Assembly: GCA_029261965.1 (NCBI GenBank)
Contig: JAJDAH010000193.1
Location: 1-45,312, forward strand
Direction: 5' to 3'
Length of the DNA: 45,312 nucleotides
Source of the DNA: Polyangiaceae bacterium
GTDB lineage: Bacteria > Myxococcota_A > Polyangia > Polyangiales > Polyangiaceae
Part shown: positions 1-45,312 of the stretch, piece by piece
How positions within the stretch are numbered: the first letter of the stretch is position 1
Layout of the letters: every line of letters begins with the position of its first letter
Notes under the pieces: model-generated
What the model was told of the DNA's origin: nothing
The model's input: the letters and a program-made list of their open reading frames with translations, nothing else
The model's database searches: none
Position numbers and translations under genes: made by a program

Positions 1-2
1 CG

Positions 3-1049
3 GTCGGCGTGGAGGAGTTGCGCCGGTCAGGGCACGAAGTCTTGGTGCAACAGAACGCCGGCGTCGGCAGCGGACTTGCGGACGACGACTACGAACGCGC
101 CGGAGCAGCGATCGTCTCGAGCGCCGAGGAGATCTGGAAGCGCTCGGATCTCGTGGTGAAGGTGAAAGAACCGCAGCCCGAAGAGCTTCCACTGATCCGA
201 AAAAAGCAGATCGTGTTCACGTATTTCCATTTCGCCGCGAGCGAACCGCTGACCCAAGGAGTGATCTCGTCCGGGGGCTCGGCTGTCGCTTACGAGACGG
301 TGCAGGACAAACACGGCCGGCTGCCGCTTCTGACTCCGATGAGCGAAGTTGCAGGCCGCATGAGCATTCAGGAAGGCGCCAAATACCTCGAGCGACCCGA
401 ACAGGGCCGCGGGATCCTGCTCGCCGGTGTGCCCGGCGTCGCGCCGGCACACATCGCGATCCTCGGCGGTGGAGTCGTCGGTACCAACGCGGCGAAGGTC
501 GCCGCGGGGTTCGGTGCCAACGTCATCATCCTGGACGTGAACATGGACCGGCTTCGGTATCTCGACGACGTCATGCCACCGAACGTCACGACGATTTTCA
601 GCGATCGGCATACGATTCGCGAGCAAATCGAACAGGCGGACCTCGTCATCGGAGCCGTGCTCATTCCAGGCGCCCGAGCTCCGCGCTTGATCGAACGCGG
701 TGATCTGAAAAACATGAAACCGGGCGCCGTCATCGTCGACGTGGCCGTCGACCAGGGCGGCTGCGTGGAAACCACTCGGCCGACGACTCACGCGGAGCCG
801 ACCTACATCGTCGACGGGGTCGTGCACTACTCGGTCGCCAACATGCCCGGAGCTGTCGGGCGCACCAGCACCTACGCGCTTTGCAACGTCACGCTGCCAT
901 ACGCGATTCAAATAGCGAACCGTGGCCTGAGCCAGGCCGCCGCCGCCAATCCCGGCCTCGCGGCTGGCGTAAACGTGTTCGAAGGCCAGGTCACCAACCA
1001 AGCGGTCGCCGAGACCTTCGGTCTCGCGTTCGTCGAGTACGTGCCGTAG
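3..1049 (+). CDS. ald: Alanine dehydrogenase, 5'-truncated by window edge
   Basis: NAD-dependent interconversion of L-alanine and pyruvate plus ammonia in the cytosol. About 349 residues are visible. The family usually has about 370, so roughly the first 20-25 residues lie before the window. The reading frame is already open at base 3 and reads Val-Gly-Val-Glu-Glu-Leu, the usual sequence just inside the N-terminus, so the GTG at 9 is an internal valine and not the start. The substrate-binding lysine region (VVKVKEP), the catalytic-histidine region (FTYFHFA) and the Rossmann glycine motif (ILGGGVVG, about residue 150) are all present. The C-terminal segment with NMPGAVGRTST is typical of the family. 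The gene converges on atpC with a 23-base gap. No oddity is seen in the visible part. Confidence 0.95.
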   Translation, partial: VGVEELRRSGHEVLVQQNAGVGSGLADDDYERAGAAIVSSAEEIWKRSDLVVKVKEPQPEELPLIRKKQIVFTYFHFAASEPLTQGVISSGGSAVAYETVQDKHGRLPLLTPMSEVAGRMSIQEGAKYLERPEQGRGILLAGVPGVAPAHIAILGGGVVGTNAAKVAAGFGANVIILDVNMDRLRYLDDVMPPNVTTIFSDRHTIREQIEQADLVIGAVLIPGARAPRLIERGDLKNMKPGAVIVDVAVDQGGCVETTRPTTHAEPTYIVDGVVHYSVANMPGAVGRTSTYALCNVTLPYAIQIANRGLSQAAAANPGLAAGVNVFEGQVTNQAVAETFGLAFVEYVP

Positions 1050-1074
1050 CCGCCAGTAGTCGAGCAGGCGGGCT
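1048..1074. terminator. Possible bidirectional terminator between ald and atpC
   Basis: An imperfect inverted repeat spans the two convergent stop codons: AGCCGCC at 1048-1054 pairs with GGCGGGCT at 1067-1074 with one bulged base and a 12-base loop. There is no T-tract on either side, so this is a weak call based on position between convergent genes. Confidence 0.3.
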
Positions 1075-1588
1075 AGGCGCTCTTCGACGCGTCGTCGTCG
1101 TCATCGACATGCACGACGAACTCGGCCGCTTCGCCTTCGAGATCGTGGCTGCGAACCGTTGGCGGCGGCGGATCGCCGTAGAGCTCGAGACGCGCGGCGG
1201 CCCACACCTCACGTGCCACCAGCTCGTGGAAGGCCGGGTCGTGGGGCTCTCCTTCGAAGGCGTCGATCGCTTGGTCAGCCTCTTTGAGGTCGAGACGAGT
1301 CTCGACCGCGTCGATGTCCTTCTTCTGCGCGAACTGGTTCGTCAGTACCCACGCGTGGTTGTCCTTGATCTCCACGAAGCCCGCGCCAACCGCAACGCGT
1401 GTTTCCTCGCCGCCCTTCTTGAAGGTGACGATGCCTGTCTTGAGTGCAGCGAGCAGAGGGCGGTGGTCGGCGAGGACGCCAAACTCCCCTTCGACGCTCG
1501 GCGCGGTGAGCTCGTCGACGGACTCGCTCAGCGCCACGCCGTCCGGCGTGACGATTTCGAGGGAGATTCTTTGATCGGCAGACGCCAT
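1073..1588 (-). CDS. atpC: F-type ATP synthase epsilon subunit
   Basis: Central-stalk epsilon subunit of F1, which couples rotation to catalysis and can inhibit ATP hydrolysis. The 171-residue protein begins with the family N-terminal beta-sandwich (LEIVTPDG, then the GEFGVLADHRPLLAALKTG stretch at about residues 34-52), followed by a helical C-terminal part. It is longer than the usual 130-140 residues: after the normal end there is a tail of about 35 residues finishing in an acidic run (HVDDDDDASKSA). The start lies eight bases after the atpD stop, which indicates an atpD-atpC operon. No other ATP synthase gene follows, because the next gene is the convergent ald. Confidence 0.94.
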   Translation of the reverse strand: MASADQRISLEIVTPDGVALSESVDELTAPSVEGEFGVLADHRPLLAALKTGIVTFKKGGEETRVAVGAGFVEIKDNHAWVLTNQFAQKKDIDAVETRLDLKEADQAIDAFEGEPHDPAFHELVAREVWAAARLELYGDPPPPTVRSHDLEGEAAEFVVHVDDDDDASKSA

Positions 1589-1596
1589 GTTCTGGC

Positions 1597-3213
<1,617 letters not shown>

Positions 3214-3294
3214 TCACCTCTCGGTGTGACAGCTTCTGTCCATCGAAGGGCCTGGAGCCTTGGCGGCGCGGCCAGGTTTTGCTCAGGTGGCGAT

Positions 3295-5202
3295 GTGATC
3301 GCTCCTGAGACCATCCAGCAGGTCCGCGAGCGGACGAACATCGTCGGAGTGATCGGCGAGGCGGTCAAGCTGACGAAAAAGGGGCGGAGCCACGTCGGAC
3401 TCTGTCCGTTTCATCAGGAAAAAACACCGAGCTTCAACGTCAACGACGAGCGCGGTTTCTATCACTGCTTCGGGTGCGGGGCGTCCGGCGACGCGATCAA
3501 GTTCGTCCAAGAAACGCAATCGATGAGTTTCATCGATGCGGTCCGATCGCTCGCCGAACGGGCGGGCGTGGACATCGTCGAGACCGGAACCGAGCTCGAA
3601 CGGCGTCAAGCCGCCGAAGCCCGTCGACGGATGGACGATCTCTACGAAGTGGGCAACGTCGCCGCCGCGTATTTCGAACGCATGCTGCGGGAACATGGAC
3701 TGGCCGCGCTGGCGTCGGAAGAGCTCGGTCGCCGCGAACTCGTCGCCGACTCGCCGACTGGTGAAGTCGCCGACGCGCTTCAGTCGTTTCGAATCGGCTA
3801 TGCCCCCTACGGATGGGACGGCTTGGCCGTCCATCTTCGCGAGCGAAATGTGGCCGCCGCGGCGGCCGAAAAGGTCGGGCTCCTCGCGCCCCGCAAGAGC
3901 GGCAGTGGCTACTACGACCGTTTCCGGCACCGCTTGATGTTCGCGGTGTTGGACATTCGGGGGCGTGTCATCGCGTTCAGCGGCCGGGCCCTCCCGGAAC
4001 CGAGCGCCGAAACACTCTCGAAAGCCAAAGTCGAATCGATGGGCAGCTCGAACGACGAGCCGCCGAAGTACGTCAATTCACCAGAGTCGCCGATCTACAA
4101 GAAGGGGGAAGCCGTCTTCGGCCTGTACCAGGCCCGCCAGGCCATCGTCTCCGAAGGGGAATGTGTGGTCGTCGAAGGCAACTTCGATGTCTTGAGTCTC
4201 CACGCTCGCGGCATCAAGAACGTGGTGGCGCCGCTCGGTACGGCATTCACGATCGAACAGTCGAAGCACATCAAACGCTACGCGCAATCCGTCACGCTCC
4301 TCTTCGACGGAGACGCCGCCGGTGGCCGGGCCGTCCGCAAGGCACGCGAGCCCTGCCGCGAAGCCGAGCTACACGCGAAAGTGGCCATCTTGCCGGCCGG
4401 CAGCGATCCCGACGACATCGCGCGCCGCTCGGGCCCGGAGGGCGTTCGAAAGATCCTGAACGGCGCACAAAGCATGCTCGAGTACCTCATCGACACCGAG
4501 CTCGATTCGGGGTTTTCGAGCGGAGACGCGCACGCCCGGGCGCAGAAAATCAAGGCGGTCGCCGAGCTCGTTCGGTCGGAGAACGACCCCAACGTGCGCG
4601 CCATGGCTCAGGCTCACGCCGACAAGATCGCCGAACGTCTCGGAATCGCTGACGCCGTCAGCTTCCGAGCGCTCGCCGCGTCGGTGCACCGAGCGGTAGC
4701 CGAGTCCGAAGGGCGAGTGCAGACGCCCGCCCGCGCCCCAGTGCTCGGGCCCGACAGAGCGAGATCGCGCACCGAACACGACGCTGTCGCCAAAGAGATC
4801 CTCGGGTTGTTCTTCGATTTTCCCAGCCTCATGGACACCAAAGAGGGTCAGGCGGGTGCCGCGCTAGTCGAAGGCGAAATGGCGACGGCCGTCGCCGAGC
4901 TCCGCCGAGCTCATGCACAAGACGGTGACGAGCTCGATCCGGAGCAACTCCTTCCAAGACTGCCGGATACCCTGCTCGGCTTCGCGGCTGCCCGACTGGC
5001 CGCTCCGCACCTCGACGAATTCGAGAGTGCGCTCACCGAGCTCGGTGAAAATGTCGACAAGCTCGTGCGCCAAGAAACACGCCGCTCGAGGGCAGAGGCC
5101 GTCGAGGAAATTCACAAAGCGGCATCGTCCGGGGACGAGGATGCGGAGATCGCACTACTGCGCGAGCGCGCCGATAGGGCCCGTCAACGTCACGGCTTGT
5201 AG
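3295..5202 (+). CDS. dnaG: DNA primase
   Basis: Synthesises RNA primers for chromosome replication. The chosen start is GTG at 3295, preceded by AGGTGG at 3285-3290, and it gives 635 residues; an in-frame upstream start at 3226 would add 23 residues with no family similarity. The CHC2 zinc finger is intact (C37, H40, C58, C61 in the CPFH...CFGC pattern). The primase catalytic core follows, with a TOPRIM domain whose acidic motifs are VVEGNFDVLSLH and LLFDGDAAG. The C-terminal 200 residues are helical and less conserved, as expected for the helicase-binding domain. In many bacteria dnaG is followed by rpoD; here it runs instead into a convergent TPR gene only 12 bases away. Confidence 0.96.
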   Translation: MIAPETIQQVRERTNIVGVIGEAVKLTKKGRSHVGLCPFHQEKTPSFNVNDERGFYHCFGCGASGDAIKFVQETQSMSFIDAVRSLAERAGVDIVETGTELERRQAAEARRRMDDLYEVGNVAAAYFERMLREHGLAALASEELGRRELVADSPTGEVADALQSFRIGYAPYGWDGLAVHLRERNVAAAAAEKVGLLAPRKSGSGYYDRFRHRLMFAVLDIRGRVIAFSGRALPEPSAETLSKAKVESMGSSNDEPPKYVNSPESPIYKKGEAVFGLYQARQAIVSEGECVVVEGNFDVLSLHARGIKNVVAPLGTAFTIEQSKHIKRYAQSVTLLFDGDAAGGRAVRKAREPCREAELHAKVAILPAGSDPDDIARRSGPEGVRKILNGAQSMLEYLIDTELDSGFSSGDAHARAQKIKAVAELVRSENDPNVRAMAQAHADKIAERLGIADAVSFRALAASVHRAVAESEGRVQTPARAPVLGPDRARSRTEHDAVAKEILGLFFDFPSLMDTKEGQAGAALVEGEMATAVAELRRAHAQDGDELDPEQLLPRLPDTLLGFAAARLAAPHLDEFESALTELGENVDKLVRQETRRSRAEAVEEIHKAASSGDEDAEIALLRERADRARQRHGL

Positions 5203-5214
5203 AAGGCCGTCGGC

Positions 5215-8200
5215 TCAGTCCCCATCCCAGGGATGGCCAATGTCCTTGAGTATCTTCTTGCACTCCTCGCGGTAAGGCGAGTCCCGCTTGTTGCTCAGGA
5301 ACGCCTCACAGTGCTTCTTGGCCTCGAGGTTCGCCCCGATGCTGGTGGCGAGCAGTCGGTGAGCCTCCCAGATCCATCCGGGCTTCGGCTTCATTTGCTC
5401 GCCGAGTTCGAGGGCTTTGCGGAGGTGCTCTTTGGCCTCGCCGTGCTGGCGCCTGGCGTTGAGCAATTTGCCGTATCTGAATCGCCACGTCGGCTCGTTC
5501 GGATTGGCGCTGATGGCTTGCTGCCACTCGTTGAGCGCGGCGTCTTCGCGACCGAGATCGTAGTAGACGACGCCGAGCTCCGCGTGGGCTTCGAAACGAC
5601 TGGGGTTCAGCTCGAGCGCTTTGGTGAGATCCTTGGCGGCGTCCTTGACCGCGCCTTGTTTGCGGCGCAGCACGCCACGCTGCCAGTAGGCGTCCGCGAG
5701 GCCTTGGTCGAGCTCGAGCGCGCGCTTGAGTGACCGCTGAGCGAGATCGGCGTCTCCCGAGTCATTCGCTGCCCAGCCGAGGTAAAGGTGATATTCGGCC
5801 TTGTGCTTGTCGAAGTTGACGGCGAGCTTGAGCAAACGTGTCGCGTCGTTGAGGTTTTCGGCGATGAGATTCGCGCGACCGAGGCAGTAGTTGACCTCGG
5901 CGGAAGTGGGCCGCTGCTGCAGGACTCTCTTGAGGAGCTTTTCGGCCTCGGCGCCACGCCCGGCGCTCACGTAGCCGCACCCGACACGCAGCATGAGGTC
6001 GGGATCCTCGGGGGCCTTCGCCAGCGCTTCTTCGTATTCTTTGAGGGCCTCGTCGGTGCGACCAGCGGCCTGAAACAAGAGCCCGCGCTCGAGGGCAAGG
6101 CCGGGATAGTCGCGATCGATTTTCGCGATGGCGTCGAAGATCTCCAGCGCTTCGTCGAATTGGCGGTTCTTCCGGAGTGCCACCCCGAGTTGAAATTTCG
6201 CGACGACGTCGTTCTTGTCGAGCTCGAGCGCCTTCTTGAACTCGGCGATCGCCGCTTCGTACCGACCCTGACTGAGAGCCACCGTACCGAAAGCCTTGTG
6301 AATCGCCGGGGAGCTCGGAAGCTTCTGCTTGGCCTCGATGAGCGCCTTCTCCGCTTCGTCGGCGCGCCCCTCTTGGTTGAGCAGTAGCGCCAGGGCGACG
6401 TACGCGTCGACCACCACGGTGTCCTGCTTGCCTAGCTTGACCGCTTCTCGGTAGGCCTGTTCGGCCTCCTTGCGGTTGCCCATGGCTTCCTGAACCTTGC
6501 CGAACCAGTAGGCGACCAAGAGTTCCTTCGGATGCGTTTCGCGCAGCTTGGCGAGCGATGCCTTCGCATCGTCGAGCTGCTCGAGCGCGAGCTTGGCTTT
6601 CGCGAAACCAATCTTGGCTCCGATGTCGTCGGCGTCGGCCTGCACCGCGGCTTCGAACCGCGCCAAGGCTTCGGAATAACGCGCCGCCCGATAGAGCGCG
6701 TCTCCGTACCCGTTGAGAGCCCTCGCCGCCTTGGGGTCGATCTTGAGTGCCTCGGCGAATGATTTCTCCGCGTGGCTGATCCGGGAGCGGGCGAGGTGAA
6801 TCTCTCCCTGCAGGGTCTGCGCGTCGACGACCTCCTCGGGACTCGCAAGCCCTTTGACGCTCAGGACTTCGGCGAGCAGCTTGAGTGGGGTCTCCTCGAT
6901 TTCGTCTCCCTGCCAAAGAACACGGGCGAGAACGATGCGCGCCCCCGCATGTGTGGCGTTGGCCTCGAGGGCCGCTTCTGCCTGTGCCTTGGCGGCCTTG
7001 GAGTCGCCGTTTGCGAAGTGAGCGCGGGCGAGCCCGTACGAAGTGCGCGCGCTCTTTTCTATGCTGCTGGCGCGTGTCCATGCCTCGAGCGCGGCTTTTG
7101 GCTCGCGGGCCCTGAGCTCCACCCAACCCTGTATCACCGCCACGTCGATGTTCTTCGGATCGCGTTTTGCCAGATCGGCGAGCGTTTGGCGCGCCTTGGC
7201 GAGCTGCCCACCCGCAGCGGCTTGCGCGGCTTGAGCCAGCTCGAGCTGCGCCACATCCGTTTCCGCGCCGAGATCCTCGAGCATCACCTTCGCCTGAGAG
7301 CTGATCTGGGAGTCGGCACCGAAACGCAACTCGAGCGCATAACCCACGTAGGCTCCGTACGCCTTGAGCGTCTTCAAGCGCTTCGCTTCGGCCTGAGCCG
7401 CAGTGATGCCGTCGAGCGCTTTCTTCGCACTCGAGAACGTGTCTTCGGACAACTTCCGCCGCGCGTCGTCGACGGTTGCTGCGAGCAACTCTTCGTACTT
7501 GCCCTTGTTGATGGTGCCGTCGATGACGTGATAGCCGAACGGGCCGATGTCCGGATCGATGCTCAGCGCCGCGCCCCCGACCACGGAGACGATGAGAACG
7601 CCAACGGCGATCTTGAGACCGCGTCGCTTTTTCGGAGCCTCGACGATTTCCGCCGGCAGCTGGACCTGAAGCGGCGCCTCGGCGACCCCCCGACCGCCCA
7701 CTGGTGCGGTGGCGGCGACCGGCGGTCCCGGCAGATCCTCCTCTTGGGGGATCCCGCCGAATTCCATGTCGTCATCGCCGGTGCCGCCGCGACGGGCTCC
7801 GGCGTCGTTGCCCTCGATCGTGACGGCGTCTCCGCCACCGCCATCCAAGTTGACTTCGCCATATGCGGTTCCGCCGCCGGCTTCCCGCTGAAGGTTGCTC
7901 GGCGCGCCGCTCGGCGGCGCTTCGAGCGGTGGAACCGAGTCCGGCTCCTGGGGCGGCGAAAACTCGGCTGGCGGTCCGCTGCCAGGCCCCATCGTCGAAC
8001 CGAAGGGGTCGGCTCCAGGCGCGGTGCCCGGCGGCGACGAAAAGGGAGGCGGGGCCGACGGGGGAGCACCAAACGGATCGCCAGCAAGTGGATCGGAGGC
8101 CCCGAGGTCGGCCTCACCAAAGGCACCTCCCGACGCCATGGGGTCGGGCAGGCCCGCGGCGTTGTCAGGTAAGCCGGCACCGGGCTCGGGCAACCCGGCC

Positions 8201-9444
8201 GCTGTTTCGGGTAGCCCGGCCGCTGGCTGTGGTAGGCCAGCAGCGGTTTGAGGCAGGCCGGCCGCGGGCTGAGGGAGACCCGCGGCAGCCTGGGGAAGTC
8301 CCGCGGCGATCTGGGGCAAACCCGCCCCTCCAACCGTGGGCAAGTCCGTGCCTCCGAGCGCCGGTAGACCTGCGCCTCCGAGCGCCGGTAGACCTGCACC
8401 ACCGAGAGCCGGTAGGCCAGCGCCCCCGAGCGCGGGAAGGTCGGCTCCGCCCGGCGACGGAAGATCTAGCCCGCCGAGCGACGGCAAGTCCGCGCCACCA
8501 CCACCGCCCAAGGACGGAAGATCTGCCGCTCCGCCCCCGAGGGACGGTAGCTCCCCGCCCCCGCCCCCGCCCTCGGCCCCGCCGCCAAGCGCCGGCAGAT
8601 CGGCGTCCGAGCTGGCGAACGCGCCCGCCGCCGCGCCGGCTCCGACGAGACCGGGCAAATCGGCATCAGAGCTCCCATGCCGCTGGCCACCGACTGAAGG
8701 AAGGTCGACATCGCCGAACGAAGGCGCCGCGGCGGGTACAGGCGGTGGGGAGCCTGGTCCACTGCCGCCAACGGAGGGCAAATCGATCTCCCCGAAACCA
8801 CCGCCGCCTGGCGGGGCGTGCGCCGGAACGTCGGCGGGACCGGCCCCAATGCCAGAGGGTGCGGGAAGGTCGATTTCTCCGAAACCGGCCGATGGTCTCG
8901 GAGGTACGGCAGCGGGCAAGTCGATTTCAGCGGGAGGAGCTGCCGCAGGCAGACCGGCGGCAACCTGCGCTCGGACAGCAGGTCGCGGTGGACCCTGCGC
9001 CGCAGCCGGGCGCGGAGGTGCGGGGGCAGGAAGGTCGATTTCACCGAACGAGCTCGCCGAAGCGGGCGGAGGTTTTGGGCCCGCGCCCCCCACGGCCGGC
9101 AAATCGATTTCATCATACGGACCGGCCGCCGGCGGTGCAGGCGGACTTGCGACTGGGGGGGAGGGCGCGCCGATCCCGGGGGCCGCAACTCCGAGTACCG
9201 TTGCCTTGTTGCTGCGCGCCTTTTTTTTTGGAAGCGGCGGTTTGCCGCTCATAGGCTCCGACGACATGCCGAGGGCGGCGCCCAACACCGGGCTTGGACC
9301 CGTCTGGCGCGGATCTGGGGCCGGCGGATCCACCTGGAAGCTGGTGCCGCACTTGGGGCACCGCATCTTGAGCCCCTTGGCGGGAACTCGACGCTCGTCG
9401 ACCTGGTACGGCGCCTTACAACCTGGGCACTCGACTTTGAACAT
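5215..9444 (-). CDS. Zinc-ribbon, DLP-repeat, single-pass membrane TPR protein
   Basis: A 1409-residue protein of unknown function. Residues 1-40 form an MJ0042-type zinc ribbon with paired CPGC and CPKC motifs. Residues of roughly 45-600 are low-complexity Pro/Ala/Gly sequence carrying six E(I/V)DLP motifs, several ADLPxLGG units, five 8-residue xxLPxxGG units (334-373) and nine 7-residue AGLPxxA units (374-436). A basic KKRRGLK patch then precedes one transmembrane helix at about residues 607-626. The rest, about 780 residues, is a long TPR array. The positive-inside rule puts the ribbon and repeats in the cytoplasm and the TPRs in the periplasm. The zinc ribbon recalls that of the myxobacterial gliding protein AgmX/GltJ and the TPRs recall AgmK/GltI, but this is resemblance of architecture only. 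It is divergent from the parvulin-like gene and convergent with dnaG. Confidence 0.85.
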   Translation of the reverse strand: MFKVECPGCKAPYQVDERRVPAKGLKMRCPKCGTSFQVDPPAPDPRQTGPSPVLGAALGMSSEPMSGKPPLPKKKARSNKATVLGVAAPGIGAPSPPVASPPAPPAAGPYDEIDLPAVGGAGPKPPPASASSFGEIDLPAPAPPRPAAAQGPPRPAVRAQVAAGLPAAAPPAEIDLPAAVPPRPSAGFGEIDLPAPSGIGAGPADVPAHAPPGGGGFGEIDLPSVGGSGPGSPPPVPAAAPSFGDVDLPSVGGQRHGSSDADLPGLVGAGAAAGAFASSDADLPALGGGAEGGGGGGELPSLGGGAADLPSLGGGGGADLPSLGGLDLPSPGGADLPALGGAGLPALGGAGLPALGGAGLPALGGTDLPTVGGAGLPQIAAGLPQAAAGLPQPAAGLPQTAAGLPQPAAGLPETAAGLPEPGAGLPDNAAGLPDPMASGGAFGEADLGASDPLAGDPFGAPPSAPPPFSSPPGTAPGADPFGSTMGPGSGPPAEFSPPQEPDSVPPLEAPPSGAPSNLQREAGGGTAYGEVNLDGGGGDAVTIEGNDAGARRGGTGDDDMEFGGIPQEEDLPGPPVAATAPVGGRGVAEAPLQVQLPAEIVEAPKKRRGLKIAVGVLIVSVVGGAALSIDPDIGPFGYHVIDGTINKGKYEELLAATVDDARRKLSEDTFSSAKKALDGITAAQAEAKRLKTLKAYGAYVGYALELRFGADSQISSQAKVMLEDLGAETDVAQLELAQAAQAAAGGQLAKARQTLADLAKRDPKNIDVAVIQGWVELRAREPKAALEAWTRASSIEKSARTSYGLARAHFANGDSKAAKAQAEAALEANATHAGARIVLARVLWQGDEIEETPLKLLAEVLSVKGLASPEEVVDAQTLQGEIHLARSRISHAEKSFAEALKIDPKAARALNGYGDALYRAARYSEALARFEAAVQADADDIGAKIGFAKAKLALEQLDDAKASLAKLRETHPKELLVAYWFGKVQEAMGNRKEAEQAYREAVKLGKQDTVVVDAYVALALLLNQEGRADEAEKALIEAKQKLPSSPAIHKAFGTVALSQGRYEAAIAEFKKALELDKNDVVAKFQLGVALRKNRQFDEALEIFDAIAKIDRDYPGLALERGLLFQAAGRTDEALKEYEEALAKAPEDPDLMLRVGCGYVSAGRGAEAEKLLKRVLQQRPTSAEVNYCLGRANLIAENLNDATRLLKLAVNFDKHKAEYHLYLGWAANDSGDADLAQRSLKRALELDQGLADAYWQRGVLRRKQGAVKDAAKDLTKALELNPSRFEAHAELGVVYYDLGREDAALNEWQQAISANPNEPTWRFRYGKLLNARRQHGEAKEHLRKALELGEQMKPKPGWIWEAHRLLATSIGANLEAKKHCEAFLSNKRDSPYREECKKILKDIGHPWDGD
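8137..8445 (-). repeat. Two adjacent in-frame coding minisatellites (21-base and 24-base units)
   Basis: Inside the zinc-ribbon/TPR gene, bases 8326-8445 encode five 8-residue units of the form (A/T)(D/G)LPxxGG. Bases 8137-8325 encode nine 7-residue units of the form AGLP(Q/E/D)xx. Neighbouring units are partly identical at the DNA level, and the unit length is always a multiple of three, so copy-number change would keep the frame. Confidence 0.85.
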
Positions 9445-9537
9445 CTAGCCCCTGAAAGTCTTAGCAGGAGAACGCCAGGGTTGTCGCGGTTTCTGAGCGC
9501 GGGGTCGCGGGCTGGGGTCGCCCTTTAATGGCCATTC

Positions 9538-10125
9538 ATGCTACGCGGCGGCCCTCGAATGCAGCGAGGAACCTCGGTAGTTTTTGCTGCGCTCCTGGCC
9601 GGAGCCATAGCCACCGTAGTCGTTCAAGCGCGGCGCGGACCAGACTCGGCGCCGGCAGGGCCGGCCGACGCCGGTGCCCTGGCTGACGCTGGTTTGGACG
9701 CCAAAGCCGACGGCGACGCCGGCGAGGACGCTGCGGAGCCGGACGAAGTCGAGGGCCCCCTCGTCCCGCTGGACGTGCTTCCCGACGGGGGCGCCGTGCC
9801 GGAGCTCCCGGCCAGCGGCGCGAAACGCGCGGCCTTCGGCGTCATTCTGTTTCGTTATCGGGGCGCACAAAACGCCGCCAAAGACGCCCGCCCAAAGGAA
9901 AAAGCCCTCGAGCTCGCGAAGGCCATCATCCCGGAGGCACAGGACGACTTCGGGGAAGCCGTCAAGCGTGGTGATGTGGGATCCGGAGCGAACCTCGGGC
10001 GCGTTTCCCGTGGCATTTTGGAACCCGCGCTCGAGTATCTGTTGTTCACGCTGGAAAAGGGCGATGTCTACGGGACCCCCATCGACACCCCCACTGGCTA
10101 CTGGGTTCTTCGTCGGGTGAAGTGA
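9538..10125 (+). CDS. Membrane-anchored parvulin-like protein lacking both parvulin histidines
   Basis: A 195-residue protein. An N-terminal hydrophobic segment (about residues 13-30) acts as signal or anchor. A linker of about 65 residues rich in Ala, Asp and Gly follows, then a C-terminal domain (about 97-195) with the parvulin/PpiC pattern: a GVILFRY strand, a helical segment, DVGSGANLGRVSRG, a Glu-Pro-Ala helix and a final GYWVLRRV strand. In active parvulins the first strand reads xHIL and the last GYHII. Here those histidines are Val102 and Trp189, so isomerase activity is doubtful and a binding or chaperone role is more likely. ATG 9538 is used; ATG 9559 is a possible alternative. It precedes the paired giant TPR genes on the same strand with an 88-base gap. 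Confidence 0.75.
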   Translation: MLRGGPRMQRGTSVVFAALLAGAIATVVVQARRGPDSAPAGPADAGALADAGLDAKADGDAGEDAAEPDEVEGPLVPLDVLPDGGAVPELPASGAKRAAFGVILFRYRGAQNAAKDARPKEKALELAKAIIPEAQDDFGEAVKRGDVGSGANLGRVSRGILEPALEYLLFTLEKGDVYGTPIDTPTGYWVLRRVK

Positions 10126-10190
10126 GGGAACGGTAAATCACCCGCGATTTTCTGAGTCTAGGCAGCGCCCTGGCGCTCGAATAGAGTTTC

Positions 10191-10207
10191 CGGGGCCAAA
10201 AGCCCCG
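10191..10207 (+). other. Perfect hairpin just before the first giant TPR gene
   Basis: CGGGGC (10191-10196) and GCCCCG (10202-10207) form a six-base-pair stem with a CAAAA loop, ending six bases before the ATG at 10214. A second small hairpin (AGCGC-CCTG-GCGCT) lies about 25 bases earlier. They could end transcription from the parvulin-like gene or mask the ribosome binding site; the sequence does not decide. Confidence 0.45.
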
Positions 10208-10213
10208 CGAGGA

Positions 10214-13200
10214 ATGGTCAGCCCCTCACACCCGCCAAACGCGCGAACGAGTAACGCGCCGCCGGATGCGGCGTTGTTTGCCGCTACGATTGAACGACTC
10301 CGCGCGGAGTTCGAGGCCCACGAGGAGCCGGCCGTGCGCGCCACCCTGCTGCACGAGATCGGCGTGCTCGAGGAGTCCAGCGGCGATGAGGCCGGGGCGG
10401 CGCGCGATCTACTGAGCGCGGTGAACATCGAGCCCTCTTTTCGCGAACCACTCGAGCGGCTCATCACCGTGATCGAGCGGCGCAAGTCGTACAAGAATCT
10501 CGGTAAGTTACTCGACCGGCTCGTCAAAGTGGCCGAGACACCCGCCGAGCGCGCGCGCGCGCTCGTGCAGAACGCCGGGTTTCTAGCCAACCACCAAGAC
10601 GACAGCGAGGGAGCACTGATGCTGCTCGAACGGCTCGTGGAAGAGCAGCCCGAGCAAACGACAGCTTGGCTTGCGATGGAGTTGTTGGCTGGCGTGATGG
10701 ACGACAGCGCGCTTCGCGTTCGCGCGCTCGGTGCACGAGCCGAACAGACGACGAACCCCGCCTGGCGGGCGCTCTTGCTCGTCGACCTGGCCAAGCTCCA
10801 GCTCGAAGCGGACGATGCTCCGAAAGCGATCGATTCGCTCCAAAAAGCAATCGACCTCAAGGGCGCCTCGACGTTCTCGGCGTTGATGTCGCTGGAGGAG
10901 GCCGGGCGACGCTCGGAGCAGCAGGAGGTGGTGGCGCGAGCGCTAGAAGCTCAAGCTGCGCTCATCTTGAGAGCGATCGACGACGAGTCGACCGCCAAGG
11001 CCTTCGGGATCCCCGCGTTCCGTCGCTCGGCAGCACATGCGGCCGACGCCTGGCTCCGCGCCGCCGAGGCCCATCGACGCCGGGGCGACATCGCAGCGGC
11101 CACTGCGCTGCTCGATCAAGCGCTCGAACGACTCCCGGAAGAGTCCGCGCTGCGCCACGCGCGCATGCACACCGCCGAGGCCGCTGGAGACACCGGAACG
11201 AGCGCCGCCTTGGCCCAAAAAGAGCTGGACCTGGGCATCCAGGGGCGACCCGCGGCGGCACTTTGGATGCGCATCGCCGAAGCAGCGGCGGCCAACAGTG
11301 ATGGCGCCGGGTCGTTGGAAGCGCTGGAGAAGGCGCTCTCTGAAGACCCCGGGTGCATTCCCGCCCGAGCGCTCGAGCTCGACCTGCTCGGCGGTGGGCA
11401 CGATCCCAACCGACTCGTCGCGGCGCTCGAAGCAACGGCCAACGAAATCGAGGCGGAGGACGCGAAGGGCCGCTTTTATCTTCTGGCCGCCGACGCCTGG
11501 GCCCGACTCGTCGGCGACAATCAAGGCGCGAAGGCCGCGCTGTCTCAGGCCGGCATGTATGGGGTTCCGCCCCCCGTGCTCGCCCGAACGGGGCGCATGC
11601 TCGCCGCACTGACCGGCGACAGCGCTTGGTACGATGAATCGACCCGTCGACTGCTGGCGGCCGGCGCGCCCGACGAGCAGCAAGCGAGCCTTTGGTTCGA
11701 GCTCGGTCGTTCACGGCTGCTACGGGGCGAGCTCGATTCTGCGCGCGAGGCATTTCGCTCGTTGGCCGAGTCGCCCGGCGGTGCGTGGCTCGGGCACGCT
11801 CTCGCGGCCTACGCGGTCGAGCTGGCCCGACCAAGCGCCGAGGACGGGGCGCCCGACGATCCAAGCGAAGATCTCTCGGAGACTGGAAAAACGCGCGGGA
11901 GTACCGCACTTCGCGCCCTCGCGGAGGCCGAGGATGATCCCCAAGCCAAGGCTGCTCTCGAGATCGTCGCGTCCCTGCGGGCTCAAAGGGCGGGCGACCA
12001 CGAAGCGGCGCGCGCCATTCTGACCGAGCTGAACGAAGAGAGCTCCGCGGATCTCGTCGTTGCCAGCGCGTTGGCGGCAAGTCTGCGCGCGGCGGACCGC
12101 GCCAAAGATGCCGCCAAGGTGCTCGACACTTGCGCTGCTGGCGTCGATGACCCGGACGTGGCCGCTGCTCTGAGCCTCGAGGCCGGTATCCTCAAGTGGC
12201 AGGCCGGGGATCGCCCCGGGGGGATCGATTCGTTCGATACAGCAAGCTCGAAGTCCTCTGAATCCGCTTCGGGGCTGCTGAGCTGGGCGCTGCGAGCGGC
12301 CGAGCCGAATTCGGTGGACGCCCGCCGAAAGGCGCTCGACGCGGCGAAAGAGACGAGCCGGTACCCTGCGCTTCTCTCCATCGAACGCTACGGTCTCGAG
12401 ATCGGCGAAAACGGCGGCACGGACGAAGCCGCAGCGGCTCTCGATTCAATCGACGAAAACGACGAGGTTTTCGGCCTACCGAAGACGCTCGCGCAGTCGC
12501 TCCACGCCGGCCACGACGATGACGGGACGCTGATTTTCGAGCGACTGGCAGCGTCGGGCGGCGCGGCGGCGGCCGTTGCTCGTGGGGCGGCGCACCGAGC
12601 GTTGCTCGAAAGCGGCGCCGCCGACCCTGAAAGCATCGACGCGTCCGCCGAGCGGTGGGCCGCTGATGACGCCAGCCTCGTCGCCGCACTCGAGTGGCTC
12701 GGTGCCGCCATGGCAACGAACGACGTCGAGCGCGAGGTGTCGGCGCGCCGCGCGGTTGGACATCGGCTCACCGGAACCGCCGCGGTCGCCATGCAGGCGA
12801 GCGCGAGCTTGCTGGCGACGCTCAGCGGTGACTCGCAGCAACCACCCCTCGCCGGTAGTGAGCCGCTGACGCAATTCACCAACCTCGACTTGGCCCCGCC
12901 GGGTTGCGATCCCCGGCGGCGCACCGCATCTCTGTCCGGCGCGATCGAAGCCGAGCCCGACGAAGAGAACGCCGTCGTGTTGGCACTTCGCGGCTGGAAC
13001 GAGCTCGCCGCGGGCAGACCTGGGGACGCCATCGTGACTTTCCGAGCCGTCGTCGAAGCTCACCCGGAGGAAATCATCGGATGGGATGGCCTGCGCGTCG
13101 CGGCCGTCGCCCTCGAGGACCGCGGCGCCGTTGCGGAGTCGTGCGCCGCGCTCGGCGACGCGGTCGCCGACGACAACCGCGGTGCCGAGTTCTGGGAGGC

Positions 13201-15001
13201 AGCCGCGTTCATCCTCGTCGACGAGCTCGGCGACGCCGAGCGTGGCGAATACGCGCTCGGTCGCGCCGTCGAACGCGACATCGGCCGTTTCGACGCATTC
13301 GACCGGCTTTTCCGGCTCGTGCGCGAGCGCAAGGACGGCCCTCGACTACTCGAGCTCATCGATCAGCGGCTCGAAGTTGCCGAGGACCCCGAAGAGATCG
13401 CCAAGATGTTCTGGGAGAGAGCCCGAGTGCTGCGAGAGGCGGGCGACCGAGACGGTGCTCTCGCGGCTCTCGAAAATGTCGCCATGCTCGAACCCGATCA
13501 CGTTGGCGCTCTAGCCCTCTCGGGCGAGATTTACCTTTCCGCCGGGCAACTCCCCGAGGCCGCCGAAAACCTCGGCCGCCTGGCGACACTCGACGAAGCA
13601 CCGCAAAAGCAGAGATTGATGAGCGGCGTCGCCGCGGCGGACATCTACGAGCGCAAGCTCGACGACCTGCCGAAGGCGCTCGAAGTATTGGCGGTTCTGC
13701 ACAACGCCCGGCTCAGCACGTCGACGGTTCGCGAACGGCTCGCGAGAACCGCCGCAAAGGTCGAAGACTGGCCGAAAGCGACCACGGTGCTCGAGGAGCT
13801 GATGCTGGAGCGCGACACGAGCGAGGGTCGAATCGAAGCGGCGCGGCTCTCGATGGCAATCCATCGTGATCGGATGAACGCACCGGCCAATGCGAAACAC
13901 GCGGTGGAGAAGCTCCTGCAGGAGAAGCCCGACGACGGAGAAGCTATCGACCTGGTGCTCACCGATGCGCTCGGCCCCGCCGACACCGAACGGCTATCGC
14001 GGCAGTCTCGCGACGCCGTCGTGCAATCTCTCGTCGTCGATCCGCTGAACCCGGAGCAGACGAACCGGCTCGCCGAAATCGCCGCGAAGATTCAGGACGC
14101 ACCGCTTCGCCAGGCCGCCCTCGGTTGCCTCATCGCGTTGGGGCACGGCACGTCGGACGTGGACCTCGAGCTCCGGTCGCTGGATCAGCGCGTAGCGGCC
14201 ACTCCGCAAATGGCTATCGACGAGCGAGCGGTGCCCGACCTTTGCGACCCGGCGGACACTGGGCCAGTCGTCGAATTGATGCGGGCGGTCTCGACCACCT
14301 TCGCCGAAACCCTCGGGCCCAACCTCGAGGCTCTCGGCGTCACCAAGAAGGATCGGGTCAAGCCGACGGCGGGCCTACAGGTCCGCAACGAAATCGCGGC
14401 CTGGGCCGGAGCCCTCGGCGTCGGCGACTTCGAGCTGTACGTCGGCGGGCGCGATCCCAACGGCGTTTTCGGCGTCGCCACCGAACCGGCTTCGATCGTC
14501 GTCGGGACGAGCGTCGCCGCTCCTTTGAACCCCGAGCAACGTCAGCTGATTGCTCGTGAGCTGTTTGCCTTGCGCCGCGGCACCACCATCCTTCGTCACC
14601 GCGACTCGACGGACATCGCGGCGTTGGTCGTCGCGCTCTGCAAGATTGGCGGCGTGCAGCTCGCATCGCCCGCGTATGCGATGCTCGGTGAGTTCGAGCG
14701 CCTGCTCACCAAAGGGATGGCGCGCAAAGTGAAGAAAGCACTGCCGTCGCTAGCGCAAGCCGTCGGGCAAGCCGGGCAGGATCCGGTGGAGTGGGTGCGG
14801 GCGGCAACATCGACCTTGGATCGCATGAGCGCGGTTGCCGCCGGTGACGTTTCATACGTGCTGAGCTCGCTCGGCGGCACCCAGCGCGGCGAGCTCGCCC
14901 AGTCCAACGAAGGGCGTGATCGGGCCAAGCGCATCCTGTCATTCGTGCTGTCCCCGACGTATCTCTCGGTGCGCGAGCAGCTCGGCATGGGTGTCAGATG
15001 A
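10214..15001 (+). CDS. Giant TPR protein 1 with C-terminal pseudo-peptidase-like module
   Basis: A 1595-residue protein with no signal peptide or membrane segment, so probably cytosolic. Residues 1 to about 1330 are helical, Ala/Glu-rich repeats of TPR type; recognisable units include the AARDLLSAVNIEPSF and AAENLGRLATLDEAP stretches. From about 1340 to the end is a different module. It contains a predicted strand FELYV, a DPNGVFGVATEP segment, a SIVVGT strand and a helix LIARELFALRRG (about 1444-1455), and ends with a helix-rich tail finishing in YLSVREQLG. That order and spacing resemble M48 peptidases such as HtpX, but the HExxH zinc motif is replaced by AREL with no histidine. The stop codon overlaps the start of the next gene in an ATGA, indicating translational coupling. 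The function is unknown; a scaffold role is inferred. Confidence 0.85.
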   Translation: MVSPSHPPNARTSNAPPDAALFAATIERLRAEFEAHEEPAVRATLLHEIGVLEESSGDEAGAARDLLSAVNIEPSFREPLERLITVIERRKSYKNLGKLLDRLVKVAETPAERARALVQNAGFLANHQDDSEGALMLLERLVEEQPEQTTAWLAMELLAGVMDDSALRVRALGARAEQTTNPAWRALLLVDLAKLQLEADDAPKAIDSLQKAIDLKGASTFSALMSLEEAGRRSEQQEVVARALEAQAALILRAIDDESTAKAFGIPAFRRSAAHAADAWLRAAEAHRRRGDIAAATALLDQALERLPEESALRHARMHTAEAAGDTGTSAALAQKELDLGIQGRPAAALWMRIAEAAAANSDGAGSLEALEKALSEDPGCIPARALELDLLGGGHDPNRLVAALEATANEIEAEDAKGRFYLLAADAWARLVGDNQGAKAALSQAGMYGVPPPVLARTGRMLAALTGDSAWYDESTRRLLAAGAPDEQQASLWFELGRSRLLRGELDSAREAFRSLAESPGGAWLGHALAAYAVELARPSAEDGAPDDPSEDLSETGKTRGSTALRALAEAEDDPQAKAALEIVASLRAQRAGDHEAARAILTELNEESSADLVVASALAASLRAADRAKDAAKVLDTCAAGVDDPDVAAALSLEAGILKWQAGDRPGGIDSFDTASSKSSESASGLLSWALRAAEPNSVDARRKALDAAKETSRYPALLSIERYGLEIGENGGTDEAAAALDSIDENDEVFGLPKTLAQSLHAGHDDDGTLIFERLAASGGAAAAVARGAAHRALLESGAADPESIDASAERWAADDASLVAALEWLGAAMATNDVEREVSARRAVGHRLTGTAAVAMQASASLLATLSGDSQQPPLAGSEPLTQFTNLDLAPPGCDPRRRTASLSGAIEAEPDEENAVVLALRGWNELAAGRPGDAIVTFRAVVEAHPEEIIGWDGLRVAAVALEDRGAVAESCAALGDAVADDNRGAEFWEAAAFILVDELGDAERGEYALGRAVERDIGRFDAFDRLFRLVRERKDGPRLLELIDQRLEVAEDPEEIAKMFWERARVLREAGDRDGALAALENVAMLEPDHVGALALSGEIYLSAGQLPEAAENLGRLATLDEAPQKQRLMSGVAAADIYERKLDDLPKALEVLAVLHNARLSTSTVRERLARTAAKVEDWPKATTVLEELMLERDTSEGRIEAARLSMAIHRDRMNAPANAKHAVEKLLQEKPDDGEAIDLVLTDALGPADTERLSRQSRDAVVQSLVVDPLNPEQTNRLAEIAAKIQDAPLRQAALGCLIALGHGTSDVDLELRSLDQRVAATPQMAIDERAVPDLCDPADTGPVVELMRAVSTTFAETLGPNLEALGVTKKDRVKPTAGLQVRNEIAAWAGALGVGDFELYVGGRDPNGVFGVATEPASIVVGTSVAAPLNPEQRQLIARELFALRRGTTILRHRDSTDIAALVVALCKIGGVQLASPAYAMLGEFERLLTKGMARKVKKALPSLAQAVGQAGQDPVEWVRAATSTLDRMSAVAAGDVSYVLSSLGGTQRGELAQSNEGRDRAKRILSFVLSPTYLSVREQLGMGVR

Positions 15002-18000
15002 GCGACAGTGACAAACCCGACTCCAAGCGCCCTACGAGCGCACCTCGTCCGGCAGCCGGCAGGAGCGGGAGTGCGCGAAGTATCGGTGAAGAGCTCGGGG
15101 GACTCGATTTCGAGCCGGACGCGCTGCTCGACTCGCTCTTCGAGGAAGAGGTCGAAAAGGAACCGCTCGGAGCCACACCGGTCGACCTCGGCGACGCAGA
15201 AACGGAAGAGGAGCCCGGGAGCCTCGCGGGCCCGAAGCTGCACGAACCAGCTCGACGAGATTTTCCCGAGGACGAAGTAACGTTCACGGGCCAGGTAGAT
15301 GGGCTCGGCGCCAAAACGCCCGCGGCGGCGCCCCGGGCCAAGCCCCCGATACCCACACGCGGAGCGCCCCGACCGAACGCCCCCGCCGCCGCGCAATCGC
15401 CCGGCGTGCCGAGCGCTCCCCGCCCGAGCGCGCCCCTGCGCAGCGCACCGAGACCCGGCGTGCCGGGGGTGGAGCCGGCGGCCCCGTCCTCTAGAGCCGC
15501 CAGTGGCCCGGGCGCTCGCGCGCTGCCCGGAGTGTCCTCGCGACCCGACCCCGTGTCGATCGTTTCCTCGCCACCGAAGTCGTCCACGCCGACTAGTAAA
15601 CCAGCGCTGCCCGGCACCGCGAAACCTCCCGCCGTCAACCCGGCAGGTCCCCCTCCGCAGGAGCCGTTCGCCATGAGTCCGGGGGCACCCGCGATCGGAA
15701 CCAAACCCGGGCTCGGAGACACCCCCAGGCCGAAACGGGCCGATCCCCTGGGGACGACCGTGCCAGCAGCCGATCCACTCGGAAAGACGATCCAGGGGGC
15801 TGATCCACTCGGAAAGACCGCCGCCGCGGCTCCATCGAGCAGATCGCGTGACGCGGATCCGCTCGCGAGCACCGTGACCGCGCCGCCGTCGGCCGAGCGC
15901 GCCGACCCCCTGGGTCAGACAGTGGCCGGTGAACCGCCACCGTCAGCGATGGACGAAGATGTGCTCGGCAAGACGACTCCGGCCGCTCCGGACGCTGGGC
16001 CTCCGCCCGTAATCCGCGAAGCGGACGGCTCGAAGCCCGCGAAATCGATCGCTGACTCGATCGCAGACGCCGACCTGGATGCACTCGTCGAAGGCACACC
16101 CTCGGAGGTCGATCCCCTCGAGTTCGAAGGAGACGACCCGGCGCCAGCCACGCCGCGAGCAGAACCGGAACCACCCCCCGGGCCCGAACCCGCCAAGCAA
16201 GAGCAGGTCGAAACGGCGCTGGGCGCCGCAGCCGAGGTCGAGGCAGCGCGGTCAGCACTGATGCAGCCAGCGCCCGAGAACGCTGGACAGACCTGGGAAG
16301 ACGAGCGCGATGCCGTCGCGCACTTGAGCGAAAGCGAGAGCACCGACGAGTGGACGGCCCGCGCGCAGTGGCTCGAAGCCGAAGCGGAATCGATACAAGA
16401 CCCGGCGGCGAAGTCGCGGGCATTGCTCGTCGCGAGCGAACTACTCGCCATGGCTGACGACGCCACAGCTTCGCTCAGGCTCGCCAAAGCCGCCGCGCAG
16501 AGCAGCGGGAACATGGCGGCCGCGCATCGGCAAATCCGCGCCCTCGCCACCCGCGAAGGTGATTGGAAGACGGTCGCATCGGCGGTCGAAGCGGAAACTC
16601 GTGCCGCCCGCACTCCGGAATCGCGAGCCCACGCCACCTACGTGGCCGCGGAGGTTCAACGCCTGCACGTGCACGACGCCGCGGCCGCCCAGCGAAAGCT
16701 CGACAAGATCGCGCGCCTCTTGCCGAACGATCCGCGACCAGGTGTCGCCAAGCTCGCCACCCAACTGGCGGAAACATCGGCCCCGAAGCTTCGCTGGCCC
16801 GATGCCCCCGAGCTGGCTCCGTTGGCGGCCGCGACCGCGGACATCATTCGCCTTCGTGGCGACGCCGTGGCGCTGGATGCTCCGACGCCCGGCCCGGTTG
16901 CCGCGTTCGACATTGCCCGCCGAGCCCTCGCACGCGGAAAGCGAGCGGAGGCCGGAGAGGCCCTCGCCAAGCTCGGTGAGATCGACGGCATCGGAACCGC
17001 AGCCAAGTGGCTCAGCGCGGCGCTGCTCGCTACCGGCGCCGCCACGCGTCCGCGATCCATCGAGCTGCTCGGCCAGATCCTCGAAGCCGGTGGTGGTGCC
17101 GCCGCCCGCCGAGCGCTCGCCACCCGAGCGCTCGAGCAGGGCGACGCCGAAGCGATCGAAGCCGCCATCTCGGAAGCCGACGAAGAAGACGCGACGTTTT
17201 CTCCGGCCGACCGCGTCGCGCTCGGGGCGCTCACCGGCGGCGGCGAAGCCGCGGTGCAAGCCATTGCTGCGATCGCCACGGACGAAAACCTTCGACCACT
17301 GGCGGCCGCGGGTGCGTCAAGCGCTCTCGGCGCCGAGACGGTCCCCATGGTCATCGCCGGTGCGGCCGCACCCAAGAGCGAGATCGCACTCGGCCGAGCA
17401 CTCAGCTCGAGCGATCCAATGGGGGCGGTCAGCGCAGCCCTGGACGAGTTTTCTTCGCACCACCAGGGCCATCCCCTCGCCCGGGGCCTCGGGCTCGAGC
17501 GATCGCTCGCGGCGCGTGCGGCGGGTGAAGTTGCCGCCGCGCTCTCTACGTGGTCGTCCGACGGCGATGCGCGTGATGCCAAGCTCGCGGCCGCGATCGT
17601 TCACGAAGCCGCGAAGAGCGCAGAAGCCGCGCGAACCGAATACACCGCGGCGCTGAGCGCGGGCGCTGTCGGCGAAGCTCCAGCCCGTGCGCTCTTGCCC
17701 GATTTCGAGCCTACGCGTGCTGCGGACGTTCTCGCTTCGGTGGCTCGCGGCTCGAGTGACCCTGCCCAACGAGCGCTGCTACTGGTCGAAGCGGCGCACC
17801 GACGTGCCGGAGAGGACGCTGATGCGATAGCTTCGTTGCTCGAGGAGGCGGCGGAAGCCGAACCCACGATCCCGTTCGCGCACGGTCTGGGGGAGCTTGG
17901 AGCCCGTTCGAAAGGCGACGCCGAGGCTTTGCTCACGTGGCTGCGACGTCGTCGCGAAGCGGCGAGCGATCCCATCGAGAAAGCGCTCGACCTCGTGCGC

Positions 18001-20838
18001 GAGGCACTACTGACGGCCGACGACGACCTGCCCGGCGCTGCCACCGCCCTCGCGGAGGCGGCCGAAGCGCGCCCCACGGACATCGCCCTCCACGAGCTAC
18101 ACGAGAGACTCGCGCCGGACGCCAGCGGCGGCCAGTGGCGCGAAGCTGCGGCGGAAACGATGGAGGGCCCGGGCAAAGCTCGCTTGTACGTCGAGGCCGC
18201 GTTGGAATTCGATCGAACCGGCGACGCCGAAGGCGCCGCCCGTGCTGCCACCGCTGCGGCGGCGAGTGAGGACAGCCTGTTCGCCAAAGCGATCGCCGAG
18301 CGCACAGCTGCCCACAGCCCCGGAGCGGCGCGCCTGGCCGAGAGGCTTCTTGCCGAGGCGAAGGAGGAGCAAGACGTTGCCGCCCAACGAGAGCTCTACG
18401 AAAGACTCAGCGAGCTCGACCAGATTCGTGGCGATGGCGCGAGCGCCCGGCTTTGGCACAGCGCCATCCTCGAGCGTTCGCCCGACCACCTGCCATCGCT
18501 TCGCCACCTCGAGAACGAATTCCTAGGCGCCGGGCGCAGCGACGACTTCGAACCCATCGCGGCCAAACTCGCCGAGCTACTCGACGAAAACGAAGCAGAG
18601 GCTCACGCCGTGCTCGCTTGCGGGCTGCGGGTGAAAAACGGCGCTTGGACGGACGCTCGCGATCTGGTGGAGCGTTCCGCAAAACGCGAGAACCCCTCGC
18701 TCTGGGCACTTCGGCAGGCTTCTGCCCATGCGCGCGCCGCGGCGGACGACACCGCTGAGCTCGACGCCGAGCGCCGACTGGCTGAGCGCACCGAACGAAA
18801 CTACGATCGGGCGACCCTCACGCTCCGAGCGGCCGAAGCCGCGACCCGTCTCGGCAAGCTCGACGATGCACAGGCATTGCTCGACAACGCTGTGGAGTTC
18901 GCACCCAATCACTTGGTAGCGCTCACGACGCGAGCAGAGGTTCTCGAAGCGCGAGAACAGTTCAACGAAGGTGCCGAAGCGTTCGAAGCCGTGGCGACCG
19001 CCAGCGGCGTCGATGTGCACCGCGTGCAGGCGTGGCATCAAGCCGCGGTCCTGTGGCTCGACCACACCGAAGAGCGGGACCGAGGGGTGACGGCCCTAGA
19101 GCAGTCGGCTGCACTCGACATCACACACGCCGACGTGTTCGAACGCTTGCGGGCCATCTACGTCGCGAACGAAGATCGCACGAGGCTAGCCGACCTTCTC
19201 GAAAGGCGACTGGCCGAAACGTCCGACCCCGAGCAACGAATTGCGCTCGAGGTCAGCCGCGGACGGGCGCTCGCAGAGGTCGGCGACTCATCGGCCGCAA
19301 AGGAAGCCCTGGCTGCGGCCCTCGACGCGAACCCGGACCACGCGGATGCGCTCGACGCGTTTGCCGAGCTCTGCGCAGCCGAAGGCGACTGGTCTGGCGC
19401 GGAACAGGCCTGGCTGCGACTGGCGCGGCACGCGCAGGAGCCCGAACGACAAGCGGAGATCTACCGCAAGCTCGCCGAACTCTACGACACCGATTTGCCC
19501 AATCCGGCTCGGGCCGAGTTGTCGTACCGCGAGGTGCTCAAGCGTCAACCAAACGACGCGGACGCCATGGCGCGACTCGTGCAGGTATACGGACGCCTCG
19601 AGCAACCGGACAAGGCCGTCGAACTTCAGATGGAGCTCGTCAACAAGGCGGGCAATCCCGACGACAAACGCACGGCGATGATCGGCTTGGCCCTCGTCTA
19701 CGAGCAGATCAGCGGCGACAAGCGGAAGGCCGAAAGTACTCTCGAAAAGGCGCGCAAGGCTTGGCCAGCCCACCCGAGCACCCTGAAGGCGCTCGCGGAT
19801 TTCTACAGCCGAAACAGCGAAGGCGCTGCGTTGCACGTCTTGCTCGACAGGGCCGCCAACGACGCTCGGCGCGCGCTCAACACGGGGCGATTCGACCCAG
19901 CGTTCTTCGAAACCCTCGGCACGGTGGCCGAGCTTCGCGGCAACACAGACGGCGCCAGGATTGCCGCCGCAACCCTCGCCGGACTGCGCGGCGAGGAGGC
20001 GCAGCTGACGGGCGCTGGCGTCGGAGCCGGCAACGCTCAGCTCGATGACTTGTTGTCGCCGGATCTATTGAGCGGCTCGCTCCGAGCGCTGCTAAAGAAG
20101 GCTGGCGCCGCGCTCGATCGCGCGTACGAGTTGGACCTGCGAGCGCTTCGTGCGTCGCCGATGCCGGCTGAGTCGTCGGAAATCGTCGGGCAATTCCGGC
20201 AGGTCGCCACCGCCTTTGGGATCCCCAACCTCGACATCTACGTCTCTGGTGCCGTCGGTCCGGTTTGCATGCCGGTGAGCGCATCGCCGCCGCAGATAGT
20301 CTTCGGTAAAGCGTTGCTCGAAACCGACGACGACCCGGTGAGGTCGTTCCTATTCGTGCGCGCGCTGAAAATCCTTCAAGCACACGGGGCCGCGCTCGCG
20401 CGAACCGCCCCCATCGATTTGTGGCCCGTGACGGCTGCGTTCTTGAAGGTCTTCGCTCCGGACTGGCAACCGCAGGGCGTCGACATGAAGAAGATGACCG
20501 AAGCGCACCGGCGAATAAGCGCCGCGATGCCGAGCCAGGTCGCCCCAGACGTCGGGGTGCTCGCCCTCGAGGTCACCGGCAGCATCGGAAACCGCGCCAG
20601 CCAGCTTGCGACGGCGATCCACGAGCTGGGCGACCGGACCGGTTTGCTTGCGCTGGGAGATCCGAACGTCGCCATCCGCGGCGTGGCTTTCGCCGCCGGC
20701 CACACCGGCGGCCCGCCGGCTTCGGGGACGGACCGACTCAAATGGATCGTCCGCAACCCCGAGGCGCGGGATTTGGCGATCTTCAGCGTCAGCGACGCCT
20801 ACGCCAGCGCGCGCGCCCAATTGGGCCTCGAGGGCTGA
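14998..20838 (+). CDS. Giant TPR protein 2, paralogue of the preceding gene
   Basis: A 1946-residue protein coupled to the preceding gene by an ATGA overlap. Residues 1 to about 400 are disordered-looking, rich in Pro, Ala, Ser and acidic residues, with six copies of a D-P-L-G-x-T type motif between 247 and 326. From about 420 to 1690 there is a long helical-repeat/TPR region; the clearest units are near 1440-1600. The final 250 residues repeat the module seen at the end of the first giant: LDIYVSG (about 1744), a PPQIVFGKALL strand, the helix FLFVRALKILQAHG (about 1783) in the place of an HExxH helix, and an end in SDAYASARAQLG. No signal peptide or membrane helix is visible. The two proteins probably arose by duplication and may assemble together; this is inferred from shared ends and coupling. 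Confidence 0.85.
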   Translation: MSDSDKPDSKRPTSAPRPAAGRSGSARSIGEELGGLDFEPDALLDSLFEEEVEKEPLGATPVDLGDAETEEEPGSLAGPKLHEPARRDFPEDEVTFTGQVDGLGAKTPAAAPRAKPPIPTRGAPRPNAPAAAQSPGVPSAPRPSAPLRSAPRPGVPGVEPAAPSSRAASGPGARALPGVSSRPDPVSIVSSPPKSSTPTSKPALPGTAKPPAVNPAGPPPQEPFAMSPGAPAIGTKPGLGDTPRPKRADPLGTTVPAADPLGKTIQGADPLGKTAAAAPSSRSRDADPLASTVTAPPSAERADPLGQTVAGEPPPSAMDEDVLGKTTPAAPDAGPPPVIREADGSKPAKSIADSIADADLDALVEGTPSEVDPLEFEGDDPAPATPRAEPEPPPGPEPAKQEQVETALGAAAEVEAARSALMQPAPENAGQTWEDERDAVAHLSESESTDEWTARAQWLEAEAESIQDPAAKSRALLVASELLAMADDATASLRLAKAAAQSSGNMAAAHRQIRALATREGDWKTVASAVEAETRAARTPESRAHATYVAAEVQRLHVHDAAAAQRKLDKIARLLPNDPRPGVAKLATQLAETSAPKLRWPDAPELAPLAAATADIIRLRGDAVALDAPTPGPVAAFDIARRALARGKRAEAGEALAKLGEIDGIGTAAKWLSAALLATGAATRPRSIELLGQILEAGGGAAARRALATRALEQGDAEAIEAAISEADEEDATFSPADRVALGALTGGGEAAVQAIAAIATDENLRPLAAAGASSALGAETVPMVIAGAAAPKSEIALGRALSSSDPMGAVSAALDEFSSHHQGHPLARGLGLERSLAARAAGEVAAALSTWSSDGDARDAKLAAAIVHEAAKSAEAARTEYTAALSAGAVGEAPARALLPDFEPTRAADVLASVARGSSDPAQRALLLVEAAHRRAGEDADAIASLLEEAAEAEPTIPFAHGLGELGARSKGDAEALLTWLRRRREAASDPIEKALDLVREALLTADDDLPGAATALAEAAEARPTDIALHELHERLAPDASGGQWREAAAETMEGPGKARLYVEAALEFDRTGDAEGAARAATAAAASEDSLFAKAIAERTAAHSPGAARLAERLLAEAKEEQDVAAQRELYERLSELDQIRGDGASARLWHSAILERSPDHLPSLRHLENEFLGAGRSDDFEPIAAKLAELLDENEAEAHAVLACGLRVKNGAWTDARDLVERSAKRENPSLWALRQASAHARAAADDTAELDAERRLAERTERNYDRATLTLRAAEAATRLGKLDDAQALLDNAVEFAPNHLVALTTRAEVLEAREQFNEGAEAFEAVATASGVDVHRVQAWHQAAVLWLDHTEERDRGVTALEQSAALDITHADVFERLRAIYVANEDRTRLADLLERRLAETSDPEQRIALEVSRGRALAEVGDSSAAKEALAAALDANPDHADALDAFAELCAAEGDWSGAEQAWLRLARHAQEPERQAEIYRKLAELYDTDLPNPARAELSYREVLKRQPNDADAMARLVQVYGRLEQPDKAVELQMELVNKAGNPDDKRTAMIGLALVYEQISGDKRKAESTLEKARKAWPAHPSTLKALADFYSRNSEGAALHVLLDRAANDARRALNTGRFDPAFFETLGTVAELRGNTDGARIAAATLAGLRGEEAQLTGAGVGAGNAQLDDLLSPDLLSGSLRALLKKAGAALDRAYELDLRALRASPMPAESSEIVGQFRQVATAFGIPNLDIYVSGAVGPVCMPVSASPPQIVFGKALLETDDDPVRSFLFVRALKILQAHGAALARTAPIDLWPVTAAFLKVFAPDWQPQGVDMKKMTEAHRRISAAMPSQVAPDVGVLALEVTGSIGNRASQLATAIHELGDRTGLLALGDPNVAIRGVAFAAGHTGGPPASGTDRLKWIVRNPEARDLAIFSVSDAYASARAQLGLEG
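15736..15975 (+). repeat. Six DPLGxT-type motifs in TPR protein 2
   Basis: Residues 247-326 of the second giant TPR protein contain RADPLGTT, AADPLGKT, GADPLGKT, DADPLAST, RADPLGQT and DEDVLGKT, separated by 4-16 residues. Each has a threonine in the same place. The spacing is irregular, so this is a dispersed short linear motif and not a strict tandem repeat. Confidence 0.8.
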
Positions 20839-21005
20839 GCCAACCGGATTTCCGCGGAGATCTCGGGGGTTTCCGGCGAAGCCCCGTCAGGCAGCGGCAT
20901 GGCAAGCCCACTTTTTCCCCAAATGGGAAGAGAGACGAGATTGTCTGCGTATCATAGCCGTCTAAGCATTTCGGGAAGGGTTACGCGGCACGTCCGCAGC
21001 CGACA

Positions 21006-22469
21006 ATGGCGCTGAGAGAGGACATATCGGAACGCGCCCATGGACGCGTAGGTCAGGTACTCAACGGGAAGTACACGCTCGACCGCGTCGTGGGGATCGG
21101 AGGGATGGCGACGGTGTACGCCGCCACCCACCGGAACAAGCGTCGGTTCGCCGTCAAAATGCTGCACCCCGACGTGGCGATGGACCACGAGGTGACCCAG
21201 CGTTTCATTCGCGAAGGATACGTCGCCAATACCGTCGGACACCCGGGCACAGTCCAAGTTTTCGACGACGACGTCACCGAGGACGGCGCCCCGTTCTTGG
21301 TCATGGAGCTGCTCGAGGGCGAGACCCTCGAAGCCCGCTGGGAGCGAAAACTCCAAGCCCTGCCGGTCTCCGAGGTGCTGGCGGTGGTGGATCAACTGCT
21401 CGACGTGCTCGTCGCGGCCCACGAGCAAGGCATCGTACATCGCGACTTGAAACCGGAGAACCTGTTCTTGACGACCGAAAGCGAGCTCAAGGTGCTCGAC
21501 TTCGGCATCGCGAGGCTCCGAGAGCTGAGTCAGACGAGCGCCGCGGCGACGCGCGCGGGCTCGCTCCTGGGCACACCAGCCTTCATGTCGCCGGAGCAAG
21601 CGCGCGGACGCTGGGACGACGTCGACGGGCGAACCGATCTTTGGGCACTCGGAGCGACGATGTTCACGCTCTTGACCGGGCGCTTCGTCCACCAGTGCGA
21701 CACCGTCAACGAGCAGCTCATCGCCGCCGCGACCGAGCCGGCAGACTCGCTCGGCAAGGTCCTACCCGAGCTCAATCCGAGCGTGGTGGAGCTCGTGGAC
21801 CGCGCGCTGGCTTTCAAGAAGGATGATCGCTGGGCGGACGCCGCGTCGATGCAAGCCGCTTCTCGATCCGCTCTGCAAGTCATCACCGGGGCGGAGCGTG
21901 TCAGTCTCCCCAAACCGTCCGTCGTGGTGAATGTCGAGCAGGCGACTCTGGTCGCCTCGGCGTCGGCGACCCAGCTCGCCCAGAGTGAGACCGTCAGCAC
22001 CGCCGGAGCCATCACCAGTAGCGTCGAGGCCCCGGCGCCTCCGCGTAGCCGTCGAACTGCGGTGCTCGTCGGCGCCGCGATCGCCGCGGCAGCCGCGGTG
22101 ATCGTCGTGGTGGCGGGCATTGGTGCGTCTGGGAGCACGGTCGCGGAGACGCCGCCCCCCGATGAAGCGCCGACGAGTCCCGCAGCCACCTCGCCATCCG
22201 CCGAAGATTCCGAGCCAACGACTGGAGACGAAGGTCCAACGGTCGAGCCGGTCGCGATGCCAGCTCCGGCCGAGGATGCTGGCGCCGCGTCAAAAGCGGT
22301 GCCGACGTCTCCAAAAACCGTGAGCAAACCACACGCCGAAGTCACCGTGAGCAAACCGTCGAAACCGGCCGCCCCGGCGGTCGGCCCCAACCCTGTGGCC
22401 AAACCCAAACCGCCGAAACCCGAAAAGCCGAAGCCACCCGAGCAGAATCCGTTCGACCAGCGGCACTGA
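21006..22469 (+). CDS. Membrane Ser/Thr protein kinase, PknB type
   Basis: Hanks-type protein kinase of 487 residues. The cytosolic kinase domain (about 20-285) has the Gly loop GIGGMATVY, ATP-binding Lys51, HRDLKPEN with catalytic Asp147, DFG with Asp165 and the MSPEQ P+1 segment, so it looks active and is of the RD type. A juxtamembrane stretch is followed by one transmembrane helix at about 352-372. The last 115 residues are Pro/Lys/Glu-rich with no PASTA repeats, probably periplasmic. ATG 21006 fits the start, with no clear ribosome binding site. A 167-base gap separates it from the giant TPR genes, and the next gene begins 41 bases downstream, suggesting an operon with the signal-peptide TPR protein. 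Substrates cannot be read from the sequence. Confidence 0.93.
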   Translation: MALREDISERAHGRVGQVLNGKYTLDRVVGIGGMATVYAATHRNKRRFAVKMLHPDVAMDHEVTQRFIREGYVANTVGHPGTVQVFDDDVTEDGAPFLVMELLEGETLEARWERKLQALPVSEVLAVVDQLLDVLVAAHEQGIVHRDLKPENLFLTTESELKVLDFGIARLRELSQTSAAATRAGSLLGTPAFMSPEQARGRWDDVDGRTDLWALGATMFTLLTGRFVHQCDTVNEQLIAAATEPADSLGKVLPELNPSVVELVDRALAFKKDDRWADAASMQAASRSALQVITGAERVSLPKPSVVVNVEQATLVASASATQLAQSETVSTAGAITSSVEAPAPPRSRRTAVLVGAAIAAAAAVIVVVAGIGASGSTVAETPPPDEAPTSPAATSPSAEDSEPTTGDEGPTVEPVAMPAPAEDAGAASKAVPTSPKTVSKPHAEVTVSKPSKPAAPAVGPNPVAKPKPPKPEKPKPPEQNPFDQRH

Positions 22470-22510
22470 TTCGCTGGAGGACTTGCTCGCCCATCCGAAA
22501 GCGCGCCAAG

Positions 22511-23485
22511 ATGTCTGGCATGACTCGAGCAGTGCGCCGTGTGGCTGCGACGATCGCGATAGCCGCGACGACGTGCCTGCTCGCGCCTAGCGCTGGCGCG
22601 CAAGCGCGAGATCCTGCCGCCGCCGAAGCGCTCTTCCGCCAGGGGCGTGAAGCCGTCGAGCGCAAAGACTACAAAACCGCGTGCAGCAAGTTCCGTGAAA
22701 GCCAGCGGCTGGATCCGGCGCTCGGCACACTGTTCAACATCGCGGATTGCGAAGAAAAAATGGGACGGCTCGCGACGGCGTGGACCCTGTTTCAAGAAGT
22801 TGCTCAGCGTCTGCCGGCTGACGACCGCCGTCGGCCGATCGCCACAGCGCGGACGAAACAACTCGAGCCGCGACTGCCGAGGCTGACCATAAACGCAACG
22901 ACCGAGCTCCCGGAGGGAACGACGGTGTTGCGCGACGCCGTCGAGCTCGGAGCGGCAAGCCTGGGCGCACCGCTTCCGGTGGATCCGGGTCCGCACACGA
23001 TCGTCGTTCGGGCGCCGGGTCACGAGCCGGCGGAGTTCGACGTGTCGTTGGAGGAGGCGCAGAGTCACACACTTGCGGTGACGATCGGCGCAAAGCTGGC
23101 CGAGGGCACCGACCCGGTCAAGGGCGTGGGCGACGGCAAGAGCCGCACCTCGAGCAAGAACGGGCTGGGCTACGTGTTCGGTGGGGTTGGTCTGGCAGGA
23201 TTGCTCGTGGGCGGTGTGACCGGCCTGATGACCTTGAAGAAGAAGAGCACCGTCGACGCCAACTGCGACGCGCAAAAAAGATGCAATAAAAAGGGCGCGG
23301 ACGCCGCCGACTCGGGCAAGACCCTCGGCACGATCAGCACGGTGGGCTTGGTGGTCGGAGGCGTGGGCCTCGGGCTTGGCGCCTACTTCCTGATCCGCGG
23401 TGGAAAAGAAGGCGCGCCGGAAACTGCTCTAGTGTCCTCTGCCGGCACACGCGGCGTCAGCGTCTCGCTGTTCCAGACCTTCTAG
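22511..23485 (+). CDS. Exported TPR protein with PEGA-like domain and two membrane helices
   Basis: A 324-residue protein. The N-terminus is a signal peptide (positive Arg cluster, hydrophobic core, likely cleavage after SAGA at about residue 30). Residues of about 38-115 contain a TPR pair with the pattern LFRQGREAVERKDYKTACSK. Residues of about 130-195 look like a PEGA-type beta domain (a PGPHTIVVRAPGHEPAEF core). Two Gly-rich hydrophobic segments at about 216-240 and 273-297 are likely membrane helices, flanking a charged loop with two Cys. This arrangement is common in myxobacterial genomes beside protein kinases; the role is unknown. The short gap to the upstream kinase suggests cotranscription, and the gene converges on the lipoprotein gene. 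Confidence 0.8.
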   Translation: MSGMTRAVRRVAATIAIAATTCLLAPSAGAQARDPAAAEALFRQGREAVERKDYKTACSKFRESQRLDPALGTLFNIADCEEKMGRLATAWTLFQEVAQRLPADDRRRPIATARTKQLEPRLPRLTINATTELPEGTTVLRDAVELGAASLGAPLPVDPGPHTIVVRAPGHEPAEFDVSLEEAQSHTLAVTIGAKLAEGTDPVKGVGDGKSRTSSKNGLGYVFGGVGLAGLLVGGVTGLMTLKKKSTVDANCDAQKRCNKKGADAADSGKTLGTISTVGLVVGGVGLGLGAYFLIRGGKEGAPETALVSSAGTRGVSVSLFQTF

Positions 23486-23503
23486 GAGGCCGTCGACCTC
23501 GAA

Positions 23504-23908
23504 TCACTGGCACGCGGAGTGCGCCGCTTCGTAGCGCTCCCCTGCCCCATCGAGAATCGTCTGGAAACCTCGGTACTCCGACTTGTTATTGTAGCCGTCG
23601 AATTGACGGCGAGCGATGTCGCGCGCCGGTTTCGCGGTGCCCCAGGTGATCTTCGAGAACGCGAACGATTGAAAAACGAGCTCTGCCTGCTTTTGGATCT
23701 CCCCAAAAACGCGAGCGTGCTCCGCTTTTTGATCCTGTGTCAGCTCCTCGAACCCCGGCCCTCCCGAGTGCTCCAGCTTCGCGGCCTTCTCACTCACCAG
23801 CTTCCAAGATTCCGCGGCCTCGGTTCTTGCCACTCGGCATTTGGGGCGCTCACCTTGGCAACCGACGAAGGTCGCAACCGCTACCAACAACCACGCAAAT
23901 CGCTTCAT
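23504..23908 (-). CDS. Small putative lipoprotein, unknown function
   Basis: A 134-residue protein. The signal peptide MKRFAWLLVAVATFVGC ends in a lipobox-like Cys17, so it is probably a lipoprotein; phenylalanine at -3 is not ideal. The mature part is charged and helical, with no domain I recognise. Two further cysteines (Cys24 and one two residues from the C-terminus) could form a disulfide. ATG 23908 has a good ribosome binding site (GAGGGATGA just before it). It converges on the upstream exported TPR gene with an 18-base gap and is divergent from the next TPR gene. Confidence 0.7.
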   Translation of the reverse strand: MKRFAWLLVAVATFVGCQGERPKCRVARTEAAESWKLVSEKAAKLEHSGGPGFEELTQDQKAEHARVFGEIQKQAELVFQSFAFSKITWGTAKPARDIARRQFDGYNNKSEYRGFQTILDGAGERYEAAHSACQ

Positions 23909-24026
23909 TCATCCCTCGTTCAGGCGGGTCCCCTGCGACGCAAAAGCTAGCACGCGAATGCGTCGACAAAGCCGAAGGCCGCAATTGAACGATGCCCAGC
24001 GGCCGACCGGTGCTATTTTCACGGGG

Positions 24027-24824
24027 TTGCCGAACGCTCAGAAGATCGCCCGGGCGATGGCTGCCCTCGGCCTGATCGCCGCCGGCGCCTCCGCCGAACC
24101 GACGGCTCGCTTTGGCGACGTTGGCGCGCCGCCCGCGCCCGCGGGGGTGGGACCAGCCAAGGCAGCATCGGCGCCAGTCGCCGATCCGACGCGTCAAGAA
24201 AGACGGACGCCACCACCGCGTCAACCGCCCAAATCGTGGGCAACCCGCGCGGCGATGGAATACGTGCACCAAGCCGAGCGCCGCGTTGCGAACAGCGATC
24301 TGGCGGGCGCTCTAAGGGCGTACACCGACGCGATTCAAATGGACCCGAGTTACGGGCCCGCGTACCTCGGAATTGGCGGACTTCGCGAGCGAATGGCCGA
24401 CTTCGTCGAGGCCGAGCGTGTCTACTCGGTCGCTTTGCGCCTGCGAGGAGTCGCCAATATCGCTCTGGCGAGACGCGCCCTGCTCCGCCACAGGCTAGGT
24501 CGAAAAGCGGCCGCCTTCGCCGATCTGGAGAAGGCGGTGCAGCGCGGCCGCTCGGCAGGGATGCACGGACGCATTCTCGCGGGATGGTACGTCGAGAGGC
24601 AGGCCTGGCCCGCGGCCCTCGCGTTGTGGCGGCGCATTTTGGCGGAGCACGATTCTGATCCCGAGTCCGACCAGGCGCGGGAAGCGCGAGTCCAAGTCCA
24701 TGCACTGACCCTCCTGGCCGCGACGAGTGATCCGGTAGTCGTGGGCGGCGCCGATCACCCGAGTTGGGTGCGGCGAGCTCTGGCGAGCATGGCCCGCCGA
24801 GGTCCCGTGCTCCGACAACGCTGA
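24027..24824 (+). CDS. Exported TPR protein, unknown function
   Basis: About 265 residues from a TTG at 24027. This start gives a textbook signal peptide, with a short Lys/Arg N-region, a hydrophobic core and cleavage after GASA. ATG 23958 in the same frame would give 289 residues but leave a 34-residue charged lead before the signal peptide, so it is the less likely choice; ATG 24057 leaves too little N-region. A Pro/Ala-rich linker follows, then at least three TPR-like units (about residues 75-220), including the ALRAYTDAIQMDPSYGPAY unit. There is no catalytic motif. The gene is convergent with the vWA gene downstream and divergent from the lipoprotein gene. Its place next to the kinase and the other TPR genes suggests a shared envelope role, which is inference. 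Confidence 0.65.
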   Translation: MPNAQKIARAMAALGLIAAGASAEPTARFGDVGAPPAPAGVGPAKAASAPVADPTRQERRTPPPRQPPKSWATRAAMEYVHQAERRVANSDLAGALRAYTDAIQMDPSYGPAYLGIGGLRERMADFVEAERVYSVALRLRGVANIALARRALLRHRLGRKAAAFADLEKAVQRGRSAGMHGRILAGWYVERQAWPAALALWRRILAEHDSDPESDQAREARVQVHALTLLAATSDPVVVGGADHPSWVRRALASMARRGPVLRQR

Positions 24825-24855
24825 GTTGCCGGGGAATGCTGCGCCGGCGGGCGAC

Positions 24856-26133
24856 TCAGGAGCCTTCGCAAAGAAGGATGATGTCGATCCGGGCGCTCGG
24901 ATCGTTGGCGACCGTGTCGCAGGTTGCCTGGCAGAGCGTAATTGACGTCGGATTGACGTTGTTGTCGTAGTACCAGCCGCCCGCGCCAGTGCAAAGTCCC
25001 GGAGTCAGCACGCGATTGAGCGGACCGCCCGGGGTCAGCACGATTTCGATCGAGTCGGGATTGACGATTCCCATGCTGGTGGTCGGCACGTTGTACGTGC
25101 ACCCGAGCGCGCTCGTCTGAATCGCTTGGAGCGCGTCGATGAAGGCCTGCGAGTTGCCATTCCCGACGTCGTAGTAGTGACACGAGCTGGCGCCACCGTT
25201 GCAATAGTTGGAGTGCGTCATTGCGCCGCCCGCCACCGCGAGCGTCTCGAGCCGTCCGAAGTTCGCACCACTCATGCCGATGACGTACGTTTGAATCCCG
25301 GTGGCGGAGAGGTGACTAGACATGATGCCGGACAGGGTGCCGTCGTTCGTGTTGCACTCGGTGGGAACCCCGTCGGTGATGAGGATCCCGATGATGACGC
25401 GCGCCGGGGCGGGATTGTTCGCGGCGGTAAACTGCGTGAGACCCCGGATGGCCGCCTCGGTACGGGTGTTGCCACCCGGACCGTTGCCGTTCAGGGCGGT
25501 TGACAAGGCCGTGATGTGGCCTGGAGAACTCAAGAGGTTCAACGGGACGGCGGGGGTAGCCAGAGAGCTGCCATTGCACGCCTCGTTGTCACTGAAGAAG
25601 TGCAGAGCCACGCGCATGTCTGCCGACGTCGGAGCATTGAAGAACCCGTTGAGCGCCGTCACCGCGGAGTTCTATTTGCCGCTGTTGCTCATGCTGCCGG
25701 ACTTGTCGAGGATGATGTACATGTCCAGCGGGATCAGCTCCGCCTCGGCCGTGCCGCTCGCGCAAGCCTCCTGAACCACGTCGGGCGGGTCGTAGCCAAA
25801 CGTCACGTCGGTGAGCGATCCGCCACCGATGCCGCCATCGAACGTCGCAGCGCCGCTGCCGCCAGTACCACTGCCGCCGGTGCCGCTTCCCCCGGTTCCA
25901 GTGCCGCTGCCGCCGGTGCCACTACCGCCGGTGCCGCTTCCCCCGGCTCCGCTCCCGCCAGTCCCAGGCGTGCCGCCAGCCGATGGCCCACCAGCTTGCC
26001 CGAGCCCCGCACTTCCGGCGCTGCCGCCAGTCACCGGGTTGCCAAATGGGTCAACCCTGTCCGGCCGGTCGCTGCTGCATCCGACGTACGCTGCGGCCAA
26101 CAGCAAAAACAAGGAGCCCAAGGCACGGCGCAT
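24856..26133 (-). pseudogene. vWA-domain lipoprotein interrupted by an in-frame amber codon
   Basis: The gene reads as one protein of about 425 residues apart from a TAG at 25674-25672. The first part (153 residues from ATG 26133) has a lipoprotein signal ending in AYVGC, then a Gly/Ser/Thr-rich spacer of GTGGSG repeats, then the start of a von Willebrand A domain with the MIDAS motif DKSGS. The amber follows SNSGK, where related vWA proteins normally have Trp; TGG to TAG is one base. The frame continues without shift: NSAVTALNGFF, a vWA core with LITDGVPTEC, and a Cys-rich tail of the sort seen in myxobacterial vWA lipoproteins. If the amber is real and not read through, a GTG at 25662 could start only a domain fragment without signal or MIDAS. 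A sequencing error is the main alternative. Confidence 0.8.
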
Positions 26134-26186
26134 GGTCTGTAGTGTCCGGCATCGCCTAGCGCCGCGCAAGGATTCAGAGTTTCCCC

Positions 26187-26212
26187 GGGGTCGAGCCGCG
26201 GCGATCGACCCC
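26187..26212 (-). terminator. Strong hairpin just after the Asp-box gene
   Basis: GGGGTCGA (26187-26194) and TCGACCCC (26205-26212) form a perfect eight-base-pair stem with a ten-base loop, two bases beyond the stop codon of the minus-strand gene at 26215. There is no T-tract, so if it ends transcription it does so without the classical intrinsic signature. Confidence 0.45.
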
Positions 26213-26214
26213 GC

Positions 26215-27612
26215 TCAACGACCGCGCCAGCTCGCACCAAGATCTGTCGAAGCCAGCACGGGATACCGTTTTTTGGCGCTGTCGCTTCCGGCATACAGAA
26301 GGACGCGGTCGCCGAGTGGCAAGAGCAGCGACGGCGGGGCCAGACCCGCGGGTAGGTCAATGTGTGCCTCGGGATCGTACGCCACCGTCCATGGCACCCA
26401 GGCGCGGCCGTCATCTCGGGTCGAAGTCACCCGAACGATGCCATGCATCGTCACTGCGACGATCGTCGTGCCGTCGATGCGGGCCACATCGAGCGGAAAG
26501 CGAGGGGCCACGCCGGCGCCGGGAAATCGAGGCAACGGCATATCGACGCAAGGCCGACGGTAGGGGCAAAGGTGAAGCTGCACATCAGCGGACTTGTCGC
26601 CCTTCGTCAGCACGACGAGTGCCGCATCATCGCAGCTAGCGGAAAAGACATTCTGCGACGCGGGCACAAGAGGCACCGGGTCGGGCACGCCGTCCGGTCC
26701 AAGCGATGCCACCATCACGCGCGCACCGTCGTCGCTCAGCCCAAAGGTGAAAGACCGAGAATCTCCGGCCGGACACCGTTCGCTGAACTCCGAGTGGCCG
26801 ACCGACCGGGGCGACGCCATCTTCCAGCGAAGCCCACCATCGGGAGACTCGTACAACGCGAGGTTCGCAGCCCGGCCTACGGCGAGCAGATGGCGACGGC
26901 CGTCACGATGAACCGCTCGGTAGACCGCTCTCCATTTGGGCAGCCCGCTTCCGAGCGCGGCCTTGGGCGGCTGCACGGGGTGAGTCGCCTCGCGCGCTCG
27001 GATCGACGGCTTGACGAGGCGCGTGTAGCCACCGCGAACGATTGGCCACGCCTTCTTCGCCAATGCGGCCACGGGCTTGATGCTCACGTGAAGCGCTCGA
27101 AGGCCGAGTTCGCGGCCTCCGTGGCCCTGGTCTCCCTTGGCAGCGCGATCAGCAGCGCCGCCACCATACTCGACGAAATTCCAGGCAGTCACACGATGCG
27201 CCTTTTCCGTCGCCGACGATTCCGTCAAACGACGCGCTAGCTCGGCGCACTCGGCGAAGGGGGCATCATCGGCCTGCGACCCGAGCAGACGTCGGCGAAC
27301 CAGCCGCCGAAACTCGGGTGGATTGTCCCGCAGAAGCGACGGCCCCGTTGGCCCCACCATGCACAGGGCGTAATCCGCCGCCGCCGCCGCGAGATCGTGC
27401 ACCTCCCACGCCGCCACAACTCGTGGCCTCGCCCACCAGATCGCCCCCGCCATGACGACGAGTAACAGGATCGTCCTGATTCTGATTGGAACCGGAGAAG
27501 CTTTGGGGGTCGACGCATCCGTCGGTTTTTCGGAAACGACCGGAGAGGTGGGCACGAGGGCACGGTAAGGAGTGGGGCATTTTCGGCCAAGAATTACGGT
27601 CGGAAGGATCAC
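26215..27612 (-). CDS. Membrane-anchored protein with Asp-box (BNR-like) repeats
   Basis: A 465-residue protein from GTG 27612; GTG 27555 is an alternative start that removes 19 residues. An uncleaved-looking transmembrane helix lies at about residues 44-62, flanked by RIRT, so most of the protein is probably extracytoplasmic. A helical region (about 65-190) is followed by a beta-rich region with three Asp-box motifs of the S/T-x-D-x-G-x-x-W form: SPDGGLRW, TRDDGRAW and STDLGASW. These are found in sialidase-like and sortilin-like beta-propellers. No sialidase catalytic set is recognised, so the propeller is more likely to bind than to cleave. It is transcribed in the same direction as the upstream PLP enzyme, 78 bases downstream of it. 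Confidence 0.7.
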   Translation of the reverse strand: MILPTVILGRKCPTPYRALVPTSPVVSEKPTDASTPKASPVPIRIRTILLLVVMAGAIWWARPRVVAAWEVHDLAAAAADYALCMVGPTGPSLLRDNPPEFRRLVRRRLLGSQADDAPFAECAELARRLTESSATEKAHRVTAWNFVEYGGGAADRAAKGDQGHGGRELGLRALHVSIKPVAALAKKAWPIVRGGYTRLVKPSIRAREATHPVQPPKAALGSGLPKWRAVYRAVHRDGRRHLLAVGRAANLALYESPDGGLRWKMASPRSVGHSEFSERCPAGDSRSFTFGLSDDGARVMVASLGPDGVPDPVPLVPASQNVFSASCDDAALVVLTKGDKSADVQLHLCPYRRPCVDMPLPRFPGAGVAPRFPLDVARIDGTTIVAVTMHGIVRVTSTRDDGRAWVPWTVAYDPEAHIDLPAGLAPPSLLLPLGDRVLLYAGSDSAKKRYPVLASTDLGASWRGR

Positions 27613-27690
27613 TCGTCGCCGCGCAGGCCAGCGCCCCCCGGCTCGACTTCGCTGACGTCGCCGGTCAGCACTTGCGCAAGCAATCTCGAT

Positions 27691-28866
27691 TTACTGAAGC
27701 GCTTGATCGAGATCGGCGAGCAGGTCGTCGCAGTCTTCTATCCCGACGCTGAGGCGTAACAACCCATCGGCAATTCCGGCCTGTATCCGAACCTCACGAG
27801 GAATGTTCGCCGCCGTCGTCGTCGCCGGGTGAGTCACGAGCGACCGCACGTCCCCGAGGCTCACAGCGTGCGTGATGAGCCTCACGCGACCAAGAAAACG
27901 GCGCGCGGCATCGACGCCGCCCGCGAGTTCGAACGCGACGAGGGAACCAAAGCCCGCCATCTGCCGGGCCGCCACGTCGTGCCCCGGGTGGCGCTCGAGT
28001 CCTGGGTAGTGAACAGCGCTCATCGCTGCATGTCCGTCGAGGTAAGCGGCGATCCGTGCTGTCGAAGCGCCCGCACGCTCCTGACGCAGGGCCAAGGTTC
28101 TAATGCCGCGTGAGACGAGAAAGGCATTGAACGGGGCCAGCACGCCACCGAAGCCCTTGACCACGAGCTCGCGCACCTCGCCGACACGAGCCGCGCTACC
28201 CGCGACGACTCCACCGATCGCGTCACCATGGCCGCCAAGGGCCTTCGTCATCGAATGAACGACCAAGTCGGCGCCGAGCGCCAATGGCGTCTGGTTCACC
28301 GGGGTCGCGAACGTATTGTCGGCGACGACCGCGATCCCGGCGGCCCGTGCAGCTTCGGCTACCTGCACCACATCGGTGACTCCGAGCGTCGGATTCGCTG
28401 GAGTTTCGACATAAGCGAGCTTGGTCGCGGGACGAAACGCCGCGCGGTAGGATTCCGCGTCCGTCGCGTCGACAAAGGTCGTTTCGATCCCGAACCGCGG
28501 AAGCCTCTCGCGAAGAAGCCGGGACGTCTCGCCATAGACCGCCAACGGAGCGACGATGTGATCTCCACTTTGCACGATGGAGAGGACCGCGCCGGTGACT
28601 GCCGCCATGCCGCTCGCTGTGGCCACCGCGTCCTCGGCGCCTTCGAGATCAGCGAGCTTTGCTTCTGTTTGCTCGACGCTCGGATTGCGCCATCGGCCGT
28701 AAATGTACCGATCGTTGTCACCTGAGAACGCGCCAACCGCCTGCTCGGGTGTCCCGAGCGCAAACGCAGTCGCCAGAACGAGCGGCGGTTCCAACGCATC
28801 GGTCTCGTCGCGAGTTTCGCCCGCGTGCACGCTCCGCGTGGAAAGCCCGCGCTTCGGTCCGTCCAC
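27691..28866 (-). CDS. PLP-dependent Cys/Met-metabolism enzyme
   Basis: A 391-residue member of the family that includes cystathionine gamma-synthase and gamma-lyase, O-acyl-homoserine sulfhydrylase and methionine gamma-lyase. The PLP-binding lysine is Lys208 in SMTKALGGHGD, the cofactor-pairing Asp183 is in VADNTFATP, and Tyr112 occupies the stacking position. Methionine gamma-lyases usually have YGC at that place and this one has YGE, so that assignment is not supported; the exact substrate cannot be settled from sequence. The length is normal for the family. Its start follows the rpsU stop by eight bases, which suggests cotranscription with that ribosomal protein gene. Confidence 0.88.
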   Translation of the reverse strand: MDGPKRGLSTRSVHAGETRDETDALEPPLVLATAFALGTPEQAVGAFSGDNDRYIYGRWRNPSVEQTEAKLADLEGAEDAVATASGMAAVTGAVLSIVQSGDHIVAPLAVYGETSRLLRERLPRFGIETTFVDATDAESYRAAFRPATKLAYVETPANPTLGVTDVVQVAEAARAAGIAVVADNTFATPVNQTPLALGADLVVHSMTKALGGHGDAIGGVVAGSAARVGEVRELVVKGFGGVLAPFNAFLVSRGIRTLALRQERAGASTARIAAYLDGHAAMSAVHYPGLERHPGHDVAARQMAGFGSLVAFELAGGVDAARRFLGRVRLITHAVSLGDVRSLVTHPATTTAANIPREVRIQAGIADGLLRLSVGIEDCDDLLADLDQALQ

Positions 28867-28874
28867 GTCGTGTT

Positions 28875-29162
28875 CTAGACGGGCAGGATCTTTTCGCGCT
28901 TGCGTCGCCGCCGCGCCGCTTCACTCATCTTCTTGCGCCGTTTCACTGACGGCTTCATGTAGTGGCGCCGGCGCTTGAGCTCTCGCAGAATGCCCTCGCC
29001 CGCCATCTTGCGCTTGAGGTGCTTGATGGCGCGCTCGATGCCTTTGTCACCGACGGCAACCTCGAGCGGCTTGCACTGCACGGCGTCGCCGGGCTCGGAG
29101 GAAGTCGACTCGTCGACAGGCTCGGTCTCGGGCTGTTCTGATGGCTCTTCGGGGTCGGGCAA
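28875..29162 (-). CDS. rpsU: 30S ribosomal protein S21
   Basis: Small basic protein of the 30S subunit that acts in translation initiation. The conserved core starts at CKPLEV and runs through the helical KHLKRKM, ELKRRRHYMKPS and KRRKKMSEAARRRRKREK segments. The longest supported reading starts at TTG 29162 and gives 95 residues, with an acidic extension of about 27 residues (EEPSEQPETEP and onward). GTG 29081 would give 68 residues, close to the usual 65-71. Neither start has a clear ribosome binding site. The extension has fairly GC-rich third positions, consistent with coding, so the start is left open. It precedes the PLP enzyme gene by eight bases. Confidence 0.85.
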   Translation of the reverse strand: MPDPEEPSEQPETEPVDESTSSEPGDAVQCKPLEVAVGDKGIERAIKHLKRKMAGEGILRELKRRRHYMKPSVKRRKKMSEAARRRRKREKILPV

Positions 29163-29200
29163 GGCCGAGGGTTTTTGGCAGACCCAACGAAGCTTTGCAA

Positions 29201-29221
29201 CCCCACCCCCCCCAACCCCCC
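29201..29221 (-). promoter_or_regulatory. G-run with G-quadruplex potential upstream of rpsU
   Basis: The plus strand reads C4-A-C8-AA-C6, so the rpsU-sense strand carries G6-TT-G8-T-G4 about 40-60 bases before the TTG start. This satisfies a four-tract G3 quadruplex with loops of one or two bases. It lies in the probable rpsU promoter/leader; any regulatory effect is inferred. Confidence 0.5.
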
Positions 29222-29241
29222 GAAAAAACCCAGCAAAGCAT

Positions 29242-29393
29242 CAACCTGGGAGAGCAGGCACGGGGAGAGCAGGCACGGCAAAACATCAACCTGGGAGACA
29301 GGCACGCATGGGACAACAGGCACGCCAACAGGCACGCCAACCTGGGAGCCGGGAGGAGGAGGTGCACCAACCCCAGGCGCACCAACCCGGGAG
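29242..29393. repeat. Imperfect intergenic array of CAACCTGGGAG and CAGGCACG motifs
   Basis: CAACC(T/C)GGGAG occurs at 29242, 29287, 29338 and 29383, spaced 45, 51 and 45 bases. CAGGCACG occurs at 29255, 29270, 29299, 29317 and 29329 between them. The array fills most of the gap between divergent rpsU and the DUF971 gene. No gene or known repeat family is recognised. Confidence 0.75.
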
Positions 29394-29433
29394 CCACTGG
29401 ACGTGGCCCAACCACCCGAATACTCGGGGGGAT

Positions 29434-29787
29434 ATGGCAGACGATGCCCGAATCCGAGCCACCGGCGTCAAAGCGCCTCATGGGGGGGACACCGTCGAAA
29501 TCCAGTGGGCGGATGGCATCACGTCGCGATATCCGCACAGCCTGCTGCGCGGCTATTGTCCCTGCGCTGGATGTCAGGGGCACTCGGGGACCATTAATTT
29601 CGTTGAAGGTGGAAATCTGGATCTCGTGGACATCGAGCAGGTCGGCAACTACGCACTGAGCTTCCGCTGGGGTGACGGGCACGCGACCGGCATCTACACG
29701 TTCCGGTACTTACGGGCGCTCGGGGACCTCGTCGCGACTCGCGGCGACGAAATCGGTGACGACATGCCGGAGCTGTCGCGGGCGTGA
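29434..29787 (+). CDS. DUF971 (GBBH-like N-terminal) domain protein
   Basis: A 117-residue single-domain protein. The frame is open far upstream, but ATG 29434 is preceded by a GGGGGG stretch at a suitable distance and begins directly before the domain. The family pattern is clear: WADGITSRYPHSLLRGYCPCAGCQGH, then a beta-rich second half with a hydrophobic Tyr-Thr-Phe-Arg-Tyr-Leu-Arg end. The cysteines in CPCAGC are the metal-binding set seen in this domain. Stand-alone members are poorly characterised; some are linked to iron-sulfur cluster carriers, so no specific reaction is claimed. The stop overlaps the GTG of the glycosyltransferase gene by three bases, which implies coupled translation. 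Confidence 0.85.
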   Translation: MADDARIRATGVKAPHGGDTVEIQWADGITSRYPHSLLRGYCPCAGCQGHSGTINFVEGGNLDLVDIEQVGNYALSFRWGDGHATGIYTFRYLRALGDLVATRGDEIGDDMPELSRA

Positions 29788-30761
29788 GACGAATCGCGGT
29801 AGTCGCGTCGTGCTACCCAGAGTGGCTCGGCGATCCCTCGGGACATTTCGTGGCGGCCGAGGCACACCACCTGGCAAGGTCGGCGCGAGTACACGTCGTC
29901 GTCCCAGGCCGGATGGAGTCGGAGGAAGGCGAAAATCCACGCATCCACCGACTCTTTTCCTCTGACGCCTTTGGCTGGCCAGGCGCCCTCACACGCCTAC
30001 GCGAGCGCCCCTCGAGACTCTCCGGGGTTGTGCGGTTCGTCTTGCAGGCACGCGCGAAACTCAGGGCCTTGCAACCGGACTGCGTCCAGGCCCATTGGCT
30101 GGTGCCGAGCCTTTGGCCCATCGCCATCGACCTCGGGCGACCGATCGACGCTGTGGCCCACGGTTCGGACATCGAACTGCTGCTGCGGGCCCCAAGGCCC
30201 GTGCGAGTGGCTCTCGTGCGAGCCGCGTTGCGTCGAGACGTGACGTTCCGCTTCGTCTCCCAAGACCTTCGAGCTCGATTCGCCAAACGCACCACCGACG
30301 CGATTCTCGACCAAAGCCGCGTCGAACCCTGTCGTTTGAACATCGCCGAACCGCTCTCCCGGGTTGATGCACGGGAGAGATTGGGCATTGGGACGGCGGA
30401 GCGCGTCGCGGTGGTGGTCGGACGCCTCGTGACATCAAAACGGCCGGCGGTTGCCCTCCGAGCGGCAACTTTGGCGGAGAACGATCGAGTCGTCGTACTC
30501 GGAGACGGTCCCGAGCTCGGCGTGCTTCGTCAACGATTTCCGGCTGTTCGTTTCCTGGGTCGATCGCCCCGGCACGAAGCCCTGGAATGGATCGCTGCTG
30601 CAGACGTGCTCGTCAATTCGTCGAAGTCGGAGGGCGCTCCCACCACCATCCGAGAAGCGCTGGCGCTCGGCACCCGGGTTGTTTCCACCCCGTGTAGCGA
30701 CTTGCGGACTCGAGACGAGCTCTATGTCTCTGGCGATGACGCAGGCGTCGGCCCGGGGTAG
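29784..30761 (+). CDS. Family 4-type glycosyltransferase, short at the C-terminus
   Basis: A 325-residue GT-B fold glycosyltransferase. The N-terminal half has the acceptor-domain pattern (CYPEWLGDPSGHFVAAEA, then HGSDIELLLR). The C-terminal half has VVVGRLVTSKRP, VVLGDGPEL, VRFLGRSPRHE and the donor-binding acidic segment NSSKSEGAPTTIREALALG. Members normally continue 30-50 residues past the GT(R)VV strand with a helix that packs back on the N-domain. Here the protein stops soon after DELYVSGDDAG, so it may be truncated, although the next gene starts only ten bases later. The start GTG overlaps the DUF971 stop. The donor sugar and acceptor are unknown; cytosolic face of the membrane is likely. 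Confidence 0.82.
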   Translation: MRRIAVVASCYPEWLGDPSGHFVAAEAHHLARSARVHVVVPGRMESEEGENPRIHRLFSSDAFGWPGALTRLRERPSRLSGVVRFVLQARAKLRALQPDCVQAHWLVPSLWPIAIDLGRPIDAVAHGSDIELLLRAPRPVRVALVRAALRRDVTFRFVSQDLRARFAKRTTDAILDQSRVEPCRLNIAEPLSRVDARERLGIGTAERVAVVVGRLVTSKRPAVALRAATLAENDRVVVLGDGPELGVLRQRFPAVRFLGRSPRHEALEWIAAADVLVNSSKSEGAPTTIREALALGTRVVSTPCSDLRTRDELYVSGDDAGVGPG

Positions 30762-30771
30762 AGAGCCGCGC

Positions 30772-31506
30772 ATGCCCATCGTCCTTCACCGGTTCCCGCT
30801 GAGTCACTTCTCCGAGAAAGGGCGGGCGCTGCTCGATTTCAAGGGGCTCGACTACTCGATCGTCGATCACCAGCTCGGCTGGTCCCAATGGGAGGTGTAC
30901 CGCCTCTCGGGGCAGCGCAAAGTCCCGGTCGTCGAGCACGACGGCACCGTCGTCAATGATTCGACCGAAATAGGGCTGTACTTGGAGCGTGTGTTTCCCG
31001 ACGAGCGGCGACTCCTGCCGCGAGAGGAGCAAAAGCGCCGCGATGTGTTGGAGCTCGAAGCGCGAATCGACAGGATCTTTGGCGGTGCTGCGCCAGTGCC
31101 CTGGTTCGCCTCGTTGACACACAACCCCGGAGCAGTCGCCGAGCTACTCACCATTGAAGTCTCCGGGGTTCGTGGGGGCACGGCGAGGTTGCTGGAGAGG
31201 GCAATCGGTGGCGCGATGCGGCTGCCCGCCGCGCGCAGATTCGCGATGAAAAGCGAGCAAGCGACGCGCCAACTGCTCCGAGAACTGTCCGACCGCCTCG
31301 CTGCGACGAAGTTCCTCGTCGGGGACGAGCCCACCTTCGCGGACGTCGCTGCGGCTGGTCTCGCCTTCCACCTCAAATTTCCCAGGTCGGAACATCTCGC
31401 CGTACCGGGGTTGATGGACCAGGGCGTCGCCGGGTTGTCGGACGATGCAGAATTTTCTCGATTCTTCGACTGGCGGGACCGGTTCTACGAAGATTTCCTG
31501 CACTGA
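30772..31506 (+). CDS. Glutathione S-transferase-like protein
   Basis: A 244-residue protein starting at ATG 30772. The frame is open upstream, but the upstream part overlaps the glycosyltransferase and lacks family similarity. Residues 1-80 form a thioredoxin-like GST N-domain (an FPLSHFSEKGRALLDFKG segment, then KVPVVEHDGTVVNDSTEIGLYL with the cis-Pro and the glutathione-binding DS pair). Residues of about 95-235 are the all-helical C-domain, including ATKFLVGDEPTFADVAAAG. A Ser/Tyr catalytic residue cannot be named with certainty. GST families act in detoxification or reductive conjugation in the cytosol; the substrate is unknown. It follows the glycosyltransferase by ten bases and converges on ggt. 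Confidence 0.85.
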   Translation: MPIVLHRFPLSHFSEKGRALLDFKGLDYSIVDHQLGWSQWEVYRLSGQRKVPVVEHDGTVVNDSTEIGLYLERVFPDERRLLPREEQKRRDVLELEARIDRIFGGAAPVPWFASLTHNPGAVAELLTIEVSGVRGGTARLLERAIGGAMRLPAARRFAMKSEQATRQLLRELSDRLAATKFLVGDEPTFADVAAAGLAFHLKFPRSEHLAVPGLMDQGVAGLSDDAEFSRFFDWRDRFYEDFLH

Positions 31507-31516
31507 GAAACGGCCC

Positions 31517-33319
31517 TCAGGGCGGCAGCGCCATCGCGAGCCCCCCCTCCCTGGGGTCAGCGTATCCCCAGGCCGTACCGTCGACGATGAGAATGCTGTT
31601 GGCGTCCCCGATCGGGATACGCTTCTTGCTGAACGTGTGTCCTAGTCCGATCAGGGCATCACGGGTCGCCCGGCTGATCGGACGGCGACGTTCGTCGCGA
31701 ACCGCGTCCGGGACCAGCCCGTGATGAACCCGGGGCGCGTCGACCGCGGCGTCGATGGTCATCTGGTAGTCGACCACGTTTCTCAGGACCTGCACGACTG
31801 TGCTGGCGATCGTGTCACCCCCAGGAGTTCCCAATACGAGCAACGGCTGGTTGTTGCGCAACACCAGCGTCGGCGACATCGAACTCGTCATTCGTCGCCC
31901 AGGTTGTCGGACATTGCCGCCGACAGTCCCGAAGGCCGCGGCGGAGTTGTTGAGCACGATCCCCGTCCCGGGCACGACGAACTTCGAGCCGAACCCCGCG
32001 GAAAGAGTCGTCGTGCACGTCACGACATTGCCGTCGGCATCGACGACGGCGAAATGCGTGGTGTTTTTTAGCTCTTTGATTGCACCAGAGAAGAGCGGGT
32101 GGATCGCGCTGGAAGGCGTCGCCCGATTCACGTCGATCCTAGGCGCCTTGTCTGCCAGATACCGTGGATCGCTCCACGACCGCATCCGTTTCGCCGCCTC
32201 CTGGTCCGTCAGCGAATCGGGGTCCGCCACGCCGAATCGGCGCTCCGCGTGTGCCCGCTTGGACGCTTCGATGAACAAATGAAGCGCTTCGGGCGAACTC
32301 GGGGCGAACCGGTAGGCCTCGAGCACCTCGAGCATGAGCAAAGTCTGCGTCACGGCTACACCACCGGCTGAAGGGGGCGGCATGACTTCGACGCGAAGAC
32401 CCCGGTAGGAGGAACGGAGCGGCTCCCGGATGGCTGCTCGGTACTGAGCCAGATCCACAGCAGAGATCAGTCCGTCGGGCTTCATTGCGCGAACGATGCG
32501 GTCCGCGGTGGGACCCGCGTAGAAGCCCAATCGACCGTCCTTCGCAACGCGATGTAGCGTGGCCGCCAGGTCCTTGCGAACTAGTCGTGTACCGGCCTTC
32601 TTGGGCTTGCCGCCCACAGAACCGAAAATTCGTCTCGCTTCGGCGTTCTGTCGGAGCTTCGCCCAGTTCCATTGGAGAGTGAGCCCCTCGCGGTGGCCGA
32701 TTCGGTGCCCCCTCTCCGCAAGGCGGATGGATGGCCGCATGACGACTTCGCGCGCCAAGCGCCCGAAACGCTCGTGCGCCAGGTCCAACCCAGCAACGGT
32801 GCCCGGCACACCCGCTGCCGCCGGACCAATGGCGCCGTCCGCAATCATCTTCTGAAACTTGGTGTGGGTGAGCGCGGCGGGCGCCCGCTCCCGAAAATCG
32901 ACGGCGACAGTCTCCGCGCCATTCATCCGAACAAGCATGAACCCGCCTCCTCCGACGTTGCCGGCGCTCGGATGAGTCACCGCGAGCGCGTAGCCAACCG
33001 CAACCGCAGCGTCGACTGCGTTTCCCCCCTGCGAAAGAACCTCGACCCCTGCGCGTGTCGCGTTCTGCTCAACCGAGACGACCAAACCCCGTCGACTCGA
33101 CACCGCGCGATCACCCCCGACGGCAACCTTCGGCGGTGGCCCGCGATAGCGGTACGGGGGCGCGGCATCCGCCGTCGGGGCCGCACCCGACGCGGTCGCC
33201 GACGCAGCGTGTCGAGCTGGCTCGAGCTCGACTGGAGCCGAACGGTGATCCGCCGGCGGCGTGCACGCACCCAGCCCCGCCGTGAGCGCGCCCGCCAAAC
33301 GCCACGCAAACGAATTCAC
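31517..33319 (-). CDS. ggt: Gamma-glutamyltranspeptidase, lipoprotein form
   Basis: Ntn-hydrolase that cleaves gamma-glutamyl bonds such as those of glutathione. It has 600 residues. A lipoprotein-type signal (ALTAGLGAC, Cys19) is followed by a Pro/Ala linker, then the large-subunit sequence (NAVDAAVAVGYALAVTHPSAGN, GGGGFMLVRM). The autoprocessing nucleophile is Thr420 in NTTHFAVVD, and the small subunit continues with TTTLSAGFGSKFVVPGTG, SSMSPTLV and GTPGGDTIAS. All key residues seem present, so an active, membrane-anchored periplasmic enzyme is expected. The GTG start overlaps the TGA of the upstream membrane-protein gene, so the two are likely coupled. It converges on the GST-like gene. 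Confidence 0.95.
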   Translation of the reverse strand: MNSFAWRLAGALTAGLGACTPPADHRSAPVELEPARHAASATASGAAPTADAAPPYRYRGPPPKVAVGGDRAVSSRRGLVVSVEQNATRAGVEVLSQGGNAVDAAVAVGYALAVTHPSAGNVGGGGFMLVRMNGAETVAVDFRERAPAALTHTKFQKMIADGAIGPAAAGVPGTVAGLDLAHERFGRLAREVVMRPSIRLAERGHRIGHREGLTLQWNWAKLRQNAEARRIFGSVGGKPKKAGTRLVRKDLAATLHRVAKDGRLGFYAGPTADRIVRAMKPDGLISAVDLAQYRAAIREPLRSSYRGLRVEVMPPPSAGGVAVTQTLLMLEVLEAYRFAPSSPEALHLFIEASKRAHAERRFGVADPDSLTDQEAAKRMRSWSDPRYLADKAPRIDVNRATPSSAIHPLFSGAIKELKNTTHFAVVDADGNVVTCTTTLSAGFGSKFVVPGTGIVLNNSAAAFGTVGGNVRQPGRRMTSSMSPTLVLRNNQPLLVLGTPGGDTIASTVVQVLRNVVDYQMTIDAAVDAPRVHHGLVPDAVRDERRRPISRATRDALIGLGHTFSKKRIPIGDANSILIVDGTAWGYADPREGGLAMALPP

Positions 33320-34176
33320 GGGGCCCTTAGCGTTGGGGAATGGGCCACGGCTTCCGATGGAAGCTCTGCTGCGAGCCGAACCGGAATCGCCTCACCTCCC
33401 ATGGCGAGGTGCCGCGAATAGATTTGCCACCGCAGATGGACCTGCGCGAGCTGCAAGAGCACCGCCGCAAGATAGACCCCGACGAAGCACGCCAGCACGC
33501 CTGCGACCATGACCAGGCCCCCGACGACAGCGAAAATCAGCATTTTCGTGAGAACTGGGGTCCAGGTTGAACGAACGTAGGAGAGAATTGCTCCGAGGTT
33601 GAGAGTCTCGCCCACATCCTCCGTTAGTTCGGCGCGAGTCTGGGCGGCGTTTGCGACCGCAGAAACCAAGACGGTCCCGAGCAAGAGCAGAACGCCCCCC
33701 GCCACTTGGCCCGCATGAACAACCCCGGTCGATTCGAGGGTGGTCCCAACCACGGTCGCCACGAGCCCGACACCGACGCCGAGCGCGTAGATCCCCAGCA
33801 TTGCGGGCAACATGACGACGAGGTTCGCGACGAACGGGTTGACGCCTCGCCCGAGATAGTGCCCAAAATCCGCGAAATCGAACTTGACGAGGGGGTCTGG
33901 ATGCCCGCGAAGCAGGCGTTGATGGTACTCCGCCCTCCACCCTGTCATCACGATGGGCCCAGCGACCGGGATGAGCGTGACCAAACAACCCAAGAGCAAG
34001 TTCTCGTTCCGGCGCGGGGCGTCCCAAACCGCCCGAATACCCTCCAAAACACTCACCGGTGGGGCGCGGTGCGTGGCCGTCTCCGGCACGCGAGCGGGCC
34101 GAAACACGGCAGCGTTTGGCGTCCCCGGCGGCGCATAAGGGTTGTGCACCGCGTCATCGTAGACAGCGCCAACCAT
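33316..34176 (-). CDS. DUF4013-like integral membrane protein
   Basis: A 286-residue protein from ATG 34176; upstream codons in frame look non-coding. An N-terminal cytosolic part with [10 protein letters not shown] and Pro/Arg-rich sequence (about 1-60) is followed by several hydrophobic segments. Clear ones are [20 protein letters not shown], a long [20 protein letters not shown] region, a [15 protein letters not shown] segment and a C-terminal [25 protein letters not shown] stretch. The layout, with a [12 protein letters not shown] loop after the first helix and PFxxF-type soluble loops, resembles DUF4013 proteins, whose function is unknown. It overlaps the ggt start, and is divergent from moaB across 51 bases. 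Confidence 0.75.
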
Positions 34177-34227
34177 CGCGTAAACTTCGGAAGAACAAGC
34201 CGGGAAGAAACAACCTGGGACGCGCCA

Positions 34228-34746
34228 ATGAACGAATTCTCGCCGATCAACGTCGCTGTGCTCACGGTCAGTGACACACGCTCCATGCACACGGACACCA
34301 GCGGCGGCCTAGCGGCAGAGCAACTCAGTGGTGCAGGACACCATGTGGTCGGACGAGAGATTGTCCGCGATGACGTTGACGCCATCCGTTCCGCCCTGTC
34401 CAACTGGATCGCAAACCCCGAGATTGACGTAGTCGTCTCGACCGGCGGCACCGGCATCACGTCGCGGGACGTGACGCCCGAAGCGCTCGGCCCGCTGAAA
34501 ACGAAGTCCATTCCTGGCTTCGGCGAGCTCTTCCGTTCGTTGAGCTACGAAGAAATCGGCGCCAGCACGATTCAATCGCGGGCGGACGCAGCTCTGTGTC
34601 AGTCTACGCTGGTTTTCCTTTTGCCCGGGTCAACGGGCGCGGTGCGTCTGGCACTCGAAAAGATACTGCTGCCGCAACTAGACAGTCGCACAAAGCCCTG
34701 CAATTTCGTCGACCTCTTGCCCCGTACGAAGCCGTCGCCACGATAG
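34228..34746 (+). CDS. moaB: Molybdenum cofactor biosynthesis protein MoaB/MogA type
   Basis: A 172-residue protein of the MoaB/MogA family, which adenylylates molybdopterin before molybdenum insertion. ATG 34228 gives the normal N-terminus ([13 protein letters not shown]). The glycine-rich pterin-binding loop [18 protein letters not shown] lies at about 70-90, followed by the [24 protein letters not shown] segment and the [20 protein letters not shown] helix. All of these are typical and unbroken. No other molybdenum gene is in the window. It is divergent from the DUF4013-like gene and followed by a repeat-bearing gap of 219 bases. Confidence 0.93.
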
Positions 34747-34770
34747 CCTTGGCGATAAGCAGCCTGGCTC

Positions 34771-34877
34771 GCCGGTGCCGATCCGACACGCAGAACGCAA
34801 CGTCCCAGAACGCAACGTCCTAGGTTGTTTGTGCCGGTGCCGATCCGACGTGCAGAACGCCACGTCCTAGGTCGTTT
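34771..34877. repeat. Nested tandem duplication between moaB and the sigma54 regulator
   Basis: Two copies of a unit starting GCCGGTGCCGATCCGAC and ending TAGGT(T/C)GTTT occupy 34771-34830 and 34833-34877. The first copy carries an extra exact 15-base duplication, CAGAACGCAACGTCC, at 34791-34805 and 34806-34820. Apart from that the copies differ at only a few bases. No open frame or known element covers it. Confidence 0.85.
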
Positions 34878-34965
34878 GGGGCCACCACGTGTTGGCCGAG
34901 GCCACCACGAGCACGGCTGGCCCAAGGGTGTGGGGTTTCCTCTGCAGGTTGACTAGAGTTCAGGC

Positions 34966-36348
34966 GTGTCCCGCGTGAACATTCTGGTGGCCGATTCGCA
35001 GCCCGACACTGCCGCTCGTCTCGCCGAGCTACTCGGAGACATCCGGATCCCAACGCGCGTCGCAACATCGGCGGACGCGGCAATCGAAGCACTCAATCAG
35101 GACGTTTTCGATGCGATAATGGTGGATTTGGCGCTCCCAGACGGGCCGCGCATGAAGCTCCTGAGCGAGATCGCCGAACGGTGGCCAGACGTACCGGTGG
35201 TCGCCATCACAGAGACGGGGTCAGTTGGGCTCGCCGTAGACGCGGTTCGCGCCGGTGCGGCAGACTTCATCCGAAAACCGTACGAGGCGGACGAGGTGGT
35301 CTACGTGGTTCGAAAGGCGCTGGCCACCCACGAGGCGGCATCCGAGCAACCACCGCCGTCTCGACTGCTGATGCCATCCACTCAGTTCATCGGTCGATCG
35401 AGCATCGTCAACGAGGTCCTTGCCACGGTCCGCCGCGCGGCGGACGGCGTCGCGACCGTGCTCATTCGGGGCGAAAGCGGCAGCGGAAAGGAGCTCGTGG
35501 CTCGCATGGTTCACGAACTCAGCCCGCGCCGGAACGGTGCATTCGTGAAGGTGCATTGCGCGGCACTGCCGGACAATCTGCTCGAGAGCGAGCTGTTCGG
35601 CTACGAAAAGGGGGCGTTTACCGGTGCGACCACGCGCAAACCCGGTAGGGTCGAACTCGCGAACGGTGGAACTCTGTTCTTGGATGAGATCGGCGACATC
35701 ACGCCCGCGGTCCAGGTCAAGTTGCTGAGGGTCTTGCAGGATCGGGAGTTCGAGCGTCTTGGTGGGACAGAAACCTGCAAAGCAGATGTCCGGTTCGTCG
35801 CCGCGACCCACCGCAACTTGGACGAAATGGTGAAAACCGGCGAGTTCCGCGAGGATCTATTTTATCGGCTCAACGTGGTCCCCGTTTGGGTTCCTCCGTT
35901 GCGTGCGCGCCCCGAAGATGTCGATGAGTTAGCGGTTCATTTCTGCGATTCGGTCGCGCGGGACAATGCCCGCTCGGTTTCGCTCGAAGCACCCGCAATT
36001 GAACGACTCCGAGGGCAGACCTGGCCAGGAAACGTGCGACAGCTGCAAAACTTCGTCGAGCGCCTCGTCGTATTGGCAGACGGACCACGGATCACTGCGG
36101 CCGACGTCGACCGTGCGCTGGAGGCTCAGTCAGGCATGTTGGCGTTCGCTGTCGAATCCGGATTCGGCCCGCAACAGACGGGCGACAGCGAGGTCATTGG
36201 CCTGGAAGCTGCGGTGAAAAACGCAGAAAAACGGGCGCTGGAAAAGGCGCTCCGGAAAGCTGGAGGGAATCGGAACGTCGCCGCGCGCATCCTGGGAATC
36301 AGTCGCCGAAGCCTCTACTACAAGCTCCAGCAGTACGAAGTCTCGTAG
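34966..36348 (+). CDS. Sigma54-dependent response regulator, NtrC family
   Basis: A 460-residue transcription activator with three domains. The receiver domain (1-120) has phospho-acceptor Asp54, Thr82 and Lys104; one of the paired acidic residues is changed (VADS in place of VDDD-like). The AAA+ domain (about 140-375) has Walker A GESGSGKE, the sigma54-contact GAFTGA loop at about 216-221, Walker B LFLDEIGD and the arginine-finger region, so it should remodel sigma54 polymerase. A Fis-type helix-turn-helix ends the protein (GNRNVAARILGISRRSLYYKL). GTG 34966 is used; GTG 34975 is possible and better spaced from an upstream AGG. No histidine kinase is adjacent, so it is an orphan here; its target genes are unknown. 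Confidence 0.93.
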   Translation: MSRVNILVADSQPDTAARLAELLGDIRIPTRVATSADAAIEALNQDVFDAIMVDLALPDGPRMKLLSEIAERWPDVPVVAITETGSVGLAVDAVRAGAADFIRKPYEADEVVYVVRKALATHEAASEQPPPSRLLMPSTQFIGRSSIVNEVLATVRRAADGVATVLIRGESGSGKELVARMVHELSPRRNGAFVKVHCAALPDNLLESELFGYEKGAFTGATTRKPGRVELANGGTLFLDEIGDITPAVQVKLLRVLQDREFERLGGTETCKADVRFVAATHRNLDEMVKTGEFREDLFYRLNVVPVWVPPLRARPEDVDELAVHFCDSVARDNARSVSLEAPAIERLRGQTWPGNVRQLQNFVERLVVLADGPRITAADVDRALEAQSGMLAFAVESGFGPQQTGDSEVIGLEAAVKNAEKRALEKALRKAGGNRNVAARILGISRRSLYYKLQQYEVS

Positions 36349-36447
36349 CACCACCCGGACCGGCGCTGCGCGACGGCGACAAATTGAGAAACAACCCGGG
36401 AGCTCGAAATAAAGCAACTGTCGGTGGTGGCGGGCCGATTGGTACGC

Positions 36448-37335
36448 ATGACCCTGCCTCGCCAAGTCCTTCCCGGAGCGACCTACCTCGTGACGCGCCG
36501 CTGCACGCAGCGTCACTTCCTCCTGAAACCCTCGCCCATCGTCAATCAAATCTTCCAATACTGCGTCGCCGCTGCGGCCCAATCGACCGACGTGCGGGTT
36601 CACGCACTTTGCGTGATGTCCAATCATTGGCACGCGGTGGTTACGGACCCACGCGCCCAGCTCCCGGAGTTCCTCCGAATCGTCCACAAGCTGACGGCGA
36701 ACTGCATTAATAGCCTGTACGGGCGAGCCGAGAACCTTTGGGCCACCGAGCAAACGAGCGTGGTTCGCCTGCTCTCTGACCACGATGTCCTCGACATGAT
36801 GGCCTACACGGTCGCCAATCCAACCTCAGCTGGACTGGTCGAAGACCCGGGGAAGTGGCCCGGTTTACTCCTCAGAGACTTCGGCGAAACTCGCAACGCC
36901 GAGCGACCATCGGTATTCTTTCGTGCGAACGGGCGCATGGCCGTGACGATCCCTCTAGTCATCACACGGCCCCAGATCCTCGCCGAACGCACGGACTCCG
37001 AGCTGCAAAACATGCTGGCCGAGGCGGTCCGCAAGCGTGTGCGAAAAACGCGTTCCAGGTTCCGCCAGGAGCACCGCAAGTTTCTTGGACCGCAGCGGGT
37101 TCTGCGTCAGCGAACGGACAGTCGACCCCGATCGCCAAGAAACCCGGCGAACAAGCGACGCCGTTTCGCGGCCTCTGACCATTGGCGACAACTCCACGCG
37201 CAGCGGCATGAGAGAAGCTTTCTCACTCGCTATCGGTCCGCGCTGCAGCTACTCAGCGCAGGGATGCGTCCGATATTCCCACCGGGCACCTATGCGTTGC
37301 GTGTTCGCATGAACGTAGTTTGTGCCCCCGCGTAG
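36448..37335 (+). CDS. Y1 (IS200-like) transposase, RAYT type
   Basis: A 295-residue HUH-family protein, a single-strand DNA nicking and joining enzyme. ATG 36448 is chosen because the family N-terminus (LPGATYLVTRRCTQRHFLL) follows at once; a GTG at 36424 is possible. The metal-binding HUH motif is His60-Trp61-His62 in SNHWHAVV, and Tyr120 in MAYTVANPTSAGLV is the likely nucleophile. The N-terminal 170 residues are the Y1 domain; the remaining 125 are basic, which is common in REP-associated tyrosine transposases (RAYTs). No IS200 partner gene, and no terminal hairpins typical of an IS, are seen, so it is probably a domesticated single-copy type. It lies between the regulator and ftsZ, convergent with ftsZ. 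Confidence 0.88.
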   Translation: MTLPRQVLPGATYLVTRRCTQRHFLLKPSPIVNQIFQYCVAAAAQSTDVRVHALCVMSNHWHAVVTDPRAQLPEFLRIVHKLTANCINSLYGRAENLWATEQTSVVRLLSDHDVLDMMAYTVANPTSAGLVEDPGKWPGLLLRDFGETRNAERPSVFFRANGRMAVTIPLVITRPQILAERTDSELQNMLAEAVRKRVRKTRSRFRQEHRKFLGPQRVLRQRTDSRPRSPRNPANKRRRFAASDHWRQLHAQRHERSFLTRYRSALQLLSAGMRPIFPPGTYALRVRMNVVCAPA

Positions 37336-37392
37336 GGAACGATCGACTCAACGCTCGTTTGTCGCTCGCCGCCTCTGGTAGCAGCCTGCCGC

Positions 37393-38637
37393 TCACCCAC
37401 TCTTGCGTCGTTGGTAGGCTGGCGTATCCCAGTCCTGATCAAGGCTCGATGGAAACGTAATGCGCTCACGCACCGGCAGCTGGGCGTCGGTGGTGCTTGG
37501 CGGAGAGTGAGCTGAAGCTGCCGTGCCAGAGCGCCGCGTCGCGTACACCGGCGCCAACTCACCGTCTCCGCCAGAACTTCGAACAGTGCTGCTCGGCGTG
37601 TCCCGGGTTGTTCGCTCGAGTGGCGACTGGGCGGCCTGACGTAGAAGTTCGGCGGGCTCCTCGTCGCGTCGGTCAAAACCCGTAGCAATAGCCGTGACTT
37701 TCAACGCTTCGCTCATTTGGTCATCGATGCTCGCGCCCCAAATGACGTTGGCATCCTCATGCGCCTGTTCAGACACGAATGCCGCCGCTTCCTGGACTTC
37801 TTTCATCTTCATGTCCGGTCCACCAACGACGTTCAACAAAACGCCGGTAGCACCCTCGACGCTGATGTCGTCGAGCAAGGGGGAGGTAATGGCTTGCTCA
37901 GCAGCCAGGCGGGCTCGCCCCTCGCCCTTGGCGCAACCGGTCCCCATGAGCGCTCGCCCCATCCCCTCCATCACGGTGCGGACGTCGGCAAAGTCGACAT
38001 TGATGAGCCCGTCCTGGGTTATTAGGTCGGTGATTCCCTTGACGGCTTGGTAGAGGACCTCGTCGGCCTTGCGGAAGGCTTCGATGAAGGTGAGGTCGTC
38101 GTCCGCCAGGGCGATCAGCTTTTCGTTGGGGATCGTGACGATGGTGTCAACGTGCTCTTGGAGCTCCTTGAAGCCATTCTCGGCGCGACGAGCGCGTTGG
38201 CGGCCTTCGAAGAGGAAGGGCTTGGTCACCACTGCCACGGTCAACGCTCCGGCCTCCCGGGCGATCTGCGCGATTACTGGGGCGGCTCCTGTCCCGGTGC
38301 CACCACCCATGCCGGCGGTAATGAAAACCATGTCCGAGCCGTGAATCGCTTCCTTCAGCAGGTTCACGTCCTCGAGGGCCGCTTTCCTACCTCGTTCCGG
38401 GTCCGCTCCAGCGCCCAAGCCCCGGGTGATGCTTTGGCCGATGGCGATGCGTTCTGACGCCGCATTGGCAGCCAGTGCCTGCGCGTCGGTGTTCACACTC
38501 GCAAACTCGATGCCTTCGAGCCCGAAGTGAATCATCGTGTTGATGGCGTTGCCACCGGCGCCACCGCACCCAATGACCTTGATTCGCGCCTGATACCCTT
38601 GCGCGTCGTCCTCTGCGAACTCGATAGAAAAGCTCAT
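37393..38637 (-). CDS. ftsZ: Cell division GTPase FtsZ
   Basis: Tubulin-like GTPase that forms the cytokinetic ring. It has 414 residues from ATG 38637, which has a strong GGAGGAG ribosome binding site; an earlier in-frame codon has none. The tubulin signature GGGTGTG is at 111-117, the synergy/T7 loop NVDFAD at 213-218, and the globular core ends near residue 320. A disordered linker of about 75 residues leads to the C-terminal FtsA-binding peptide DWDTPAYQRRK. It is the last gene of the division cluster and is separated from ftsA by 157 bases containing two inverted repeats, so it probably has its own leader or promoter. It converges with the RAYT gene. Confidence 0.97.
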   Translation of the reverse strand: MSFSIEFAEDDAQGYQARIKVIGCGGAGGNAINTMIHFGLEGIEFASVNTDAQALAANAASERIAIGQSITRGLGAGADPERGRKAALEDVNLLKEAIHGSDMVFITAGMGGGTGTGAAPVIAQIAREAGALTVAVVTKPFLFEGRQRARRAENGFKELQEHVDTIVTIPNEKLIALADDDLTFIEAFRKADEVLYQAVKGITDLITQDGLINVDFADVRTVMEGMGRALMGTGCAKGEGRARLAAEQAITSPLLDDISVEGATGVLLNVVGGPDMKMKEVQEAAAFVSEQAHEDANVIWGASIDDQMSEALKVTAIATGFDRRDEEPAELLRQAAQSPLERTTRDTPSSTVRSSGGDGELAPVYATRRSGTAASAHSPPSTTDAQLPVRERITFPSSLDQDWDTPAYQRRKSG

Positions 38638-38653
38638 CTCGTCTCCTCCCGGG

Positions 38654-38722
38654 TGCGGTTTGTGCCGCATTTTGGTGTCGCGCTACCCCGGGCTGCCTCT
38701 TCCCGTAGTTGAGTAGCGCGAC
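38654..38722 (-). promoter_or_regulatory. Two inverted repeats in the ftsZ leader
   Basis: A perfect ten-base inverted repeat, GTCGCGCTAC (38677-38686) and GTAGCGCGAC (38713-38722), has a 26-base loop. Nearer the gene, TGCGG (38654-38658) and CCGCA (38665-38669) form a short hairpin with a six-base loop, 11 bases before the GGAGGAG ribosome binding site region. They could be a binding site, an attenuator or a translation-control structure; no known motif is recognised. Confidence 0.55.
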
Positions 38723-38794
38723 GTCGGGTTTCGTTCTTGGTCTGGGTTGCCTCGGTACGTCTGTTTGCTTGATGCTGTCGAAGGTGGCGAAGTC

Positions 38795-40057
38795 TCAAAA
38801 AGCGGCTCTCAACCAACCCCAAAGTCCGTTTCCGCGGGGCGCGTCATTCTCTGCGTCGGCGACGGTGGTGGAGCCAAGGGCCACCCGCCCGTGAGAATGC
38901 GCCTCGGCAAGCTGCTGGGCTCCGAAACGCACGAGACCAACCCCGGTCGCGTACTGCGGGCCTTGAACGAGCTGCACGATGCCTTTGACACCCATCGGGA
39001 ATCCCAGGCGAACCGGGAGACCGAGGATCTCTTCGGCACACTCGTTCATGCCTTCCATCAGCACGGCGCCGCCTGTCAGCACGGCGCCCGCGCTCACCTG
39101 CTCGAGTAAGCCGAGTTCCTCGATTCGCCGGCGAACTTCGCTGAAAATCTCCTCGACTCGGGGCTCGATGATGTCGCTGAGGACGCGGCGAGCGACCTTG
39201 CGCGGGGCGTGGCCACCAACCCCGGGGACTTCGATCTCTTCCTCGTCGGCGATCATGCGTCCGAGGGCGCAGCCGTAGTTGCGCTTCAATCGCTCGGCTT
39301 CGGCCATTGGGGTCCGGAGCCCCGCGGCCACATCACTCGTGATGTTGTTGCCTCCGGCAGGAATGACGCTCGTGTGCCCGATTCCGCCGTCAGTGTAGAT
39401 GAGTAGATCCGTCGTGCCGCCGCCGATGTCGACGACCGCGCAGCCGATTTCCTTCTCGTCTTCACTGAGAACGGCATCCGCACTGGCTAGGGGCTCGAGC
39501 ACGACGTCAGCCACTTCGAGCCCACACCTCTCGACGCACCGAATCACGTTCTGGAGACAGCTCGTGGCCGCTGTGATCAGGTTCACCCGCGACTGCAGAC
39601 GGACCCCGCTCATGCCGATCGGGTCGCGAATGCCGTCCTGGGTGTCGACGACGTACTCCCTTGGCAGGGCGTGCAGAATCATCCGATCCGCGTCGACTGG
39701 GATGGCACGCGCGCCCTCGAGCACGCGGTCCACGTCGTCCTGGGTTACTTCGCGTCCGCTGATGGCGGCGACGCCGTCCGAGGCTTGGCTGCGGATGTGG
39801 CTGCCGGCTACTCCGGCGTAAACTGAGCGAATTTCGACGCCGGCCATGGTCTGCGCGGCCTCGACGGCCTCGCGGATACTTCGCACGGTCCACTCGATGT
39901 TGCTGACGACGCCCTTGCGGAGCCCGCGGCAGGGCACGTTGCCTACACCGAGGATGGTGATCCCGTCAGAGTCGACTTCGCCGACGACGGCGCTGACTTT
40001 GGTCGTGCCCAGATCGAGGCCGACGACAATCTCGGGTTGGGGGATGTTGAAGCTCAT
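38795..40057 (-). CDS. ftsA: Cell division actin-like protein FtsA
   Basis: Actin-fold protein that tethers FtsZ to the membrane. It has 420 residues from ATG 40057; upstream in-frame codons add only a charged non-conserved lead. The phosphate-1 motif VGLDLGTTKV is at the N-terminus, the SHVIRS-type loop appears as SHIRSQASDGVAAISG, the phosphate-2 motif is VDIGGGTTDLLIY and the adenosine motif is VLTGGAVLMEG. The C-terminus WGWLRAAF is the expected amphipathic membrane-targeting helix. It is preceded by a 103-base gap after ftsQ, so it is not overlapped like the genes before it. Confidence 0.96.
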   Translation of the reverse strand: MSFNIPQPEIVVGLDLGTTKVSAVVGEVDSDGITILGVGNVPCRGLRKGVVSNIEWTVRSIREAVEAAQTMAGVEIRSVYAGVAGSHIRSQASDGVAAISGREVTQDDVDRVLEGARAIPVDADRMILHALPREYVVDTQDGIRDPIGMSGVRLQSRVNLITAATSCLQNVIRCVERCGLEVADVVLEPLASADAVLSEDEKEIGCAVVDIGGGTTDLLIYTDGGIGHTSVIPAGGNNITSDVAAGLRTPMAEAERLKRNYGCALGRMIADEEEIEVPGVGGHAPRKVARRVLSDIIEPRVEEIFSEVRRRIEELGLLEQVSAGAVLTGGAVLMEGMNECAEEILGLPVRLGFPMGVKGIVQLVQGPQYATGVGLVRFGAQQLAEAHSHGRVALGSTTVADAENDAPRGNGLWGWLRAAF

Positions 40058-40160
40058 GGTCAAATTGGGTTTTGGCTCGCGTTTTCGGGCACCTAGGCTC
40101 GGCCGGACGCTGCCACGCACCCGGAAAAGGGGCCAAGTTTTCCTCGCGGAAACAGGGGTT

Positions 40161-40973
40161 TCACCGCATCCTCACGACAACGCGCTCAGGGTGCGCCTGG
40201 TTGTCCAAAAACACGATGCCAGGCGTCTGACCTCGCTTCTCGCTCAGGCCAACAACCCGGGAGGCCATCGTCAGTTTTTTCCGCCAAGGCCCAAAGCCCA
40301 GGTGGAGCGCGGTGCCCTCCTTGCCGACGCTCAGCGTGACCCGCCCGTCTGCAGCGACGTGGACCTCCTGGGCCGCGTGGACTTTCGATAGCGCCATTCG
40401 CTCGTAGTGGCGCAACACTTCCATCCCGATCGCGATGCGCTCGAGCTCCCGGGGTCGATCCTGGGCCAGTTGCTCGACGTCGATGCCCGTGACGACGGGA
40501 AGATCGATGGGATCGCCAGCCTCGACGGCCTTGAAGGGCTCCCCTGTACGAGTCAGCAGAAACAGCTGTCCGCCCAGCGGCGTGACGGCAAGCGCCTCTC
40601 GCTCGACGATATCGACTCGAAGCCCGGTCGGCAGCCGGCGACTCACCTGAGCCTCGCTAATCCACGGGTCGTCCACGAGGCGCTGCTCGACGGCGCGCGT
40701 GTCTATTCCGAAGATGTTGTGTCCGAGCTGGAGCCCGCCGAGCTTCGCTACTTGATCGTCGGTCATGCGACGGCTGCCGCTGATTTCAATCTCCTGCACG
40801 GCGAAGCGCGGAGTGGTTCGGGCGTAGCGATACAGCCCCCAGGTGAGCGCCGTTGCGGCGCCGACGACGATCGCGATGCCGGAGGTCAACTTGAGCAACG
40901 ACACGACGATCCGAAGAAGCGGCGGGCGCACCTTCGCTTCGGCCGGCGGAGACCGACGCTTCTTGGCGCTCAT
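40161..40973 (-). CDS. ftsQ: Cell division protein FtsQ
   Basis: Divisome protein with a short cytosolic N-terminus, one membrane helix and a periplasmic part. It has 270 residues: a basic N-terminus, a membrane helix at about 24-48, a POTRA domain (about 55-125; FAVQEIEISGSRRMTDDQV onward, then VDDPWISEAQVSRRLPTGLRVDIVER) and the FtsQ-type beta domain with DLPVVTGID. The start overlaps the murC stop by four bases. In other genera murB and ddl can lie between murC and ftsQ; here there is nothing between them. It recruits FtsB/FtsL, which are not in the window. Confidence 0.93.
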   Translation of the reverse strand: MSAKKRRSPPAEAKVRPPLLRIVVSLLKLTSGIAIVVGAATALTWGLYRYARTTPRFAVQEIEISGSRRMTDDQVAKLGGLQLGHNIFGIDTRAVEQRLVDDPWISEAQVSRRLPTGLRVDIVEREALAVTPLGGQLFLLTRTGEPFKAVEAGDPIDLPVVTGIDVEQLAQDRPRELERIAIGMEVLRHYERMALSKVHAAQEVHVAADGRVTLSVGKEGTALHLGFGPWRKKLTMASRVVGLSEKRGQTPGIVFLDNQAHPERVVVRMR

Positions 40974-42421
40974 GCCGTACCCCGGTGTGGATCGGGGTCA
41001 GAATCGCCGACGGCGTCGTCGACGCTGCCGGCGGCGGCACGACCACCACGAGAGGAGATTTCCGCGCCGATGTGGGACAGGATCTTGTTGATGTCACCGG
41101 CGCCGAGGGCGATGACGACGTCGCCGGGCCGAGCTTCTGCGGCGATCTTGGACGAAAGGACCGCTCGGTCTCCCTCGTAGCGCACGTTTTGGTGTCCGTG
41201 CTGCCGAATGGCCTCTGCCAGGGCCTCCGCCGTCACGCCCTCGATCGGCTTTTCTCCCGCGGCGTAGATGTCGGTAACGAAGACGCTGTCCGCCTCGTTG
41301 AAGGCTCGAGTGAATTCGTCGAAGAGATGCGCGGTGCGCGTGTAGCGGTGAGGTTGGAACGCGACGTGCACACGACCGGTGAAGCCGCGGCGTGCGGCGT
41401 TGAGCGTGGCCATGACTTCCGCAGGGTGGTGACCATAGTCGTCCACCAGCAACACGTTCTCGACCTCGCCGACGATGGAGAAGCGACGGGCCACGCCATG
41501 AAAGGTCGCGAGGGACTCTTTCATCACGTCGAGGGGCACCTCGAGCTCGTCGGCGATGGCCACCGCCGCCAGGCAGTTCAGCACGTTGTGCTGGCCGGGC
41601 ATCGAGAGTGAGAATTCGCCGAGAGGCTCGCCGCGTCGGTACGCCACGAACGTAGTCCTCACACCCTCGTGACTCACGGCTCGGGCGGAATAGTCCGCCT
41701 GGGGAGACAAGCCATAGGTCACATACCGACGGCGCATCTTCGGCAACAGATCCTGGACGTGCGGGTGATCCAAGCAAAGCACGGCCAGGCCATAGAAGGG
41801 CACCTTGCCGACGAACTGTACGAACGCTTCTTTCAGAGCTTCGTGTGATCCGTAGAAATCCAAGTGCTCCGGGTCGATGTTCGTGACCGCCGCGATGGTC
41901 GGCGTCAGACGAAGGAACGAGCCGTCGCTCTCGTCCGCCTCTGCCACCAGAAGGTCACCGGCCCCGAGCCGCGCGTTCGATCCCAGCGCCGCCATTCGTC
42001 CGCCCACGACGACCGTTGGGTCGAAACCTGCCGCGCGCAGGACGGTCGCCACCAGAGAGGTCGTCGTCGTCTTGCCGTGAGAGCCAGCGATAGCCACGCC
42101 GTACTTCACGCGCATCAGCTCGGCGAGCATCTCGGCTCGTGTGATGACGGGGATCCCGAGCGCGCGCGCCTCGACGATTTCAGGATTGCTGTCCGTGATG
42201 GCGCTCGAAAACACGACGACGTCGGCGTTTGCGACGTTGGCGCCGGTGTGTCCGATGTCGACGCGCACACCGAGGCGAGCCAGTCGGCGGGTCGCCTCTC
42301 CTTCCTTCAGGTCGGATCCCGACACGTCGAACTCGAGCGTTCGGAGGATCTCCGCCAACCCGCTCATCCCGATGCCCCCGACACCGATGAAATGAACGTG
42401 GCGAACCCTTCCGCGGAACAT
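40970..42421 (-). CDS. murC: UDP-N-acetylmuramate--L-alanine ligase
   Basis: Cytosolic ATP-dependent ligase that adds L-alanine to UDP-N-acetylmuramic acid. It has 483 residues. The N-terminal UDP-binding domain starts with HFIGVGGIGMSGLAE, and the central ATP-binding loop is GSHGKT (113-118). Further family motifs are EADESDGSFL and DYGHHPAEV. The tail of about 25 residues after the normal end is Arg/Gly/Asp-rich. The start shares one base with the murG stop and the end overlaps ftsQ by four bases, so translation is coupled along the operon. Confidence 0.96.
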   Translation of the reverse strand: MFRGRVRHVHFIGVGGIGMSGLAEILRTLEFDVSGSDLKEGEATRRLARLGVRVDIGHTGANVANADVVVFSSAITDSNPEIVEARALGIPVITRAEMLAELMRVKYGVAIAGSHGKTTTTSLVATVLRAAGFDPTVVVGGRMAALGSNARLGAGDLLVAEADESDGSFLRLTPTIAAVTNIDPEHLDFYGSHEALKEAFVQFVGKVPFYGLAVLCLDHPHVQDLLPKMRRRYVTYGLSPQADYSARAVSHEGVRTTFVAYRRGEPLGEFSLSMPGQHNVLNCLAAVAIADELEVPLDVMKESLATFHGVARRFSIVGEVENVLLVDDYGHHPAEVMATLNAARRGFTGRVHVAFQPHRYTRTAHLFDEFTRAFNEADSVFVTDIYAAGEKPIEGVTAEALAEAIRQHGHQNVRYEGDRAVLSSKIAAEARPGDVVIALGAGDINKILSHIGAEISSRGGRAAAGSVDDAVGDSDPDPHRGTA

Positions 42422-43578
42422 CAGCCGGCCTCCTCGAGCGCCAGCGATAGTGCGCCCGGATCCCGACGGTCGGCGCTCGCGCTCGGCTCGGTCACGCGAC
42501 TACTGCCCAAGCCGGCGAGCCCGAGCAGGTCCCGCGCAATCGTCAGCGCCGCGTTGGGTCGCCCGCGTCGGTTCGCCGCGAGTGCCATTTTTTCGAGAAG
42601 CCCGTCGCTTTCCGCCACCCGATCGAGCTCGGCGGCAATTCGCTCTGGCGTGGCTTCCGACTGCACTAGGCACACGGCAGCGCCGTCGCGTTCCAGGCTC
42701 TCGGCATTGCGCCGTTGGTGGTCACCACTCGCGAACGGATACGGGACGAGGATTGCTGGCCGTCCGACCGCGCAAATCTCGGATACGACTCCCGCGCCCG
42801 ATCGCCCGATGACGATGTCGGCGTCGGTGAGCGCGGCGGGCATGTCGTCGATGAACTCGGTCACGTCGGCCCAGTCACGCACACCGAGCGCAGTGTACCG
42901 CTCGGCCACTGCCTTGGCGTTGTCGCGACCGGTCTGGTGCACGACTCGCACTGGCGTCGCGGCGTGGGCGAGCGCGCCTGGCATCGCCGCGTTCAGCGCC
43001 CGAGCACCTTGGCTGCCACCCAGCACGAGAACCCGAAGGGGGCGGCGGCGAGAGTACGGACGCGGGTCGAAGCCGGCGCGAATCGGCACGCCGGATCGCA
43101 ATACGGTGCGTTTCGGAAAGGTCGCCTCGGACTCGGGAAACGCCGTGTAGGCGCGTTTGATGAAACGCGCCGCCAATCGATTGGCCAGGCCCGGCACACT
43201 GTTCGGCTCCATCAGCGCCACCGGCACGCCGCGCGACCACGCGGCCAGCGAAACGGGACCAGCGGCGTACCCGCCGATGGAAAAAACTGCGCTCGGATCG
43301 AGTCGTCGCACGAGCTCCCGCGACTCCGGCAGTGAGGCGGCTGCCCGACCGACGCCTCGAAACGCACCCGCCACCCCCCCGCCACGGATCGGCAGAACGT
43401 GTACCGTCTCCAACTGGTAGCCGCGCTCGGGAACGAGGCGAGTCTCGAGGCCCCGTGCGGTCCCGACGAAGATGGGCTCGATGTCCGGTGCGAGTCGACG
43501 AATCGCATCGGCAACGGCAATCATCGGAAACACGTGGCCGCCGGTGCCGCCGCCCGCCATCAAAATGGTCGCGCTCAT
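42421..43578 (-). CDS. murG: UDP-GlcNAc transferase MurG
   Basis: Peripheral membrane glycosyltransferase that adds GlcNAc to lipid I, making lipid II. It has 385 residues with a GT-B fold. The N-terminal Gly loop is GGGTGGHVFP (9-18), the donor-domain motif is VLVLGGSQGARALN, and the sugar-binding helix region reads IGRSGAGVVSEICAVGRPAILVPYPFASGDHQ. The C-terminus has about 25 extra residues with no family counterpart. It is flanked by one- to four-base overlaps with ftsW upstream and murC downstream. Confidence 0.96.
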   Translation of the reverse strand: MSATILMAGGGTGGHVFPMIAVADAIRRLAPDIEPIFVGTARGLETRLVPERGYQLETVHVLPIRGGGVAGAFRGVGRAAASLPESRELVRRLDPSAVFSIGGYAAGPVSLAAWSRGVPVALMEPNSVPGLANRLAARFIKRAYTAFPESEATFPKRTVLRSGVPIRAGFDPRPYSRRRPLRVLVLGGSQGARALNAAMPGALAHAATPVRVVHQTGRDNAKAVAERYTALGVRDWADVTEFIDDMPAALTDADIVIGRSGAGVVSEICAVGRPAILVPYPFASGDHQRRNAESLERDGAAVCLVQSEATPERIAAELDRVAESDGLLEKMALAANRRGRPNAALTIARDLLGLAGLGSSRVTEPSASADRRDPGALSLALEEAG

Positions 43579-44801
43579 CGCGTTCCTCCGTCCGGACCCT
43601 CGGGCGCAAAGTCCGCCTCGGTCACCAGCGTCGCGCTCGCTTCAGGAGCCGGTCCTTCGTCCACGCGCTTGTTGTTCACCGCGAAGCGCGAACGCGAAAT
43701 GTTCAACAAGACTCCCATCGCCGCAGCGCTCGCGAGCAAGCTCGATCCACCGTAACTGACGAAGGGCAGTGTGAGCCCCTTGGTGGGGAGGAGCGCCATG
43801 GCGACGGCGAGGTTGAACAGAGACTGGATGCCGAAAAGCGTCGAAATGCCGAACGCAACGTAGGCGCCATAGTCGTCCTCGGCGCGTAGAGCCGTGCGGA
43901 CGCCACGAGCCACGATCACGAGGTAGGTCAGCCCGAGCCCGAGCACGCCAACGAAACCAAGCTCCTCACCGACAATCGCCGAAACGAAGTCGGTGTGCGC
44001 CTCCGGCAGGTAAAGCACCTGATAGCCGTCGCCGAGACCGACGCCGCCGAAGTTTCCCGAACCGAAACTCATCACCGACTGAAATGGCTGATAAGCGAGG
44101 TCCTGACGATGCTCGTTCATGTCGAGCCAGGCCAAGATTCGCTCCCAGCGGTAGTCCCTGCTGCGCACCAACGCCAACCCGACGGCACTCGCCACGACGC
44201 CGGTAACCACCAAGAGCTCGAACCGGGCGCCGGCCACGAACAGCAAGATGAACGTCAGCAGCGCCAGCACGACCGCGCCGCCGAAGTCCGGCTGCTTCAT
44301 GCAAAGCATGATCAGGATCCCCGCCATGATCAGGTGCGGCAACATCCCGAGCTTGAAGGTCTTGACCAAGTCCCCCTTTTTGGCGAGCGAATGTCCCAGC
44401 CACAGCACGAGAGCGAGCTTCGCTACCTCCGACGGCTGAATGTTCACCGGTCCGAGATTGATCCAGCGTTTGGCGCCGCCGGCGACGACGCCAACGACGA
44501 GAACGGCGACCAGCCCTGCACACGCAACCCCGAGGATCGCGTAGGTGAGCGGACGGAGCTTCTGGTAGTCGAAGCTCGAAGCAACGGCCATCACGGCGAG
44601 GGCCAACACGGCATACACCGTCTGCCTCTTCAAGAAGAACTGCGGATCGGGATGCTTTAGGCCGACCCCCTCGATCGTGCTCGCGCTGTAGACGATGACG
44701 ATGCCGAAACCGAGCAACCCGACGGCGAGGGCGACGAGCACGGCGTCCGGAGGCCCGAGCTCGGCGCGCCGCTTCAGCAGACCGGAAACGACCCCTTTCA
44801 T
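43575..44801 (-). CDS. ftsW: Lipid II polymerase FtsW
   Basis: SEDS-family glycosyltransferase that polymerises lipid II at the septum. It has 408 residues from ATG 44801 (MKGVVSGLLKRR), with about ten membrane helices. Signature segments are the IVIVYSAST start of helix 1, GAKRWINLGPVNIQPSEVAKLAL, KQPDFGGAVVL with the catalytic-loop Asp, YQPFQSVMSFGSGNFGGVGLGDG and the C-terminal LPTKGLTLPFVSYGGSSLL. A charged cytosolic tail ends the protein. The frame remains open upstream of 44801, but that overlaps murD and is not FtsW-like. It overlaps murD and murG by four bases each. Confidence 0.95.
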   Translation of the reverse strand: MKGVVSGLLKRRAELGPPDAVLVALAVGLLGFGIVIVYSASTIEGVGLKHPDPQFFLKRQTVYAVLALAVMAVASSFDYQKLRPLTYAILGVACAGLVAVLVVGVVAGGAKRWINLGPVNIQPSEVAKLALVLWLGHSLAKKGDLVKTFKLGMLPHLIMAGILIMLCMKQPDFGGAVVLALLTFILLFVAGARFELLVVTGVVASAVGLALVRSRDYRWERILAWLDMNEHRQDLAYQPFQSVMSFGSGNFGGVGLGDGYQVLYLPEAHTDFVSAIVGEELGFVGVLGLGLTYLVIVARGVRTALRAEDDYGAYVAFGISTLFGIQSLFNLAVAMALLPTKGLTLPFVSYGGSSLLASAAAMGVLLNISRSRFAVNNKRVDEGPAPEASATLVTEADFAPEGPDGGTR

Positions 44802-45312
44802 CGTGATGCCTCGTCGGCGGCAGCGTCCCGGAGGGCTGCAACTGCCGCGGCGAAGCTCTTGCCGCGTTCGGCGTAGCTCGCGTACATGTCGAAACTCGAG
44901 CACGCCGGGCTCAGCAGCACGGCATCTCCAGGCCGCGCGAGCCGACGAGCACGGCGCACGGCGTCGGTCATGTTTTCCGCGCGCTCGACTGCTATTCGGT
45001 CGCCAACCGCAGATTTTATCCGATCGGCTGCCTCTCCCAGAACGACTAGGGCACGACCCTTCTTTTCCAGGGCGGCGACCAGCGGCTCGTAGGATCCGTG
45101 TTTGTCGCGACCGCCCGCGATCAAGACGCCCCTCGTCTCGCTCAGCCCGAGAAGCGCGGTGACCGAAGCCCCCACGTTCGTCCCTTTGGAATCGTCGTAG
45201 AAGCTCACGCCTCCCAAGCTCCGAACGAAAGCGGTCCGGTGCGGCAGTCCGCGAAAAGCGGCGAGCCCGCGCCGGATCCCGTCGTCGGTGGCGCCGACGC
45301 ACCTGCCGGCGG
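44798..45312 (-). CDS. murD: UDP-N-acetylmuramoylalanine--D-glutamate ligase, N-terminus beyond window
   Basis: Ligase that adds D-glutamate to UDP-MurNAc-L-Ala. Only the C-terminal about 170 residues are inside the window. The frame is open to base 45312, and translation from there gives an AxxxxGLAAFRGLPHR segment before the visible FYDDSKGTNVGAS motif, which is the strongly conserved MurD C-domain start. Also seen are LIAGGRDKHGSYEPL (in the place of the usual GGxxKG/D loop) and LLSPACSSFDMYASYAERGKSF. The end overlaps the ftsW start by four bases. It is the first gene of the visible division and cell-wall cluster. Confidence 0.93.
   Translation of the reverse strand, partial: AGRCVGATDDGIRRGLAAFRGLPHRTAFVRSLGGVSFYDDSKGTNVGASVTALLGLSETRGVLIAGGRDKHGSYEPLVAALEKKGRALVVLGEAADRIKSAVGDRIAVERAENMTDAVRRARRLARPGDAVLLSPACSSFDMYASYAERGKSFAAAVAALRDAAADEASR

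Follow-up and report, generated by a model that had tools for sequence, protein, structure and literature searches.

Two consecutive giant genes of a Polyangiaceae bacterium, called A and B in the following, encode what we think are scaffold proteins of a kind present throughout Myxococcota. They would be built of tetratricopeptide repeats (TPR), carry at the C-terminus a pseudo-M48 domain that acts as docking cap, and be made together for an A-B assembly; we give this reading a probability of about 0.65. Both genes lie in the window, which is the whole stretch of 45,312 nucleotides that was analyzed. The terminal domains, called tips, are homologous to each other, and the family they belong to descends from M48 peptidases.

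There is, in our opinion, good reason for studying these tips. They give a first structural entry point to giant myxobacterial proteins for which the family libraries searched report nothing but TPR. Moreover, they show how a protease fold became a conserved module without catalysis and was then multiplied.

The gene pair and its terminal modules

Gene A (10214..15001, forward strand, ATG start) encodes 1595 residues and gene B (14998..20838, forward strand, ATG start) 1946 residues, and the end of A and the start of B share the four bases ATGA, just as a previous sequence-only reading of this DNA had described. Pfam recognizes TPR and TPR-like (ARM_TT21) models in both proteins, with TPR_2 at 1.2e-12 in A and TPR_17 at 4.1e-8 in B, and NCBIfam assigns both to TPR-containing families. 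At least six helices precede the tip in the structural models of A and B, so that both proteins count as TPR proteins. No signal or transmembrane segment was seen in A when inspected by eye, and the proteins would presumably work in the cytosol. B begins with a Pro/Ala-rich part of about 420 residues (by eye), followed by the TPR region and the tip. This low-complexity N-terminal part holds five DPL(G/A)xT repeats (window about 15742-15925). As a repeat, DPLGxT is absent from the 23 other loci, with one single match in L080, and it was left out of the proposed mechanism because it is not conserved as a repeat elsewhere.

The tip of A comprises residues 1341-1595 (14234..14998, forward strand) and that of B residues 1681-1946 (20038..20835, forward strand). 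The strand, helix and end motifs that had been pointed out as common to both C-termini can be read literally in the two proteins: a Y-V-x-G strand (LYVGG in A, IYVSG in B), a P-x-x-I-V-x-G strand (PASIVVG in A, PPQIVFG in B), a helix downstream of the latter, and an S-x-x-Y-x-x-x-R-x-Q-L-G end (SPTYLSVREQLG in A, SDAYASARAQLG in B). For comparison across the family, 142 matches at E 1 were reduced to 137 at E < 1e-6 and, after removing copies from the same stretch, to a set of 103 tips; the M48 loci L136 and L145 are represented among the five weaker matches (E above 1e-6). In the alignment columns of this set, the terminal S-x-x-Y-x-x-x-R-x-x-L-G motif has S1580 and R1587 as its Ser and Arg in A (14951..14986, forward strand) and S1932 and R1939 in B (20791..20826, forward strand), and the family keeps its Ser (98/102 tips) and its Arg (99/103). 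Judging from its spacing, the motif might be equated with the HPx4R plug of M48 peptidases; this was rejected because the profile alignment puts it after the plug.

The two modules were also expected to be similar as a whole, and they are. A and B compared over the whole length give a BLASTP value of 4e-15, spanning residues 934-1592 of A, and the tips alone are matched by phmmer at 6e-7 and by BLASTP at 0.002 in one-against-one searches. The profile of the A tip (23 sequences) matches that of the B tip (20 sequences) with a probability of 97.8 and E 6.5e-13 over 376 columns.

Fold and descent from M48 peptidases

AlphaFold (AF2) models were built for the last 400 residues of each protein, from 22 sequences for A (m4503e9e1edee, mean pLDDT 93.2) and from 20 for B (mf85c3be623af, mean pLDDT 94.2). 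In the model of B, three helical hairpins lead into helices and three strands, which are followed by a helix (residues 1779-1794) at the place of the active-site helix. A VIA structural search with this model found the HtpX domain 3cqb_B, which contains the HExxH helix, at Z 10.4 (values below about 13 can reflect a common arrangement in helical models), with an rmsd of 2.4 over 93 of 101 residues and model residues 166-358. The match covers nearly the whole target, and its model range takes in the sheet. Among the 50 matches listed it is the sole one that starts in the B tip, 47 of them lying inside about the first 112 model residues, and the alignments of 7zy4_A and 3k9i beginning in the TPR part and ending beyond it. 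Z values of 8 or more are reached by 190 of 981 chains, and many TPR chains score about like HtpX. As modelled, the B tip is predicted to have an M48-related fold, in line with what the sequence-only reading had proposed, and not an unrelated one. For A, no M48 chain was among the VIA matches listed, which is no evidence against an M48 fold, and the M48 case of A thus rests on sequence. The Foldseek matches in the PDB were mostly chains of TPR or other helical repeats, with an LpoP domain in addition for B, and the best E-values were 0.036 for B and 0.067 for A; as about 130-140 residues of the models were TPR, this search tests the tips poorly.

Profile comparison was performed by hhalign, whose E-values hold for single comparisons. 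The 103 tips match an alignment of 24 M48 peptidases of relatives, taken from 30 M48 loci, with probability 95.7, E 8.9e-9 and score 62.8, the best of 100 column shuffles scoring 14.9 and the reversed profile 12.5. The match is higher against 12 M48 proteins of one myxobacterial group (probability 97.3, E 2e-11, score 80.9, 179 columns; best of 100 shuffles 23.2, reversed 16.3). When the tips are divided at the active helix, each portion matches M48 by itself, the N-terminal one with E 1.7e-6 and the C-terminal one with E 1.5e-7. Five control alignments of other genes score 11.3-18.2 against the family profile, and the TPR-side columns of A and B score 32.0 and 42.4, the columns responsible (26 and 23) lying at the edge, where they are shared with the tips.

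The strength of this relationship differs between subsets, which were sorted by end motifs, at least three orthologues of A or B (L067, L070, L095) falling into the third one. A-like tips (34 rows) reach probability 76.1 against the 12 M48 proteins and 82.8, with E 9.4e-6, against the 24; B-like tips (25 rows) only 7.4 and 6.2, with E 0.005-0.006; and the other tips (44 rows) 97.4 and 96.5. Single M48 proteins compared with the family profile give probabilities from 0.1 to 94.1, L136 being the best. On these alignments, the M48 link appears strong when the family is taken as a whole, while it is fair in the case of A and indirect in that of B. The proposal that both tips derive from M48 thus holds for the family profile and the A-like subset, but it is not supported by the B-like profile taken alone; since that profile has no M48 match, the case of B rests on its fold and its homology to the family.

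PF01435 at E 1 matches neither A nor B nor any of 19 tips, and the five Pfam models found over these 19 each hit a single tip at or near chance level, none of them M48. At E 1 no NCBIfam model matches the A or B tip alone, a PDB-sequence profile search with the 19 tips returned no M48, all its matches being MEK1 kinases with E-values of 1.1 and above, and a search of PHROGs gave one match at 0.063. One might suppose that the M48 resemblance is convergent or an alignment artefact and that the tip is an unrelated alpha/beta domain, since B-type tips alone, single-tip searches and 19-tip searches all fail to reach M48. We consider this very improbable in view of the fold match of B with HtpX, the whole-domain profile match far above shuffled, reversed and unrelated controls, and the independent M48 match of both halves.

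Tips and M48 peptidases (PF01435; HtpX; a Polyangia group of 297-429 residues, e.g., L136 and L145) have the same order of elements: a helix, a three-strand sheet, the active-site helix, the third-ligand helix with D-R, and a C-terminal F..S..Y. The tips differ from the peptidases in having no HExxH and in standing at the end of long TPR proteins. The nearest active relatives of the tips are the 12 M48 proteins used above (L136, L138-L140, L142-L148, L155), with frames of 297-429 residues. Eleven of them carry HExGHI.N.HVV, and among the loci fetched the group occurs in 12 of 20 genomes; it is perhaps the source of the dead tips. The genome of the window also has an M48 match (L158, G000:C42:1467-1970) in an open frame of 1414 residues with an intact HEFGH.

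Loss and replacement of the zinc site

The supposed loss of the zinc ligands is clear throughout the family. HExxH is present in none of the 103 tips, its place being taken in A by R1448-E1449-L-F-A1452 (RELFA; 14555..14569, forward strand) and in B by R1788-A1789-L-K-I1792 (RALKI; 20359..20373, forward strand), as given by the alignment columns. The column of the first zinc His holds Arg in 84 tips, Lys in 12 and His in one, and that of the second holds His in one tip. The Glu of HExxH is retained in 31 of 103. In the third-ligand column, which is placed from the alignment only, Glu is found in 16 of 103, with Thr in A and His in B. Not more than two of the four catalytic positions are retained in any tip, and this maximum is reached by one row of the 103. 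The HPx4R plug, present in all 24 true M48 proteins used, has its pattern in five of 103 tips, one of these near the C-terminus, A and B not being among them. Judged by HExxH, the third-ligand Glu and the plug, the tips do not appear to be active M48 peptidases.

In spite of this loss, basic residues are strongly conserved at two places of the former active site. The first is the Arg or Lys in the first-His column, which is absent from the M48 relatives and present in 96 of 103 tips. The second is the Arg of a D-R pair in the former third-ligand helix (D1536-R1537 in A, 14819..14824, forward strand; D1879-R1880 in B, 20632..20637, forward strand), the counterpart of C-D-R or A-D in M48, where Arg follows D in 102 of 103 tips. 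Active M48 relatives already carry this second Arg (ITCDRAG), and its conservation is thus partly inherited. We think that the change of the zinc site suggests repurposing, and not plain decay or drift.

The following mechanism is proposed. A complete, HtpX-like M48 catalytic domain would have lost its zinc site, gained Arg or Lys at the position of the first His, and kept the near-invariant Arg in the former third-ligand helix. The TPR superhelix of A and B most likely collects partner proteins, and the groove of the pseudo-protease, whose putative lining by basic residues is read from alignment columns, would most likely hold a peptide or an acidic tail without cutting it, in the manner of a docking cap.

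Two other interpretations of the same residues have to be weighed. The tips might be only a structural end of the TPR superhelix, a stable terminator or a dimerization plate whose groove has no ligand and whose conserved arginines form salt bridges within the fold. In the models of A and B, no low-confidence linker separates the tip from the last TPR-like helices, which fits such a role, as does the partly inherited conservation of the D-R Arg. A bare cap, however, has no obvious need for the Arg or Lys acquired in the first-His column, and we regard this interpretation as unlikely. The tips might also still be enzymes with another chemistry, for instance hydrolases that need no metal or transferases that employ the arginines. 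The near-invariant Arg and Ser, a common Tyr position and the HExxH Glu left in almost a third of the tips can be quoted for it. Nevertheless, none of the 25 most conserved columns has Cys, His or Lys as its commonest residue, and the HExxH Glu is confined to A-type tips in the rows displayed, which leaves very little room for such an activity. The conserved arginines provide a simple mutational test.

Family, neighbours and known systems

The tip is not peculiar to the A-B pair; it belongs to a phylum-wide Myxococcota family with members of the size of GltI. At E 0.01, a match to the A tip, paralogues included, was found in all 59 genomes searched and a match to the B tip in 52 of them, and the relatives of the A tip include 23 named loci. 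In a sample of 140 genomes from all over the phylum, for which not more than 18 candidates per genome were scored, 62 have a match to the A1 profile at 0.001. The genome of the window itself contributes at least eight aligned tips or tip fragments, A and B included and some cut by contig ends, with two further candidate matches on C266 and C123. The open frames of the family often have 1,600-2,000 residues, with a second class of 3,700-4,700 and a short class near 740-760.

In the tree of the tips, whose midpoint root is for drawing only and in which several end branches are long, the giants form one set of 24 rows (SH-aLRT 99). The A clade (32 rows) and the B clade (27 rows, or 37 with deeper ones) lie inside one 71-row group with an SH-aLRT of 84. 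This arrangement fits an old tandem duplication with moderate support, and the earlier suggestion of a duplicated module can be kept in this form.

An A tip lies 4.6-7.1 kb upstream of a B tip, on the same contig and strand, in 39 of the 52 genomes with a B match, one A row being used per genome and none for three genomes. Among the remaining 13, the A row is on another contig in nine, it is only the B tip itself in one, and no A row is available in three; in two of the nine (G040 and G049), another tip is listed 4-5 kb before B. Adjacency of the pair, which the sequence-only reading had proposed to survey, was counted in three quarters of these genomes and not in the other 13. At all 24 loci inspected (the 23 named ones and the window), a possible B start touches the A stop, by a 4-base overlap in 20, a 1-base overlap in two and a 2-base gap in two, although in some of them the B frame is cut by the contig end, and in L080 it looks broken. 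Coupled translation of a single mRNA would probably yield both proteins, which would then form a joint assembly.

Two further genes accompany the pair. Directly before A, a protein of 195 residues (9538..10125, forward strand) combines a PPIC-type rotamase domain (PF00639, 5.3e-5, 24.5 bits against a cut-off of 21.7) with a hydrophobic segment at its N-terminus (by eye). This gene is found in the same place in 19 of the 21 loci holding upstream sequence, being missing in L083 and L086. The divergent neighbour (5215..9444, reverse strand) encodes 1409 residues with an MJ0042-type zinc ribbon, a linker, a hydrophobic segment (by eye) and C-terminal TPR, and such a gene stands beside the pair in 17 of the 21 loci, partly at contig ends. 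It would be a likely link of the assembly to the inner membrane. Its linker is long and of low complexity, with repeated DLP/GLP motifs (FGEIDLP, AGLPQ), and its layout presumably recalls that of GltJ/AgmX. An ATP synthase beta gene lies upstream of the pair in L084 and L126. In G163 (L089, L125), a genome of the same phylum, an A-B pair branches within the clades of the window's own family and has the same two neighbours, which suggests transfer or a mixed bin.

Pseudopeptidases and fusions of TPR with M48 are already known kinds of proteins, and it is the giant family with a dead M48 tip that is apparently undescribed. In E. coli BepA (zinc ligands H136, H140 and E201, plug H246), an M48-type domain is likewise joined to a TPR domain; BepA is active and has the M48 domain first and the TPR after it (PMC7950410), whereas in A and B the dead domain stands at the end, after well over 1000 residues in which no signal peptide is visible. 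PMC11266112 presents dead metallopeptidase folds that serve in protein contacts, a likeness to the tips, with M14 and ADAM proteins as examples, and the main text of that article has no occurrence of M48, HtpX, Ste24 or tetratricopeptide. Among the matches listed in a literature search, to which subscription papers were mostly external, no title or beginning of an abstract described such a domain.

GltI (AgmK) of Myxococcus xanthus is also a giant Myxococcota TPR protein. MXAN_4863 is given 4132 residues in PMC3169522, with TPR and with no signal or transmembrane segment marked there, and the tip family has members of 3.7-4.7 thousand residues. A and B differ from it in having 1.6 and 1.9 thousand residues and in standing in tandem, the comparison being made by size and gene order. 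A 2026 review describes GltI as a large scaffold that links the motor and MreB (PMC13104615), and by analogy A and B may be scaffolds as well; PMC12288465 leaves open the threading of GltG and GltI through peptidoglycan. By the identity and size criteria of PMC3447774, AgmK homologues were found only in M. xanthus and Stigmatella among the strains surveyed there, which speaks against wide GltI orthology.

In G059 (L129), a family member of 3,919 residues is followed by two genes that match the N- and C-terminal parts of GltJ (2.9e-37 and 1.7e-12, both below cut-off), and in G064 (L113) GltG-like genes (best 2.2e-123, below cut-off) are found not more than about 5 kb away from a giant. No GltJ over the curated cut-off was found in the 140 genomes, nor in the order and class searches of 26 genomes and one genome, and none at 1e-15 among the 7 of 44 candidates scored in the genome of the window. 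Near other weak GltJ-like hits, no tip at E 1e-3 was present in 20 stretches, several of which end at contig ends. The possible link to GltI consists only of the similar size, a single case of gene order and a single neighbourhood with GltG-like genes, and the chance that GltI carries this tip is, in our opinion, somewhat under one half. If it does, the tip would be a testable docking site in the motility machine. A wider reading, which we find rather doubtful, is that giant Myxococcota scaffolds including GltI end in a repurposed M48 domain with an arginine-lined pocket in place of the zinc site. This pocket would bind a ligand common to the family, such as an acidic tail or a phosphorylated site on a partner in the envelope or the cytoskeleton, and A and B, translated together, would be the paired scaffold of a second envelope machine in Polyangia.

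For the Ser/Thr kinase gene downstream of B (21006-22469), membership in the unit was weighed and rejected, since it is not conserved beside the pair in other loci; L086 has one weak kinase match on the opposite strand. Besides this gene of the window, kinase genes adjoin or lie within about 6 kb of family members in L045 (8925-10709), L116 (6225-8171) and L112 (7308-9248), which makes four cases. Myxobacteria have many kinases, and this proximity may thus be due to chance.
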